Source of the DNA: Aliiroseovarius salicola | Lineage (GTDB): Bacteria; Pseudomonadota; Alphaproteobacteria; Rhodobacterales; Rhodobacteraceae | Assembly: GCF_027891095.1 (NCBI RefSeq) | Contig: NZ_JAQIIO010000003.1 | Span: 1 to 64,000, forward strand | DNA: 64,000 nt | Direction: 5' to 3' | Part shown: piece after piece, positions 1-64,000 of the stretch | How the letters are laid out: every line of letters starts with the position of its first letter | Numbering within the stretch: position 1 is the stretch's first letter | Position numbers and translations under genes: made by a program | Notes under the pieces: model-generated | What the model saw: the letters and a program-made list of their open reading frames with translations, nothing else | Told to the model about the DNA's origin: nothing | Databases searched by the model: none

Positions 1-12
1 TCCGAGTAGACT

Positions 13-40
13 GGGACCCCGCGAGGGGTCCCTCTTTTCT
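13..40 (+). terminator. Rho-independent terminator
   Basis: A perfect 8-bp inverted repeat (GGGACCCC, loop GCGA, GGGGTCCC) is followed directly by the T-rich tract TCTTTTCT. It should end a plus-strand gene lying to the left of the window. Confidence 0.9.
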
Positions 41-119
41 CGTCCAGATGCTGGTTTGTCAAAGTGTTCGCCTCATTGAGTGCTTGAACCGGTGCCTGAT
101 CGGGCGACAGGAAATCGAA

Positions 120-1805
120 ATGGCCATTATAAGCTTTGTTATTAGCCTGATGGGCGCAACCATGTTGCTGCTTTTTGCCGTTAGAATGGTGCGCACAGGC
201 ATCGAACGCAGCTTCGGTGCATCATTCAAACGGGTTCTAACACAGAACAAGAGTTTGGTGGGGTCCAGTACTGCTGGACTGTTCCTCGCAGTGGTTTTGC
301 AAAGTTCCGCTGCCGTTGCCTTGCTGACCAGTGGATTCATTTCCAGTGGTATGCTGTCCTTCCCCGCAGGGTTGGCTATTGTATTGGGAGGCGATCTAGG
401 ATCGGCTCTGATTATCCAGATCCTGTCATTCAAGCTTGACTGGCTGGTGCCAATGCTACTTGCAGTTGGGGGATGGCTTTTTGTCAAGACCGATCGGAGG
501 AATTGGCAGCAGGCCGGACGCATTCTGATGGGCGTCGCGTTCATCCTGATCTCTCTTCGGTTTCTGCGCGAAGCAATGGACCCCATCAGCGACAGCGCTT
601 TTCTACCCGCGATTTCCGGGTATCTTGCCGAGGATTTCATCACCGCTTTCATCTGTGGTGCAGTATTGGCCTTTGTAATGCACTCAAGCGTTGCGGCTAT
701 TTTGATGTGTGTCACGCTGGTACAAATAGGCGCAATTCCTGTCACCGCCGGGCTGTCATTGGTGCTTGGCGCCAATCTTGGTAGTGGCTTTATTCCCGTC
801 TGGTTGACACGCGGTATGTCGAGCAACGCAAAGCAGGTTCCGCTGGCCAATCTCGTTCTTCGGGGCGGATGGGCCCTAGCGGCTCTGCTTGTCCTTAACT
901 CGATTGAGCTTATAGATCTGCAAGGGTACGAAAACCCGGGGCAATTGTTGATTTTTGGGCATCTGGCATTCAATGGCAGCCTGCTGATCATCGCGCTTCC
1001 GTTTTGCTTTCGGCTGGAAGGGTTGTTCCGCAATTTCTCCAATGGAAAATCCGCTGGAATTGCCGAGATGTCACTGTCTAGGCCTGCCAGCGCTCTGGAC
1101 AAGGGGAACGTGACCTCACCCAAATTGGCGATCTCCAGCCTCAGGAGAGAGCTTTTACGCATGACGGAATTGGTCGAACGCATGTTCCTTCCCGCGCTTG
1201 ATTTATACGAAGCCGAAGATCCGCAAGTGTTAGCTGCCGTTAAAAAACTGGATGAAGAGGTAAATCAGACCCTTGAGTTGGTCCGACAATATGTAGCGGA
1301 AGTGCCGATCAAGGACTTCTCCAAATCCGAAACGAAAACGGTACGTGCCTTAATGGACTATGCGATCAGGCTTGAAAGCGCTGGAGATGTGATCAGCAAG
1401 GTGCTGGCACGGCGCATTGAAGAAAAGCACAAGAATGCTGTTCGGTTTTCCCCAGAAGGTTGGAAAGAGCTTGTTCAGATGCATGAAGCTATCGCAAAGA
1501 ATCTGCGACTAGCCTGTAATGTGCTGATGACAAATGATCTGGAGAGCGCACGGCTTCTGGTGATTGAAAAGACGGAAATCAAGCGTGCTGAAAGAAACAG
1601 CCGGAAACGCCATCTTCGCAGGTTGCAAAACGGCCAGTCTGACAGTTTTGGGACCAGTAACATTCATCTGGAAACCCTGCGTGCGCTGAGAGATATCAAC
1701 AGTCACGTCTCAGCCATCGCGTATCCGGTGCTTTACAAAAACGGTCAGTTGCTTGAGACGAGGTTGATTATGGATGCGGAGAAAGCTGACCTATTAAACA
1801 TTTAG
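120..1805 (+). CDS. Na/Pi cotransporter family protein with C-terminal PhoU-like region
   Basis: The 561-residue protein is an inner-membrane sodium-dependent phosphate cotransporter of the NptA/YjbB type. The N-terminal ~320 residues are a run of hydrophobic helices holding the two inverted family signatures, QSSAAVALLTSGF and HSSVAAILMCVTL, each with a glycine-rich partner (GGDLGSA, GANLGSG). Residues ~360-550 are soluble, helical and PhoU-like, as in many bacterial members. The ATG at 120 is chosen over an in-frame ATG at 48 because it has an AGGAAA ribosome site just upstream and begins at the first membrane helix. The gene stands alone behind a strong terminator. The direction of transport (uptake or efflux) cannot be read from sequence. 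Confidence 0.9.
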   Translation: MAIISFVISLMGATMLLLFAVRMVRTGIERSFGASFKRVLTQNKSLVGSSTAGLFLAVVLQSSAAVALLTSGFISSGMLSFPAGLAIVLGGDLGSALIIQILSFKLDWLVPMLLAVGGWLFVKTDRRNWQQAGRILMGVAFILISLRFLREAMDPISDSAFLPAISGYLAEDFITAFICGAVLAFVMHSSVAAILMCVTLVQIGAIPVTAGLSLVLGANLGSGFIPVWLTRGMSSNAKQVPLANLVLRGGWALAALLVLNSIELIDLQGYENPGQLLIFGHLAFNGSLLIIALPFCFRLEGLFRNFSNGKSAGIAEMSLSRPASALDKGNVTSPKLAISSLRRELLRMTELVERMFLPALDLYEAEDPQVLAAVKKLDEEVNQTLELVRQYVAEVPIKDFSKSETKTVRALMDYAIRLESAGDVISKVLARRIEEKHKNAVRFSPEGWKELVQMHEAIAKNLRLACNVLMTNDLESARLLVIEKTEIKRAERNSRKRHLRRLQNGQSDSFGTSNIHLETLRALRDINSHVSAIAYPVLYKNGQLLETRLIMDAEKADLLNI

Positions 1806-1918
1806 AAGTTATCTCGAGCGCGGATGACGGTTAACCACGTTGCTCGATATGTTCAGCTCGCAAAATGCGCCTGATGTCGGACTTTCATTTAATGTTTCCG
1901 TTGAACAGTTTCGAGGAT

Positions 1919-2062
1919 ATAAAACTCTGCAAGATGTGGGCGGATGCTGGACAAATCTACGAAGCGATCAATCGAACGTAACAGATGATCTTGCGGCACA
2001 TGATCGTCGATGGAAAACTCATAAGACAACGCGCCTTGGGCTTCTTGCTTCGGTCCTAACAT
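1919..2062 (-). pseudogene. N-terminal fragment of an IS1182/IS5-like transposase
   Basis: Forty-eight residues starting MLGPKQEAQGALSYEFSIDD match the conserved start of a transposase common in Rhodobacteraceae, including the DHLLRSIDRFVDLS block. Similarity stops abruptly after HLAEFY, and the frame closes about 30 nt later. The catalytic region is missing, so this is a dead remnant. A sequence near 2120-2140 (GTTTTTCAACAAAATA) resembles the outer end of such elements. The rest of 1806-2309 holds no convincing gene. Confidence 0.75.
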
Positions 2063-2309
2063 CGTCAATCCCCCCTGCATTCACAGGTAAATTGAATCAG
2101 TGCTCGCCCACCAAATCAACATGAGTTTTTCAACAAAATAAGTCCCTATTGCCCGATGCAGCACACGCCACGAGGTGGCAGAAAGCGCCGAATGCTGACA
2201 TTGGTTTCATGAGATTGGCACGCTGAAAAAAATCGGCGAACGCCGGACCGTTCACTGAGAGCTTCACGGTCATGGGAAGCATGCAACACCGTTAAAAAAC
2301 GACCCTGTT

Positions 2310-3191
2310 TTACCGGCGCATGTCCTTCCAACGCCGTAGAAGCCAGTACCATTGGTCGGGCTTTTCCAGGATACGTGCGGATAGGTTATCGTTGAAGGTT
2401 TGAGTCATGGTGCGGGGGTCAGTCGGCGCGATAGGGGCTTCGAATTCCACATCTATGTCGCTGCTGTCGTTATGCCTTGTGCCAAAGACCGGCATGAAAG
2501 GAACGTCATATTTAAGCGCGAGGCGCGCAGCAGCAACGGAAGTGAGCGCGTCGGATCCCAGAAATGGCATCATCTCGCCGTCTACGGTTTTTTCATCCAG
2601 CAGGATCGCAACAAACCCTCCGGCGCGCAGGTGGCGGACCATCGCTTTGGTGCCGTTGCTCCCGGTGGTCAGGGCAGGCTTGCCGCCCTGCTCGATCCCG
2701 CGCACCAGCAGACGTTGGTAGTGTCTGTTACTCTGGCGCCGATAAACTCCGGCGGTCTCCATGCCTCGGTGTTTCAACACCGCGCGTACAGCCTCCCATT
2801 GACCAAAGTGCCCCGAGACAAGGATCGCACCTTTACCGTCAGCCTTTGCCTTTTCCAACACCGCAAGACCGGGGCCGGAGATATGGAACCTGTCCTGCCG
2901 CGCCTGAAATTCGGTATTGTGGAGTATCTCAAACAAGGTACGCCCCATGTTCTGCCCCATCTTGCGACTAAGGTTCAGGCGATCGGCGCGAGGCATATCT
3001 GGGTAGATGCGCAAAACCTCCCGGTCAAACCGTCGTCGCGCAATCGGTATCCAGCGCATGGTCCAGCCGAAAACATTGCCGAGACTGCGCGCCCGCGTAT
3101 CAAATCCACGCCACTTTGAATAAGTAAGCGCAGACCACAAAGGGATATAACGAAGGTGTTGCCAGATATACTTGGCAGTACGGGTGAGCAT
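2310..3191 (-). CDS. LpxL/HtrB-family lysophospholipid/lauroyl acyltransferase
   Basis: A 293-residue membrane-associated acyltransferase of the lipid A biosynthesis (LpxL/LpxM) family. It transfers an acyl chain from acyl-ACP to a lipid A precursor or, in some homologues, to other lipids or ornithine lipids. The catalytic H(X)4D/E motif is visible as HFGQWE around residue 130, followed by the family blocks FVAILLDEKTVDGEMMPFLG and WYWLLRRWK. The ATG at 3191 is preferred over the longer in-frame start at 3299, because the extra 36 residues do not look like the family. The ribosome site is weak. It is the only gene in its unit, and no lipid A gene lies nearby, so the exact acceptor is unknown. 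Confidence 0.85.
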   Translation of the reverse strand: MLTRTAKYIWQHLRYIPLWSALTYSKWRGFDTRARSLGNVFGWTMRWIPIARRRFDREVLRIYPDMPRADRLNLSRKMGQNMGRTLFEILHNTEFQARQDRFHISGPGLAVLEKAKADGKGAILVSGHFGQWEAVRAVLKHRGMETAGVYRRQSNRHYQRLLVRGIEQGGKPALTTGSNGTKAMVRHLRAGGFVAILLDEKTVDGEMMPFLGSDALTSVAAARLALKYDVPFMPVFGTRHNDSSDIDVEFEAPIAPTDPRTMTQTFNDNLSARILEKPDQWYWLLRRWKDMRR

Positions 3192-3461
3192 CTGCTCAAT
3201 ATGGGGGCATTTACCGGTAAGTCCACTGGCTTTTACAGTATTTCGGGGCAAGTCTATAATGCTGGTATAGTCCGAGGTGCCTTCATAGATAGACGGCACA
3301 TAATGCCTATAAGCCGCTGTTGGTGAGAGCGCAGCGAATTGGCGCTTTGTCCGCGTAGCAGACCTTCAAACTGAATGCAGCCAATGGCGGTTTAGAACCC
3401 AAAATGCAGGATGCCGCAAGGCGCACGAATGTCTCCAATACGCCTTGCGATGTTTTCAAGT

Positions 3462-3620
3462 TTAGCGAACGTGCTCTAGAAGTGTTTCCGCCAACCTGCC
3501 AAAGTCATCTGTCGCCTTCGGGCTCGCGCCCGAGATAAGGCGTTTGTCGGTGGCCCGCTTACCTACGGCATTACTACGACGACGGGTCCACCTGTTGATG
3601 GTCGGGTTGAACTTAGCCAT
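3462..3620 (-). CDS. Small basic hypothetical protein
   Basis: A possible 52-residue protein starting MAKFNPTINRWTRRRSNAVG, very basic at its N terminus. The only support is a strong ribosome site (GAGAGGGAGATC before the ATG) and its place in the gap between the acyltransferase and thiD. No family is recognised. It could be a chance frame. The rest of 3300-3718 shows no other gene. Confidence 0.3.
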   Translation of the reverse strand: MAKFNPTINRWTRRRSNAVGKRATDKRLISGASPKATDDFGRLAETLLEHVR

Positions 3621-3718
3621 GATCTCCCTCTCTGAAAAAAGAAAACCCAAGATAAACATGCGATGAACCCGCACACAATTATGCCCGGTGTCGCAATGTG
3701 ATTGGGCCCCAGACCACT

Positions 3719-4513
3719 TCAGAGATGGTCAGAGAGATGGTCTTGTGGGGCGAAGAGGGGCTGAGCCCGACGGGACGGGGATGCATCGGATGGAGCACTA
3801 AGCCAAGTGTGGACGAACTCCTTCGCCGACTGACAGGCTTGGATAAGATCGCACCCCAAGGCCAACTGGCAAGCAATTGCTGTGGCCAATGTACAGCCAG
3901 TTCCGCGTTTTCCATTTATTACCCTTGGGGCGCTAAAAGTTTGATGTCCAGACCTTCCAAAAAGGTGATCGAGAGAGTTGGCGCCATTCCCGTGGCCACC
4001 TTTGATCAGAACGGCATCGGGTCCGCCGGATAAGATCTCACTGGCCTGATCCGTGACCTGAGCGTGTGTTGTTGCGACGGGGCGCCCGGTAAGTGCTGCG
4101 GCTTCCGGAAGGTTTGGTGTAAGAAGATCGGCCTGAGCGAGAAGCCTCTGGGGTAATATTCCTGAGTTAAGGTTCCAACCTGAACTGGTTTTCAGAACTG
4201 GGTCGATCACGGTTGGCATGGAGCGCCGTTCCAACCATTCGGCAACGCATTCAGCGATATCAGGGGTACCCAACATGCCAATCTTGATCGCTTTGAATGT
4301 CCCGGAAGCAAGGGCAGCATCGAGTTGTTGCATGACAAAACTTGCACTCATCGGTCGAACGCCCGTCATATTGGAATGCGTCTGGGCCGTGACCGCCGTG
4401 ACGACCGGCAATACGTCGCACCCCATCTCATTGGCCACGGCCGTGTCTCTTGTCAGACCGGCACCGCCGCTGCTGTCGGTCCCGGCGATGACCAGTATCC
4501 TGTTTGCGTTCAT
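3719..4513 (-). CDS. thiD: Hydroxymethylpyrimidine/phosphomethylpyrimidine kinase ThiD
   Basis: ThiD phosphorylates HMP and then HMP-P to HMP-PP, the pyrimidine half of thiamine phosphate. The 264-residue protein has the ribokinase-like fold signatures: N-terminal IAGTDSSGGAGLTRD, the central LTPNLPEA block, LIKGGHG, and the C-terminal anion-hole motif GKRGTGCTLATAIAC. It is the last gene of the thiamine operon, and its ATG overlaps the thiF stop by 4 nt (ATGA), which points to translational coupling. The length is normal for the family. Confidence 0.95.
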   Translation of the reverse strand: MNANRILVIAGTDSSGGAGLTRDTAVANEMGCDVLPVVTAVTAQTHSNMTGVRPMSASFVMQQLDAALASGTFKAIKIGMLGTPDIAECVAEWLERRSMPTVIDPVLKTSSGWNLNSGILPQRLLAQADLLTPNLPEAAALTGRPVATTHAQVTDQASEILSGGPDAVLIKGGHGNGANSLDHLFGRSGHQTFSAPRVINGKRGTGCTLATAIACQLALGCDLIQACQSAKEFVHTWLSAPSDASPSRRAQPLFAPQDHLSDHL

Positions 4514-5484
4514 TCGCAGGCCTTTGCAGCCAATAAGGCCAGGTCATTGTGCCCTGCCGCGCGAAGCAACGAGGCCACACGCCAGGCCCGCAGACCGGTA
4601 CCGCAGCACAGGACAACGCGCTGATCGAAACTCGCAGGGAGTTTGTACAGTTCTTCATGCGTCATTCGGACGGCTGTGGGCACAATGGGGTGCTCCATCT
4701 CATCCTCACTTCGCAATTCGATGATTCGGTCACTGTCCCGCAACATGCATTTGGCGAGGAAGCGAAGTCCTTCGTCCGGTTCTGGGCAGCCAAGGAAGTT
4801 GAAGCCACCGAAACGAAGGTTTGCCAGATCGATCGTTACCATTTGCCCAAGTGGCGAGGGGTTACTGTCCAATAGAACCCTGAGTGCGAATTGTGCCTGC
4901 ATTGAACCAACCACGCCCACGGCGGGTCCCAGAACCCCCGCGATCGCACAGGTCGCACCGTCGTCCGGCAGTTCGGGGAAGACCGAGCGCAACGAAGGGG
5001 CAGACCCGCAGAAACCACCGACATAGCCGGATTGACCAAGAACACTGGCCGAAATCAGCGGAGTTTCCCTTGCCTGGCAGGCGTCCGATAGCGTGTAGGA
5101 AACGGCAAAACTATCCGCGGCATCAATCACCAGTTCGACCTTGCCGACAAGCTCGGGCGCATTGTCGGGATGGAGCGATACGTTCAACGCCGTAATCCTG
5201 ACAGCGGGATTGGCAGCGTATAAGGCATCGCGTGCGGCCGCTACTTTGGGTCGACCGAGGTCGGACATGCGATAAAGCGGTTGGCGGTGCAAATTGCTTT
5301 CTTCAACGATGTCCGGGTCGACAAGGATGATCTGCCCGACGCCCGCACCAACCAAGTATTGCAGTACCGGACAACCCAACCCACCAGCACCAACCACCAT
5401 CACCTGGGCACGGGCGAGTTTTGCCTGTCCCGCGGTGCCAACCTCGGGCAGGATCTCTTGACGGGCGTAGCGACCTATCGACAT
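4510..5484 (-). CDS. thiF: ThiF/MoeB-family adenylyltransferase with C-terminal rhodanese domain
   Basis: This E1-like enzyme should adenylate the C-terminal glycine of ThiS and pass sulfur to form ThiS thiocarboxylate. Residues ~1-245 carry the nucleotide motif VVGAGGLGCPVLQYL, the acidic VDPDIVEESNLHRQ block, and a cysteine in ATCAIAGVLGP at the position of the ThiF catalytic Cys. The two CxxC zinc pairs usual in MoeB/ThiF are not visible: the first region reads APSLRSVFP and the second GCPEPDE. Residues ~250-324 read as a rhodanese domain, with IELRSEDE and an active-site loop CGTGLR (CxxGxR). It sits between thiE (10 nt overlap) and thiD (4 nt overlap). Confidence 0.85.
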   Translation of the reverse strand: MSIGRYARQEILPEVGTAGQAKLARAQVMVVGAGGLGCPVLQYLVGAGVGQIILVDPDIVEESNLHRQPLYRMSDLGRPKVAAARDALYAANPAVRITALNVSLHPDNAPELVGKVELVIDAADSFAVSYTLSDACQARETPLISASVLGQSGYVGGFCGSAPSLRSVFPELPDDGATCAIAGVLGPAVGVVGSMQAQFALRVLLDSNPSPLGQMVTIDLANLRFGGFNFLGCPEPDEGLRFLAKCMLRDSDRIIELRSEDEMEHPIVPTAVRMTHEELYKLPASFDQRVVLCCGTGLRAWRVASLLRAAGHNDLALLAAKACE

Positions 5485-6068
5485 GCGTCAATCCATTCGC
5501 CTACGCGTGCCTCAGGATCTTGGGCCTGCTTGATATCCGTCACCACGGCAGCACTGTCGGCCCCCGCGGCGAAGACGCCGGGTAAGCGGCCAGGTGTCAG
5601 CCCACCGATGGCGACCAGAGGCGTGTCACCCACCATGGACTTCCAGTGCGTAACCCGGTCGAGTCCCTGCGGCGCCCATTTCATCTTCTTCAGCAACGTT
5701 TCGTAGACTGGCCCCAGCGCCACATATGCGGGATCATGGGATAGGGCTCGGTCGAGTTCCGCCTCGTCGTGGGTGGACAGGCCGAATTTGACACCAGCCC
5801 TGCGCAGAGCTGTGAAATCGGCGGAGCCCATGTCCTCCTGTCCCAGATGCACAAAGTTGCAATTGAGATCGAGCGCGGCCTGCCAGTGGTCGTTTACCAC
5901 CAGCTGCGCGCCATGCACAGCGCAGAAGTCGCGGGCACGGGCGATTTGGCGGCGTACTTCGGCATCAGGCTGGTCCTTGAGGCGCAGCTGTACCAGCTTG
6001 ACGCCATGAGGGACCAGAAGTTCGATCCGGCTGACATGGCCCACGATCAGGTAGAAACGTTCCATCAA
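5475..6068 (-). CDS. thiE: Thiamine phosphate synthase ThiE
   Basis: ThiE condenses HMP-PP with the thiazole phosphate to give thiamine phosphate. The 197-residue TIM-barrel protein has the expected ladder of motifs: [38 protein letters not shown] and LVAIGGL. It is a little shorter than many ThiE proteins, but all catalytic blocks are present. Its start overlaps the thiG stop (ATGA). Two adjacent ATG codons (6068 and 6065) are possible starts. Confidence 0.93.
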
Positions 6069-6838
6069 ACCAACTCCGCGAGGCCAAGAATGGGGGTGGA
6101 GGGCGCAGCCATTTCGCGCGCCTCCATCGGGTCGGCGTTGAAGCCCATCCGCCCGGCGTCGATCGCCGTGGCCATGGCCCGTGCCATTCCTATCGGGTCG
6201 CCTGCCTTGGCGACGGCGGTATTCAACAGCACAGCGTCATACCCCAGCTCCATCGCCTGTGCAGCATCCGATGGGCAACCAATGCCTGCGTCCACGATCA
6301 ACGGCACCTCCGGGAAATGCGCGCGCATAGCCCGCAGCGCATCCGGGTTGCGCAATCCTTGGCCAGAGCCGATCGGAGCACCCCATGGCATCAGCACTTC
6401 GCAACCTGCGCCGAGTAGTCGATCACCTACCACCAGGTCGTCGGTGGTGTAGGGGAAGACTTGGAAGCCTTGGCGGGTCAGTTCGGCGGCCGCTTCGACC
6501 AGCGCGAAGACATCCGGTTGCAGGTTGTCTGAATGGCCGATGACTTCGAGCTTGATCCAAGGTGTCGCGAAGATTTCGCGCGCCATTTGGGCGGTGGTGA
6601 TCGCCTCGGTGGCGGTATGACAGCCAGCGGTGTTGGGCAAGATTCGCACGCCGGTCTGGCGCAGAATATCCCAGAAACCCGCGCCAGAGCCTTGCGCGGT
6701 TTCGCGGCGCAGCGAAACGGTAACGATCTCAGTTCCACTGGCCGCGATGGCCTTAGTAAGATGCGCGGGTGAGGGATACTGTGCACTCCCCAAAAGCAGT
6801 CGCGAGGTGATGTCTGTGCCGTAGAGCTGCATGGTCAA
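6065..6838 (-). CDS. thiG: Thiazole synthase ThiG
   Basis: ThiG builds the thiazole phosphate ring from deoxyxylulose 5-phosphate, dehydroglycine and the sulfur of ThiS thiocarboxylate. The 257-residue protein carries the Schiff-base lysine block WIKLEVIG (about residue 95), the phosphate-binding loops ([28 protein letters not shown]) and [10 protein letters not shown]. It overlaps thiS by 4 nt upstream and thiE by 4 nt downstream. Dehydroglycine is presumably supplied by the neighbouring ThiO rather than by a ThiH radical enzyme, since no thiH is seen. Confidence 0.95.
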
Positions 6839-7000
6839 CCTCCTTGCATCGGGGCGAGCACTTCAAGTCGGTCACCGTCAGTTAGTTCGGTAGAGGCGCG
6901 GACTTCGCGGGGCACAAAGGTGCCGTTCAGTGCCGTCGCCAGCGCAGGGCAGTCAAAGCCCAGTTCAGGCAGGGCTTGGGCAAGCGTGGAGGCCTGAACC

Positions 7001-10008
<3,008 letters not shown>

Positions 10009-10128
10009 AGGTTCTGTTTAGAAAAGAAAGGTCAGGCATTCAAGGTGGTATTTTTGCATCTACAAGATGGTCGCAAACAGGCGCTGAACCGAAAGCCGAC
10101 ATTCGAGCAAACGACCCGAATGTGAACC

Positions 10129-10211
10129 TTGATGAAGGTTTGTCAACGCGGGCCACACGCTCACAAAGCCGATACCGACCGCCATGGCCCGCGTCGAAAA
10201 ACCTTCATCAA
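10129..10211. repeat. Long inverted repeat (27-bp arms)
   Basis: Two 27-bp arms (10129-10155 and 10185-10211) are inverted copies with 25 of 27 bases matching, separated by 29 bp. The outer ends read TTGATGAAGGTT and AACCTTCATCAA. The left arm is itself nested in a small palindrome (AACCTTGATGAAGGTT). No T tract follows on either strand, so a simple terminator is less likely. It could be a miniature element, an IS scar or a structured RNA. Confidence 0.7.
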
Positions 10212-10378
10212 AACAGACCTTCGTTACCGCGTGTTCGACTGTCTACTATGCCGCCTGCGGACCTCGGATGCCAGAAAGAGCTACGTTTTGTCACAATCCG
10301 GTCACCACTGCCAAACTCAACGGATCCCTACCAAACTTCACCAAACTGAACTTTCCAATCAAAATAATAGCGCTGTTT

Positions 10379-10507
10379 CAGAACACACAATTTGGTTCAT
10401 TTCCGTTCACTTCGCATCAATCCCCTCAACTGATCTCACAAATCTTTATCGCCCATGGCATGCAAGAGGTCAGCGGATCGACCCCGCTAGGCTCCACCAA
10501 ATCTCTT
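10379..10507 (+). repeat. Direct repeat copy A with 3' tRNA-Ala fragment (att-like)
   Basis: This stretch aligns without obvious gaps, at roughly 80% identity by eye, to 60345-60470. Its right part (10454-10499) is the 3' portion of a tRNA-Ala gene: anticodon-arm side ATGGCATGCAAGAGG, T arm and the acceptor end GGCTCCACCA. The T loop is degenerate (ATCGACC where TTCGATC is normal) and no 5' half exists, so it is not a functional tRNA. tRNA 3' ends are typical integrase attachment sites. This copy marks the left edge of the accessory block. Confidence 0.75.
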
Positions 10508-10700
10508 TCACAGATTTAATAATAGTTAGAACAGGTTACACAGTAACCGCTTACCATTTCCACAATGTGTCAGCATTTTGCATGCAGTCTCGGGTCACCT
10601 TTGTGTCACTGATTTGGGCGACTAGATTGTTGGTGCAAACCCTAGATACGCCAGATTGTTGCTTGTCAGGAGTTGATGGACCGATGGCTTCCGGCCCTAA
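10500..10700 (+). repeat. Degenerate repeat A' following the tRNA fragment
   Basis: The ~200 bp after the CCA end resembles 19278-19480 by eye (about two thirds identical). It also shares a perfect 22-bp block (10577-10598, containing GCATGCAGTCTCGGG) with 50395-50416. It includes GGTCACCTTTGTGTCACT, a short direct repeat of GTCAC. No integrase gene follows, and the remaining sequence up to 10951 shows no gene. It may be a relic of the region upstream of an integrase. Confidence 0.6.
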
Positions 10701-10951
10701 GTTGCCATTTTCGCCAAGTGAAGCTAATGCTCGGTCTGAGTTTGAATTACTGATGCCGAATTTTACCTGGAGAACTGGGACTTCTGATCCCGGTCTATAA
10801 ATTGGCCCGAACGACCAATGATGCCTCACCGGACTTTGGATCTAGTAAGCTCAAGTTGGTGGGCCAAGATAATAACTTTCGTAAACTGGGAAGCTTGGGC
10901 CGACAGGCAAAGGGCCCATAAACGTCACCAACACGGACCGATTGCCAAGAC

Positions 10952-11863
10952 ATGAATGACGCTTCCCACAATACGCCCACCCCCCACAACTGGGCTCTAC
11001 TTTTCTTCCTCAGCTTCGTCTGGGGAGGGGCGTTTATGTCGATGGCGGTCGCACTGGAGCAATATGACCCCTTCACAGTTGCCGCAGGCCGTATTGGCAT
11101 TGGGGCGCTGGCACTTTTGGTGGTCGTCGCCATCACACGCCCCCGTGATCTAGTGATCCGCGACCCGAAGTCGCTGGGCTTTATTCTTATTCTGGGCATT
11201 CTGAATTTTGCGCTCCCATTCAGCCTTCTGGCTTGGGGGCTTCAGCAGGTTCCGTCAGCCTTCGCTGGGGTTGCGATGGGCTCATCTCCGATTTTCGTTC
11301 TCGTCCTAGCCTATATCTTTGTTCCGGATGAACGCATAGGCCCGCAGCGGATTGTGGGCGTCATTCTTGGTTTCGTGGGGCTTTTGATCTTGATCCTGCC
11401 GGGAGCTATGGAAGCCGGTAATGCAGGTGGAACGATTGTAGCGAGAATAGCCTGTGTAGCGGCGTCGCTCTGCTACTCGGTCGGGGCTATTTTGATTCGC
11501 CGCGCCCCTCCGATCCCGCCAATGGTGTTCACTGCGGGGATGCTGATGGCAGGGGCGCTTGTGTTATCGCCAATCGCAGTATTGGTAGAGGGGCTGCCAG
11601 AGATCAACGGCACCTGGGCGACCTGGGCGATACTTTATGCCGGAATATTTCCCACAGGATTGGCCTTCCTGCTGCGGGTTGTTCTGATCCGATCCGCAGG
11701 GCCAATCTTCATGAGCCTCGTGGCCTATATCGTCCCCATCTGGGCAGTCCTTCTGGGTGTCATTCTATTGGGAGAAACCCTGAGGCTCAGCACCTATATT
11801 GGCGCTGTAGTAATCTTATCGGGCGTTGGCTTGACACAGCTGAGGTCTCTCTCGAAACGCTAG
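10952..11863 (+). CDS. EamA/DMT-family transporter
   Basis: A 303-residue inner-membrane protein with about ten hydrophobic helices in two EamA repeats. The first starts NWALLFFLSFVWGGAFMSM and the second begins near residue 150. Members export amino acids, metabolites or drugs; the substrate cannot be read from sequence. The protein has the usual family length and begins after a weak ribosome site. It is monocistronic, converges on the TRAP genes, and lies just inside the left repeat. Confidence 0.88.
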   Translation: MNDASHNTPTPHNWALLFFLSFVWGGAFMSMAVALEQYDPFTVAAGRIGIGALALLVVVAITRPRDLVIRDPKSLGFILILGILNFALPFSLLAWGLQQVPSAFAGVAMGSSPIFVLVLAYIFVPDERIGPQRIVGVILGFVGLLILILPGAMEAGNAGGTIVARIACVAASLCYSVGAILIRRAPPIPPMVFTAGMLMAGALVLSPIAVLVEGLPEINGTWATWAILYAGIFPTGLAFLLRVVLIRSAGPIFMSLVAYIVPIWAVLLGVILLGETLRLSTYIGAVVILSGVGLTQLRSLSKR

Positions 11864-11980
11864 CCTCCATTAGTTTTACCTGCAGATAAAGTCTGCATCT
11901 CGCCCATCCCTACGCATCGCGTCGCTCGTTGCATATGGAAAGAACGCCTGCTTAGAACCTAATACCTGGCCACATGACAT

Positions 11981-12010
11981 CGAAAAACGCCGGCCAGTAT
12001 GGCCGGCGTT
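11981..12010 (-). terminator. Rho-independent terminator of the TRAP operon
   Basis: A perfect 10-bp stem (AACGCCGGCC / GGCCGGCGTT) with a 5-nt loop spans 11986-12010. On the minus strand it is followed by TTTTTCG, ending transcription of the TRAP genes. It could also act weakly on the EamA gene from the other side. Confidence 0.9.
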
Positions 12011-12018
12011 TCTCGTCG

Positions 12019-13437
12019 TTATTGTGTAATAATTTCCGGGCCCATGAACGTATTCGGGAGGAACGTTGATAAGAACGGAACATACGTGACGATAATCAGG
12101 AACACGAACAGCACGGCGAGGAAGGGAAGGGCTGCACGCACGACGCTCATCATCGGCATACCAGCGACACCAGAGGTCACGAAGAGGTTCAATCCAACCG
12201 GAGGTGTGATCATCCCGATCTCCATGTTGACCACCATGATGATACCCAGATGGATCGGGTCGATGCCCAGTTCGATCGCAATTGGGAACACCAGTGGAGC
12301 GACAATGACCAGCAAGCCTGATGGCTCCATGAACTGACCACCAATCAGCAGGATGATGTTGACAACGATCAGGAACATCACCGGACCAAAGCCAGCAGAC
12401 AGCATGGCATTGGCGATATGTTGCGGGATTTGTTCGTCTGTCAGCACGTGTTTCAGGATCAAGGCGTTCGCGATGACGAACAACAATGTCACGGTCAGTT
12501 TGCCAGCATCAAACAGCGTTCTCTGCGTGTCAGGGTGAATGATGGCTGTGAGCAAAGTCCAGGGCTTTTGCCGCAGAGGTGTTGAATCTCCAAGTGGCGC
12601 ATCTTCGACCATCGCCGCGGAAGACAGGCTTTTGGCGCGTGGTGCTGCCAATGGGCCCATGTCCTTGTAAATGAAGGTCGCGATGAAGAAGGCATAGACA
12701 GCTGCGACAGCTGCCGCTTCGGTTGGTGTGAAGATACCGCCATAAATACCGCCAAGGATGATGACGATCAGGAACAAACCCCAACCAGCTTCGCGACCGG
12801 CTGCAAGCACTTCGCCCCAGCCTTTCCATTCGCCTTTTGGCAGGTTTTTCACCTTGGCTATGACATAGATCGTCACCATCAACATCACACCTGCCAATAG
12901 CCCAGGAATAACGCCGGCAAGGAACATCCGGCCTACGGAAACTTCTACTGAGGCCGCGTAAACAACCATCACGATGGATGGCGGGATCAGAATACCCAAG
13001 GTGCCAGCATTACAGATAACGCCTGCGGCAAATTCCTTAGAATAGCCGACCTGACGCATGCCCGCGATGACAATGGTACCAATTGCGACGACGGTCGCCG
13101 GGCTTGAACCTGACAGCGCAGCAAAGAGCATACAGGCAAACACCCCGGCAATCGCCAGACCGCCGGGCAAGTGGCCAACGCAAGCAATCGAAAACCGGAT
13201 GATCCGCCGCGCCACTCCGCCGGTTGTCATGAAGGACGACGCCAGAATGAAGAATGGTATTGCGAGCAGGGTAAAGTGGCCCTCAAAGGCAGCGAAAAGC
13301 GTTTGCGCAACAGAGGCCAGAGAGCTGTCTGAGAACCACAGAAGAAATAGGACCGACGACATGCCGAGTGACACGGCAATCGGAACACCGATCATCAGAA
13401 AACCGATGACCATTGCAAAGAGAAGGACGACTTCCAT
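12019..13437 (-). CDS. dctM: TRAP transporter large permease (DctM family)
   Basis: The 472-residue 4TMS/12TMS membrane subunit of a tripartite ATP-independent periplasmic transporter, driven by an ion gradient. It shows the DctM hallmarks: the early FFILASSFMTTGGVARRI block, SGSSPATVVAIGTI, GILIPPSIVMVVYA, and the C-terminal MITPPVGLNLFVTSGVAG. A cytoplasmic loop of ~50 residues in the middle (ARAKSLSSAAMVEDAPLGDS) is longer than usual. It starts at the dctQ stop (ATAATG-type junction) and is last in the operon, before a strong terminator. Confidence 0.95.
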   Translation of the reverse strand: MEVVLLFAMVIGFLMIGVPIAVSLGMSSVLFLLWFSDSSLASVAQTLFAAFEGHFTLLAIPFFILASSFMTTGGVARRIIRFSIACVGHLPGGLAIAGVFACMLFAALSGSSPATVVAIGTIVIAGMRQVGYSKEFAAGVICNAGTLGILIPPSIVMVVYAASVEVSVGRMFLAGVIPGLLAGVMLMVTIYVIAKVKNLPKGEWKGWGEVLAAGREAGWGLFLIVIILGGIYGGIFTPTEAAAVAAVYAFFIATFIYKDMGPLAAPRAKSLSSAAMVEDAPLGDSTPLRQKPWTLLTAIIHPDTQRTLFDAGKLTVTLLFVIANALILKHVLTDEQIPQHIANAMLSAGFGPVMFLIVVNIILLIGGQFMEPSGLLVIVAPLVFPIAIELGIDPIHLGIIMVVNMEIGMITPPVGLNLFVTSGVAGMPMMSVVRAALPFLAVLFVFLIIVTYVPFLSTFLPNTFMGPEIITQ

Positions 13438-14102
13438 TATTTTGCCTCCACATTCTTAGCTTCAAGCTCGGCGAGCTCGTCTTCGACTTCATGGCTGGCC
13501 ACAAGGCGATCCATCGTGCCGTTCAAAATGGCAATTGTAGATTGCACAAAACGCACGAGGATCAGCGCGCCGGACAGGGGCAGAACGAAATAGGGCAGGA
13601 AGCGCGGGATCTTTTCATAGGCCTCGCCTTCGTTAAAAACGTCTTTCATCCAAGCCAGAACACCCGGCATTGGTATGTCGTTGGTTTCGTACCAGCCCTT
13701 AGCGCGGAATTCGTCCTCAAAACCAAGCGGGAACCAACGGCCCTCGGTGGCAGGAAGGTTTGCGAAATTTGCCCAGTAGTCCCAGGAACCCTTCATCATT
13801 AGGAATGCAAAGGCGAGGCACACCGCGACGGCAACAAGCGCCATAGCGCGGCGGGCTTTGTCTTCGAGCATGTTTACGACGAGGTCCACGCCCAGATGGG
13901 TGCCTTTTTTGACCGCATAGGCCGCACCAAGCAGCACCAGCCAAGCGAATAAAAAGACCGTCATTTCGAGGGCCCAAAGTATGTTTGAGTCAAAAGCGTA
14001 GCGGGCCACTACATTCGCGAAGGTCAAGGCTGTCATCAGTCCGAGGATCACCGCGATCAGTTTTTCTTCTATTTGGTCCACAAGGGACGCACTTGATGTC
14101 AT
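13437..14102 (-). CDS. dctQ: TRAP transporter small permease (DctQ family)
   Basis: The 221-residue small membrane subunit, with four predicted helices. The N-terminal pair contains the typical WALEMTVFLFAWLVLLGAAYAVKKGTH-type block (split here around residues 45-70). Between helices 3 and 4 there is a ~55-residue periplasmic-side insertion rich in aromatic residues, as in the subset of DctQ proteins near 220 residues. It lies 71 nt after dctP and abuts dctM. Confidence 0.93.
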   Translation of the reverse strand: MTSSASLVDQIEEKLIAVILGLMTALTFANVVARYAFDSNILWALEMTVFLFAWLVLLGAAYAVKKGTHLGVDLVVNMLEDKARRAMALVAVAVCLAFAFLMMKGSWDYWANFANLPATEGRWFPLGFEDEFRAKGWYETNDIPMPGVLAWMKDVFNEGEAYEKIPRFLPYFVLPLSGALILVRFVQSTIAILNGTMDRLVASHEVEDELAELEAKNVEAK

Positions 14103-14173
14103 TGATCTGATCCTCCCTGAACGAGATCATGTATTGGTTGGGCACATGATGCGCGCCCAACCAAGGGTTTGGA

Positions 14174-15175
14174 TTAGAAACCAGCGTTGATCTGGACTGC
14201 GGCTTCGATCGCGTCTTGACCGATATCGCTTGAGAACTGTTCCCAAACAGGCTGCATCGCAGCAACCCAAGTTTGGCGCTCTTCGTCTGTCAACGTGCGG
14301 ATTTCCCCACCCGCATCGATGATCGCCTGACGGTTCTTCTGGTTTACCGCGTAGGATTCTGAATTCCGGGTGTTGGTGACTTCGTTCAGAATAGTCAGGA
14401 ATTGATCGCGCACGTCCGCATCCAGACGGTCCAGCCAATCAACAGATGTCACAACCAAGTAGTCGATGATACCGTGGTTTGTCTCTGTGATACCGTCTTG
14501 TACTTCAAAGAACTTCTTGCCGTAGATATTGGACCAAACGTTTTCCTGACCATCCACAACACCCTGTTGCAGCGCGCCGTAAACTTCTGAGAACGCCATT
14601 TTCTGCGGGCTGCCGCCAATGGCTTCCATCTGAGCAACCAGAACGTCCGAAGACATAACGCGGAACTTCAGGCCCTCTGCGTCCGCAGGTGTCACCAATG
14701 GAATATTGGCAGACATTTGCTTCATTCCGTTGTGCCAGAACGTCAGACCTTGAAGTCCGCGACGCTGCATGGAGTCCAGAAGTTCTTGACCCGCGTCGGA
14801 TGTCTGGAACGCGTCAACTGCTTCGATGTTCTTAAACAGGAACGGCAGGTCGAAGATGCGGAATTTCTTGGTGAATTTCTCGAATTTGGACAGGGATGGC
14901 GCAGCTAGGTGAATGTCACCTTGCAGCAGCGCTTCCAGAACCTTGTCGTCATTGTATAGGGTTGAGTTCGGGAAAACCTCCATGCAGGCTTTGCCGTTCA
15001 TCTCGTCGTTGATGCGCTGTTCCAGCAAAGATGCGGCAATGCCTTTTGGGTGTTTGTCTGTGTTGGTGACGTGGCTGAATTTAATAACAGTTTCGCCGGG
15101 GTCGCAGGCTGCAAACGCAGCACCCGCACTGACGGACATCGCTACTGTCAAAGCGGTGAGTTTCGTGAACTTCAT
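14174..15175 (-). CDS. dctP: TRAP transporter solute-binding protein (DctP family)
   Basis: A 333-residue periplasmic binding protein with a clear signal peptide (MKFTKLTALTVAMSVSAGAAFA). Family landmarks include GLKFRVMSSDV, with the arginine that normally salt-bridges a substrate carboxylate, and GVVDGQENVWSNIYGKKF. The ligand is therefore probably an organic acid. The gene is divergent from the hydrolase-leuCD-lysR operon, which suggests the transporter brings in the substrate of that pathway. Confidence 0.95.
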   Translation of the reverse strand: MKFTKLTALTVAMSVSAGAAFAACDPGETVIKFSHVTNTDKHPKGIAASLLEQRINDEMNGKACMEVFPNSTLYNDDKVLEALLQGDIHLAAPSLSKFEKFTKKFRIFDLPFLFKNIEAVDAFQTSDAGQELLDSMQRRGLQGLTFWHNGMKQMSANIPLVTPADAEGLKFRVMSSDVLVAQMEAIGGSPQKMAFSEVYGALQQGVVDGQENVWSNIYGKKFFEVQDGITETNHGIIDYLVVTSVDWLDRLDADVRDQFLTILNEVTNTRNSESYAVNQKNRQAIIDAGGEIRTLTDEERQTWVAAMQPVWEQFSSDIGQDAIEAAVQINAGF

Positions 15176-15356
15176 TCTCGTTTCCTCCCAATAGGTAGCA
15201 GCCGAACGCCGTTAGTCGGACTCGGCCTCGACAAGACGATACATAGATTTCCCCCGATCACTCTTCGGCATTATTAATCACTAATTCCGAATAATTATGG
15301 TGTATAATTCCATTAGATTTATGGAAAATCTTTCGCTTCGTAAGGAATGGCGCTTC
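15176..15356. promoter_or_regulatory. Divergent promoter region of dctP and the hydrolase operon
   Basis: This short intergenic region is AT-rich. It holds a consensus -10 (TATAAT, 15303-15308) reading rightwards and an interrupted inverted repeat ATTATT...AATAAT around 15270-15296, of the dyad kind bound by LysR regulators. The -10 position places the transcript start after 15310, which argues against the in-frame ATG-like start at 15297. Confidence 0.5.
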
Positions 15357-16265
15357 ATGTTTGAAAATTTTGAAAGTCTAAAATTGGACATCGGTGCGCA
15401 AACAATTTTCCTACGTCACAGTCGCGACGGGGCTTCTAAGCCCGCGCTTCTGCTGTTGCATGGCTATCCCCAAACATCGGCGATGTGGCATGCGGTGGCG
15501 CCGCTTTTGACGGATATGTTTCATGTCATTTGCCCGGATTTGCGTGGCTATGGGCGGTCTTCGAAACCAGCCTCTGATCCACAACACCTGACCTATTCAA
15601 AGCGTGAAATGGCCAAGGATATGGTTGCTGTGATGAAGCAGCTTGGTCATGAAACCTTTTATGTTGGCGCGCATGATCGTGGTGCGCGCGTGGCCCATCG
15701 TATGGGTTTGGATCACCCTGATCATGTGCTTGGGCTGACTTTTCTTGATATTGCGCCCACACGTGAAATGTATGCAAAGGCCGGTTCGAAATTCGCAACC
15801 GCCTATTGGCATTGGTATTTTCTAATCCAAAAATACCCCATCCCCGAGCAAATCATCGGCAACGATCCCTCGGGCTTTTGGAAGCTGAAATGCTTCAACC
15901 AAGCAAAAGGTGAAAACCCGTTCACGGATGAAGCGCTAGAAGAATACCTGTTAAACTTCGCTTCCCCCGAAGCGATCCACGCCTCATGCGAGGACTACCG
16001 CGCGGCGGCGACCATCGACATCGAACATGACAACGCCGACAAGGGCTTGAAATTGCAGCAGCCATTGCAGGTTCTCTGGGCCAAACACGGTGTGATTGAG
16101 AGCTGCTTTGACGCCCTGTCTCTTTGGCAAGATCGAGCCGCCAACGTGCGTGGCGAAGCCGTCGATGCCACTCATTATATGGCTGAGGAAATTCCCGAGG
16201 AAATCGCGGCGCGTCTGCGTTCTTTTTTCCTGAGCCAGATCAAATCAAAGGATGCTGCTGAATGA
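15357..16265 (+). CDS. Alpha/beta hydrolase, fluoroacetate-dehalogenase-like
   Basis: A 302-residue cytoplasmic hydrolase with the full residue set of fluoroacetate dehalogenases. It has oxyanion-loop HGYPQ, DLRGYGRSSKP, the nucleophile elbow GAHDRGARVAHRM (Asp nucleophile plus both arginines), YWHWYFL (His-Trp of the halide pocket), CEDYRAAA (Tyr) and the late catalytic His in ATHYM. The family cleaves haloacetates; close relatives include other haloacid and epoxide hydrolases, so the substrate is not proven. The ATG at 15357 is chosen for its upstream AAGGAATGG and the promoter position. The stop overlaps the leuC-like start (ATGA). Confidence 0.82.
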   Translation: MFENFESLKLDIGAQTIFLRHSRDGASKPALLLLHGYPQTSAMWHAVAPLLTDMFHVICPDLRGYGRSSKPASDPQHLTYSKREMAKDMVAVMKQLGHETFYVGAHDRGARVAHRMGLDHPDHVLGLTFLDIAPTREMYAKAGSKFATAYWHWYFLIQKYPIPEQIIGNDPSGFWKLKCFNQAKGENPFTDEALEEYLLNFASPEAIHASCEDYRAAATIDIEHDNADKGLKLQQPLQVLWAKHGVIESCFDALSLWQDRAANVRGEAVDATHYMAEEIPEEIAARLRSFFLSQIKSKDAAE

Positions 16266-17656
16266 GCAAGACTCTCTATGACAAACTGGTGGACGCGCAT
16301 AAAGTGTGCGACCTGCCGGACGGCGACATGCTTGTGTATGTCGATTTCCACATCATGAACGAGTATACTAGCCCGCAGGCTTTTTCCGGACTGGACCAGA
16401 AGGGTCTGAAGGTCTGGCGGCCGGAAGCACATTTGTCGGTTGTGGACCATGTGAATGCAACGCGTCAGCGTGACCCGCATGACGATGCTTCGAAACTCTT
16501 GATCGATAACCTCGAGAGCAACTGCAAAAAGCACAACATCGCCTTCTACGGCCTCGGCGATCCCCGCCAGGGAATTGAACATGTTGTTGTTCCTGAACAG
16601 GGGCTGGTTGCTCCGGGCATGCTGATTGCCTGCGGCGACAGCCACACGACCACATATGGTGCCTATGGTGCGCTTGGTTTTGGTATCGGCACGTCCGAAG
16701 TTGAACATGTCCTTGCGACGCAGACACTGCGCTATAAACGCCTGAAAACCATGCTGGTGAATGTCGAAGGCGCTCTGGCACCGGGTGTGACTGCAAAAGA
16801 CATCATCATGAAGGTGGTTCAGGTTGTCGGTGCGGGCGGCGCAAATGGTTATGCGGTTGAATTCGCGGGCTCTGCCATTCGCGATCAGGATATGTCAGGC
16901 CGTATGACCATCTGCAACATGGCCGTTGAACTGGGTGCACGTGCTGCTCTGATCGCTGCGGATGAAAAGACCTTGGCAATGGTCAAGGGCCGCGCGCATA
17001 GCGAAAGCATCGACTTTGGCGGGACCGAATGGCGGTCTGACCAAGGCGCAGTACATGATCAGACCTTTGATATTGTTGCGGAAGAGATTGCTCCTCTCGT
17101 GAGCTGGGGCACCAGCCCAGACCAGTCCGTTCCAATTGACGGGCTTGTGCCAACGGCCGATGACACAGCAACTCCGAAAGCCAAAGCCGCGCTTGAGCGG
17201 GCGCTAGACTACATGGGGCTCTCAGCAGGCCAATCGGTTCAAGAGATCACTATCGACAGCGCCTTTATCGGATCCTGCACCAACAGCCGGATCGAAGATC
17301 TGCGCGCTGCTGCAGTCGTTTTAAAAGGCAAAAAAGTGGCGTCAGGCGTAAACGCGATCGTCGTGCCAGGCTCAACATACACCCGCTTGCAGGCTGAAAA
17401 CGAAGGGATCGACAAGATCTTCATCGACGCTGGCTTTGATTGGCGGCCGGAAAGTGGATGCTCAATGTGCCTTGCGATGAACGATGACATTGCGATGGAC
17501 GGTGAGCGCATTGCGTCTTCCACCAACCGAAATTTTGAAGGCCGACAGGGTCGGGGCGCGCGCACCCATTTGATGAGCCCAGCCATGGTGGCTGCGGCAG
17601 CGGTGAAAGGCCATCTGGCCGATGTTCGCGAATTTCAAAATGAAGGAGCTGAATAA
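16262..17656 (+). CDS. LeuC-type large subunit of an aconitase-family isomerase/dehydratase
   Basis: A 464-residue [4Fe-4S] hydro-lyase large subunit. Cluster cysteines are visible in GSCTNSR and CSMC, and the family blocks ACGDSHTTTYGAYGALGFGIG and STNRNFEGRQGRGARTHLMSPAM are intact. The closest named family is 3-isopropylmalate dehydratase LeuC. Here it is translationally coupled to a hydrolase and clustered with a TRAP transporter and LysR, with no leuA or leuB, so a catabolic hydroxy-acid role (for example a citramalate- or dimethylmalate-type substrate) is as likely as leucine synthesis. Confidence 0.88.
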   Translation: MSKTLYDKLVDAHKVCDLPDGDMLVYVDFHIMNEYTSPQAFSGLDQKGLKVWRPEAHLSVVDHVNATRQRDPHDDASKLLIDNLESNCKKHNIAFYGLGDPRQGIEHVVVPEQGLVAPGMLIACGDSHTTTYGAYGALGFGIGTSEVEHVLATQTLRYKRLKTMLVNVEGALAPGVTAKDIIMKVVQVVGAGGANGYAVEFAGSAIRDQDMSGRMTICNMAVELGARAALIAADEKTLAMVKGRAHSESIDFGGTEWRSDQGAVHDQTFDIVAEEIAPLVSWGTSPDQSVPIDGLVPTADDTATPKAKAALERALDYMGLSAGQSVQEITIDSAFIGSCTNSRIEDLRAAAVVLKGKKVASGVNAIVVPGSTYTRLQAENEGIDKIFIDAGFDWRPESGCSMCLAMNDDIAMDGERIASSTNRNFEGRQGRGARTHLMSPAMVAAAAVKGHLADVREFQNEGAE

Positions 17657-18261
17657 TGCCTGATCAAGTCAAAGGATTGATGGCGGCATTCCCGCAGCCT
17701 AACGTCGATACTGATGTCATCATGCCAAAACGGTTCCTGATCACCATCACCCGCGAGGGACTGGCTGATGGGACTTTGGCCGATTTGCGGTTTGATGAAG
17801 ACAACAACAAACGTCCAGAATTCGTTCTGAATAGGTCACCTTGGACAGAAGCGTCTATTCTGGTTGTTGGTGACAACTTTGGATGTGGTTCCAGCCGAGA
17901 GCATGCGGTTTGGGGTTTGATGCAGCTTGGCATCAGGGGTGTCATCGGAACAGGCTTTGCAGGGATCTTCTATGACAACGCCCGCAAAAACGGATTGGCG
18001 TTGCCGATTGTCAGCCCGAAAGTGCGGGACGAGCTTATTCAGATCGCGCGTGATCCGGACGCAGGGGAGTGCAAGATCGACATCGCCAACCGTCAAATCT
18101 CGGTGGGATCGCAACATCACCCGTTCGACATGGATGACGCAACCCGGGCAGCTTTGTTAGAGGGGCGCGACGACACCTTGGATTCATTGAAGCTTGCAGA
18201 TTCCATTTTGGGCTATGAAAGTGGTCTTAGGGAAAAAATGCACGTGAATGTAATCCAATGA
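17656..18261 (+). CDS. LeuD-type small subunit of an aconitase-family isomerase/dehydratase
   Basis: The 201-residue swivel-domain partner of the preceding large subunit. The substrate-loop motif GDNFGCGSSREHAVWGL is intact, as is the N-terminal NVDTDVIMPKRFL. It starts within the large-subunit stop region (TAATG). Near its end a 14-bp sequence (AATGTAATCCAAT plus one base) is tandemly duplicated across the stop codon. Substrate uncertainty is as for the large subunit. Confidence 0.88.
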   Translation: MPDQVKGLMAAFPQPNVDTDVIMPKRFLITITREGLADGTLADLRFDEDNNKRPEFVLNRSPWTEASILVVGDNFGCGSSREHAVWGLMQLGIRGVIGTGFAGIFYDNARKNGLALPIVSPKVRDELIQIARDPDAGECKIDIANRQISVGSQHHPFDMDDATRAALLEGRDDTLDSLKLADSILGYESGLREKMHVNVIQ

Positions 18262-18283
18262 ATGTAATCCAATAGGAGCAAGA

Positions 18284-19183
18284 GTGGAGCTAAGACAACT
18301 TCAGTGTTTTGTGGCGGTTGCCGAAGAACTCCACTTTCGAAAAGCCGGAGAGCGCCTTGGCCTGAGCCAACCGGCGCTTTCCGAAAGGATTTCCTCGCTT
18401 GAACACGAGCTTGGATTTTCTCTGTTTTTTAGAACCACAAGGCAAGTCAGCTTAACGCAAGCGGGCTCTGAGTTTCTCAAGGATGCGCAGCGTATTCTTG
18501 CGGATATTGAAAAATCCGTTTCAAACGTGCGCCACATTGCAGACAGCGGGTTAAAATCCCTACGTGTGAGCGGAGTCGACGAAGCGCTTTCATTGTTGTT
18601 TCCACCAGCCTTGATCGAGTTTCGAAAGCACCATCCAGACGTACATATCGAATTGCTCGAGATCTCTTCGTCGGACTATCACACTCAGGAACTGATCAAT
18701 CATAGAACCGATGTCGCATTTGTGCGCAAACCGCCTGACGATGAATTTCTGTCATCCGAATTTTTGCATCGCCAGTCCGCGGTTGTCGCTGTGGCTGATG
18801 ATAATCCTTTGTCAGAACGGAAAGAAATTTCCGTCGAGGATATCAAAGATTGTCCACTCATAGGATTTCCGAAGCGCTCCAGACCGATACTTCACGAGAT
18901 GTTGTGGGGGAGCTTTCGAATGCGCGGATGGCAGCCTGATATTGTCTGCGAAGTCATCGATAAATCAACGATGCTTCAACTGGTCGCGCATGGTATTGGC
19001 ATCGCCCTCACTCCTGCTTGGGTACAATCATTATCGCCCAAAGGTTTGAAGTTTGTTCCCTATCGTGAAAGTGTCCAAGAAATAGATCTCTACATTTCCT
19101 ATCGAACTGCGGGAAATGCGAAGGAAGTGCTGGCATTTATCGATGCGGTGAAGCGTGTAAGCGAAGAAACATCACGGTTTTAA
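18284..19183 (+). CDS. LysR-family transcriptional regulator
   Basis: A 299-residue LTTR. The N-terminal winged helix (MELRQLQCFVAVAEELHFRK... LGLSQPALSERISSLEHELG) is followed by a substrate-binding effector domain from about residue 90. Translation starts at GTG 18284, supported by AGGAGCAAGA immediately upstream. It is the last gene of the hydrolase-leuCD unit and probably controls both this operon and the divergent TRAP genes through the 15.2-15.3 kb region, though such distance from its targets is less common than divergent placement. Confidence 0.92.
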   Translation: MELRQLQCFVAVAEELHFRKAGERLGLSQPALSERISSLEHELGFSLFFRTTRQVSLTQAGSEFLKDAQRILADIEKSVSNVRHIADSGLKSLRVSGVDEALSLLFPPALIEFRKHHPDVHIELLEISSSDYHTQELINHRTDVAFVRKPPDDEFLSSEFLHRQSAVVAVADDNPLSERKEISVEDIKDCPLIGFPKRSRPILHEMLWGSFRMRGWQPDIVCEVIDKSTMLQLVAHGIGIALTPAWVQSLSPKGLKFVPYRESVQEIDLYISYRTAGNAKEVLAFIDAVKRVSEETSRF

Positions 19184-19225
19184 GCGGCCATTTGCTTAGG
19201 TACACTTGAGCTTCCGCTTCGGGCC

Positions 19226-19500
19226 GTGAGGTGACTTAGGATATTGATTATCTCAGCGTATTGTCACCACCCAGTTACCGCCACCAAACCTCTTTCGCGG
19301 ATTTGATCGTGGTTTGAAACGGCTACACGGTAACAGTTTACCGTATGCGCATCGCGTTACCTAAATTACGTGCAGTCCCGTGTCACATCTGTGTCACTCG
19401 TTTTTGGTGGCGAAGTTCTTGCGGCTACCTCCACAAACAGCCAGATCGTTTATCCGGAGAGTGGGGGAGACACGGGTTTTCGGCCCGGATTTGTCGCCGG
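19226..19500 (+). repeat. Degenerate repeat B (relic of an insertion junction)
   Basis: The first 42 bp (19226-19267, containing GGATATTGATTATCTCAGCG) match 50340-50381 at 38 of 42 positions. The following ~200 bp (19278-19480) resemble the sequence after the tRNA-Ala fragment at 10498-10700, including GTGCAGTCCCGTGTCACATC and a repeated GTGTCAC. No gene is seen in 19184-19530. It lies between two cargo modules. Confidence 0.6.
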
Positions 19501-19530
19501 TTCAAATATCAGTGCAAGGTACTTTTTGAT

Positions 19531-20187
19531 TTAGGCCGATACTGGGCTATCAAAATCAGCCCCGAAAGTGCTTCCCAAAACCAAGCCGAGATAATCCAGA
19601 ACCTGGCGTTCAGCTTCCTCACGCGTGAATTTGGCCGGATACATCAGCATGTTCAACCAAGCTCCGTCGAACAATCCTTCTAGCGTTAGGGCGATCTGTT
19701 CAGCATCGATCTCTTTGAGGCCACCCTTGTCGGCGATACTATTAATCAGTTCTGCACACAGCTCTTGTCGTTCCATATCGATTTGCGAAGAGATCGACCG
19801 ATAGGTTTTTCGATGACAAGCCTCGCCAAAAAAAGCGAACCAGACTGCCAGCTTCTTTCGGCTACAGATGCGGGGGTGGAACTGCGCCGAAACGATGGAG
19901 TGCAGTTTGTCGATATCGGAAATGTCATCGCGCTTAGCATCGCGCTGCCACATGTCGCGATGCTCTGCTGCCAGACACCTGAGCGTTTCGGAGAGCAGAG
20001 CATCCTTGCTTTTGAAGTGGAAATTGGCCAGCCCCAGAGACAGTCCCGCTTCTTTGCCGATGGCGCTTAGGGTTGTCCCCGAAATTCCCTTGCGGGCTAT
20101 GCAGGTGATGGTCGCATTAATCAGCTGATTGCGCCGGACCTCTGGGGGTGCTGTGCGTGTTTTTCCGGAACTCTTAGTCGAAGTCAT
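19531..20187 (-). CDS. TetR-family regulator, BetI-like
   Basis: A 218-residue TetR repressor. The helix-turn-helix reads ATITCIARKGISGTTLSAIG...GLSLGLANFHFKSKDALL, close to BetI and other choline/betaine-type repressors, with a BetI-like C-terminal domain (AWFAFFGEA-type block read here as AVWFAFFGEACHRK). The ATG at 20187 has GAGAGG just upstream. It is divergent from the FAD/folate dehydrogenase, with two palindromes between, so it probably represses both. Confidence 0.9.
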   Translation of the reverse strand: MTSTKSSGKTRTAPPEVRRNQLINATITCIARKGISGTTLSAIGKEAGLSLGLANFHFKSKDALLSETLRCLAAEHRDMWQRDAKRDDISDIDKLHSIVSAQFHPRICSRKKLAVWFAFFGEACHRKTYRSISSQIDMERQELCAELINSIADKGGLKEIDAEQIALTLEGLFDGAWLNMLMYPAKFTREEAERQVLDYLGLVLGSTFGADFDSPVSA

Positions 20188-20196
20188 GGGCCTCTC

Positions 20197-20227
20197 ATTG
20201 AATGGGTATTCAATCAATATGTTGATT
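20197..20227. promoter_or_regulatory. Two adjacent palindromic operators
   Basis: The first palindrome, ATTGAATGGGTATTCAAT (20197-20214), has perfect 7-bp arms around 4 bp. The second, AATCAATATGTTGATT (20212-20227), has perfect 6-bp arms around 4 bp and shares the middle AAT. Both lie in the 100-bp gap between the divergent TetR and dehydrogenase genes, as expected for the TetR protein's own operators. Confidence 0.7.
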
Positions 20228-20289
20228 TGTGAAGCGGGTCAATTGTAGGATTTGATCAAAATCGCGATTCGAATTGGAAGGAAAACCCG

Positions 20290-22749
20290 ATGTCTAATAA
20301 GCTTCCCACACACGTGCAAACCGTGATCATCGGGGGTGGATCCATTGGCTGCAACACCGCCTACCATCTGACCAAGCTCGGCATGACGGACGTTGTTGTC
20401 CTGGAACGCGACCAATTGACATCAGGCACCACTTGGCACGCGGCGGGCCTGATCGTGGCCGGTCTTCTGCAATCGGAAGCAGAATGCGAGATCTATACCC
20501 ATGGGCGAGACCTATATGCCAATCTGGAGCAGGAAACCGGCGTTTCGACAGGGTTTCGTGACGTTGGCTATCTACAGATTGCCAGCAACGAGGAACGTGT
20601 GCACGAAATGCGCCGGCTTGCGCCATTTATGCGCCGACACGGCATAAACATCTTTGAAATCTCCCCCAAGGAAACGGCGGATCTGTTCCCCATCGGAGAC
20701 CTCAGCGATGTGCTGGCGGGTTTCTATATACCCGAGGACGGGCGCGCCAATCCGGTTGATGTCACCATGTCATTGGCCAAGGGTGCAAAAATGGGAGGCG
20801 CAAAGATTTTTGAGGGGGTCACGGTCTCTGAAATCATGGCGAAGAACGGCACCGCGACGGGGGTGCGCACGGCCGACGGTCAAACCATCACGGCGGAAAA
20901 CGTGGTAATCTGCGGAGGAATGTGGTCTCGCCAACTGGGGGCCAAGGCAGGGATCAATCTGCCGCTACAAGCTGCCGAGCATTATTATCTGATCACTGAA
21001 AACATTGATGGCCTAAGCCGCGACCTACCGGTGCTGGAAGATCCATCGACCTACACTTATTACCGCGAAGAGGTTGGGGGGCTTATGCTTGGTTTGTTCG
21101 AGCCGGGGGCGGCACCATGGAAACTGGACGGTATCCCCGACAACTTTGCATTTGGTGAAATTGAGCCCGACTGGGACCGAGTCGGGCCTCATCTGGAAAA
21201 GGCTTACTCGCGTGTGCCTGATGCCCTGAACGTGGGTGTGCGCAAACTGTTCTGCGGTCCGGAAAGCTTCACCCCGGACCTTGCGCCACTGGTGGGGGAA
21301 ACTCCGGAGTTACGAAATTGCTTTGTGGCCTGCGGCATGAATTCGCTTGGCATCCTGAATGGTGCCGGCACCGGGAAAGTGCTCGCAGAATGGATCGTCA
21401 GCGGTCATCCGCAGATCGATGTCACCGGCATCAACGTGAACAGGTTCACGCGTCATGAAGCCACCAAGGCATACCGCCGCGACCGCGGGCCGGAGTTGTT
21501 GGGCAAGATGTTTGGCCAGCATTTCCACAATGAAAGCTATCACACTGCCCGCGATCTAAAGCGTTCTGTCCTGCACGATCGACTTGCCGCGAACGGCGCT
21601 TACTTCACAGAGGGGCATGGATGGGAAATGCCCGACTGGTTCGCGCCCACCCCAGAGCAGGCAAAGATAGAAGAATACAGTTGGTCCCGTCAAAACTGGT
21701 TTGACTGGCATGCTGAAGAACACCGTGCCGCCCGTGAGGATGTGATCATCATGGACATGTCGGCCATGTCCAAGTTCCAAGTCGAAGGCCCGGATGCACT
21801 GGCGCTGATGAGCCGCCTGTCTTGCAATGATGTTGATGTTGAGCCGGGGCGGCTGGTTTACACCGCTTGGGTTAACGAGAAAGGTGGGTTTGAGGCCGAC
21901 CTGACCGTCACCCGACTGGCTGAGGACCGCTTCATGGTTGTCGTGGGCGAAAACAGCCATGGTCATACCCTGATGCGGATGAAACGCCATATTCAAGCGG
22001 GTGAGGTTGTTGTGACAACCGATCTCACGCCCGCGATCACGCAGATCAATATCCATGGTCCGAAAGCACGCATGTTGATGGAAAACGTGACCTCGGCAGA
22101 CATGTCGAACGAAGCGTTTCCTTTCATGACGTGGCAGGACATTGATGTCGGATACTGGGTTGTCAAAGCCTTCCGGGTCACGTTCGTCGGCGAGCTTGGC
22201 TGGGAGCTTCAGGTGCCATCTTACGCCGCTGTTCAGGTCTATGATCTGCTGAAGAAAGCGGGTCAGGAATTCGGCTTGCGCGATGCGGGGATGCAGACCC
22301 TCAATTCGTTGCGTCTGGAGAAGGCTTATCGTGACTTCGGGTTGGACGTCGACAACACCGACAACCCGATGGAGGCGGGGCTTGGCTTTGCTGTGAAGCT
22401 CGACAAACCTGGCGGCTTCATCGGCCGCGATGCTCTTGCTGCGATCAAGGCGGCCGGCGTGCCCAAAACCCGGATGCTGCAATTCCTGCTACAGGCCCCT
22501 GAACCGCTGCTCTACGGCAATGAGTGCATTTACCTGAACGGTATCGAGGTCGGACACCTGCAAGTCGGTGGTTATGGCCACAGTCTTGGTGGCGCTGTGG
22601 GCATCGGTTTTACCGAGTTGGAGGAGCCACTGACGGCTTCCATAGTTAACGAAGGAGCATGGGAGGTCGAAGTGGCCGGAGAACGCGTTAAGGCCACTGC
22701 ATCTCTGAAGCCCTTGTTCGATCCGGGAATGCTGAAAGTAAAATCTTGA
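20290..22749 (+). CDS. FAD-dependent dimethylglycine/sarcosine-dehydrogenase-family protein with GcvT domain
   Basis: An 819-residue two-domain flavoprotein that should demethylate an N-methylated amine and pass the C1 unit to tetrahydrofolate. Residues 1-400 are a DAO-type FAD domain (IIGGGSIGCNTAYHLTKLG; GTTWHAAG, where His50 aligns with the covalent-FAD histidine of dimethylglycine dehydrogenase). Residues ~440-819 are the folate-binding GcvT-like part (GELGWELQVP; GFIGRDALAAIKAAG; VGHLQVGGYGHSLGGAVG). Rhodobacterales carry many paralogues with different methylamine substrates, so dimethylglycine is only one option. It is divergent from a BetI-like repressor. Confidence 0.88.
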   Translation: MSNKLPTHVQTVIIGGGSIGCNTAYHLTKLGMTDVVVLERDQLTSGTTWHAAGLIVAGLLQSEAECEIYTHGRDLYANLEQETGVSTGFRDVGYLQIASNEERVHEMRRLAPFMRRHGINIFEISPKETADLFPIGDLSDVLAGFYIPEDGRANPVDVTMSLAKGAKMGGAKIFEGVTVSEIMAKNGTATGVRTADGQTITAENVVICGGMWSRQLGAKAGINLPLQAAEHYYLITENIDGLSRDLPVLEDPSTYTYYREEVGGLMLGLFEPGAAPWKLDGIPDNFAFGEIEPDWDRVGPHLEKAYSRVPDALNVGVRKLFCGPESFTPDLAPLVGETPELRNCFVACGMNSLGILNGAGTGKVLAEWIVSGHPQIDVTGINVNRFTRHEATKAYRRDRGPELLGKMFGQHFHNESYHTARDLKRSVLHDRLAANGAYFTEGHGWEMPDWFAPTPEQAKIEEYSWSRQNWFDWHAEEHRAAREDVIIMDMSAMSKFQVEGPDALALMSRLSCNDVDVEPGRLVYTAWVNEKGGFEADLTVTRLAEDRFMVVVGENSHGHTLMRMKRHIQAGEVVVTTDLTPAITQINIHGPKARMLMENVTSADMSNEAFPFMTWQDIDVGYWVVKAFRVTFVGELGWELQVPSYAAVQVYDLLKKAGQEFGLRDAGMQTLNSLRLEKAYRDFGLDVDNTDNPMEAGLGFAVKLDKPGGFIGRDALAAIKAAGVPKTRMLQFLLQAPEPLLYGNECIYLNGIEVGHLQVGGYGHSLGGAVGIGFTELEEPLTASIVNEGAWEVEVAGERVKATASLKPLFDPGMLKVKS

Positions 22750-22925
22750 ATTGGGCCATCCGCTCGTTGTGCCAAAAGTGCGCTCATTTCGATCTTCACG
22801 AGCCATCTGAGACAACGGATGACCGGCAGAAGATTTCTTTGTTTATTAATAAGTAAAATCGATCATGAATGCTCTTTTCATACTTATCTGAAATGGGTCC
22901 CGGTCTATTGCGTAATTGCGGACCT

Positions 22926-22972
22926 TTGGGTGGGGCGCTGCAAACGCCTGGTGTCCACCCAATTTTCTTTTT
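22926..22972 (+). terminator. Rho-independent terminator
   Basis: Stem TTGGGTGG (22926-22933) pairs with CCACCCAA (22955-22962), with an inner GGCG/CGCC pairing, and is followed by TTTTCTTTTT. It lies 177 bp beyond the dehydrogenase stop and probably ends that transcript. Confidence 0.85.
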
Positions 22973-23227
22973 ATGCCTTTGTATGGGCCCCTCGACACTA
23001 TCTCCCCGGCTACGGGAGGTCCCACGCAGATGCGGGGCAGGGCGCTGGGCCACGCCCACAGCGCGCCCTAAACGGGCCTTTCCATCGGGAGGTCTTCCCG
23101 CCCTGATAGGTGCGATCCAACACCACCTAGAGTTTCAGAGTAAATTCGAAATAGATTGACTGGATTTTGGGGATATGGCCAGATTGCCTAATGTCGGCTG
23201 CGTGTTGCGGGCGATTGGGGATACAAT
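22973..23227. other. GC-rich structured intergenic stretch
   Basis: No coding frame is convincing here. Positions 23000-23110 are GC-rich and full of short inverted repeats, such as GGGCGCTG near 23040 pairing with CAGCGCGCCC near 23058, and paired GGAGGTC copies near 23016 and 23090. It lies just upstream of the sensor-MFS module and could be a leader RNA or an insertion scar. No known RNA family was recognised. Confidence 0.35.
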
Positions 23228-24022
23228 TTGGCACTGATTGGACGAATACTTGCTGCGATAGCGGCGATGAATATGGTTTCTCTTGCCGTATTCGTCGGGT
23301 TGGCAACACTTCAATATGAATCAATCTTGTCAAACCTCACGCGCGAAAGGCTGGTCGTTCTGGCGGAGTCTGTTCGCGGACCGTTTCAGGCTGTTGCCGA
23401 TTTAGGTGTCCCGATCAGCACCGTTCGCAACGCAGACGCCGTCTTGGAACGTGCCCGGCTGAGCGACGAGGCGATTTCCGCCATCCTGGTGTTCTCTTCG
23501 GATGGGAATGTCGTTAGATCCACGGCCCTGAACGATCAAACCATGGAAACCGGAAAAGGATTTGCGGCGGCTCTAACAGCGGGCAAATCAGGGATTTGGC
23601 ATGTTGAAACGCCTGACAATTTTCTCGTTGGCGCCAACATTGCTGGTGTGACCGGAGAATATCTGGGCAGCGTTGTGATCGCATACTCCAGTTACGAGGC
23701 TGCGACCCAAGTTCAGGCCATGGAGGCGAGATTGGTATTGTTCGCCATAGCCGTCTTTGCGTGTTCGGTTTTCGTTGTGTGGATTATTCTGCGCATCGTG
23801 TTGGCAGAGCATTTGCGAATTTTTGAGGGGATCCTTTCTACATTTGACAGATTTGAACGAAAGTTCTGGCGTGGCAAAGGTGCAAGCGAAACAGCACATG
23901 CTGATGTGGATGGGTTGGGTTTTGACACGGCTGATTTCCGGGAATTAATTGAGGAGTCAGAAGAACAATACCGACGCGCCAGACGCCGTGAACCTGCGGG
24001 AAGTGCCGAGGTGAACGAATGA
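23228..24022 (+). CDS. Membrane-anchored periplasmic sensor-domain protein of unknown function
   Basis: A 264-residue protein: helix 1 (~residues 5-28), a periplasmic domain of ~135 residues, helix 2 (~168-192) and a ~70-residue charged cytoplasmic tail. The periplasmic block LAESVRGPFQAVADLGVPIS and the later AILVFSSDGNVVRST resemble a Cache-like fold. The same block (IGETVRGRFERALELGVPLE) occurs at the N terminus of the next protein, so the two are paralogous sensors. There is no kinase, cyclase or methyl-accepting domain. The start is TTG at 23228, with GGGGAT eight bases upstream; an ATG at 23267 is an alternative. The stop overlaps the next start (ATGA). Confidence 0.72.
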   Translation: MALIGRILAAIAAMNMVSLAVFVGLATLQYESILSNLTRERLVVLAESVRGPFQAVADLGVPISTVRNADAVLERARLSDEAISAILVFSSDGNVVRSTALNDQTMETGKGFAAALTAGKSGIWHVETPDNFLVGANIAGVTGEYLGSVVIAYSSYEAATQVQAMEARLVLFAIAVFACSVFVVWIILRIVLAEHLRIFEGILSTFDRFERKFWRGKGASETAHADVDGLGFDTADFRELIEESEEQYRRARRREPAGSAEVNE

Positions 24023-25989
24023 CCTCATCAATTTTCCAGCCTGGCCGGGTCGCCGCCCGCCGCGTTATCCTTTGGGTCGGTTTGGTCGTGACAATTTCAT
24101 TGCTGATAATGATGTACGGCACACTCCGAGCATTTGATGACGCAATCCAGCCGGAAATGGAAAAACGTTCCCGCCTCATCGGAGAAACCGTCCGCGGTCG
24201 ATTTGAACGCGCTCTTGAATTGGGGGTGCCGCTGGAATCTGTGGCTGGGGCGGGAAAATTTTTCGATGCCATGCTTGCTGATTTTGCCGATGTGCAAAGT
24301 ATTACGCTCCTGTCCAAAAATGGCGATGTCATCATATCGGCCAGCAACACATCTGAACCCAAAGGCACTCTTACTGCTCGGGTTGTACAAGTTGGTAAGG
24401 AAGAGAGCCCCCATTTTTCCCTGCCGATCCTCAGTCGCAACACCCTGGTAGGGGAGATCAAGATCGCCTTTGACCCGGCCTTCGTTCGGACGCGGCTTCA
24501 GGATGTACTGCTTGACGTATTTGTCGTGGCGCTTGTTTCTATTCTGGTCGCATTTGAGCTGGTTATCTTTGTAATGGCCGGAGCGCTGGCCAAACCTCTG
24601 GATCGAATTTTTTCTCTGCTTCGCCTGCAAAGCACCGGGGTGTTCAATCACATCATTCGGGCGCGTGATGCGGGCAACCTGCGACGGGTGGCACGGCGTA
24701 TCTCAGACAGGGCAATTGATCTCTCGGAACGCACCCAGTCGGCGGGTAAGTTGTTGCGAATGCCACAAGCATATTTTGTCGACGTTCGTTTGGCCCTGTT
24801 TGTATTTTCACTGGCGACAGAAATCAGCGGTGCCTTCTTACCTCTTTATGCAAGAGATGCCGGTGGTCCTGAATGGGTGTCTGGGGATTTTGCGGCCATC
24901 GCCCCATTGATTGCCTATCTGGTCGCGATTGCGGCAGTTGCGCCGTTTGGTGGATGGATCACCCGATTGGTTAGTCCCCGGTCGCTGTTCTTGATGTGCA
25001 TACCCTTTACTGCAGCAGCGATGGCTGCCGTCGGATTGGGCTTATCTGCACTGTGGATCGCCGTGTGGCATGGTGCGATGGCGTTGGCCTATGCGGCTGC
25101 AACCATCGCCTGCCAGGAATACGCCATCAGAACCGCCCCGGAAGGCGAAGATGCACAGGCAATAGGAAGTTACCTTTTTGTGATCATGGGGGGCGCGTTT
25201 TGTGGCACATCTTTTGGTGGTGTGCTCGCGGACCGAATTGGACCCAATGGAACATTCTTCTTTGGTGCGTTTCTTGTCATCATCGCAGGGGTGTTGGGGG
25301 CCGTCACCATTTCTGGAAAGGTTGCCACAAGAAGTGAACCGGCTTCTGATCAGACAAGAAACTCGCGTTACAGCGGGTTGGCGATTCTTCGCAATGTCAG
25401 ATTTGTCGTTCTGTTGCTCTGTGTTGGCGCCACGATGAATGTCGGAATGTCGGTGTTCATCTGGTATCTAACGCCGATGATACTGGAGGCAGGTGGCGCA
25501 AGGATAGCGGACATTGGCCGGGTGATAATGTTGTTCTACCTCGCGCCAATATTGTTTGGCCCTCTGGTTGCCAAACTCGCAGATGGCAAAGTCGGATATA
25601 CACCAATGTTGCTCGGCGGCGTTTTGCTATCCGGCGTGGCTCTGGCATCCCTTGCAATCTGGTCAGGTTTTTGGCCAATGGTTGTGGTGGTTGCCGCGTT
25701 TGGGATTGGTTTCACCATGTGCGACGCCACCCAATATGCACAGACAATCAAGATTGCCGAAGCCAGCCAGATTTCCGGTGCCCGGGCTGTCAGCCTAGGG
25801 GCCCTGAGGTTGGGCAACCGTCTGGCTGCGATTGTTGGGCTTCTTGCAAGCGCGTATCTGGTCGAACAATTTGACTACCTCAACCTGGCTGTGGCGACTG
25901 GTGGCTTTATGTGTGCCGGTGCCGTTGTGATGATGGTGGCAGGGACAGCACGCGCTTTACTTCGACCCGGACGCGTGGGAAAATCCTGA
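24019..25989 (+). CDS. Sensor-domain/MFS transporter fusion
   Basis: A 656-residue protein with two parts. Residues ~1-250 repeat the plan of the preceding gene: helix (~17-37), periplasmic Cache-like domain (VQSITLLSKNGDVIISAS), helix (~165-190) and a HAMP-like linker ending near SERTQSAGKLLRMPQ. Residues ~255-650 are a 12-helix MFS permease with motif A-like loop GGVLADRIGPNG and symmetric halves. A ligand-sensing domain joined to an MFS transporter is unusual, and suggests either gated transport or a sensor whose output is the permease fold. It is translationally coupled to the sensor gene, with a binding-protein gene 41 nt downstream. Substrate unknown. Confidence 0.8.
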   Translation: MTSSIFQPGRVAARRVILWVGLVVTISLLIMMYGTLRAFDDAIQPEMEKRSRLIGETVRGRFERALELGVPLESVAGAGKFFDAMLADFADVQSITLLSKNGDVIISASNTSEPKGTLTARVVQVGKEESPHFSLPILSRNTLVGEIKIAFDPAFVRTRLQDVLLDVFVVALVSILVAFELVIFVMAGALAKPLDRIFSLLRLQSTGVFNHIIRARDAGNLRRVARRISDRAIDLSERTQSAGKLLRMPQAYFVDVRLALFVFSLATEISGAFLPLYARDAGGPEWVSGDFAAIAPLIAYLVAIAAVAPFGGWITRLVSPRSLFLMCIPFTAAAMAAVGLGLSALWIAVWHGAMALAYAAATIACQEYAIRTAPEGEDAQAIGSYLFVIMGGAFCGTSFGGVLADRIGPNGTFFFGAFLVIIAGVLGAVTISGKVATRSEPASDQTRNSRYSGLAILRNVRFVVLLLCVGATMNVGMSVFIWYLTPMILEAGGARIADIGRVIMLFYLAPILFGPLVAKLADGKVGYTPMLLGGVLLSGVALASLAIWSGFWPMVVVVAAFGIGFTMCDATQYAQTIKIAEASQISGARAVSLGALRLGNRLAAIVGLLASAYLVEQFDYLNLAVATGGFMCAGAVVMMVAGTARALLRPGRVGKS

Positions 25990-26030
25990 CCCATGGCCAT
26001 TCCGGTTAGAAATTTGGATGGATTCAAAAA

Positions 26031-27035
26031 ATGAAGAACATCGTGAAACTGGGACTAAGTGCAGTTTGGTGCACGCTGATATTCGGATCTCCAGCAGATG
26101 CGGGTCCAAAAAAAATCTATGCAGTGACATGGGAGGGCGAATGTGAACATTCCTGCAAGGGATTCATTGAAACCATTGAGAACAGCGGGTTTGATGCCGA
26201 AGTCATCCTGCGTCTGTCGCATCAGGACAAGTCCAAATTCCCCGGCTTTATAGAGGAATCAAGACAGTTGGGGGCCGATCTGGTTGCGACTTATGGAACA
26301 AGCGTGACGCTGGGATTGCTCGGCAGAAAATCTGACGATGGGAATCCGCAATTCATCAACGGTGTTCCAGGCGTGTTCTGGTATGTGGCTGATCCGTTCG
26401 GAACGGGCATTGCTGAAAGTTTCGATGGAAGCGGCCGTGCTCATATCGCGGGAACCTTCAATCGCGTTCCGGAAGCAGTGAATATCCGCACCATCCGCAG
26501 CATCAAGCCGGACTTTCAACATCTGGGTATTCTTTACAACGGCAATGAACGCAACTCGCTGATCAAGGTCGAAGAACATCGCGTATTGTCGCAAGAACTG
26601 GGATATGACTTCACCGCTATAGAGCTTGACCCAGGCAATGCCGGGGTACCGGACCCAGCCTTGATTTCAACCCGGATGCAGGAACTTTCCGACGCAGGTG
26701 TAGATTTCATATATTTGGGATCAAGCTCGTATCTGCGCATACACGCCGAAGTATTTACCGAAGCGGCTGTTGAAAAAGGGTTGCCAATCCTTAGCCCGTA
26801 TGAGGAATTGGTGAGAGAAAATAAGGCCTTGGTGTCAATTGCAGCCCGCGCCTATGATGTTGGACGGGAAGCAGCAGAGCAAACGCTTAAAATCCTTAGG
26901 GATGGTGATACCCCCGGTGACCTGCCCATCGCGCGGATCACTGATTTCGCTTACGTCGTCAATATGGAAGTGGCGCGCAAACTTAAGATTTTCCCACCGG
27001 TTGAAATCTTGCAAGTGGCTGAAACCATCAAGTGA
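26031..27035 (+). CDS. Orphan ABC-type substrate-binding protein (COG2984-like)
   Basis: A 334-residue periplasmic binding protein with signal peptide MKNIVKLGLSAVWCTLIFG...ADA. The fold landmarks (ADLVATYGTSVTLGLLG; FQHLGILYNGNERNS; VDFIYLGSSSYL; RAYDVGREAAEQTLKILRDG) fit the uncharacterised/TrpX-type ABC substrate-binding family. Members normally pair with a permease and an ATPase; neither is present here. Instead it follows two paralogous membrane sensors, one fused to an MFS permease, and may hand ligand to their periplasmic domains. The ribosome site is weak. Confidence 0.82.
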   Translation: MKNIVKLGLSAVWCTLIFGSPADAGPKKIYAVTWEGECEHSCKGFIETIENSGFDAEVILRLSHQDKSKFPGFIEESRQLGADLVATYGTSVTLGLLGRKSDDGNPQFINGVPGVFWYVADPFGTGIAESFDGSGRAHIAGTFNRVPEAVNIRTIRSIKPDFQHLGILYNGNERNSLIKVEEHRVLSQELGYDFTAIELDPGNAGVPDPALISTRMQELSDAGVDFIYLGSSSYLRIHAEVFTEAAVEKGLPILSPYEELVRENKALVSIAARAYDVGREAAEQTLKILRDGDTPGDLPIARITDFAYVVNMEVARKLKIFPPVEILQVAETIK

Positions 27036-27699
27036 TGCTTGCCAGCAATAACAGTCATGACCAGACTGAAGGAAGATTGATTTAGAAGGCTGTAGCAAGT
27101 GCTAGGTGTGGTCGGTGTAATCATGGAAGAAACCCTTTAGAAACTAGGGTACCTGTCCAATATCCTCAAATGAACTTCTGGTGTCCAAATCGGATGCCCA
27201 AAGGCTGGTCCGGGAGGCCTGCAGCCCACATCGCTCCATAGTATTGTTTCCTATTGGCCTCACCCAATCGACCGGTTTCAACCAGCGCAGCAATTAGAAT
27301 GCGACACGGCGCAAACAATGACTTCGTAGGAACCAAAGAATAGCCGGGAGCAGCCTTCTGTTGTATGAGAACAACCGCTGTCCTGTACATCCAACATAAC
27401 GGATTCCAAATTATTGGGGCATGTATCATTACCTGTAATGGCAGTCTACAATGTGTCATGTGGTGACCTAGGGCATGAGAAAGATCTGCGTTAGTCACTG
27501 GCGGGTCACCGGCGTCGAGCCCGATTTACCAGTGCCGCACAATTGTCGAAGGGCCGGGTCTGCGAAAATTTCATCTGCCAACTGTCTTATGCCAAGGCAC
27601 TACAATTTCGGTTTTCAGACGTCCGCCGACTTTGTTTGCACTCGCTGAAGTTGCCTCATTCTTGCTGAAAACTCATGTGACAGATGTCCGGCTTTATTA
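27036..27699. other. Intergenic stretch without recognised genes
   Basis: About 660 bp between converging units. The only long frame (27166-27498, minus) has no family likeness, and its composition looks like chance. No clear terminator, tRNA or IS end was found. It may hold decayed sequence. Confidence 0.4.
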
Positions 27700-29436
27700 T
27701 CAATTGTTCAGCAGCTCTAGCACAGCGTCTCGTTCCGACAGGACCAACAGCAAGGCAAGGTCGCCGGGTTCCAGCCTCTCCAATATCATCGAAGCCGCCT
27801 TAGAGGGTGATGTGGCCCGCAGGATTTGTGTCGCGTCTTTGCCGTGATCAGCGACGGCCTTCTCAATCAGATCCGGGATCTCGCCCAGTTCCCGGCCTCT
27901 CAAATAACCCTCTAGTTCGGCGGTGACGATGACATCCGGGTTGAAGTTCAACGCGGTTGCCGTCACATCCCGAATGTCCTGATCCGACCGGTCCCCGGCA
28001 TGGCTGAGCATGATGAACCGGCGTTTGGCAGGCAGGCCCGACAGGGCCTCGCATACCGCGGCAATCGAATGCGGGTTATGTGCGAAATCCACAAAGACAC
28101 GGGCGTCCTTGTAGCTGAATTCGTTGCAGCGCCCCGGATTGTCCTTGGCGTCAGGCTTGAAGTCCGACAGCCCCTTGCGGATGGCATCTATCGGAATCCC
28201 CATCGCGCGGGCTAGGCAGAGCGCGGCAAGCGCGTTGCTGATATTATAGCGTGCGGCCCCCCCCATCGTCAGGGGAACGTCATGCACGTTTGCCACGACT
28301 TCGTCTGAGCTGCCGTCAAAGAACAAAATGTCCTCGCCCTCGAGAAACGCACAGCAGTTTCCGTTCTCTCTTGCCTGTTGGATCTGCGGGGCCTGGGGAT
28401 CCAGCGAAAGCCACCAGATATTGGCCGTGGTTTCTTTTGCCTCGTCGAGGACAAAAGGATCATCGGCGTTCAGGGCAAGAATTCCCGCGTCAGACAATGT
28501 GCGATGCACAGCGAATTTGGCCTGCGCCAGTTCTGGCACAGTGTTGACGCCATATTGCCCCAGATGGTCATTGGCTACATTGGTCACCGTTGCGGCCGTG
28601 GCCGCGCGGGTGGGCAGGCCGCGGCGCAGGATCCCGCCGCGCGCCACTTCAAGGCAGGCCACCTCAAGCCGTGTGTCACGCAAAAGCATCCTTGCCCCGC
28701 CCGGTCCGGAATAATCTCCGCGATCCAGAATATCGTCGCCAACGCGCACAAATTCGGTTGAGGTCAGCCCCGCCACCTTGCCCGAGGCACGCACAATCGC
28801 TTCTAACAGGCGGGTGGTCGTGGTTTTGCCATTGGTGCCGGTTATGAAGGCGATGGGAATGTCGTGCAATGCGTCCCAGTTGACCTCGTCCGGGGCTGGA
28901 AGGGCATCGATGGGCCATGTTTGGCTGCCGGTACCGTGACCGATTGAAACCTCGTCATCGTCGCACAGAATATCAATCCCATGCGCCCCTGCCGCCTGAA
29001 TGAGAGCGATCAGGGTCGGGTTGGCCTCCTCAGTCATCACGCCCTTCAAGTCCGAAATCATGGTGTCGAAGTCACCGGGTGTGGTGTCGAGCAACTCTGC
29101 TGCGCAGAAATGCCAAGCTGTCTGGGCTGCGAAAATCGCGGAGTAAAGCTGATCCATCGGTGCCGAGATGGCGAGGTTGACCCCGCCGGAAAAGACGCGG
29201 AAGGTCAGCCCCTCGTCCTGCCACCCCAATGCGTCGAGCACTTTGCGGGCGTGGCGCTTCCACAGATCCACGACTTGAGGCGCTGGGACATCTTCGAAAA
29301 AGACATCCATCACCGCGCCCGGTCGGTTCCACAACATGCCCGGCCCGGTCAGGCGCCGGGCGTCGTCCACGCGAATTTGATCCGCCTCGGCGCTGGTGAT
29401 TGTCAGCGCGGTTTCAAGATATTCGATCCTGTCCAT
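27700..29436 (-). CDS. Mur-ligase-family protein paired with cyanophycin synthetase
   Basis: A 578-residue Mur ligase. The P-loop GTNGKTTTTR lies near residue 200, then the family blocks EVARGGILRRGL, NVANDHLGQYGVNTV and DFAHNPHSIAAV, all close to the Mur half of CphA (GTNGKTTTSR, DYAHNPAALGAM). The first ~190 residues are not an ATP-grasp domain and are unrecognised. It cannot do both halves of the CphA reaction, so it may add one residue to cyanophycin or a related peptide. It lies 9 nt after cphA, with GAGAGG before the ATG. It resembles the second, shorter cyanophycin-synthetase-like genes found beside cphA in other bacteria. Confidence 0.8.
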   Translation of the reverse strand: MDRIEYLETALTITSAEADQIRVDDARRLTGPGMLWNRPGAVMDVFFEDVPAPQVVDLWKRHARKVLDALGWQDEGLTFRVFSGGVNLAISAPMDQLYSAIFAAQTAWHFCAAELLDTTPGDFDTMISDLKGVMTEEANPTLIALIQAAGAHGIDILCDDDEVSIGHGTGSQTWPIDALPAPDEVNWDALHDIPIAFITGTNGKTTTTRLLEAIVRASGKVAGLTSTEFVRVGDDILDRGDYSGPGGARMLLRDTRLEVACLEVARGGILRRGLPTRAATAATVTNVANDHLGQYGVNTVPELAQAKFAVHRTLSDAGILALNADDPFVLDEAKETTANIWWLSLDPQAPQIQQARENGNCCAFLEGEDILFFDGSSDEVVANVHDVPLTMGGAARYNISNALAALCLARAMGIPIDAIRKGLSDFKPDAKDNPGRCNEFSYKDARVFVDFAHNPHSIAAVCEALSGLPAKRRFIMLSHAGDRSDQDIRDVTATALNFNPDVIVTAELEGYLRGRELGEIPDLIEKAVADHGKDATQILRATSPSKAASMILERLEPGDLALLLVLSERDAVLELLNN

Positions 29437-29445
29437 CCCGGCCTC

Positions 29446-32250
29446 TCAGTCGGCGTCTTCGCTGACGTCACGGGCTAGACGAACGCCGCGTTCGTCCCGG
29501 ATCAGGGTCTGGTCACTGTCAAACAGGTCTTCAAATTCAGAATCTTCTTCGGGAGATGCGGCGGCAACTGGTGCGGCCTCGTCCGTCTCTTCCCCTGAAT
29601 TGAAGTGGATGATTTGTTTCCAGCACCGAGTTGTGTTGTCGCCAAAGATCACCAGAAGATCACCGGGGGCGGCCATGGCCAGTGCCGCGTTCACAGCCTC
29701 AGTTTCATCAGGGATGACACTGATCGAACCCTCCGTCACTCCATGGGCGATCAAACCCGCCTGAAGCATCTTCGGAACCTCGTCATGGCCCCGACCGCGC
29801 CGGCGGTCATCAGCCTTGCAGATATAGTGGTCGTAGTGGTTGGCAAGAACAGATGCAGCGTCGGCAATATCCTCGTCTCGCCGATCCCCGGGCATCGAGA
29901 GGACACAGATCTTGCGCCCCTCCACATCCATCCGATCTGACATCGCACTCATCGCGCCAAGGGCGGCGGGGTTATGGGCATAGTCGAGGATCACCTTGAA
30001 CGGATGTTCGTCAAATACGTTCATGCGGCCGGGCGCCTGGAAAAAGCTGGTATCGAAGGTGCGCAGACCATGACGGATATTGTCCAGATCAACGCCGAAG
30101 CTATAGGCCATTGCGGTGGCGAACATGGCGTTTTGCACGTTGAAGATCGCCTTGCCTTCCAACGCCGCTGGGATCAGGTGCGACCAGAGAACCGGGATAT
30201 GCATCCCGTTATCATAGATGGTCAGCATGTCACCATTCATGCCCTGTTCAAGCACAATCGCCTTGCCGCCAGCCTTGATATGTTCCTTAACGAGATTGTT
30301 GTTCGGGTTGGTCGTCACATAGAAAATCGTCTGAGCATTGGCATAATCCGCCATTTTCAGACAGTTGATATCATCGGCATTCAGAACCGCCGTGCCCGTG
30401 GCGCTTTCGACAACCACGCGTTTGACAACGGCCAGCTCCTCAACCGTGTTGATGCCGCCCAATCCCAGATGGTCTGCCGAGACATTCAGACAGGCCGCCA
30501 CATCAGAACGTTGATACCCAAGGCCCGAGCGTACCAGCCCGCCACGTGCGGTTTCCATGACCGCGAAATCCACCAGTGGGTCACGCAGGACGATCTGGGC
30601 GGATTTGGGTCCGGTCATGTCCCCTTTCACGCTCAGTTTGCCATCCACATAGACCCCGTCGGTTGAGGTCAGGCCGACAATGTTGCCACTGGCCTTCATG
30701 ATATGGGACAGCATACGTGACGTGGTGGTTTTACCGTTGGTGCCGGTGATCGCCGCAATTGGAATGCGGCGAGGTTCCTCGACGGGGAACAGCATGTCGA
30801 TCACATTGCCAGCGACGTCGCGCGGCTCGCCCTCGGACGGGGCGACGTGCATGCGAAAACCGGGGGCCGCGTTCACCTCGACAATGGCGCCACCGATTTC
30901 CTTGTATGACTTGGTGATGTCGTCAATCAGGAAATCAACGCCCCCCACATCAAGGCCAACGGCCATGATGGCGCGTTCTGCCATGTCGCGGTTGTCAGGA
31001 TGCACCACATCGGTCAGATCGATGGCGGTGCCGCCGGTCGAGAGGTTCGCGGTTGAGCGCAAATAGAAGACCTCGCCATCAGGCAGCACGGTCTCGGCGG
31101 TGTGACCTGCACCGTCCAGCAGGCGTTTGGCCTGAGTGTCGATTTCCAGCATGGTCAGCACTTTTTCATGACCGATGCCCCGACGGGGGTCTTCGTTCAC
31201 GATATCGACCAGTTCGGAAATCGAGTGTTTGCCGTCACCTACAACATGGCCGGGCACCCGCTTGGCCACGGCGACCAGCTTGTTGTCGACCACCAGCATG
31301 CGGTGATCAAACCCGGTGATGAAGCTTTCGACCAGAATGGCACGGCTGCGGGAATGTTCCTTGGCCTCGGCAAAACCGGCCTCGACCTCTTCAGCTGAAT
31401 TCAGGTTGATCGAGACGCCGCGCCCGTGATTGGCGTCCAGCGGCTTGACCACAACAGGGTGGCCGATCCGTTCGGCAGCGCGCACAGCTTCTCGAGCACT
31501 ATAGACCATACGCTGTTGCGGCACAGGCAGGCCCAGATCGTTCAAGAGGTTGTGGGTGTCTTCCTTGTCACAAGAAATCTCGACCGCGATATGTTTGGTT
31601 TCCGAGGTGATCGTGGCCTGAATGCGCTTTTGGTATTTGCCATGCCCAAACTGCACAAGCGATCCTTCGTTGAGGCGGATCCATGGGATGTCACGTTCTT
31701 CGGCGGCCTTGACCAGTGAACCGGTTGACGGGCCGAATTCCTTTCTCTGGGCGCGCAGAACAAAACTGCGCAATTCATCTTCCCAGTCAAAGTCATCGTC
31801 GAAATCATAATCAGTCTGGTCTTTCAGGCTCTGCGGCAGCAGATGCATCAGAAGACGCATCGCCAGCTTGCCCGCCGCAAGACCCACATCGCGCTGACGA
31901 TAGGCGTAGACCATATTGTACTGGCCCGGAACGCCAGTGCTGCGGGTCCGACCAAAGGTGACATCGGTGCCGGCGACATTCTGCACTTCGATGGCGCAAT
32001 GTTCCAGAACGTGACCCATCCAGGTGCCTTCATCCTCGCGCAGGCGGCGAATGAACCCGCCTGGTTCGCGGTATGAACACCCGTGTTCAGCAAGACCGGG
32101 AAGGGCCTCAATCAATGCATCAATAAACTCGGCACCAATTTTCGCCGATGGCCATTCTTCCAGAACACCTAGGTCGATGATATGTCGAATGACTGGAAAA
32201 CTGGCCCAAACATTCGGACCGACAAAGACATTGGTTGAAATTATTTTCAT
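29446..32250 (-). CDS. cphA: Cyanophycin synthetase CphA
   Basis: CphA polymerises aspartate and arginine into multi-L-arginyl-poly-L-aspartate, a nitrogen store, using ATP. The 934-residue protein has the N-terminal domain (MGHVLEHCAIEVQNVAGTDV), an ATP-grasp domain (~residues 190-480; VVVKPLDANHGRGVSINL; GGAIVEVNAAPGFRMHV) and a Mur-ligase domain (~490-880; GTNGKTTTSRML; NVSADHLGLGGINTV; DYAHNPAALGAM). The last ~55 residues are an acidic tail beyond the usual family end. The start has GGGGAG four bases upstream. It is third in the iadA-cphB-cphA-Mur operon. Confidence 0.95.
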   Translation of the reverse strand: MKIISTNVFVGPNVWASFPVIRHIIDLGVLEEWPSAKIGAEFIDALIEALPGLAEHGCSYREPGGFIRRLREDEGTWMGHVLEHCAIEVQNVAGTDVTFGRTRSTGVPGQYNMVYAYRQRDVGLAAGKLAMRLLMHLLPQSLKDQTDYDFDDDFDWEDELRSFVLRAQRKEFGPSTGSLVKAAEERDIPWIRLNEGSLVQFGHGKYQKRIQATITSETKHIAVEISCDKEDTHNLLNDLGLPVPQQRMVYSAREAVRAAERIGHPVVVKPLDANHGRGVSINLNSAEEVEAGFAEAKEHSRSRAILVESFITGFDHRMLVVDNKLVAVAKRVPGHVVGDGKHSISELVDIVNEDPRRGIGHEKVLTMLEIDTQAKRLLDGAGHTAETVLPDGEVFYLRSTANLSTGGTAIDLTDVVHPDNRDMAERAIMAVGLDVGGVDFLIDDITKSYKEIGGAIVEVNAAPGFRMHVAPSEGEPRDVAGNVIDMLFPVEEPRRIPIAAITGTNGKTTTSRMLSHIMKASGNIVGLTSTDGVYVDGKLSVKGDMTGPKSAQIVLRDPLVDFAVMETARGGLVRSGLGYQRSDVAACLNVSADHLGLGGINTVEELAVVKRVVVESATGTAVLNADDINCLKMADYANAQTIFYVTTNPNNNLVKEHIKAGGKAIVLEQGMNGDMLTIYDNGMHIPVLWSHLIPAALEGKAIFNVQNAMFATAMAYSFGVDLDNIRHGLRTFDTSFFQAPGRMNVFDEHPFKVILDYAHNPAALGAMSAMSDRMDVEGRKICVLSMPGDRRDEDIADAASVLANHYDHYICKADDRRRGRGHDEVPKMLQAGLIAHGVTEGSISVIPDETEAVNAALAMAAPGDLLVIFGDNTTRCWKQIIHFNSGEETDEAAPVAAASPEEDSEFEDLFDSDQTLIRDERGVRLARDVSEDAD

Positions 32251-32270
32251 GAGGCTCCCCGTTTATCTGC

Positions 32271-33161
32271 TTATTGTTCCCCCCCGCTGGCGGCCTCGTC
32301 CCCGGACAAGTCCGGTAAGGTGCAGAACGCCAGATGCTCATCCGGCGGAAAAGCCTGGCGAGCGGTCAGATCATAACGGCATCCTTCGCCCAGAACGTCA
32401 AGCCGAAGCCCGAGAAGGCTGAGTGCTTCACCGGCGCGCGCGTCCCACATTGAGGAATGTGTCAGGTGGCTGGCATCCACCACAGACACCGTTCCGCTGC
32501 CGACCACTTCAAGGATATTGTCAGGCCCGATAAACGCGGCGGTGTCTTCGTCAATGCCCAGACCGATCAAAAAAGGATTGAAGGATGAGGCAGTTAGCAG
32601 GCGGCCCAAGCGATTGCGTTGGGTGAAGTGCTGATCGATGATGACGGCGTTGGTCAATCCCATACCCGGTGCCAGCGTGATGTTACCCTCGGCAGGGGCG
32701 GTGTTGTTGCTGCCACCGGCAACCATATGCTCTGACATGATCGAAGCACCGGCAGAGGTGCCCGCAACCGGCACACCCGCGGCATTTTGGCGGCGAATTT
32801 TCTGTGCAACCAGCGTTCCACCCAGAATCGCGGACAGGCGCAGTTGGTTCCCGCCGGTCATGAAGATCCCGGTTGCGCGATCCAGCATCTCGGCATAATC
32901 GGGGTTGTCGCAATCCGCCCGGTTGGTGATCGGCAGAAACTCGACCTTGCCTGCCCCAAGTTCCGAGAAGATGCGGTTATAATCAGGTCCTGTTTCCTCA
33001 AGCTGTGAGGCCGTGGGGATCACCACAATATCGGCATCCTCTCCGCCTGACAGCTCCACAAATTTGCGATGGATCTGCATTTCCTTCACGCGATCTTCGC
33101 CACCCCCGATTGGGATGATGAAGCCGCGTGGCGTATTGTCGTCAACTGGTGCAGGGCACAT
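32271..33161 (-). CDS. cphB: Cyanophycinase CphB
   Basis: CphB is a serine-type exopeptidase that cuts cyanophycin into beta-Asp-Arg dipeptides. The 296-residue protein has IGGGEDR near the N terminus, FMTGGNQLRL, and the nucleophile elbow GTSAGASIMSEHM with the catalytic serine, followed by GLGIDEDTAAFIG. The ~30-residue C-terminal extension is ordinary for bacterial forms. It lies 54 nt after iadA and 20 nt before cphA, so storage and mobilisation are co-transcribed. Confidence 0.94.
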   Translation of the reverse strand: MCPAPVDDNTPRGFIIPIGGGEDRVKEMQIHRKFVELSGGEDADIVVIPTASQLEETGPDYNRIFSELGAGKVEFLPITNRADCDNPDYAEMLDRATGIFMTGGNQLRLSAILGGTLVAQKIRRQNAAGVPVAGTSAGASIMSEHMVAGGSNNTAPAEGNITLAPGMGLTNAVIIDQHFTQRNRLGRLLTASSFNPFLIGLGIDEDTAAFIGPDNILEVVGSGTVSVVDASHLTHSSMWDARAGEALSLLGLRLDVLGEGCRYDLTARQAFPPDEHLAFCTLPDLSGDEAASGGEQ

Positions 33162-33215
33162 ATATTACTACCTTCCGGAGCTGAACCGGGCCGTCATCGG
33201 GAACCGCGCGGTCGC

Positions 33216-34382
33216 TTAACCTTGTTCATACATGCCGCGCCGGGCCACTTGGCCTTCGCGGACATGCCATTCCCCCCCAGCCATCACATGCCGTACAGCA
33301 AGGTTTTCGTCAAGAACCACCAGATCGGCATCCATGCCCACCTTAAGACGGCCTTTGCGATGCAGTTTCAAAAGATCGGCAACATTCGACGTGAATGGGG
33401 CGAGTGCTTCGGACAACGGCACACCGGCTCGCACAAGTTCTGCCAGCGTTTCTGGCAGAATATCGCAAAGCCCCACACCAAAGCGGGTCAGGTTACCGTC
33501 GTGATCAAAGGCCGGCAGGCAGCCGCCCCCATCGGAACTGATGGTGAACCGGTCGACCTTGTCCCCGGCGTCGCGAAATTGCAGATAAGCGTCTGCGGCT
33601 GATATTCCGGGGTCCACATGTTCACACGGAAAGGCCGTGGCGTCGACGTAGCAGCCATGCCGCGCCAATGCGACAGCCTGTTCGAACAGCGGCTTATTAC
33701 GATTGATATGGGTCGGGTTAAAGACGCGGGCCGGAATTTCACTGGTTGCGATTGCCTGTTCAAGCATCGAAAGCCCGCGTTCGCCATCCCCCATATGGCA
33801 ATGCACGATCCCGGCCTTGCCGGTCATCAGCCCCGCAACATGTGCCTCGCTGGCAATGCGAAGAAACTCATCTAGGGTTGGTTGGCTCGATCTGTGATCG
33901 CTGATCGCCAGCTCCCCCACACCGATGACGGGATCGAGAAACACAATGTCACCACGGGCTGAACCCGTCAGGGTGGTCAGGGGCACATGGTAACCGCCCG
34001 TGTGACACCAGGCCGAAAGCCCTTCATCACGCAGCCCATAGGCCTGTTGCACCAAGGTCTGGGTGTTGCGGGTCAGGTCATCTGTCCCCAACACGCCAAC
34101 AACCGAGGTCACCCCGGCCTTGGTAAAGGACGACAAGCCCATTGGCGGCACGCGACTGGCCGGTCCGGTCTCGCCGCCGCCGCCAGTGATATGCGCATGG
34201 CCATCAATCAACCCAGGAACGACAGGAGCGCCTTCGGCATCAAAAACTTCAGTCTCAAACAGGTCAGGCAGATCAGGCATCGTGCTGCCAAGATAAACGA
34301 TACGTTCACCCGCAATGACAATGTGGCCGATGCCCAACGGGTCCGGCGCATGTATGAGAGCGTTCTTGATCAGTTTCAGCAT
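33216..34382 (-). CDS. iadA: Isoaspartyl dipeptidase IadA
   Basis: A 388-residue amidohydrolase that splits beta-aspartyl dipeptides. Beside cphB it should finish cyanophycin breakdown, giving free Asp and Arg. Metal and substrate motifs: GLIDGHAHITGGGGETGPAS, CHTGGYHVP, ISDHRSSQPT, VHCHMGDGERG, FNPTHINRN and ISSDGGG. The position of the carboxylated lysine of E. coli IadA (VIGVKCAISDHRS) reads VIGVGELAISDHRS, so a glutamate probably bridges the metals. It is the promoter-proximal gene of the cyanophycin operon. Confidence 0.93.
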   Translation of the reverse strand: MLKLIKNALIHAPDPLGIGHIVIAGERIVYLGSTMPDLPDLFETEVFDAEGAPVVPGLIDGHAHITGGGGETGPASRVPPMGLSSFTKAGVTSVVGVLGTDDLTRNTQTLVQQAYGLRDEGLSAWCHTGGYHVPLTTLTGSARGDIVFLDPVIGVGELAISDHRSSQPTLDEFLRIASEAHVAGLMTGKAGIVHCHMGDGERGLSMLEQAIATSEIPARVFNPTHINRNKPLFEQAVALARHGCYVDATAFPCEHVDPGISAADAYLQFRDAGDKVDRFTISSDGGGCLPAFDHDGNLTRFGVGLCDILPETLAELVRAGVPLSEALAPFTSNVADLLKLHRKGRLKVGMDADLVVLDENLAVRHVMAGGEWHVREGQVARRGMYEQG

Positions 34383-35092
34383 GTTTCAATTCCATCGACA
34401 GGGGTGATCACATCCGTATTGCACCACAAGCCAGTCGAAATACCACCCCCATTTCCGAGACAGCCCGCATGTCGGCCTTAAGCCATTTGTGGACATTTGG
34501 AATATGGAAGCGAATAGCAGATTTGTCAGCATGTCAGCCCCAGGTTTTGTTTGGGTGAACCTCCGCTTTCACCCTTCTCAGCTTGCCTCACAACTTGGCG
34601 GTGGATTGGCGAAAGACACCCGAATGACCAAGTATTCCATGTGCGGGGTGACAATGCCTCTGAGAGGTATTCAATCACCTCGAAAACATTCCCAAGAAAT
34701 CTCTGAATTCATGAGTGATTATAAGAGCTTCAATGATCGCTCGGTGGATGAGTGTGAGTATGAAAGGAGGGAGAGCGGGGTTTCACTATGGGTGTAAGGT
34801 GACTACGCCAATACGATAGAAGCTGACAATTGGGTCGAGCTGGATCAGGATTATGTTGTGCTCCGCCGCGTGTTCGCTTCGCACCTGACCTTAACGTATC
34901 CAGCTTAAAGCACGAACTGGTGCAAAGTCACAAAGTGAATATCGCAGACAATTAAGGTGAATTTTGCAGCTGTATGCCGGAGAAGCACGGGTCTGCATTG
35001 CTTCTGGTCGAGCCCGATATCACTGTGAATGAAGTAATTGGCAATTTAGGTAACAAGGACGGTTGGGGGCGGAAACTGGTTCGGATTGCTGG
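34383..35092. other. Intergenic stretch with a possible gene fragment
   Basis: About 700 bp upstream of the cyanophycin operon, presumably with its promoter. A frame at 34489-34797 (plus) has no recognisable family. At ~34801-34907 (plus) a short stop-bounded frame contains DNWVELDQDYVVLRR, which faintly resembles the heme-dependent oxidative N-demethylase (DUF3445/dimethylamine monooxygenase) family; it is too short to call a gene. Nothing else was recognised. Confidence 0.3.
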
Positions 35093-37162
35093 TTATAAGC
35101 CCTGAACGTTCACGTCCTCTCGCCGAACGATCTCGGTACCCCCTCCCAGGAGTTCTCTCGCAAATTTGTGGCCCGAATGGACAGCGGAAGCGATGAGTCC
35201 AGGCGCCAGGCAATCTCCGATGCGCTCAACTGATTGAATGCCAGCCTCGGGCCAGTGATCCCGATGCTCTTGCAGTTCGGTCCAGAGAGTATCATTCGGA
35301 AGACGAGAGGTGACGGTTATCAGAGTAGCGCACTCGATTTCATGTGATCTGCTCGAATATACACATTCAATCGTTAGCCTGCCATTGACGAGATTTTCCA
35401 GACGGCTTGAGGGGATGATCTCGACATTTAAATCGATCATCCGTTTCTGAATGCGGGATTGTTCCAGCGTGTGATCTGACCAGGGTGCGACAACCGGTGA
35501 AGGCGTAACCAAAACCACTTTGCGCGATGTGGCGACCGCCAGTTCGGCCAGGACACTGCCCATGTAGAACCGGTCGTCGTCAAAGATGACGATCGGACCT
35601 GTTGACCTGTCGGTATCGAGCTTACCCGCCATCACATCGTCGGGTGTCAGCACGCAGTTGTTGTCAAGAAAGGCCAAAGGTCGTCTGTGGGTTCGGCCAA
35701 CGCCATCCGCCCGCCAATAGGATCCGGTTGCCAGCACAACATGCGGAAACCCATACTCCATCACCTCAGAAGCTGTAAGCGGGCTTTCCAGATACAGCTC
35801 TGCATTTGAGGCTTGTTTTAGCTGCCCCAGCCGCCAGTCTCGCACCCGCGCCCATTCTGACAGTCCGGGCAACTGACTTTCACGCGTCACCCGTCCTCCC
35901 CAGTGGTTTCCAGCTTCAGCCAATACCACGTTGCTGCCCCCCCGGATCAGCGAAGTGGCCGCTTCCAGCCCGGCGGGACCTCCGCCAACGACCAAGACGT
36001 CTTTTGGCGGGGCTTTCTGTGTCATGATTTCGGGATGCCATCCACGTCGCCACTCTTCACCGATTGTCGGGTTTTGAGTGCAGCGCATCGGTACGCAGGT
36101 GTTATCTCCTGACACACAGATATTACACCCGATGCATTCGCGGATCTCATCCAGTCGACCTTCCTCGATTTTCTTTGGCAGGAATGGATCGGCTATGGAT
36201 GGTCTGGCCGCTCCGATAAGGTCCAGATGGCCCTTCTTGATCAGGCGCACCATAGTATCAGGAGAGGTGTAGCGACCAACGCCAACCACCGGTTTTGTCG
36301 TTACCGACTTGACGAAACCGGTATAGGCTTCTTGATACCCTTCTTTTGCAAACCGAGAGGTTTGGCTGTCATTTGACCAGTCCGAAAGGTTGACGTCCCA
36401 GAGATCGGGCTCCTCGGCGAGCGCTTCGATGATCTCACGCGCTTCGATGTCACAACGGATGCCTTCGGCACCAAGAAGCTCATCCACAGCGAGCCTGACC
36501 GCCACGGCACAGGTGTCACCAACTGCGTCCTTGGTATCCGCGATCACTTCCTGAAACAGTCTCAGCCGATTGCGAAACGAACCTCCGTATTCATCACTTC
36601 GATGGTTATGGCGCTGCAACAGAAAATGCTGAAGCAGTGTCATGTCATGGCCCGCATAGACATAGATGATATCAAAGCCTGCCGACTTCGCGCGTCGTGC
36701 GGCATCGACATGCCAACGCCTGAATTCACGAATATCCGCCTTGTCCATAGCGCGCGCCTGCACCGGGTCGTCGCTGCCGACGGGGGCGGAAGAGGGCGCG
36801 AGGGGAATACAGCGAGAATAGCGGTTGGCGGTGTGCAACCCGTTATGGGCCAGTTGAATGGCCGCAAGACTGTCATGAGCATGGACTGCTTCGGTGACAA
36901 GGTGCAGGGCCGCGATATCGGTGTCGTCCCACAGCCTCGCTTCATTGGCCGGGGTGATATCTGAAGTCGGATGGATTTCGGTTTCCTGTGTCGAAACCAC
37001 ACCCCAGCCCCCTTCGGCCTTGATGCCACGCAGATGCGCCTCGGACTTCGGGTATCGATGTCCCATACCGGTGCAATGTGGAACCTGATAAAAGCGATTG
37101 GGGGCCGTGACAGGGCCGATTTTCACAGGTTGGAAGAGTATGTCGTAACTTGGATCTCTCAT
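35093..37162 (-). CDS. TMADH/DMADH/histamine-dehydrogenase-family iron-sulfur flavoprotein
   Basis: A 689-residue FMN/[4Fe-4S]/ADP-binding amine dehydrogenase. Residues ~1-370 form the OYE-like barrel with Cys30 in VPHCTGMG, the covalent FMN site of trimethylamine dehydrogenase. The cluster cysteines read CIGCNIC...MRC before TQNPTIGEEWRRGWHPE. Residues ~385-650 are the FAD/NAD-like half (VVGGGPAGLEAA). By eye, catalytic Tyr/His (YVYAGH) and Asp (WSND) are kept. Of the trimethylamine bowl Tyr60-Trp264-Trp355, only the middle Trp remains; the others read Glu and Asp, more like histamine dehydrogenase. The gene is 99 nt after the amino-acid ABC permease on the same strand. Confidence 0.85.
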   Translation of the reverse strand: MRDPSYDILFQPVKIGPVTAPNRFYQVPHCTGMGHRYPKSEAHLRGIKAEGGWGVVSTQETEIHPTSDITPANEARLWDDTDIAALHLVTEAVHAHDSLAAIQLAHNGLHTANRYSRCIPLAPSSAPVGSDDPVQARAMDKADIREFRRWHVDAARRAKSAGFDIIYVYAGHDMTLLQHFLLQRHNHRSDEYGGSFRNRLRLFQEVIADTKDAVGDTCAVAVRLAVDELLGAEGIRCDIEAREIIEALAEEPDLWDVNLSDWSNDSQTSRFAKEGYQEAYTGFVKSVTTKPVVGVGRYTSPDTMVRLIKKGHLDLIGAARPSIADPFLPKKIEEGRLDEIRECIGCNICVSGDNTCVPMRCTQNPTIGEEWRRGWHPEIMTQKAPPKDVLVVGGGPAGLEAATSLIRGGSNVVLAEAGNHWGGRVTRESQLPGLSEWARVRDWRLGQLKQASNAELYLESPLTASEVMEYGFPHVVLATGSYWRADGVGRTHRRPLAFLDNNCVLTPDDVMAGKLDTDRSTGPIVIFDDDRFYMGSVLAELAVATSRKVVLVTPSPVVAPWSDHTLEQSRIQKRMIDLNVEIIPSSRLENLVNGRLTIECVYSSRSHEIECATLITVTSRLPNDTLWTELQEHRDHWPEAGIQSVERIGDCLAPGLIASAVHSGHKFARELLGGGTEIVRREDVNVQGL

Positions 37163-37261
37163 CGGAAGGACCTGATTGTTTGGGAGGCGTGGACCGCGGT
37201 GGAAAACTGTCAGCGCGGCCCAGTCTGAGAGCCTGTCCTGAATGGGCAGGCCCTTGCGATG

Positions 37262-38047
37262 TCACTTACCGGTAGCTCTCCCCGGCACCTGTTGTTCAAA
37301 CCGCCTGAAGAGCAATGTGATTACGCCTGCAATCATCATGTAGAACACAGCCAGCAAAAGCAGCGGTTCATAGACGATGAAGGTGTCTGCCCTGACACGG
37401 GACGAGACCGAATAGATCTCAACCACCGTGATTGTTGCGACAAGAGGCGTCGCTTTGAGTTGCAGGATCGTCTCGCCACCCAGTGTCGGTAAAACGTTGC
37501 GGATGGCCTGCGGTAGCCAGATCCGTCGGAACATGGTTAGGCGCGGCATGCCAAACGCATTGGCTGCCTCCAGCTGGCCTTTGTTGACGCCGGAAAACGC
37601 CCCACGCATGACTTCGCCCTCATACCCTGCATAGGACAGGGTCAGTGCCAGAACGGCATAGGGCCAGGCCTGGCGTAGGTAAGGCCAAAGCTCGCTGCTC
37701 CGGATCCAGGGGATCTGAGGAAACAGAGACCCCAGACCATAGTACAGCAACCAGATTTGCAGCAACAACGGCGTCCCACGGATGATGGTGCAAAAGACCT
37801 TGGCCGGGGCCGCCAGATACCAAGGGCCGATCGCCTGGGCGAGACCTAAAGGTATCGCCAGAAAAAACCCAAGCACCGTGGTCACGATCAGGATCCAGAT
37901 CGTGCGCCAAAGCCCCTCGATTGCCAGCGGTGCGTAGGTTGGGATCCAGTCCCACCGCAGCGTATATGCGCACCACACCACGATTGCTGCGAAGATCAGC
38001 ATGAGGACGATCCGGTGGGGTTTCATCAGGTCTCGCAAGTCGAACAT
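37262..38047 (-). CDS. Polar amino acid ABC transporter permease (HisM-type)
   Basis: A 261-residue inner-membrane permease of the His/Glu/Gln/Arg/opine family. It has an N-terminal helix (LMLIFAAIVVWCAYTL), the 3-TM core, and the EAA loop EAANAFGMPRLTMFRRIWLPQAIRNVLPTLGGE. The start at 38047 overlaps the preceding permease stop (ATGA); a longer frame to 38089 would run into that gene. Together with the binding protein and ATPase it makes a complete importer, most likely for a basic amino acid such as arginine, given the neighbours. Confidence 0.93.
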   Translation of the reverse strand: MFDLRDLMKPHRIVLMLIFAAIVVWCAYTLRWDWIPTYAPLAIEGLWRTIWILIVTTVLGFFLAIPLGLAQAIGPWYLAAPAKVFCTIIRGTPLLLQIWLLYYGLGSLFPQIPWIRSSELWPYLRQAWPYAVLALTLSYAGYEGEVMRGAFSGVNKGQLEAANAFGMPRLTMFRRIWLPQAIRNVLPTLGGETILQLKATPLVATITVVEIYSVSSRVRADTFIVYEPLLLLAVFYMMIAGVITLLFRRFEQQVPGRATGK

Positions 38048-38796
38048 CAGTTTTTCCCCCTGAGCGAAGGCTGACCACGACGTGCCCATTTTTCGATCCG
38101 GTTGAACGCAGCGCCCGAGAACAGTGTCACCATCATGTAAAGCGCACCTGCGGCAAGAAAAAATGTGAAATATGCCCGCGTACTGGCCGCCGCTTGCCGG
38201 GTTTCCAGCGTCAGTTCACTAAACCCAACGATTGCCAATAATGCGGTATCTTTGGTTGCGATGAGCCACAGATTGGCGAGACCGGGAACAGCAAAGGACA
38301 TCATCGCGGGAATGGTAACCCTCCGCATCAGCATTAGCGACGGCATTCCAAAGGCGCGCGCCGCTTCGATCTGACCCTGCGGGATAGCCTGTATGGCACC
38401 GCGCAATACTTCGGTCGAATAGGCCCCCTGAACGATGCCAAGCACCCAGATACCTGCAAAAACGCCCGAGATTTCAACCCGCCCATAGCCAAAGGCCTGT
38501 GCTATTTTGTTCACGAGGTCAGTGCCGACATAATACAGGATCAGGATCAGAACCAGCTCTGGCACCGCTCGGATGACCGTCGTGTAAATGGCGAGGAGAT
38601 CACGAATGACCACCCCGCCATAGAGTTTTCCATATGCTCCGAACAGCCCGATCACGAGCCCAAATCCGAACGCTCCGAAGGCGATCTGCAAAGAGTTCAC
38701 AAGGCCGCGCAGGAGGTTGCCACCCCATCCGGGAGGAGAAAGCGACAAAAGCTCGGCGCTTTTGGCCAGACCCAGCAATTCAAGCAATGGTTCCAA
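38047..38796 (-). CDS. Polar amino acid ABC transporter permease (HisQ-type)
   Basis: A 249-residue partner permease with the EAA loop EAARAFGMPSLMLMRRVTIPAMMSFAVPGLANLW and the family block GAYSTEVLRGAIQAIPQGQ. It begins 8 nt after the binding-protein gene and overlaps the HisM-type gene by 4 nt (ATGA). It forms the heterodimeric channel with that protein. Confidence 0.94.
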   Translation of the reverse strand: MEPLLELLGLAKSAELLSLSPPGWGGNLLRGLVNSLQIAFGAFGFGLVIGLFGAYGKLYGGVVIRDLLAIYTTVIRAVPELVLILILYYVGTDLVNKIAQAFGYGRVEISGVFAGIWVLGIVQGAYSTEVLRGAIQAIPQGQIEAARAFGMPSLMLMRRVTIPAMMSFAVPGLANLWLIATKDTALLAIVGFSELTLETRQAAASTRAYFTFFLAAGALYMMVTLFSGAAFNRIEKWARRGQPSLRGKN

Positions 38797-38804
38797 GGTG
38801 CACC

Positions 38805-39575
38805 TTATTCGCTGTAGATGCTGGCCGAGAAATAACGCGAGGTGATCTCGGCGTGGGTGCCATCCGCCAGAATGGCCGCAATTCCGCCATTCAGGGCTTC
38901 ACGTAGCGCGTCGTCGCCTTTGCGAACGCCGGCACCGACGCCACGACCAAGGATAGACACGTCATTTTCGACCGGCCCTTTGATCTCGCAACATGCCCCA
39001 GCGTCACTTGCAACAAAATCTGCCATCGCGATGCTGTCGGCCTGAATGGCGTCAACCCGCCCGGCAAACAGGTCCTGGTTGGCCTCATCCTGAGTTTGGT
39101 AGACCCGGATCTCGGACTCGGAGAAATGCTCTTGCGCATAGGCTTGGTGGATGGTCGATGCCTGAATGCCGACGATTTTTCCTGCAAGAGATGCCGGGGT
39201 CGGTTCAATATCCATGGATTTGTCCGCTACGATCACCGCCGGGGTGTTGTAGTAGGGATTGCTGAAGTCGATGGTTTTCATGCGCTCTTCAGTGATCGAC
39301 ATCGACGCCATGATCGCATCAATCTGCTGCCCGGTCAGAGAGGGAATGATCCCGTCCCACGCCACGGGCGTAATCACACAGTCAAGTTTGGCGGCAGCGC
39401 AAATGGCACCGATCACTTCGACTTCCCAGCCAACCCAGCTGCCCGAGGCATCAAGTGATGCGAACGGTGGATAAGGTTCTGCAGCAATGCCGATCTTGAC
39501 CTCTTCGGCCGAAACCGCGCCGGTCCCCAAAATTGAAGCGGCCAGACCAGCCGCAAGCAGTTTCGTGAGTTTCAT
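38805..39575 (-). CDS. Polar amino acid ABC transporter binding protein (HisJ/ArgT-type)
   Basis: A 256-residue periplasmic protein with signal peptide MKLTKLLAAGLAASILGTGAVSA. The SBP family-3 signatures are clear: IGIAAEPYPPFASLDASG, GWEVEVIGAICAAAKLDC, WDGIIPSLTGQQIDAIMASMSITEERMKTIDFSNPYY. It contains an adjacent cysteine pair (ACCEIKG) near residue 195. The binding-site type cannot be fixed by eye; arginine, histidine, octopine-like or methylated arginine ligands all fit the context. Confidence 0.94.
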   Translation of the reverse strand: MKLTKLLAAGLAASILGTGAVSAEEVKIGIAAEPYPPFASLDASGSWVGWEVEVIGAICAAAKLDCVITPVAWDGIIPSLTGQQIDAIMASMSITEERMKTIDFSNPYYNTPAVIVADKSMDIEPTPASLAGKIVGIQASTIHQAYAQEHFSESEIRVYQTQDEANQDLFAGRVDAIQADSIAMADFVASDAGACCEIKGPVENDVSILGRGVGAGVRKGDDALREALNGGIAAILADGTHAEITSRYFSASIYSE

Positions 39576-39621
39576 TAGATATTCTCCCTTGTTGAAGTCT
39601 TTGTTTTTTAGCTTTGTGGCC

Positions 39622-40416
39622 TTAGCCGACGGTCTTTAGGAATTGTTTTAGTCGGGCTGATTTGGGGTTGCCGAAAACCTCGGCTGGCGGGCCCTGTTCT
39701 TCGATGCGCCCCTCGAAAAGGTAAACAACGTGGTTGGCGACTTCGCGCGCGAACTTCATCTCGTGGGTTACCAAAAGCATGGTGCGCCCTTCGGCTGCGA
39801 GGTCGCGAATAACGGTCAGAACTTCACCTACCAGCTCAGGATCAAGGGCACTTGTCGGTTCATCAAACAGCATGACGCGGGGATCTACAGCAAGGGCGCG
39901 CGCGATCGCGGCGCGCTGCTGCTGGCCACCGGAAAGAAATGACGGAAACACGTCAGCCTTGTCACCCAACCCAACCCGGTCCAACAGCTCCTCGGCGCGT
40001 TTGATCGCTTGAGCGCGTGGGACTTTCAATACGTGAACCGGTACCTCGATTACATTTTCCAGCAAGGTGCGGTGGGTCCAGAGATTGAAGGCCTGAAAGA
40101 CCATCCCCAATTGCGTCCGAATGCGTTCGATCTGCCGCCGGTCAGCGGGGGATCCGTCTGGTCGCATCTTAATCTCTTCACCACCGACAATGATCTGGCC
40201 AGCGCTGGGGGTTTCCAGAAAATTGACGCAGCGCAAGAAGGTGGATTTGCCCGATCCGCTTCCGCCGATGATTGCGACCACGTCGCCTTTGTGGGCCGTC
40301 AGCGATACGCCTTTCAGAACTTCGAGCGTGCCAAAAGATTTGCGAAGGTCAGTCACGCGAATGGCTTCTTCATCCGCGTTCTGGGTGTCAATTTCTTCGG
40401 CTCCCAACTCTGCCAT
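39622..40416 (-). CDS. Polar amino acid ABC transporter ATPase (HisP-type)
   Basis: A 264-residue ATPase with Walker A GGSGSGKST, Q loop FQAFNLW, signature LSGGQQQRAAIARAL, Walker B VMLFDEPTSALDPE and switch H in LVTHEMKFA. The ATG at 40416 (MAELGAEE) is preferred to an in-frame GTG at 40434. It is the first gene of the transporter operon and is divergent from the tetR-aruH-aruI-DDAH operon. Confidence 0.95.
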   Translation of the reverse strand: MAELGAEEIDTQNADEEAIRVTDLRKSFGTLEVLKGVSLTAHKGDVVAIIGGSGSGKSTFLRCVNFLETPSAGQIIVGGEEIKMRPDGSPADRRQIERIRTQLGMVFQAFNLWTHRTLLENVIEVPVHVLKVPRAQAIKRAEELLDRVGLGDKADVFPSFLSGGQQQRAAIARALAVDPRVMLFDEPTSALDPELVGEVLTVIRDLAAEGRTMLLVTHEMKFAREVANHVVYLFEGRIEEQGPPAEVFGNPKSARLKQFLKTVG

Positions 40417-40467
40417 TTTCACGATTTCCCTCACTTTTCAACTTGCATTAAGGCCCGCTCTCCGTTT

Positions 40468-40484
40468 TTATACAAGTGTATAAT
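40468..40484. promoter_or_regulatory. TetR-type palindromic operator
   Basis: TTATACAAGTGTATAA has perfect 7-bp arms around 2 bp. It lies in the 90-bp gap between the divergent transporter ATPase and the TetR gene and includes a TATAAT-like box. Binding there would control uptake and catabolism together. Position is accurate to within one or two bases. Confidence 0.7.
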
Positions 40485-40505
40485 TTCGAATGTCGAGGAA
40501 AAAGT

Positions 40506-41153
40506 TTGTCCGATACTTCACCCAAATTCAGGCGCGAAACTGCGGAGCAGCGTAAAGATGACCTGATTCAGGCCACGCTTTCTCTGATCGCGGAGCACGG
40601 TGTTCGCGGGGCAACCGTGCGCGCAATCTCTAAGCGCGCAGATGTCACTCAGGGCTTAATTCGGCATTATTTCTCGACCAAAGAGGATTTGATTGCAGCG
40701 GCTTATGAGCACCATATGGGGTGCATGACCGAATTAACCTCCGCATCCACCGACTTTGCCAGCTTATCCCCAATCGAGCGTCTTAGTGCATTCGTTGCAG
40801 CATCACTTAGTCCGCCGGTTGTAGACCCCAGTTCTGTCGTTGTTTGGGCAAGTTTTCTGAACAAAGTTCGTGAAGATGAACGAATGCAGAAAATGCACGA
40901 GCAGACATATTACGAATTCCGTGACCGGCTTGAAGGCCTGATCAAGGCCACCTTGGAGGAGGCAGATATCCTTGTGTCGACAAAGGATCTGAGGCGTATG
41001 GCGATCGCCAGTAACGCAGTAATTGACGGTCTCTGGCTGGAAGGTGGTGCGCTGCCAACTGCATTCGAGCCTAACGAATTGCCGGAAATTGGCCTGGAAT
41101 CAGTAGGCGCCATTATTGGGTTGAAGTTGAAAATCACAGCAGGTTCCTCATGA
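40506..41153 (+). CDS. TetR-family regulator of the arginine cluster
   Basis: A 215-residue TetR/BetI-like repressor with HTH region ATLSLIAEHGVRGATVRAIS...DVTQGLIRHYFSTKEDLIAAAYE. I choose a TTG start at 40506 because GAGGAAAAAGT sits just upstream and SDTSPKFRRETAEQRK is a natural N terminus; an in-frame GTG at 40476 would put the start inside the palindrome. Its stop overlaps the aminotransferase ATG (ATGA), so it is the first gene of the operon it presumably controls. Confidence 0.88.
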   Translation: MSDTSPKFRRETAEQRKDDLIQATLSLIAEHGVRGATVRAISKRADVTQGLIRHYFSTKEDLIAAAYEHHMGCMTELTSASTDFASLSPIERLSAFVAASLSPPVVDPSSVVVWASFLNKVREDERMQKMHEQTYYEFRDRLEGLIKATLEEADILVSTKDLRRMAIASNAVIDGLWLEGGALPTAFEPNELPEIGLESVGAIIGLKLKITAGSS

Positions 41154-42337
41154 AAAACACGGAAATAACAAAACGCCTGTCCGGATTGGGAGGCGCCAAA
41201 TGGGAAGTGTATCTGAAAGCAAAGGAGCTGGTTGACCAAGGTCGCGATATCATCGAGATGACGATTGGCGAACCGGACGTGCCAACCCCTGAAGTTCTAA
41301 TCGACGCGGCCTCCAACGCCATGCGTCAGGGCCGCACAACCTATTCAAGCGGCAGGGGCGAGCCGGGTTTGCGTGCAGCGTTGTCCGAACGCTATTCGCG
41401 CAGCTCCAGTCGCGAGATCACCACCGATCAGGTGCTCTGCTTTCCCGGCACGCAGACGGCGCTCTTTACTGTGCTCTTGGGCGTGGCGGAAAACGGTGAT
41501 GAGGTCCTTGTCGGGGATCCGATGTACGCAACCTATGAAGGGGTTATCCGCGCAACCGGGGCAGATGTGGTACCTGTTCCTTTAAAGCCCGAAAACGGTT
41601 TCCGCATCAGCGCACAGGATATTGCCGCACGGATCACCTCAAAAACAACAGCGATCTTGTTGACCACCCCTCACAACCCAACCGGGGCCATTCTGACGGC
41701 TGCCGATATCGAGGAAATTGGGAAATTGGCGCGGGAGCACGATCTTTGGATCATTTCCGACGAGGTGTACGAAGAGCTTATTTTCGAAGCCTCAAGCTTC
41801 ACCTCTCCTCTGTCGCGGCCAGATCTTGCTGATCGAGTAATTGTGGTGTCCTCAATTTCTAAATCCCATGCCGCTCCCGGCTTTCGCAGCGGCTGGTGCA
41901 TCGGTCCGGCGGCATTTACCAATGCGCTTTTGCCTCTGTCTGAAACCATGCTGTTCGGCAACCAGCCCTTCATTGCTGACATGACCGAAAAGGCTATTCG
42001 TGATGGATCGACGGTGGCAGAGGGAATGCGCGAGCGCTTTTCCGCCCGTGCGGCGCTGCTGCACCGGCGCCTGTCCCGTGAGACGTGTCTTGTTGTGCAT
42101 CAGCCCGAGGCCGGCATGTTCGCAATGATCAACGTTGCCTCTACCGGGATGGACGGGAATTCCTATGCGTTGAGCCTGCTTGAACATGGCGGCGTGGCGG
42201 TTATGCCGGGTGTCTCGTTCGGCACTACAATTGGTGAATGGGTGCGCGTCGCGCTGACTGTGGATGACGGAAAGTTTGAAGTCGCCTGTGATCGCATCAT
42301 CCAGCACGCAAACCAATTGCAGATGGAGAATGCATGA
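41150..42337 (+). CDS. aruH: Class I aminotransferase, AruH-like (arginine:pyruvate transaminase)
   Basis: A 395-residue PLP enzyme. Its sequence runs in parallel with Pseudomonas AruH over its length as I recall it: MTIGEPDVPTPE, a PMYATYEGVIRATGADVVPVP block, TTPHNPTGAIL, WIISDEVYEEL, and the PLP lysine in SSISKSHAAPGFRSGW. AruH transaminates arginine with pyruvate, giving 5-guanidino-2-oxopentanoate. The immediate overlap (ATGA) with an AruI-like decarboxylase strongly supports this assignment over a generic aspartate aminotransferase. Confidence 0.82.
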   Translation: MKNTEITKRLSGLGGAKWEVYLKAKELVDQGRDIIEMTIGEPDVPTPEVLIDAASNAMRQGRTTYSSGRGEPGLRAALSERYSRSSSREITTDQVLCFPGTQTALFTVLLGVAENGDEVLVGDPMYATYEGVIRATGADVVPVPLKPENGFRISAQDIAARITSKTTAILLTTPHNPTGAILTAADIEEIGKLAREHDLWIISDEVYEELIFEASSFTSPLSRPDLADRVIVVSSISKSHAAPGFRSGWCIGPAAFTNALLPLSETMLFGNQPFIADMTEKAIRDGSTVAEGMRERFSARAALLHRRLSRETCLVVHQPEAGMFAMINVASTGMDGNSYALSLLEHGGVAVMPGVSFGTTIGEWVRVALTVDDGKFEVACDRIIQHANQLQMENA

Positions 42338-43932
42338 GCAGTATCGGTGAAGAGCTTGTTTTCCAACTCGCAAAGCGGGGTGTTGATACGGTTTTTGGCA
42401 TTCCGGGGGTTCATACGGTTGAACTTTACCGTGGGCTCGCTGGATCAGGCATACGTCATGTTACCCCCCGGCATGAACAGGGGGCAGGCTTCATGGCGGA
42501 TGGATATGCCCGTGTGTCAGGTCGCCCCGGCGTCGCGTTTGTCATCACCGGTCCTGGCCTGACCAACACATTGACGGCCATGGGGCAAGCCCGCGCCGAT
42601 TCCGTGCCCATGCTGGTGGTGTCCGGCGTGAATACATTGCCCAGTCTTGGGAAAGGCATGGGGCACCTGCATGAGCTGCCTGACCAGCAGGCCCTGGCCA
42701 GTCTGGTTGCGCTAAGTTCAGAACGGATCGAAACCGGGGGCGACCTTCTGCCCGCCATCGAAGCGGCATTTCAGGCCTGTTCGGCCGAGCGTCCGGGCCC
42801 TGCTCATATCGAAATTCCATTGGATGTGGCTGGCGATGCGTTTGATGCTCAGACCGACATACAAATGGATCGGGAAGGGATCGCTCCTGATGAACACAAG
42901 ATTGCGCGCGCTGTCGAGATGCTGCAATCGGCCAAGCGACCCGTCATCCTTGCGGGCGGTGGCATCCGCAAATCACCGGATCTGGTACGAGAGCTGGCCG
43001 AGAAACTGGGCGCGCCTGTGGTGCAGACCGTCAATGCGCGGGGGCTGCTTCATAGCCACCCCCTCGGCATTCCGGCAAGCCCCAGCCTTCAAGCGGTCCG
43101 TGACCTGATCGGATCGGCGGATGTGGTGCTGGCGGCGGGAACCGAGCTGGGTCCCACCGATTATGATATGTATGCAACCGGCACCATGCCGCACATGCGC
43201 AATCTCATCCGCGTCGATATCAGCGAGGAGCAACTAGCGCGCCATCCGAGCGCGCTGGCCATCCATGGTGATGCGGCCGATGTGCTGACAGGCCTGAATG
43301 CGGCAATTCAAACGAGCCTGAACGACGGTACTGGCGCCCAACGCGCGGATCAAAGCCGCCAACGGGCCTTCGATGAAATTGGCCCGGAGATGCAGCAGCT
43401 CACGCTTTTGCTAAATGCGATGCGCGACGTCGTCCCAGAGGCGATCGTCGTTGGAGATTCCGCTCAGCCCATTTACGCCGGAAACCTCTACTATGATCAC
43501 GACCGCCCCGGGGGCTGGTTCAATGCCGCAACAGGGTTTGGCGCTTTGGGTTATGGCATTCCCGCAGCCATCGGGGCTGCCTTGGCCGCAGATGATGCGC
43601 CTGTGATCTGCATCACAGGGGATGGTGGGGCCCAGTTCAGCCTTCCCGAGCTGATGGCCGCAAAAGATGAAGGTCTCCCGATTATTTTCATTGTCTGGAA
43701 CAATCATGGCTATCAAGAGATCGAAACATCAATGCAAGCGGTGAGTGTGACCGTTGTGGGATGTGACCCCACGCCGCCGGATTTCAAAGCAGTTGCAGCG
43801 TCCTGCGCAATCCCCTTTTGTGTATGCCCCCCGGAAACGGAAGCTTTTGTGTCTGCCCTGAAAACCGCCACAGAAACGCCCGGTCCGGTGATGATCGAAA
43901 TCCGGGCTCCCAAATTTACCGCCACCAATTGA
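42334..43932 (+). CDS. aruI: TPP-dependent 2-oxo acid decarboxylase, AruI-like
   Basis: A 532-residue thiamine-diphosphate enzyme of the acetolactate synthase superfamily. The N-terminal FGIPGVHTVELYRGL and TPRHEQGAGFMADGYARVSG blocks are characteristic of AruI, 5-guanidino-2-oxopentanoate decarboxylase. The central domain has ILAGGGIRKSPDLVRELAEK. The TPP/Mg site reads GDGGAQFSLPEL...WNNHGY, and the catalytic Glu is in RHEQG. It overlaps aruH by 4 nt. The product would be 4-guanidinobutyraldehyde; no dehydrogenase for it is in the window. Confidence 0.83.
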   Translation: MSSIGEELVFQLAKRGVDTVFGIPGVHTVELYRGLAGSGIRHVTPRHEQGAGFMADGYARVSGRPGVAFVITGPGLTNTLTAMGQARADSVPMLVVSGVNTLPSLGKGMGHLHELPDQQALASLVALSSERIETGGDLLPAIEAAFQACSAERPGPAHIEIPLDVAGDAFDAQTDIQMDREGIAPDEHKIARAVEMLQSAKRPVILAGGGIRKSPDLVRELAEKLGAPVVQTVNARGLLHSHPLGIPASPSLQAVRDLIGSADVVLAAGTELGPTDYDMYATGTMPHMRNLIRVDISEEQLARHPSALAIHGDAADVLTGLNAAIQTSLNDGTGAQRADQSRQRAFDEIGPEMQQLTLLLNAMRDVVPEAIVVGDSAQPIYAGNLYYDHDRPGGWFNAATGFGALGYGIPAAIGAALAADDAPVICITGDGGAQFSLPELMAAKDEGLPIIFIVWNNHGYQEIETSMQAVSVTVVGCDPTPPDFKAVAASCAIPFCVCPPETEAFVSALKTATETPGPVMIEIRAPKFTATN

Positions 43933-43946
43933 CAGGGCTTCGAAGA

Positions 43947-44729
43947 ATGACCAACACCACTTTCGAATTTTCCCGCGCCATTACGCGCCGTCCCGCCGCC
44001 AGTATCGTGGATGGATTGCGCGCCGAACACATCGGCACACCGGATTTGGCACAGATGCTTGCCGACCATGCCCACTATGTTGCGACCTTGAAACGGACCG
44101 GTGCCGAGGTGATAGAACTCCCACCACTGGACGACTACCCGGATGGGGTGTTTGTTGAGGACACCGCGCTTTGCCTGCCGCAAGGCGCCATCCTTATGCG
44201 CCCGGGGGCGCCCTCTCGAATGGGGGAAGTGGACGAGATGGAAACCGCCCTGCGTCAGGTCTATGGGGATGTTCGCCGGATCGAGGGACCGGGCCACATC
44301 GAAGGGGGGGATATACTGGTCACTGATCGCGAAATCCTCGTCGGGCGCTCTGCCCGCACCGATGCGGCAGGCGTCGCGGAGTTGTTAAGTATCATTTCCG
44401 ACTGGGGCCACAGCCTACGGGAGGTCTTCACACCCCCCGGTGTCCTGCATTTCAAAACCGATTGCTCGCTTTTGGACGGGGAAACAATTCTCTCTACCAA
44501 ACGGCTTGAGGCATCAGGCTGTTTCGAAGGATACCGTGTCATCAATACCGCAGAAGGGGAAGAGGCGGCGGCAAACACTATCCGCTTCAATGAGCTGGTG
44601 CTAATGCCAGCCGGATTTCCTCGTACGGCTGAAACACTCGATAAGGCCGGCTTCGAGGTGGTCGAGATCAACAATTCCGAATGTGCCAAGCTGGATGGTG
44701 GTATGTCATGCCTTTCGCTGCGCTTTTGA
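43947..44729 (+). CDS. ddaH: Dimethylarginine dimethylaminohydrolase (DDAH)
   Basis: A 260-residue guanidine-modifying enzyme that hydrolyses N-omega-methylated arginines to citrulline and (di)methylamine. It parallels Pseudomonas aeruginosa DDAH closely: RPAASIVDGL, DGVFVEDTALC, TRPGAESRRGE-like MRPGAPSRMGE, GHIEGGDILV with the catalytic Glu, VLHFKT with the catalytic His, and the C terminus GGMSCLSLRF with the nucleophilic Cys. The ATG at 43947 is 14 nt after aruI. A frame extending upstream into aruI is rejected. It ends the tetR-aruH-aruI-ddaH operon. Confidence 0.92.
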   Translation: MTNTTFEFSRAITRRPAASIVDGLRAEHIGTPDLAQMLADHAHYVATLKRTGAEVIELPPLDDYPDGVFVEDTALCLPQGAILMRPGAPSRMGEVDEMETALRQVYGDVRRIEGPGHIEGGDILVTDREILVGRSARTDAAGVAELLSIISDWGHSLREVFTPPGVLHFKTDCSLLDGETILSTKRLEASGCFEGYRVINTAEGEEAAANTIRFNELVLMPAGFPRTAETLDKAGFEVVEINNSECAKLDGGMSCLSLRF

Positions 44730-44810
44730 TTTTCCTCACCAATTGGGCATCGGCAATTCCCCAAGAGCGGTTTTGCTACAATGCTTGCCGAAGCAGCGGC
44801 CCGATATCCG

Positions 44811-45362
44811 TCACATCCCGGTTCCCAACGAAGGCATTTTGAAGGAAATGGAGTTGCTCAATTGCTCACTCACATCCAGAAGTGTTTGGGTCATAATGCC
44901 AATGGTTCCCTCGAACTCCCCTGTTCCTTCTGTAACAACTCTCTGAGTGCTCTCCAATGGTTGGGTGCTCTCAGGCCCAAAGGTGATCAGTGAATCTCCG
45001 TTCTCAAACTTAAAAACTTGTTGGCTGTTGATCCGCATTGTGGTTGCGGCTTTACCACTCACGCTTACGTACCAGCCGACACTGGACCAGGTGCCGATGA
45101 CCTGGCTTGGAAAAGCCGGATCACCGACCTCTGTGACACCTTTCACACCCTCCACAAGCGTACCGGATGGGTAGATGTAGCCGTGGCTCACAAACGGGTG
45201 GATATAGATTGAATCACCGTTCACTTCGATGTCTGATGCGGTAAGAAACGTAAATGCGCTCGGGCTTTCGGCGACTTCAAACGTGTGCCAAGGGTTGGCC
45301 AGAACGGGAGGCGAAAGTGCCATGATAACGGCGGTGACAGGGGGGATGGATTTCAAGAACAT
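44811..45362 (-). CDS. Secreted protein of unknown function
   Basis: A 183-residue protein with a clear signal peptide (MFLKSIPPVTAVIMALSPPVLA) and a strong AAGGAAAG ribosome site; longer in-frame starts lack one. The mature part is rich in beta-strand-like segments and ends RVVTEGTGEFEGTIGIMTQTLL. That GTGEFEG block faintly recalls the allene-oxide-cyclase/dirigent beta-barrel, but I would not assign a function. It converges on ddaH. Confidence 0.7.
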   Translation of the reverse strand: MFLKSIPPVTAVIMALSPPVLANPWHTFEVAESPSAFTFLTASDIEVNGDSIYIHPFVSHGYIYPSGTLVEGVKGVTEVGDPAFPSQVIGTWSSVGWYVSVSGKAATTMRINSQQVFKFENGDSLITFGPESTQPLESTQRVVTEGTGEFEGTIGIMTQTLLDVSEQLSNSISFKMPSLGTGM

Positions 45363-45578
45363 GATCTTTCCTTTCAGTGATAAACGGGCCGATTTACTGG
45401 TCCAGTTGAACCTTGCCGGAGGCAATCCTATGGCAAACCTGATGTGGCGGAGCATCGTCATGCGCTCTAGCTTTGGCTTCCAGAAGGCTTGATAGGTGTT
45501 GTCGTTTCCCGCCTCACGTACGCTTTCTTGACGAACGCCTCTTGATCTTCTCGGGTCTGCTCATTTACCCGAGCAACT

Positions 45579-46946
45579 TTAGATATGGTGTCGGACACGG
45601 GCGATGGTTGGAACGGCGGCTGTCGAGAGGCCGACAAGGAGCCCGATCCAGACACCAACCGCTCCCATGCCGAACGGCATCGACAGGATCAGGCCGATCG
45701 GCACTCCGACGGCCCAGTTGCCCAGGAGCGCGAAATACATCGGCACTTTCGTGTCATTGCATCCCCGCAGCAGGCCAGAGGCGGCACAGCCCATCGGCTC
45801 GATGATTTCAGTTGCGGCAAGCACAATCAAAAGCCAGAAGGCTATCTCGGTGGCTTCTGGTGAAAGCCCAACCGCGGGCAGGGCAGACTGGCTTGCGAGA
45901 GCTGCCAGGATCAGGGGTGCCGGAAGAAAAATCCCGCTGCCAAGGGCGACGAAGCCGGAGGCGCGGACGGTTTCTTTCTTCAGCATTTTCCCGCCCTCGG
46001 CAAAACTGCGAGCCATGCGCACGGTGCTGGCTTGAGAAAGACCGGCAATCAAGGCGTATGCCACGCCTGCAATGCGCAGCGTAAGCGCATGTGCCGCGGT
46101 TGCTTCTGGTCCGAAACCCGCAATGAAAAGGGTCGACCCCATATAAACGCCCAACTCGGCCAGCGTCATGATGCTGATCGGCAAACCAATACGGATGGTT
46201 TCACGGACGACGGCCCAGTCGATGCTCAATGCCAGCCCCCGGTCACCATGGGCATGGGCCATTATCGCAAGCATCGACACCATGAAGCAGGCGGTTACGA
46301 TTGAGGCAATCCCCGCACCCGTTACGCCCAAACCGGACCAACCGAGAAAACCGTACATGAACAAGTAGTTGAGACCTGCATTCACCGGGACGCTTGTCAG
46401 GGTCACACGCAGGATGGCGCCGGGTTTCTCAACCGCCGTCAACCTCATACGCAAAAAGCACAGCATGCACATTGGAATCAGCGTGATCGCCATGGCGCGC
46501 ATATATCCAGCCCCGGTTTCCAGGATCGAAGTGTCGATACCGATGAAGGACAGGTAGACCGGTGCGAACCAGATCACTGGAAACACCGCGAAAGCCGGTA
46601 TCAGGGATACCACCCAGCCCACTGTTCGAAGTTTTCGCAGATCGCTTTCCCGACCGCCCGCACTCGCTGCGGCATAGGCGGGTGCAATCCCGGCAATGAG
46701 ACCGGTTAGGAGGTAGAAGGCAATGGAATAGAAATCTGCCCCTACCGCAATCGCCGCCAGAGCCTTGGTTCCGAACCCCATTGCCATGACCGTGTCGGTG
46801 ATGCTCATGGCCATATTGGCGAGACAAACTCCGGCGATTGGCAGCGACAGGCTGAGAATTGACGGGATTTGTGAATTGCGCAGCGTCGCCGTGATGCGCT
46901 GAGACATGCCGGGACGGGAAAATGGGACAAGGTCAAGGAGTGACAT
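45579..46946 (-). CDS. MATE-family efflux transporter
   Basis: A 455-residue inner-membrane protein with 12 helices in two MatE repeats (SLSLPIAGVCLANMAMSITDTVMAMGFG; GLPISIMTLAELGVYMGSTLFIAGFG), NorM-like. Such proteins export cationic drugs or metabolites against Na+ or H+. It lies 104 nt downstream of the homocysteine-methyltransferase-family gene on the same strand, so the two may be co-expressed under the divergent TetR. Confidence 0.9.
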   Translation of the reverse strand: MSLLDLVPFSRPGMSQRITATLRNSQIPSILSLSLPIAGVCLANMAMSITDTVMAMGFGTKALAAIAVGADFYSIAFYLLTGLIAGIAPAYAAASAGGRESDLRKLRTVGWVVSLIPAFAVFPVIWFAPVYLSFIGIDTSILETGAGYMRAMAITLIPMCMLCFLRMRLTAVEKPGAILRVTLTSVPVNAGLNYLFMYGFLGWSGLGVTGAGIASIVTACFMVSMLAIMAHAHGDRGLALSIDWAVVRETIRIGLPISIMTLAELGVYMGSTLFIAGFGPEATAAHALTLRIAGVAYALIAGLSQASTVRMARSFAEGGKMLKKETVRASGFVALGSGIFLPAPLILAALASQSALPAVGLSPEATEIAFWLLIVLAATEIIEPMGCAASGLLRGCNDTKVPMYFALLGNWAVGVPIGLILSMPFGMGAVGVWIGLLVGLSTAAVPTIARVRHHI

Positions 46947-47050
46947 TGGTCTGGTTCCTTTGTTTCAGCCTGTGAGGTGCGGCACCTTCATCGGCCACAG
47001 GGGAAAGCGAAACGACTGGGGGGACTCGTCAAAATCCCACCCCCAAGACG

Positions 47051-48022
47051 TCAGGTTCTGTGCTCGTTGGTGTGGGAGGGAGTGTTGTGATGAGCCACAC
47101 ATCGGATATGCCTGTCATCCGTGCCGCAGCATCCGCCCAAGACGCGGATATTCGGTAGTTGGTTGGTGAGGTCTTGGTGCAACCTGCCGAATTCATCCGG
47201 ATCACCAGCGTCAAGCGTTTCGGCATTGTCGAGTTCCGCGTGGCTCAGGCGCGACGCATTCGAGCGCAACCCACCAAGGCGGAGCCGCCAAGCATCACCC
47301 CCTGCGACTTTATCGCTGTAATGGTCTGGATGGGCGCAGTTGATCATGAAGTAAAGAATGCTTCCTCCGGTCGCGTCATCGACCTCGGTAATGGCGTCTT
47401 TCAGTGCCAGTCCAGATGGCAGGCAGCCGTCGGTTTCGACCGTGAATGAGATCACGACGGGAACGTCGCGGGATATCGCCGCACGAGCGATGCCGACCGC
47501 TTCGGCGGCATTGGTCATGGTGACGGCGGTCACCAAATCGACCCCACCGTCGGCCAAAGCCAAAATCTGCGGAGCGTGGAAGGCCTCGGCTTCGTCGCGG
47601 GACATTGCCTCTTCAGAAATATAGCCGTCACCACGCGGGCCGATTACGCCGTTGACCAGGATCGGTGTCGTTTTGGTTTCCCATTTGTTTCGCAAAAAAT
47701 GAGTAAATTCAACGCTTTCACGATTTACCCGGGCAAGATCATCGGATCCATATCCCAATTCTGCTCCCCATTCGGGGCTCGCCCGCCAGGTCGGGGCATC
47801 CAGAACAAAACCAGTTCGAGATTTCAGGGCCAGCTTCACAAAGCTTTCATAATAGCGTTCCAGATGGCCACGTCCTTCGTGCGTGTCGATCAGCGGGAAT
47901 GCCGCAAAGCAGGGCAGGTCCAGCTCATAGTGAAAGATAAGTGTTGTCTCGAGCCCACCATCAGTCAGATAGGGTTTGGCCGCAGCGAGAAAATCGTTGA
48001 TCCGCGTGGTCGGGGTTTGCAT
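47051..48022 (-). CDS. Homocysteine S-methyltransferase-family protein
   Basis: A 323-residue zinc methyltransferase of the MmuM/BHMT type, which moves a methyl group from a donor such as S-methylmethionine or betaine to homocysteine. Zinc ligands are seen as Cys in MINCAHPDH and the pair in LGGCCGTD; the N-terminal LTDGGLETTLIFH is typical. The ATG at 48022 has GGAGGAAAAACAG upstream; a frame to 48151 is too long. The donor is unknown. It is divergent from a TetR gene. Confidence 0.88.
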   Translation of the reverse strand: MQTPTTRINDFLAAAKPYLTDGGLETTLIFHYELDLPCFAAFPLIDTHEGRGHLERYYESFVKLALKSRTGFVLDAPTWRASPEWGAELGYGSDDLARVNRESVEFTHFLRNKWETKTTPILVNGVIGPRGDGYISEEAMSRDEAEAFHAPQILALADGGVDLVTAVTMTNAAEAVGIARAAISRDVPVVISFTVETDGCLPSGLALKDAITEVDDATGGSILYFMINCAHPDHYSDKVAGGDAWRLRLGGLRSNASRLSHAELDNAETLDAGDPDEFGRLHQDLTNQLPNIRVLGGCCGTDDRHIRCVAHHNTPSHTNEHRT

Positions 48023-48175
48023 CTGTTTTTCCTCCAAATCGATATGGAGATTGTGCAAAACCATCCGATTTCTGGATAGAAACAGCATGGTACAGGAAGT
48101 GGTAATCCTATTATGTCCCGCTTTTACAGGGGCTTGCGAAATGTGGTGCAACGACTGTGCTCCAGCCCCTCGGGG

Positions 48176-48200
48176 AAAACTGTACTTCTGGTACAGTTTT
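48176..48200. promoter_or_regulatory. Palindromic operator for the adjacent TetR
   Basis: Arms AAAACTGTAC and GTACAGTTTT are perfect 10-bp inverted copies around a 5-bp centre. The element lies 15 bp before the TetR start and 154 bp from the divergent methyltransferase. A GGTACAG half-site recurs near 48089. This is a typical TetR autoregulatory site. Confidence 0.8.
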
Positions 48201-48214
48201 TCCTACGCTTCCTT

Positions 48215-48832
48215 ATGGCCAAGCCGGGGGAGACACGACAAAAGATCCTGAACATCGCGCAGGACGCAGTTCTGTCGAAAGGATTTGCTGCAACCTCCAT
48301 CGACGAGATCGTTGCCGCCGCAGAGGTGACGCGTAGTGGTTTTTTCTATTACTTTAAGGACAAGAATGCGCTGGCCCGTGCTTTGCTTGAACGTTACGTC
48401 GAATCCGAAGATGCGCTTTTCGACGAGCTTTTTGATCGATCGCGCGAGCTGCATGAAGATCCACTTCACGCCATGCTGATCGGGCTGAAACTGCTTTCGG
48501 AAATGATGGGGGACCTACCCTCGGCCCATCCCGGATGCCTTGTGGCCACGACCTGTTATCAAGACCAGCTTTTCGATGGTCAGGTCCGTGAAGTTGTTCA
48601 CGAATCTTTTTCTTCTTGGCGCAAACGCTTTGCAGGTTATTTTCGCGAGATAGGTGATCTCTATCCTCCCAGAGAAACAGTTGATTACGATGAACTCGGG
48701 GATATGGTTAACTGCGTTGTCGAGGGGGGGCTGATATTGTCGCGTGCCTATGATGATCCGTCCGTCCTGGCCGGACAGATCATGCACCTACGCCGTTACG
48801 TAAAGTTTTTGTTTGCGCCGGTTCAACATTAG
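48215..48832 (+). CDS. TetR-family regulator
   Basis: A 205-residue repressor, MAKPGETRQKILNIAQDAVL onward, with the HTH ATSIDEIVAAAEVTRSGFFYYFKDKNALARALLERY and a TetR_C-like ligand domain containing HPGCLVATTCYQDQLFD. The ATG at 48215 is placed by homology; the ribosome site is poor, and an in-frame ATG at 48113 would put the operator inside the gene. It is divergent from the homocysteine-methyltransferase-family gene, whose transcript probably also includes the MATE exporter. Confidence 0.87.
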   Translation: MAKPGETRQKILNIAQDAVLSKGFAATSIDEIVAAAEVTRSGFFYYFKDKNALARALLERYVESEDALFDELFDRSRELHEDPLHAMLIGLKLLSEMMGDLPSAHPGCLVATTCYQDQLFDGQVREVVHESFSSWRKRFAGYFREIGDLYPPRETVDYDELGDMVNCVVEGGLILSRAYDDPSVLAGQIMHLRRYVKFLFAPVQH

Positions 48833-48957
48833 GTAGTTCCTGTCGCGACGAAGAGTGACCCACTTCCGGCACGCCGCATGAAGGAATATAAAGAACATTG
48901 CATCCCCTTTTTCCTCATCCCAATTCATTTATTCCGTGATTGGTGCAAAAAACAGAA

Positions 48958-50068
48958 TCAACCCATCCTTTGACATGGCTTCACTGCTGGGAACACGTGG
49001 CAAGTCCGCACAATCAATCTGGGCCAGAAAGTGGAGTGGTGTACGAGAGCTGGTCTGTGTGGACCATGCCACACTTTTGGGCAACAGCGGCGCCCCCCAA
49101 ACCAAGATCGGCCCGGGACGGAGGACCCTATCGGCGATGCCCGACGAAGATAGATCGCGTCGAGCGTTTCGCTCTCAACTTCGGCAAGGAGTTCCTCGTT
49201 TGAAAGTTCAGCTTGTTTCGCTGGTACGACGGAAGCTGTGGTCTGCGTTGCAGGTGCGGTTGTCCGGCTGGTCGGAGGCTCCTTTCTGACAACATCCCAC
49301 AAATTCGGATCCGGCGCTGGATACTCATCAAACATGTCTTTTAAATTACGCAACCGTTTAACTTGGCTTGGGTCGGTAAAGGGCAATCCTTCGAAACTCA
49401 AATTCCCAAAGGCCAGTTCCGGCGATAACACTAGTTTCCGCTGCGATTTCAGCGTAAGATCCGCGATAACATCTCCAAGCCCGCCTTCAACATCTCCAAG
49501 CCCGCCTTCAACAAAGACAATCCGCTTGCTTGCCGCGCCTTGCGAATTGCATCGACCATTCCTGCCAGACGCGGATCGGATTGTATGCGCTTGTTCGCAA
49601 ACGAAGATGTATAGACAATTGCAATTCTGCGTCGCTGCACCTTGCTTGCAACCAGCGGGGCAAGCAGATGGCGCAAGGTTCTGACCAATCGACGCAATGG
49701 TCCGATATCCCGCTCATCCGGCTCTGCCTAGATCACTGCCCCATAAATATCTTACGCTCTTTCCCGATCAGACCTGCCGTCTCTGCCAGGCATTTCCCCA
49801 AATCGGTCGCAGTTAAAGATAATTGAAAGAGTGATGGAAATCGCTGATCAATCGTAAAGGCATCGCGCATCAAATCCGTCAACTGTTCTTTTTGTTCTGG
49901 CAGAGCAATTGCAGGGGCAATTTCATAGGCAGAAAGAAGTCCGCAGCCGAATTTTGCCATGCGCCGTTGTACGAATGGCCCCATCCCACAACTTATTTTC
50001 CACCGCAAACGGGCCAGCAGTCGCAGTTTTTTCGGATCAAAGCTTTGATAAATTGCTTGCCAGAACAA
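48958..50068 (-). pseudogene. Decayed gene region of unknown family
   Basis: Three minus-strand pieces in different frames look like parts of one lost protein. One is 49733-50068 (SFDPKKLRLLARLRWKISCG...). The second is ~49530-49697 (RRRIAIVYTSSFANKRIQSD). The third is ~49300-49520 (RIVFVEGGLGDV...LVLSPELAFGNLSFEGLPF, then FTDPSQVKRLRNLKDMFDEYP). If one joins the second and third with a frameshift near 49520, the sequence reads smoothly. A 21-bp tandem duplication sits in the third piece. I do not recognise the family. The surrounding 48833-50444 has no other gene. Confidence 0.5.
49469..49510. repeat. 21-bp perfect tandem duplication
   Basis: Two identical 21-bp units (49469-49489 and 49490-49510) stand head to tail, adding seven codons in each frame. 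They lie inside the decayed gene. Confidence 0.9.
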
Positions 50069-50339
50069 CAGTCAAATCAGGACGGGTGTCAGTAGGAATA
50101 GTAATAGAATGATGCCGAAAATAATCCCAAATAATAGGCCTTCTCGGAACCAGAGAAGGGCAATAAAAACAGCAACAAATTGCAGCTATAGATCAGCAAT
50201 CATATAGGAATTATCAATCTTAAGAAGAGTTTCTTTTTTCCGGAAAATTTTGGCAATCTTGTGGCTAATGGAGTCTTTTAAGACCTGCCTAATGCCCGCA
50301 TTTGGCTTCGCCTCAGTATTTCGTGGTTCGCATAGTGCT

Positions 50340-50418
50340 GTGAGTTGGCTGAGGATATTGATAATCTCAGCGTATTGTCACTCTCTACCACCTATTTGCA
50401 TGCAGTCTCGGGTCACTT
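50340..50418 (+). repeat. Degenerate repeat C (relic of an insertion junction)
   Basis: The left 42 bp match 19226-19267 at 38 of 42 positions. The right part (50395-50416) is identical over 22 bp to 10577-10598. The two blocks are closer together here than in the other copies, so internal sequence has been lost. It separates the second and third cargo modules. Confidence 0.65.
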
Positions 50419-50444
50419 TTGCCGCTGCAAATTCGGTTTGAGCT

Positions 50445-51395
50445 TTAGCTGGACGCAGATTTGAAATCCGATGGTGTCATCCCGAACTTTGATTTGAACA
50501 AGCGTGAGAATTGAGCTTGATCCGAGAAACCAAATCGATAGGCAACTTCGGCAATAGCTAATCCCGGTGCGGCTGCCAGTCGGTCCTTGGCCGCAATTAG
50601 ACGCTGATCGCGGATCTGCTGGCTGACTGTACCGTTCACATCCTTGAAAAGGTCGTGCAGATAGCGTTTTGAGATGCCACAGCATTCGGCGATCAAATCA
50701 GGTGATAGATCCGGATTTTTCAAATTTGCGCGGATAAATTTCTCAACCCTTGCAATATGTGCAGTACGAACCGTGGAAAGCGTACTGGTGCTGGCGTCGG
50801 TGGTTTCATCCAGAACCAGACCTAACAGTTCCAGAAGCTGACGGCCGATGGTTTCTGCGGCTGACGCTCCGAGATCTGCAGACTGCGACTGCGCCTGATT
50901 GACCATTGTCGAAAACAGGCTTGCCGTGCCGGAGGTGGCGTCAAAAACACGGGCGCAGAAACGGTCCGGCTGGCGAACTCGTTCCGCAAGAGCTTTGCGC
51001 CCTACCTTTAACACAAACAGATCATTGGGGTTTTCATACATGAACCTGTAAGGCTCGTCACCGCGTTCAATAATGAAACCGCCAGGGTCACAGCGTACGT
51101 CACAGCCCAGTTGACGGAACTCTACCGACGTCGCCCGAGGCAGGGTAATTAAGTACTCTTCTTCCCGGGCCTCTCGGATATGGGCGCGCCTTCGTTCGAA
51201 ATTCACCGGGTCTGATGTCAGGCGTGACAGGCCGACGTGACCCAGTGACTGACAGCTGAGTTGCCCATTGAAATGGATCGGATCGCGGAATTGCAATTCC
51301 AGCGGAAAATAGGCCTTAGCGATCATGGCGTTCCAGCGGCTGGAACGGTGTTGCGGCGCAGTCGTGGCCGTCGAGAATGTGAACCCGGCGGTCAT
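50445..51395 (-). CDS. AraC-family transcriptional activator
   Basis: A 316-residue regulator: residues ~1-190 are an AraC-binding-like ligand domain (YLITLPRATSVEFRQLGCDV; RGDEPYRFMYENPNDLFVLKV), and ~215-316 the double HTH (DLSPDLIAECCGISKRYLHDLF; AIAEVAYRFGFSDQAQFSRLFKSKFGMTPSDF). It is divergent from the hydantoinase-Liv operon with a repeat array between, so it probably activates that operon in response to its substrate. Confidence 0.93.
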   Translation of the reverse strand: MTAGFTFSTATTAPQHRSSRWNAMIAKAYFPLELQFRDPIHFNGQLSCQSLGHVGLSRLTSDPVNFERRRAHIREAREEEYLITLPRATSVEFRQLGCDVRCDPGGFIIERGDEPYRFMYENPNDLFVLKVGRKALAERVRQPDRFCARVFDATSGTASLFSTMVNQAQSQSADLGASAAETIGRQLLELLGLVLDETTDASTSTLSTVRTAHIARVEKFIRANLKNPDLSPDLIAECCGISKRYLHDLFKDVNGTVSQQIRDQRLIAAKDRLAAAPGLAIAEVAYRFGFSDQAQFSRLFKSKFGMTPSDFKSASS

Positions 51396-51458
51396 GTGAT
51401 GGTCCTCCCTCGCAAGAGATTAACCTGATCAGCCCACAAAACAAAGGGAATCTGAGCC

Positions 51459-51546
51459 ATTGCGCTACGGTGCAAATGTTTCTGCACAGATTAACAAATT
51501 CTCCTGCACAGACCGTCAAATCCTTCTGCGCGCATCGTCAAGACCG
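51459..51546. promoter_or_regulatory. Four 22-bp phased direct repeats (AraC operator array)
   Basis: Four units start at 51459, 51481, 51503 and 51525, exactly 22 bp (two helical turns) apart. Each has TGC at unit positions 3-5 and CAA(A) at 15-18. The best-conserved pair share TGCACAGA. The array lies between the divergent araC and hyuB genes. Direct repeats with this spacing are the usual binding pattern of AraC activators. Confidence 0.8.
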
Positions 51547-51664
51547 TCGTAAATCTGTGAAGCAAGCTGGTTTCCAAGATCGACGTGCAGGAGGAGCGCG
51601 CCTGATCGGGAGGAAATAAAGCCCCGGTGGGCGGCCCCTTTGTACCCAAGCAAAGGACCGGATT

Positions 51665-53416
51665 ATGACAGACAGACAGGTAGATCCCATTACACTATCC
51701 GTGGTGCGAGGAGTGCTGGAAACCACCCAGCGAGAGATGACAATGGCCTTGGAGAAAACCGCGCGCAGCTCGGTGTTCAACCTCGCGCATGACTACTCAA
51801 CGGCATTGTTTAACCACACACCTGAAATGATCCTGCAGGGGCAGGACATTCCAATTCACCTAGGGTCGCTTATTCCTGCCATGAAAGCCGTGGATGGATT
51901 TTTTGAAGGCGATATTAATGAAGGTGACCTGATCCTGCACAACGATCCGGATTATGCGGGCAGCCACATTATCGATACCTGCATGTATTACCCGGTGTTT
52001 TATGAAGGCGAGCTGGTGTTCTGGACGGTCTGCAAGGGCCACCTGACCGATATCGGCGGCCCGGTTCCCGCCGGCTACAATCCCGAAGCCAAGGAGATTT
52101 TTGCTGAAGGTCTGCGCATCCCGCCGATCAAGATCTGGGACAAGGGTGTGCCGCGTCATGACATTATGAACATGCTGCTCACCAATATGCGCGCACGTCG
52201 GGATCAGGAAGGGGATTTCAACGCCCTGATCGGTGCATGCCAAGTGGGTGCGCGCAACCTGATCGCGCTGATGGACAAATACGGCAAGGACACAGTGCAG
52301 ACCTGCATCGAAGAACTGCTGACCATGGCCAACAAGCACATGAACAGCCTGATTGCGCAGGTTCCGGACGGTACCTATTCGGGCACGGCCGTGCTTGAGG
52401 ATGCCGGTCACGGCTTTGGTGATTTCGACATCAGCGCCACCGTCACCATCAAGGGCGATAGCTGTCATATCGAAATCGCCAGCCCTCCGCAGATCCCTTA
52501 TTTTATCAACTCTTACGAGGGGAACAGCTATTCCGGCGTCTATCTGGGCCTGATGATGTTTGCCCAGCTGCCACCGCCCTATAACGAAGGGCTTTACCGC
52601 AATGTGACGGTGGACATGGGGCCGAAGGGGACGCTGTGCAACGCCAAACCGCCTGCACCGCATATGAACTGCACCACCACGCCGATGGAAACCCTGACAG
52701 ATGCGGTGCGTTTGGCCTTTGAACAGGCGGCTCCTGACAAGGTTTCCGCCAGCTGGGGCCATGCCAATGGCTGCAACATCGCGGGCTGGGACAGCCGACA
52801 TGACGAAGAATACGTCACCATGGTGCTGGCTTCGATCATCTCGGGGGCAGGGGCTACAGCTTCTCAGGACGGCTGGCACGCTTGTGGTCCGGAATGCTGC
52901 TTCGGGGCGTTGACCTCCGGTGATATCGAAATGCTCGAACATTCCTACCCGATCATCATCCACGAATACGGCCTGATGGAGGACAGCGGTGGTGCGGGCA
53001 AGTTCCGCGGAGGTTCCGGCACTCGCTGGGCGGTGGAGCCGCTCGATACCGACATGACCCTGGTCACCTTCGGCGAAGGTCGCCGTATCCCGGCAATGGG
53101 AGCCGCAGGAGCGAAATCCGAAATGGTTCACAAAAAGGTTGGCCGTCTGGAAATCACCCGCGACGGCGAAACCCAGATCATCACCGACAACGTGATTGAA
53201 ACCATCAAACCCGGCGAGATTGCCGCCAATCTCAACCCCGGTGGCGGAGGCTTTGGCAATCCGTTTGAGCGTGACCCGCTGCAAGTGGTTGAAGACGTGC
53301 GCAATGGGCTGGTCTCGATCGAAGGGGCGCGTCTCGATTATGGCGTGATCATCTCGGACGCCAACTCTCTCACCATTGACGAAGCCGCCACGGCTGCCGC
53401 CCGCGCGGCCGCCTGA
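51665..53416 (+). CDS. hyuB: Hydantoinase B/oxoprolinase-family subunit (HyuB)
   Basis: A 583-residue subunit of an ATP-dependent amidohydrolase that opens cyclic amides such as N-methylhydantoin, hydantoin or 5-oxoproline. Family blocks: VVRGVLETTQREMTMALEKTARSS-type N terminus, HNDPDYAGSHIIDTCMYYPVF, KGHLTDIGGPVPAGYN, RGGSGTRW and the C-terminal NPGGGGFGNPFERDP. It is first in an operon with hyuA and a complete Liv-type importer. The exact ring substrate cannot be fixed; acetophenone-type carboxylase relatives also exist. Confidence 0.92.
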   Translation: MTDRQVDPITLSVVRGVLETTQREMTMALEKTARSSVFNLAHDYSTALFNHTPEMILQGQDIPIHLGSLIPAMKAVDGFFEGDINEGDLILHNDPDYAGSHIIDTCMYYPVFYEGELVFWTVCKGHLTDIGGPVPAGYNPEAKEIFAEGLRIPPIKIWDKGVPRHDIMNMLLTNMRARRDQEGDFNALIGACQVGARNLIALMDKYGKDTVQTCIEELLTMANKHMNSLIAQVPDGTYSGTAVLEDAGHGFGDFDISATVTIKGDSCHIEIASPPQIPYFINSYEGNSYSGVYLGLMMFAQLPPPYNEGLYRNVTVDMGPKGTLCNAKPPAPHMNCTTTPMETLTDAVRLAFEQAAPDKVSASWGHANGCNIAGWDSRHDEEYVTMVLASIISGAGATASQDGWHACGPECCFGALTSGDIEMLEHSYPIIIHEYGLMEDSGGAGKFRGGSGTRWAVEPLDTDMTLVTFGEGRRIPAMGAAGAKSEMVHKKVGRLEITRDGETQIITDNVIETIKPGEIAANLNPGGGGFGNPFERDPLQVVEDVRNGLVSIEGARLDYGVIISDANSLTIDEAATAAARAAA

Positions 53417-53441
53417 TCCCCCTGATTTGAAAGGAAATACC

Positions 53442-55568
53442 ATGCGTACCCAATATCGTCTGGGCATTGATGCCGGCGGCACATTTACCGACTTCATCCT
53501 TGCCGACAAAGAAGGCAGCACGCAGATCTTCAAGGTGCTCTCGACCCCAACCGAACCGACCAAAGCCATCAAGAATGGCCTTGCTCTGATCACCGAGGAA
53601 ACCGGGCTGACGGCACAGGAAATCGTTTCGAACTCGGATCTCTGCATCAACGGCACCACCGTGGGTCTCAATGCGCTGATCACCCATACCGGGGCCAAAA
53701 CCGGGCTGATAGCCACCAAAGGGCACGAAGATTCGATTGAGATCCGCCTGGGCCACAAGGAAGACGGCTATCGCTATGATCCTGACTATCCGCCCGCGAC
53801 CATGCTGGTGCCGCGTCACTTGCGCAAAGGGGTGAGCGAACGAGTGATCTCGGATGGCACGGTCAAGACGCCGATCAACGAAGAGCATGTGCGCGAAGCT
53901 TGTCGCTATTTCATTGCCGAAGGTGTGGAATCGGTGGCGGTCAGCTTTGTCTGGTCCGTGCTGCATCCCGAACACGAACTGCGCGCCGCCGAGATTGTGC
54001 GGGAAATGATGCCGGATGTACGTCTGACCATCGGCTCGCAGCTTTACCCGCAGGTGCGGGAATACACCCGCACTTCAACTGCGATCGTAAATGCCTATCT
54101 GGCACCGATCCTGCAACGCTATGTGGAAGCGATCGACGCCTATTTCCGTGAACTGGGCTCGCAGCATCCAGTGCGCTACTTCCAATCCAATGGCGGTCTG
54201 GCGCTGGGCAAGGTGGTCAGCGATCAGTCGGTTTATGCGATCAATTCCGGACCGGCGTCTGCACCGCAGGCGGCCTTGGATGTGGCCGAGCCCTGGGGCG
54301 ACAAGAACATCATCACCTGTGATATGGGCGGCACGTCTTTTGACATTACTCTGACCAAGGACGGGCAGGCCAATGTAAACAAGAATATCGACTTTCTGCG
54401 CTACCGCATCGGGATCCCGATGATCCAGGTGGAAACGCTGGGTGCAGGCGGTGGCTCGATCGGTTGGATCGACAGCATGGGCCTGATGCAGATGGGTCCG
54501 CAATCGGCGGGATCAGAACCGGGTCCAGCCTGTTACGGGCAGGGTGGCGAGAACCCGACCACCACCGATGCCAATCTGACTCTTGGATATCTCAATGCAG
54601 ACGGTCTGGTCGGTGGGCGCCTGCCTCTGGATGTTGAAAAGGCGCGTGGAGCGATCCAGTCCAAGCTGGCCGATCCGCTGGGCATTTCGGTTGAGAAAGC
54701 CGCCTATGGCATGTTCACCATCGTCAACAACAACATGGTCAACGCGATCCGCCGGGTGTCGGTTGAACGCGGCTATGACCCTCGTGACTTCGTACTGATG
54801 GGGGCAGGTGGCGCCACCGGGGCACATATCACCGCGCTGGCCCGCGAGATGGGGATCTCCAAGGTGCTGATCTCGAAACTCGCCTCAGGGCTCTGCGCCT
54901 ATGGGCAGATCATTTCCGACGTAAAATACAACTACATGGCCCCAGCGCCAATCCGTCTGGAAGGGGCCGAAGCGGCTGAAAAGCTCGACGGTTTGTTCAA
55001 GTCGCTCGAAGAGCGTGGACAGGAAGATCTGGCCGGGGATGGGTTCTCGGAGGATCGGATCTCAATCCGACGGTCGCTTGATATGCGCTATGTGGGGCAG
55101 GTGCATGAATGCACGGTCGAGATCGACCCGTTCGACGTGACAGAAGCCACGCTTGAGGACATCAAGGCCGCTTTCCACGCACGTCACAAAGAGCTTTACA
55201 CCTATGACGAACCGAATAGCGCAGTCGAGGTGGTGAATGTCGAAAGCACCATCGCAGGCCATGTGGACAAGCCCAAGCGGATGACCATTGCTGCCGGTAC
55301 GGGCGCGCATGAGACCCTGAAAGGTACTCGCCCGATGGTGTTCAACGCGGATGGTGTCGCTCAGGATACGCCGGTTTATGACGGTGCTGCGATGGGGGCA
55401 GGGGATACCCTGCACGGGCCTGCCGTGATCGAAGAAGTCACCACCACAATCGTGGTTGAACCGGGCTGGACCGTGAACCTGCATGACAGCGGCGTCTATG
55501 TGCTGACCGCCGATGCTACGGCCGAAGATCGCGCCGTCGACCAGCTCAAAGAACTGGCCGAGGTCTGA
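53442..55568 (+). CDS. hyuA: Hydantoinase A/oxoprolinase-family subunit (HyuA)
   Basis: The 708-residue ATP-binding partner of HyuB. Actin-like ATPase motifs are visible: GIDAGGTFTDFILADK at the N terminus and ITCDMGGTSFDITL near residue 290, then GAGGGSIGWID and GGATGAHITALAREMGI. The ATG at 53442 has AAAGGAAATACC upstream; a frame starting at 53376 overlaps hyuB. It lies 25 nt after hyuB and 3 nt before the Liv ATPase gene. Confidence 0.93.
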   Translation: MRTQYRLGIDAGGTFTDFILADKEGSTQIFKVLSTPTEPTKAIKNGLALITEETGLTAQEIVSNSDLCINGTTVGLNALITHTGAKTGLIATKGHEDSIEIRLGHKEDGYRYDPDYPPATMLVPRHLRKGVSERVISDGTVKTPINEEHVREACRYFIAEGVESVAVSFVWSVLHPEHELRAAEIVREMMPDVRLTIGSQLYPQVREYTRTSTAIVNAYLAPILQRYVEAIDAYFRELGSQHPVRYFQSNGGLALGKVVSDQSVYAINSGPASAPQAALDVAEPWGDKNIITCDMGGTSFDITLTKDGQANVNKNIDFLRYRIGIPMIQVETLGAGGGSIGWIDSMGLMQMGPQSAGSEPGPACYGQGGENPTTTDANLTLGYLNADGLVGGRLPLDVEKARGAIQSKLADPLGISVEKAAYGMFTIVNNNMVNAIRRVSVERGYDPRDFVLMGAGGATGAHITALAREMGISKVLISKLASGLCAYGQIISDVKYNYMAPAPIRLEGAEAAEKLDGLFKSLEERGQEDLAGDGFSEDRISIRRSLDMRYVGQVHECTVEIDPFDVTEATLEDIKAAFHARHKELYTYDEPNSAVEVVNVESTIAGHVDKPKRMTIAAGTGAHETLKGTRPMVFNADGVAQDTPVYDGAAMGAGDTLHGPAVIEEVTTTIVVEPGWTVNLHDSGVYVLTADATAEDRAVDQLKELAEV

Positions 55569-55571
55569 ACG

Positions 55572-56321
55572 ATGAGGCGATCGCGCGATAAGGCTCCCTC
55601 CCTGACGGCGTCGGGGGTGAATGTGGCATTCGGTGGGTTCAAGGCCCTGACCGACGTGACCATGACAATCACCCCCGGTGCCGTCCACGGGCTGATCGGG
55701 CCAAACGGGGCGGGCAAGACCACGCTGGTCAATACGTTGACCGGGTTTCAAACCCCAACGACAGGTCAGGTCGGCCTCGCAGGGCGGGATGTGGGCGCAC
55801 TTGCTCCACATGAGTTGCGCCGTGCTGGCGTGGCTCGGACCTTCCAAGCGGGTCGCCTCTTCACCGGGTTGGATGTGCTCGACAATCTGGCGGTAACCGG
55901 AGTTGGGTTGGGACATTCCCGCTCGGCTTCGGAAGCCGAAGCCATGAAACTTCTCGGCTGGATGGGCATCGCCCATCTGGCCGAGCAACCGGCAGCGGGA
56001 TTGCCCTACACGGATGAACGCCGTGTCGGTATTGCCCGCGCACTTATGTTCTCGCCCGAGTTCCTGCTGCTGGATGAACCAGCCGCTGGGATGTCCGAAG
56101 CCGAAGCCTCTGATCTGGCAGACCTGATCCGCCTAGTGGCGGATGAGCTGGGCACCGGGATTTTGCTCATTGAACATAATGTCGGTTTGGTCCTGTCGGT
56201 CTCACACCATGTCTATGTGCTCGATGCCGGTCAGATCATCGAAGAGGGCGACGTGGACGTCATCCTTGCCAGCCAGGCTGTGCGCGACGCCTATCTGGGT
56301 GCAGATCAGGAGGCCGCGTGA
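55572..56321 (+). CDS. livG: Branched-chain-type ABC transporter ATPase (LivG-like)
   Basis: A 249-residue ATPase with Walker A GPNGAGKTT, Q-loop region RTFQAGRLF, Walker B FLLLDEPAAG and switch H in LLIEHNV. The signature segment reads LPYTDERRVGIARAL, lacking the usual SGGQ glycines more than most LivG proteins do. It overlaps livF by 4 nt. It powers the importer encoded downstream. Confidence 0.93.
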   Translation: MRRSRDKAPSLTASGVNVAFGGFKALTDVTMTITPGAVHGLIGPNGAGKTTLVNTLTGFQTPTTGQVGLAGRDVGALAPHELRRAGVARTFQAGRLFTGLDVLDNLAVTGVGLGHSRSASEAEAMKLLGWMGIAHLAEQPAAGLPYTDERRVGIARALMFSPEFLLLDEPAAGMSEAEASDLADLIRLVADELGTGILLIEHNVGLVLSVSHHVYVLDAGQIIEEGDVDVILASQAVRDAYLGADQEAA

Positions 56322-57055
56322 TGTCCAAGCTTGGTGTTTTTGACGTGTCTGTGCGCTATGGCAAAGTGCCCGCGCTGACTGATGTGACCCTGCATCTTGA
56401 GGAAGGCGAACGCGTTTTCATCTCTGGGCCAAACGGGGCGGGTAAATCCTCGCTTCTCGGTGCGATCAGCGGCGCGGTGGCAACCAGCCATGGTCGGATC
56501 GAGATGGATGGCGACCTTCTGACCGGTCGCTCGCCCGAGGCCATCGCCCGACTGGGTCTGTCGATGGTCCCTGAAGGGCGCGAGATTTTCGGCAGCCTCT
56601 CTGTGGATGAGAACCTGCGGGTCGGCACTGGCCTGCGCCGGGATCGCAATGCGGTCGAGGGTGATATCGCAGAGATTTATGACGCCTTTCCGATCCTCGG
56701 GGAACGTCGCAATGCCAGCGCAGGGGCGTTGTCGGGTGGACAGCAGCAGATGCTGGCCATTGGCCGTGCGCTGATGACCAATCCGAAACTGATGATGGTG
56801 GACGAACCCTCACTTGGGCTGGCCCCCAAGATCGTGGATCAGGTCTATGACACGCTGGTTCAGCTACAGGAGGATCGCGGCCTGACGTTGCTCATTGTCG
56901 AGCAAAGCTCGACCCGCGCCGCCCGCGTTGGTGGTCGCATGATCCTTCTGCGCAGCGGTTCGGTTGTGGGCGATGGCAATGCTGCTGATTTCGCCGAGAC
57001 CGATCTGCTCAGCGAAGCCTATTTCGGAAAATCAAACCAGGAGGTGGCCCAATGA
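56318..57055 (+). CDS. livF: Branched-chain-type ABC transporter ATPase (LivF-like)
   Basis: A 245-residue ATPase with Walker A GPNGAGKSS, the LivF block MVPEGREIFGSLSVDENL, a canonical signature LSGGQQQMLAIGRAL and Walker B LMMVDEPSLGLAP. It overlaps livG and livH by 4 nt each (ATGA), so the cassette is tightly coupled. It is the second ATPase of the heterodimer. Confidence 0.95.
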   Translation: MMSKLGVFDVSVRYGKVPALTDVTLHLEEGERVFISGPNGAGKSSLLGAISGAVATSHGRIEMDGDLLTGRSPEAIARLGLSMVPEGREIFGSLSVDENLRVGTGLRRDRNAVEGDIAEIYDAFPILGERRNASAGALSGGQQQMLAIGRALMTNPKLMMVDEPSLGLAPKIVDQVYDTLVQLQEDRGLTLLIVEQSSTRAARVGGRMILLRSGSVVGDGNAADFAETDLLSEAYFGKSNQEVAQ

Positions 57056-57966
57056 GTTCAGCCGTTCAACTCTTTTTTGATGCCGCATCGCTTGGGGGCA
57101 TATATGCCATGGCTGCGCTTGGCATCGCGCTCATCTTCGGTGTGATGAACTTGGTGAACTTTGCCCATGGCGAATACATCGCCTTTTGCGTATTCGCCCT
57201 GATCGTGCCATCGACCGAGGCAGTGGCCGTTATGTTCCTTGGCAAGGCACCGGCCATACTGCTGATCCCAATACTGCTTGCAATCGGTGGAGCAGCGGCG
57301 GTTGCAAGCGAGTATGTCGTGTTCCGGCACATGCGTAAGGCAACACCGGTGGCGATGATGATCTCATCCTTTGCGCTGGGCTTTATCATCCAGAATGCCC
57401 TTTTGGCTGTTTACGGCGGGCGCCCTAAGGCGATCAGCCTCTGGCCAGACCTGAACACACCTATCGCTCTGGCAGGGGCACAATTGCCGCTGTTGCAGCT
57501 CATCGTGATCCTGACCACGCTTGTGGTGGTCTGCGCACTCGCGCTTTTGCTGAAAAAAACCCGGCTGGGGCTGGAAATGCGCGCCGCTGCAGAAAACTTC
57601 ACCATGGCGCGTCTTTTGGGTGTGCGGGCCAATGTGGTGATCACCGGGGCGTTTGCGCTTTCCGGTGCTCTTGCCGCCGCTGTGGCATTGATCATGGCGA
57701 CGCAGACTGGTGTGGCCGATGTGCGTATGGGCGGGCAGATCATGCTGGTGGCCTTCATTGCAACCGTGATTGGCGGGCTGGGATCTTTACCCGGAGCCGT
57801 AGCCGCAGGGTTCCTGATCGGGGCCGCTTCGATCTTGTTGCAGGGGTTCCTGCCGCTTGAGGTCCGTCCCTTCCGCGACGCTTTTCTCTACACGCTGGTG
57901 ATCATCTGCCTGTTGGCCCGTCCGCAGGGGCTTTTCGTGCCCAGCTCTGCCAAACCGAGGATCTGA
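57052..57966 (+). CDS. livH: Branched-chain-type ABC transporter permease (LivH-like)
   Basis: A 304-residue membrane permease with about eight helices, including GIALIFGVMNLVNFAHGEYI at the N terminus and the loop RAAAENFTMARLLGVRAN that contacts the ATPases. It is 3 nt before livM. Liv-type permeases of this kind also carry amides, urea and cyclic compounds, consistent with the hydantoinase genes. Confidence 0.95.
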   Translation: MSSAVQLFFDAASLGGIYAMAALGIALIFGVMNLVNFAHGEYIAFCVFALIVPSTEAVAVMFLGKAPAILLIPILLAIGGAAAVASEYVVFRHMRKATPVAMMISSFALGFIIQNALLAVYGGRPKAISLWPDLNTPIALAGAQLPLLQLIVILTTLVVVCALALLLKKTRLGLEMRAAAENFTMARLLGVRANVVITGAFALSGALAAAVALIMATQTGVADVRMGGQIMLVAFIATVIGGLGSLPGAVAAGFLIGAASILLQGFLPLEVRPFRDAFLYTLVIICLLARPQGLFVPSSAKPRI

Positions 57967-57969
57967 CCC

Positions 57970-59028
57970 ATGATGGGAAAACATGCACAAAACAAGGCTT
58001 TGGCCTATTCCACCCCATTGGTGTTGATCGCGATACTGGCTCTTTTTGCCGGGCTCGTCACGCTGACCGGAGATAAGGCCCTAGCCAGGATGGCGGCCGA
58101 AACACTGATCCGCGTTGTGCTGGTGGTCGGGCTTTGGATCTTTGTAGGTAATTCCGGGATCGTCAGCTTCGGCCATGCGGGCTATATGGCGATCGGAGCC
58201 TATTGTTCTGCCTGGCTGACCCTGAAGCCGCAGATGAAATCGCTGTTTTTGCCCGATCTGCCGCCATGGCTCGCGCAGGCTGAATGGCCGGTTCTGCCCG
58301 CTGCCATCGCATCAGGACTGCTGGCGGCCCTGATCGCCTTGATCTCTGGCGCGGCAATTCTTCGCCTGTCGGGAATTGCGGCGTCGATTGCCACCTTCGC
58401 TTTCCTCGCCATCGTCAACACGGTTTATTCCAACTGGGAAGGGGTAACCGGGGCGACATCGTCTGTGGTCGGGCTTGCCCGTTATGTAGATCAGTGGGTG
58501 GCACTGGGCTGGGCCGCTGCGGCCATTCTGGCGGCAAATCTTTACGCCAATTCTGCCAGCGGACTTGCTCTTCGGGCCACCCGTGAGGATGAGGTTGCCG
58601 CCTCTGCGTCCGGCATCAACATGTACCGCCATCGTCTTCTGTCGCTGGTGATCAGCGGGTTTTTCACCGGTGTGTCCGGCGCGCTGCTGGGTCATTCGAT
58701 TGGCGTTCTGAACCCTGACAGCTTTTATCTGGGCATCACCTTCATTTCACTGGCCATGCTCGTGGTCGGCGGTATCGGCAGCCTGTCTGGCGCCGTGGTC
58801 GGCGTGCTTGGCTTGTCGCTCTTGATCGAAACGCTGGTGCGGCTGGAACACGGGGTGAGCATCGGTGCGACAAGCGTCACCCTGCCAAGCGGAGCACAAG
58901 AAATCCTGATCGGCATCGTGATGATCCTTGTCCTGATATTGCGCCCTTCCGGGCTGATGGCTGGCAAGGATCTGCAACTGCCCCGTTTGGGGAAAACACT
59001 TCAACAAAAACAAACCACTACCAACTAG
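57970..59028 (+). CDS. livM: Branched-chain-type ABC transporter permease (LivM-like)
   Basis: A 352-residue permease with NSGIVSFGHAGYMAIGAYCSAWL near residue 60 and the coupling loop RATREDEVAASASGINMYRHRLL. About ten helices are predicted. It is followed 11 nt later by the binding-protein gene. Confidence 0.94.
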   Translation: MMGKHAQNKALAYSTPLVLIAILALFAGLVTLTGDKALARMAAETLIRVVLVVGLWIFVGNSGIVSFGHAGYMAIGAYCSAWLTLKPQMKSLFLPDLPPWLAQAEWPVLPAAIASGLLAALIALISGAAILRLSGIAASIATFAFLAIVNTVYSNWEGVTGATSSVVGLARYVDQWVALGWAAAAILAANLYANSASGLALRATREDEVAASASGINMYRHRLLSLVISGFFTGVSGALLGHSIGVLNPDSFYLGITFISLAMLVVGGIGSLSGAVVGVLGLSLLIETLVRLEHGVSIGATSVTLPSGAQEILIGIVMILVLILRPSGLMAGKDLQLPRLGKTLQQKQTTTN

Positions 59029-59039
59029 GAGGCCTTTCA

Positions 59040-60209
59040 ATGAAACACTCAATACTTGCGTCTACACTGATGCTGACGCTGGCGACACCAGCCTTGGCTG
59101 ATGACATCACCGTGGGCTTTGCCATTGCCAAATCTGGCTGGATGGAAGCCTATGACAGCCCAGCTGCCACTGCTGCCAAGATCCGTATCGACGAGATCAA
59201 TGCGGGTGGCGGCCTTTTGGGGCAGAAGGTCAAATGGGTCGAGGTTGATACCAAAACCGATCGCGCCCAATCGGCTAAAGCCGGGCTTCAGGTGTTGGAT
59301 GAAGGCGCTGACATGATGGTGGTCAGCTGCGACTATGATTTCGGTGCACCAGCAGCTCTGGCGGCAGAATCCGCGGGCAAGAACTCGTTTTTCCTTTGTG
59401 CTGAAGACGTGAAAGCCGGGATCCAGGGCGTAGGTCCGAACAGCTTCTCGGGATCGGTTCTCGCGGCGGTACAGGGTGCTACCATGGCGGAATGGTCACA
59501 GGCAGCTCGTGAAGCCAAAACCGGCTATGTGTTGCTCGACACCACCATCGAATACAACAAGGGGATCTGCACCGGATTTGACTGGATGTTCCCAAAAGCA
59601 GGCGGTGAGATCATCGGACGTGACACGTTCAAGAACAATGATGCCTCGATTGCCAGCCAGATCAGCCGGATCAAGGCGCTGCCGCAAGAGCCTGACGTGA
59701 TCATGCTGTGCTCCTATATTCCCGGTGCCGCCGCTGCCGTGCGCCAGTTGCGCGCCGCGGGGATCACTTCCCTTATCCTGAACGGATCGGCTGTGGATGG
59801 GTCATATTGGCTTGACGCCGTGCCGGATCTGTCGGGCTTCGTGCTGCCGGTTCAGGGCTCGATTTATGGTGACGATCCGCGCGCCGAGGTCGAAAGCTTC
59901 AATCAGGCCTACGAAGCCACAACAGGTGCCCGCCCGGCCAGCCAATACGCCTATCCGGGCTACATCCTGATCGACCTCTGGGCCAAAGCCGTTGAACGCG
60001 CCGGAAGCGTTGAGGGTGCCGCCGTCACGGCGGAGCTCGAAAAGATGCAGGGCGAAGCAACCGCCTTTGGCCCGCGCAGTTTCAGCGACATGCTGCATCA
60101 CCAGAACAGTGCAAAAATGCAGATCATTGAAATCGCGGACGCCAAGCCAGGTGTGGTCGGCGATTGGACCATCAGCGAACCAGTTCCGCTGGATGTGTTG
60201 CTGAAGTAA
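59040..60209 (+). CDS. Liv-type ABC transporter substrate-binding protein
   Basis: A 389-residue periplasmic binding protein of the Leu/Ile/Val family with signal peptide MKHSILASTLMLTLATPALA. Family features include VGFAIAKSGWMEAYDSPAATA, RIDEINAGGGLLGQKV and YAYPGYILIDLWAKAVERAG. An AGGAGG site sits just upstream of the ATG. It ends the hyuBA-liv operon before a strong terminator. The ligand is probably the substrate of HyuAB. Confidence 0.94.
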   Translation: MKHSILASTLMLTLATPALADDITVGFAIAKSGWMEAYDSPAATAAKIRIDEINAGGGLLGQKVKWVEVDTKTDRAQSAKAGLQVLDEGADMMVVSCDYDFGAPAALAAESAGKNSFFLCAEDVKAGIQGVGPNSFSGSVLAAVQGATMAEWSQAAREAKTGYVLLDTTIEYNKGICTGFDWMFPKAGGEIIGRDTFKNNDASIASQISRIKALPQEPDVIMLCSYIPGAAAAVRQLRAAGITSLILNGSAVDGSYWLDAVPDLSGFVLPVQGSIYGDDPRAEVESFNQAYEATTGARPASQYAYPGYILIDLWAKAVERAGSVEGAAVTAELEKMQGEATAFGPRSFSDMLHHQNSAKMQIIEIADAKPGVVGDWTISEPVPLDVLLK

Positions 60210-60233
60210 TTTGCCGCAGAAATTCATAGCAAG

Positions 60234-60269
60234 GCCTGCTCCGCAATAGCGGTGCAGGCAATTATTTTT
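60234..60269 (+). terminator. Rho-independent terminator of the hyu-liv operon
   Basis: GCCTGC...GCAGGC with an inner CCGC/GCGG stem and AATA loop (60234-60259), followed by ATTATTTTTC. It begins 25 nt after the binding-protein stop. Confidence 0.88.
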
Positions 60270-60344
60270 CAAAGCGGAAAGAATGAATGCGGATCATCAC
60301 TCTGGTATTCGTTCAGCCATGTTTTCTTGTCTGGCCCCCAGTTT

Positions 60345-60470
60345 CAGGACCCGCAATTGGGTTCGTTCCCCTTCACTTCGCATTAATCCCCTGAACTGAC
60401 CTCACAACGCTAATTCGCCAACGGCGTGCAAGAGGTCAGCGGTTCGATCCCGCTAGGCTCCACCAAATCA
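60345..60470 (+). repeat. Direct repeat copy D with 3' tRNA-Ala fragment (att-like)
   Basis: Matches 10379-10507 over its whole length. The tRNA-Ala part (60421-60465) has an intact T arm (AGCGG TTCGATC CCGCT) and the end GGCTCCACCA, better preserved than in copy A. There is no 5' half. It marks the right edge of the ~50 kb accessory block. Confidence 0.75.
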
Positions 60471-60780
60471 CTCCTGTGAATTGTCAAAATATTCTGGCTT
60501 TTTGGTCAGAGATATTGCCTTTGGTGGGATAAGATTCCCGACAGCTATTAAACTACAATGATCAAGATCATTTGAATCGCACGATCCGAGGGCGGGAAGC
60601 GGAAGTTTTCTGCAAGTCGAGACATTTAAGGACCCAATGAGATTTATGCCCTAACGCTCGGATTTCCACCAAAGCCGCTCAATATGCCGGCCTCTGAGTA
60701 AAGCCGCAATCCGGCGATAGCATCGTAGCCAAGCTGCCTGGCCAGCTAAATTGTATTGGCAAGCTACCGGTCCTCATCAG

Positions 60781-60837
60781 CACGGCCTCTTGGGACCTGC
60801 CTTGGCCCATCAACACTTCAACTTGTCGCAACTGAAA
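60781..60837 (-). pseudogene. Fragment of an IS3-family OrfA transposase
   Basis: Nineteen residues, FQLRQVEVLMGQGRSQEAV, match the helix-turn-helix start of IS3-family OrfA proteins (LRQVEVL.GQG). The flanking sequence does not continue the homology in any frame I could read. The rest of 60471-61002 has no gene. Confidence 0.45.
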
Positions 60838-61002
60838 ATCATTTATGGGGGCTTTGCTCTCTGGTTTGCCATTCTCGGTCCCTCGCTTCCCAAACATAGC
60901 GGAATAGCACTTATGCGGGGAAGGAGCGGGGCTACAAAACCGAGGTGGGTCGATTTTATTGGTTGGCTCGCCTTCTGCAATTGGATTATGAAATCCGGAA
61001 CC

Positions 61003-64000
61003 TCACTTATCTTGCAACCGGTTTTTCACGGCTGAGACGATCTGATCGAGGTTGCTCTTTCCTTTTGCGAAGTAGGCTTCAGCCCATCCCTCCAGACGGG
61101 ATCTGTCCTCTTCGGTGAGCGTTTTGGCTGTCAGAACGATTATTGGGATGTCATCCCACTCGCCGTTGCTCCTGAATGTTTCGGCAAATTCAAACCCATC
61201 CATTTCTGGCATCATCAGATCCAGCAGAACCAGTGAAGGTTTGAACGATTTTAGCTTTTGAAGGGCAACGCGACCGTTCTCCGCCTCTTCAAAGGCCAGA
61301 CCATTATCGCCGAGCATACGACAGAGCAACGTGCGCGTGTCAGCGTCATCTTCGACCACAAGAAGACAAGGATTTGTTTCAGTTTCGATCAACGACTGCA
61401 CGATTCGGATAAGTTTTTCGCGCTCAATCGGTTTGGTCATGTATTCCGAGGCGCCCATTGAGAACCCGAGCCGTTTGTTCTCTATGATCGTCACCATCAC
61501 CACCGGTATGTCGAATGTCTCGGGATCCGATTTCAGCGATGCCAAAACCGACCATCCATCGGTTTTAGGCATCATAACATCCAGGGTAATGACATCGGGA
61601 TTTTCGGATTTTGCAAGCTGCAATCCTTCCTCCCCGTCCACGGCCTCGATCACGCGCAATCCAGCATCGCTGAAATGGCGGTAAAGAAGCTCACGAACCA
61701 AAGGATCATCGTCGATCACAAGAACGGTCGGCGCATCTACGGGGAGTTCAGCATTGTCGCGCGTATTTTTCGGTTGGTCCGCATGGGAGGTATTCGCCAA
61801 AACCGACATCGTGAATGTTGATCCTTTTCCAGGTTCACTTTCGACCGACAGATCGCCGCCCATCATCCGAGAAAATTCGCGTGTAATGGACAGCCCAAGA
61901 CCAGTTCCGCCGAAATTGCGTGAAGTGGACGCGTCGGCCTGTGTGAAGGGATCGAATATCTTCTCAAGCTGCTCAGGGGTCATGCCGATACCTTCGTCCC
62001 GGACCTCGAACAGTAATTTTTCACCATCGTCTTCGCTCGAAATTGCGAGGTGAATTTCACCCTTTTCCGTAAACTTCGCGGCGTTGGAAAGCAGATTGAA
62101 CAGGCATTGCCGGAGTTTCGTCAGATCGTTGCAGATGGTATTCAGCCCGCTCTCGTTAACGACTTCAAGTGTGTTCGCGTTCTTCTCGATGACGGGTTTG
62201 ATTGTGTTGCCGATGTCCTCCAGCAATTCATCGAGGTCGAGTTTCTCGACAAAAAGTTCAATCTTTCCGACCTCAATCTTGGACAGATCAAGGATGTCGT
62301 TGATCAGACCCAACAGATGCTGACCAGCTTTCTGAATTTTGGTCAGATCCGGGACGTAGTCATCATTGCCGTCATCCACCGTATCGTCGATCAAAAGTTC
62401 GGAATAGCCGATGATCGCGTTCAGTGGTGTCCTAAGTTCGTGGCTCATGTTCGCAAGAAACTGCGACTTGGCCGAGTTTGCCTGCACCGCCGCATCACGC
62501 GCGACGCCAAGCTCTTTCACCAGCTCATCAAGCTCTGCTTCATGCTGGATGGTTTCGGAGATATCGGTGAAAACCGAGACGATCCCGCCTTCCTCTGTCT
62601 GGAAACCTTCTGACCGAAGCCAACGCCCGTCTGTCATCTGATCGACGGAACTGCGTGTCTTCTTCTCTCGCCGGGATTTCAGGACCTTTTGAACCCAGGC
62701 TTCACGTTCTTCGTCAGTCTCGAAGTTACGAGTTGCATTCTGGCTTTGGCGAAGGATGTCTTCAAATTTGACACCGACCTTGAAGGCGTCTTTTCCGCCA
62801 TAGCTGGACCTAAAAAACTCGCAGACCCGGGTGTTGAATAGGACAACCCGATCCTCGTTGTCGTAAAGCACAAACCCTTGCCCCATGGCTTCGATCGCTT
62901 CGGTAAGGCGCAAATGTGCAATCTTGGCCTCATCGGCCAAACGCGCAAGTTCTGCTTCTGTCTCTTTTGCATCAGTCATATCGGTAAAGACCGACACCGT
63001 TCCACCGTCGCTGGTACGATACCCTTCGGACCTCAGCCATCGACCGTCAGGCAATTTATTTACTGAACTGCGAATGTCCTGCGAACGCCGTTCCTCGCGG
63101 ACCTCTTGCACCCATTTGTCTAATTCCGTTCTGGACATCTCGGGATGTACGTTCGGTGCGGTTGCATCCAGGAAGGCATCAAAGTGCAAGCCCAGTTCGA
63201 CCTTCAGATCAGGTGCAAGGCTATTTGAAACCTTTTCATATTCAGAGTTCCAAAGGACAATCCGGTCATCCTTGTCGAATAGACAGATCGCCTGTCCCAT
63301 CGCTTCGACCGCGTCCATCAGACGGCTGTGGGCAAGCTCTGCCTCTTCAGCCAGTTGTGCCTGTTCAACCTCGTGTTTTTTGGCCTCCGTGATGTCCGTA
63401 AAGACGGAAACCGTGCCGCCGTCGCCGGTGTCATACCCCTGAGAGCGATACCATTTTCCGTCTGGCATCAGATCCGTAGAGTCGCGCACAGGGCTATCTT
63501 GCCGCACTTTCAGAACGGATTGCACCCATTCATCCTGTTCGTCGCGTGTCATTTCTGCGTGCATTACCCGTGCGGATAGGCGCAGGCCGACCTCGAACTT
63601 ATTTCCCACCTTGGGGGCAACACCACCTGTAAAAACGGTATAGAGATCAGAGTAGCCCTTGTTAAATAAGACGGTCCGATCCTCTTTGTCGAACAGACAG
63701 ATCGCCTGATCCATCGCCTCTAGTGCGATCATGAGGCGGTCATGCGCGGTTTCGGCCTCTTGCCTGCTGCGCGACACCTCATCTTCGGCCTGTTTGCGTT
63801 GAGCGACAGATCCCAGAAGTGAGCCAACATGGCTTAAGGTTTTTATTGTCTCGACATTGGCAGATTGGGCCTTCTTGGCGAAGAACTCGAGCACCCCTAC
63901 GACTTGATCGTGCAATAAAATGGGAAATGCCATCGCTGAACCCATTTCGGCAGAGCGGGCAAAGTCTCTGCGGCGCAACGAATTGTCCTGCGACAGATCT
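61003..64000 (-). CDS. Hybrid sensor histidine kinase with tandem PAS and two receiver domains (partial)
   Basis: At least 998 codons; the frame stays open to the window edge, so the N terminus is missing. Domains in order from the edge: end of a GAF domain ([19 protein letters not shown]), three very similar PAS units each with a QAICLFD-like or QGFVLYD core and a GGTVSVFTD-type end, HisKA with [11 protein letters not shown], HATPase ([36 protein letters not shown]), then two receivers with phospho-acceptors in [13 protein letters not shown] and [13 protein letters not shown]. It is likely cytoplasmic; its signal and output partner are unknown. The stop is at 61003. Confidence 0.93.

Follow-up and report, generated by a model that had tools for sequence, protein, structure and literature searches.

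A conserved gene trio of a periplasmic binding protein, two Cache/PAS-like sensors and an MFS protein as a candidate binding-protein-linked receptor

What does a periplasmic binding protein serve when its gene follows two sensor genes, one of which continues into an MFS permease, rather than the permease and ATPase genes of an ABC importer? This question is raised by three genes in the window (i.e., the whole stretch of 64,000 nucleotides analyzed here), which the initial annotation had read as a possible binding-protein-dependent secondary transporter. The three ORFs that it proposed are present on the forward strand, with the following features:

23228..24022, + strand: gene 1, sensor-1 (264 aa ORF, TTG start), with an N-terminal TM helix, a periplasmic Cache/PAS-like domain (about residues 29–165), a second TM helix, and a charged cytoplasmic tail
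24019..24022, + strand: stop/start overlap ATGA of genes 1 and 2, read from the sequence
24019..25989, + strand: gene 2, sensor-2 fused to an MFS permease (656 aa ORF, ATG start)
24046..24633, + strand: sensor-2 part of gene 2, TM-Cache/PAS-like domain-TM (about residues 10–205; sensor-1 profile match and modelled secondary structure)
24634..24777, + strand: HAMP-like or linker segment of gene 2 (about residues 206–253; low-confidence helix in the AlphaFold model)
24778..25962, + strand: MFS domain of gene 2 (about residues 254–648; Pfam match, model, and fold neighbours)
26031..27035, + strand: gene 3, PF04392 periplasmic binding protein (334 aa ORF; Pfam 66 bits)

The TTG start of gene 1 was chosen by the ORF program and is uncertain. 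Because the ATG of gene 2 overlaps the TGA of gene 1, the translational coupling claimed for these two genes is plausible. The N-terminus of gene 3, judged by eye, resembles a signal peptide. Inspection of the window ORFs by eye revealed no ABC permease or ATPase gene adjoining the trio, in agreement with the initial annotation, and no signalling output gene was seen adjoining the window trio. In the annotated records examined, the trio carries only the names MFS transporter and ABC transporter substrate binding protein; no literature description of the module was found, as judged from titles and the first lines of abstracts in a limited collection of papers.

On sequence comparison, the sensors of genes 1 and 2 are homologous, as had been supposed from two conserved blocks (residues 47–64 in gene 1 and 56–73 in gene 2); BLASTP aligned them at 33% over 101 aa (E = 9e-7), and comparison of their profiles (34 and 33 rows) with hhalign gave a probability of 97.7 over 249 columns (E = 2.4e-12). 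Pfam gave no family above the cut-off for gene 1 and no match to a Cache family for gene 1 or gene 2, and the Cache assignment therefore rests on structural modelling. The AlphaFold model of gene 1 (single chain, pLDDT 83.8) has WalK, KinD, DcuS, and CitA as fold neighbours in Foldseek/VIA searches, with Z = 14.9, rmsd 2.2, and 129 aligned positions for WalK; modelled alone, as had been proposed, the gene 1 sensor thus models as an extracytoplasmic Cache/PAS fold similar to those of WalK, DcuS, and CitA. Absence of a fold from the VIA/Foldseek lists was not counted as evidence. When the window's own genome was searched with the sensor-1 profile, only the two window sensors matched. Pfam recognized no output domain on gene 1, while the output domain on gene 2 is the MFS domain; HAMP was recognized by Pfam in 2 of 16 related sensor-MFS proteins, window gene 2 not being among them.

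Gene 3 matches PF04392 (ABC_sub_bind) at 66 bits (curated cut-off 25.9) and is presumably COG2984-like; its solved relatives include 3lft, 6hni, and 3lkv, of which 3lft and 6hni are the nearest and bind amino acids. PF04392 was confirmed by Pfam in 40 of the 42 binding proteins tested, and a CxxxC pair, considered as a metal site, is conserved in only 22–23 of 42 rows. While the trio shares this binding-protein family with PF04392-type ABC importers (TrpX-like), it differs from them in having no adjoining permease or ATPase, and the combination of a BPD_transp_2-type permease with an ABC ATPase was not found, as judged from adjacency and one permease query. A cognate ABC permease elsewhere in the genome, which the initial annotation had named as a finding that would speak against it, gave no good match with this one query (best E = 5e-4); in two members of the family that carry the ABC version, the same query reached E = 2.7e-88 and 4.6e-52. 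Gene 3 is the sole PF04392 match in its genome at E 0.001. Membership of PF04392 alone does not imply signalling, because three of eight distant PF04392 genes in the window's bacterial family adjoin ABC permeases; another three adjoin genes for a Cache-hybrid kinase, a Cache-GGDEF-EAL protein, and a Cache-cyclase.

The gene order that the initial annotation had proposed to look for in relatives proved to be conserved. The binding-protein gene lies directly downstream of the sensor-MFS gene, on the same strand, in 70 of 81 assessable non-redundant loci and within 2.8 kb of it in the other 11, these 81 clusters having been selected by MFS. None of 27 plain-MFS control loci, which extend only 1.5 kb beyond the match, had a binding-protein gene (L026 is a tandem-sensor MFS and not such a control). 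Module order is conserved in two phyla and in many distantly related bacteria, and the reverse survey was bimodal. The sensor, binding-protein, and MFS search profiles were built from some of the surveyed loci; genes were called by longest ORF, so that ORF overlaps in the survey often represent overlong starts, and three loci with broken frames (L073, L099, and L105) were counted or dropped unchanged. Both sensor units are on the MFS chain in at least 18 clusters: among 20 clusters labelled tandem by script, four TM segments precede the MFS in 18, five in one, and two in L177, which was mislabelled, and this number is two in 59 of the 67 clusters with a single sensor. Over 50 loci, the distances of sensor-1 are correlated with those of sensor-2 at r = 0.949 (0.82–0.85 for other pairs), a correlation that partly reflects shared ancestry. 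Because the checks on gene order, ABC permease (one query), and sensor profiles all failed to refute it, the trio can still be regarded as a genuine system of three parts that lacks ABC components.

The genes around related trios are more suggestive of signalling than of nutrient import. Many relatives' trios sit in type VI secretion (T6SS) clusters, for example in the roseobacters Donghicola and Marivita, and others adjoin SpoIIE phosphatase genes; T6SS, SpoIIE, HATPase_c_2, kinase, and cyclase genes recur among the classified neighbours (family tally of 60 of 81 listed ORFs from five loci, a second list of 152 being left out as set). The T6SS frequency is inflated, since three T6SS-linked sequences were used as queries in the contig scan, and T6SS and SpoIIE are both absent in 32 of 81 clusters within the sequence examined, and in 20 of the 62 clusters for which 5 kb or more is available on each side. 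An RsbW-like ATPase domain (HATPase_c_2) is fused to sensor-1 in four loci, lying N-terminal to it on one chain (L040 and L041 by Pfam, L039 and L043 by marker match); in L042 this domain is in the gene preceding sensor-1, and SpoIIE genes follow the binding-protein gene in L039–L043. Matches to SpoIIE and HATPase_c_2 over the cut-off in the window's own genome are on other contigs (L059, L060, and L061). The L059 SpoIIE protein, with a TM-sensor-TM-HAMP-SpoIIE-HATPase layout by eye, is not claimed as a partner of the trio, given the genome-wide result of the sensor-1 profile search. A contact of the conserved Glu180 with the MFS was considered and dropped, as a similar Glu is also present in this L059 protein (by eye). 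A T6SS of the own genome was rejected as a partner, as the VipB/TssC family had no match there.

The periplasmic part of LuxQ is PAS/Cache-like. As described in PMC6321045, the periplasmic binding proteins of LuxP/LuxQ, TorT/TorS, and XylFII/LytS act on a membrane receptor at its ligand-binding domain. The trio likewise pairs a binding-protein gene with a gene for a receptor of predicted extracytoplasmic Cache/PAS fold; however, the output of those systems is a sensor kinase while the output domain of the trio receptor is the MFS domain, and the trio has a second, separate sensor subunit. No kinase or catalytic output domain was found on the window receptor; HATPase_c_2 is carried by the relatives L039–L041 and L043. 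SLC5/STAC histidine kinases (CbrA and CrbS) combine a transporter domain with a signalling module (PMC9100948). The trio shows the same kind of combination, but its carrier is an MFS protein, its sensor is extracytoplasmic, and its fusion contains no kinase; Pfam identified no SLC5 carrier, STAC, or kinase domain in the trio. Like TRAP and TTT systems, the trio combines a binding protein with a secondary-transporter membrane protein; unlike these systems (DctM/TctA), it has an MFS membrane part, a PF04392 binding protein, and two built-in receptor-type sensor domains. No TRAP family (DctQ/DctM, DctP-type) was among the trio's Pfam matches, and no Tct match (TctA/TctB, TctC) was found by Pfam in the three proteins.

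We read the trio as a LuxP/LuxQ-like binding-protein receptor with the MFS protein as one output, rather than as a TRAP-like importer, and give about an even chance to the three genes forming one envelope unit, in which the output of a binding-protein-linked receptor includes the MFS protein. The periplasmic PF04392 protein would, judging from its family, bind a small ligand; sensor-1 and sensor-2 may pair via their TM helices and Cache/PAS domains, as suggested by their homology, natural fusions, and correlated divergence; and the binding protein would dock on this pair of domains in the manner of LuxP with LuxQ or TorT with TorS. The signal would pass through the second TM helix and the HAMP-like linker to the fused MFS domain, altering its transport or conformation, and may also reach the cytoplasm via sensor-1; an RsbW-like ATPase domain is present on that side in some relatives, with a SpoIIE gene nearby. 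In the window, the MFS domain and the charged tail of sensor-1 would be the only local outputs left.

The continuation of the gene 2 sensor into an MFS domain, also claimed by the initial annotation, was found in both profile and fold: gene 2 matches MFS_1 at 72 bits (Pfam), and its single-chain AlphaFold model (pLDDT 80.0, pTM 0.74) has an MFS fold. The closest folds to this domain are NorA, MdfA, and VMAT, which are antiporters and which, to our knowledge, have neither an N-terminal sensor nor a binding protein; FLVCR1, solved with choline, is also among the fold neighbours. Across the family, mean identity is highest in the MFS (0.43), compared to 0.40 in the binding protein and 0.24–0.28 in the sensors, and this high overall conservation would fit a working transporter as well. 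Unlike NorA, MdfA, and VMAT, the window MFS is without several conserved positions; of 56 conserved MFS columns, 26 are altered in the window sequence, compared to an average of 3.9 for the 57 other rows (27 in L033 and L034, and 20 in L035), but none of 8 conserved sensor columns is, few sensor columns being conserved enough to compare. The substitutions include G319S and R351H, at what we take to be the MFS motif-A and TM4 arginine positions, and the motif-A region is without the usual D-R-x-G.

The trio might instead represent, as the initial annotation had it, a secondary transporter that depends on a binding protein and forms a third kind beside TRAP and TTT; the binding protein would pass its ligand to the MFS by way of the sensor domains, serving as both dock and gate, and signalling would be secondary. 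We consider this unlikely, although each of the 81 assessable clusters (selected by MFS) contains both the binding protein and the MFS, conservation is highest in the MFS, FLVCR1 with its choline-bound structure has a similar fold, and one query gave no good match to a cognate ABC permease; import needs no receptor-type sensor domains or fused ATPase domains, the closest folds are NorA, VMAT, and MdfA, the recurring classified neighbours are T6SS, SpoIIE, kinase, and cyclase genes, and the conserved motif-A and TM4 arginine positions are lost in the window MFS. The many altered MFS columns of the window copy, with similar numbers in L033–L035, set against unaltered conserved columns in the window sensor, together with the many neighbourhoods that contain signalling genes, would fit a pure receptor, i.e., an MFS that no longer transports and serves as a membrane scaffold or transceptor while the trio reports ligand to cytoplasmic partners. 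A pure receptor has a low probability in our view, as no partner is known in the own genome, and it could apply to no more than the subclade of the window, since across the whole family no part is better conserved than the MFS.

Ligase genes near some relatives raise the possibility of a self-made signal: an amide- or peptide-like compound would be produced by a ligase and exported by the MFS, and its level outside would be monitored by the binding protein together with the sensors. A Ddl-like ATP-grasp gene adjoins the tandem-sensor MFS in one clade (L160–L163, L178–L180, L182, and a partial L116), a GCS2-like gene adjoins other sensor-MFS loci, and an ATP-grasp gene is also present at Azospirillum L066 and at L170; on a Vibrio crassostreae plasmid, typed as conjugative, an ATP-grasp gene, a tandem-sensor MFS gene, and a PF04392-type gene lie inside a T6SS cluster. 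Such a circuit, with which the NorA/MdfA-like MFS fold would also agree, is nevertheless very unlikely: apart from the Ddl-like clade and the loci with GCS2, the ligase queries matched just two sensor-MFS loci, L066 and L170, and the cyanophycin-type ligase genes of the window are convergent with the trio and had no match in L033–L035 in the stretches examined. The dimethylglycine-dehydrogenase-like and cyanophycin genes near the trio were rejected as a clue to its ligand, because neither had a match in the stretches examined of L033–L035, the closest relatives. Accidental neighbourhood or an annotation artefact can practically be dismissed, given an order conserved in two phyla, the fusions, and the bimodal reverse survey.

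For the binding-protein-linked receptor, we tentatively suggest, as a possibility somewhat short of even, a new class of envelope machine (i.e., a receptor-gated secondary transporter), in which an MFS carrier is gated directly by a paired Cache/PAS receptor that is itself switched by a soluble binding protein, the same module having also been coupled to partner-switching signalling and incorporated in T6SS clusters as their chemical input. If true, a receptor for an external ligand would control a transporter within the same polypeptide, with the binding protein as co-receptor, joining binding proteins, Cache receptors, and MFS carriers, which belong to fields usually treated separately. The module would then also be a candidate chemical sensor for many marine T6SS clusters, including one on a conjugative-typed Vibrio plasmid, and the environmental cue that those T6SS clusters answer would become a testable question.

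The module comprises three open reading frames, found at the positions that the initial annotation had assigned to them:

23228–24022, forward strand: gene 1, an ORF of 264 aa with a sensor flanked by transmembrane (TM) segments (sensor-1)
24019–25989, forward strand: gene 2, an ORF of 656 aa with a second sensor fused to an MFS permease (sensor-MFS)
26031–27035, forward strand: gene 3, an ORF of 334 aa encoding a binding protein

Gene 2 starts within the end of gene 1, the overlap being ATGA. Pfam matches were obtained for gene 2 (MFS_1, 72 bits) and gene 3 (ABC_sub_bind, PF04392, 66 bits), while gene 1 had no Pfam match over the cut-off; the top NCBIfam model for gene 3 was tryptophan-binding TrpX, but the score was far under that model's cut-off. 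The two sensors, previously suggested to be homologous, are alike at the level of single sequences (BLASTP, 33% over 101 aa, E 9e-7), and an hhalign comparison of sensor-1 (34 sequences) with sensor-MFS (33 sequences) bore this homology out (probability 97.7, E 2.4e-12, 249 columns). AlphaFold models, built with alignments of the window proteins and rows from related loci, had mean pLDDT values of 83.8 (gene 1) and 80.0 (gene 2). In the gene 1 model, two long helices, the first of them N-terminal, flank a mixed alpha/beta domain; the top structural match of this model was the extracytoplasmic sensor domain of WalK (VIA Z 14.9, rmsd 2.2, 129 aligned), other top matches being those of KinD, DcuS, and CitA, so that, judged from the model, this sensor is of the Cache/PAS receptor domain type. 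The MFS part of the gene 2 model matched NorA, VMAT, MdfA, and FLVCR1, with target TM-scores that were mostly 0.74–0.83.

A gene 2 search of 295 genomes of the window's family matched 30 at E 0.001, about half of these being plain MFS matches; a binding-protein gene directly followed the sensor-MFS gene in all 14 family loci uncut downstream (L033–L045, L047). A close-alignment scan of named genomes yielded 39 loci, from Vibrio, Photobacterium, Marinomonas, Oceanospirillum, Marinobacterium, Terasakiella, Massilia, one strain of Hyphomicrobiales, many roseobacters, and MAGs, among the latter a Sulfuricellaceae and a Desulfobacterales; Azospirillum and Nitratidesulfovibrio vulgaris were added from plasmid records. 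Profile surveys at E 1e-20 matched 25 genomes in the phylum (398 surveyed) and 53 in the class (385 surveyed), the weakest matches again including plain MFS proteins.

A total of 127 sensor-MFS candidates (≥150 bits, ≥450 aa) formed 87 clusters at 95% identity, six of them cut by contig ends. The binding-protein gene lay directly downstream (same strand, ≤100 bases past the stop, overlaps included) in 70 of the 81 uncut clusters, as compared to none of 27 plain-MFS controls (the one positive among an initial 28, L026, is itself a tandem-sensor MFS, with both sensor units on the MFS chain), and the proposed three-gene order is thus kept in relatives; in the remaining 11 clusters this gene was upstream, slightly further off, or on the opposite strand (farthest, 2725 bases). 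PF04392 was scored by 40 of 42 binding proteins. A separate sensor-1 gene was directly upstream in 52 of 61 single-sensor clusters; the exceptions were L039, L041, and L043, whose upstream gene fuses sensor-1 to an ATPase (118, 126, and 100 bits against the sensor profile), the cut locus L047, and five in which the criterion used gave no sensor-1 (L044, L045, the second copy of L104, L183, and L190). Two TM segments precede the MFS part in 59 of 67 single-sensor clusters; among the 20 labelled tandem there are four in 18, five in L180, and two in L177, which is mislabelled. Across 50 loci, pairwise distances of sensor-1 and sensor-2 correlated at 0.949 (other pairs, 0.82–0.85). These counts indicate that the module is real and widely conserved. 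One locus (L104, 5107–10962) carries a single binding-protein gene between two sensor-MFS genes, the first MFS copy being very divergent.

The reverse survey, with gene 3 against the same 295 genomes, found 25 places in 23 genomes. Seventeen places had E values of 1e-34 or below, and 15 of them adjoin a sensor-MFS gene; the 16th is a second copy in G201, some 5 kb from the trio, and the 17th (G036; L224, 8486–9340) is an N-terminally cut binding protein, 87% identical over the C-terminal 285 residues, in a 19 kb stretch where neither gene 1 nor gene 2 had a match. This copy may be all that is left of a former trio. None of the eight weak places (E 3e-11 to 5e-7) was in a genome with a sensor-MFS match in the family search; three adjoin BPD_transp_2 permeases, with an ABC ATPase also confirmed at two, and three adjoin Cache-domain signalling proteins (a hybrid kinase, a GGDEF-EAL protein, and a cyclase); the other two are L225, at which one neighbour was scanned, and L230. 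The permease of this ABC version, used as the single query, matched G040 (2.7e-88) and G194 (4.6e-52) but gave no good match in the genome of the window, where E was 5e-4 at best, or in five further genomes with the trio, where it was 1.5e-9 at best and one had no match at all.

Three settings of the trio recur: T6SS genes, SpoIIE/HATPase_c_2 genes, and carboxylate-amine ligase genes. T6SS-linked loci (L036, L037, L065, L067–L081, L084–L099, L188) mostly show, in roseobacters, the order VgrG, DUF6931, trio, TssA, Hcp, TssB, TssC, TssE-like, TssF; the trio heads the cluster in Vibrio, Photobacterium, and Marinomonas, followed by VgrG, DUF6931, TssA, Hcp, TssB, and TssC, and in Oceanospirillum and Marinobacterium it is divergent from that cluster. 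DUF6931 accompanies VgrG at every such locus but the short contigs L084 and L094. In Vibrio crassostreae, a plasmid with a conjugative typing (L234, NZ_AP025479.1, 58000–98000) has an annotated T6SS cluster that includes genes for ATP-grasp, a tandem-sensor MFS, two binding proteins (one of them of PF04392 type), and FHA. In the second setting, with SpoIIE phosphatase and HATPase_c_2, an RsbW-like HATPase_c_2 and sensor-1 share one protein at four loci:

L040, 6958–10389: fusion running on into the sensor-MFS (1144 aa)
L041, 7453–8661: fusion
L039, 12644–13939: fusion
L043, 6457–8055: fusion

A Ddl-like ATP-grasp gene adjoins the tandem-sensor MFS in one clade (L160–L163, L178–L180, L182), and a GCS2-like ligase gene adjoins the MFS gene in L149/L158, L150, L151, L153, L159, and L189. 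T6SS genes occurred in 29 of the 81 clusters, SpoIIE in 21, both in one, and neither in 32, T6SS being over-represented because the query of the 39-locus scan was T6SS-linked. A tree of 83 MFS domains, with long branches for several rows including the window's, required four changes for the T6SS label and 14 for SpoIIE, and joined the window's six-row clade to a 30-row group with 26 of 28 T6SS rows (fork support 98/99); this clade had no T6SS or SpoIIE genes within the stretches covered, several of them short.

A less likely reading is direct import, in which the binding protein would hand its ligand over to the MFS domain. A review of multicomponent transporters treats ABC and TRAP systems (PMC8276074), and no MFS paired with a binding protein is mentioned in the portion covered. 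The simplest reading would be a binding-protein-linked Cache receptor acting on the fused MFS domain and, in some relatives, also on cytoplasmic partner-switching proteins, because this covers the sensor fold, the paired sensors, the fusion, the binding-protein partner, and the signalling neighbours; precedents for a binding protein with a receptor include LuxP-LuxQ, TorT-TorS, and XylFII-LytS (PMC6321045). As far as our literature search reaches, no description of the module was found. On the features compared, the module falls outside the TRAP, TTT, ABC, and sensor-kinase systems, and we regard it as a new kind of system with a putative function, built of parts from known families.

Around the window trio, a convergent minus-strand group (27700–33161) contains cyanophycin-synthetase-like, shorter Mur-ligase, and peptidase S51 (cyanophycinase-like) genes, followed, by eye, by an amidohydrolase-like gene (33216–34382). 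Upstream of gene 1, at a distance of 0.5 kb, lies a dimethylglycine/sarcosine dehydrogenase-type fusion of FAD oxidoreductase and GCV_T (20290–22749). By eye, a TetR-like gene there is divergent, and the minus strand at 12019–15175 carries a TRAP transporter operon that encodes a binding protein and both membrane subunits, large and small. On another contig of the same genome (L059, 7106–8977), a SpoIIE-HATPase protein with a TM-sensor-TM-HAMP front (by eye) is a possible unlinked signalling partner of the trio.

The window copy is intact yet unusual. Its MFS differs at 26 of 56 conserved columns (conservation of 85% or more across 57 other rows), including the loss of G319, R351, and E600, as compared to 3.9 on average in other rows, while its sensor differs at none of eight conserved sensor columns. 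This drift is common to the nearest relatives L033 (27), L034 (27), and L035 (20) and weaker in L169 (8). In addition, near-invariant Arg35 of the binding protein (R in 38 of 42) is E in the window. Therefore, both the ligand and the MFS activity may differ in the window's clade.
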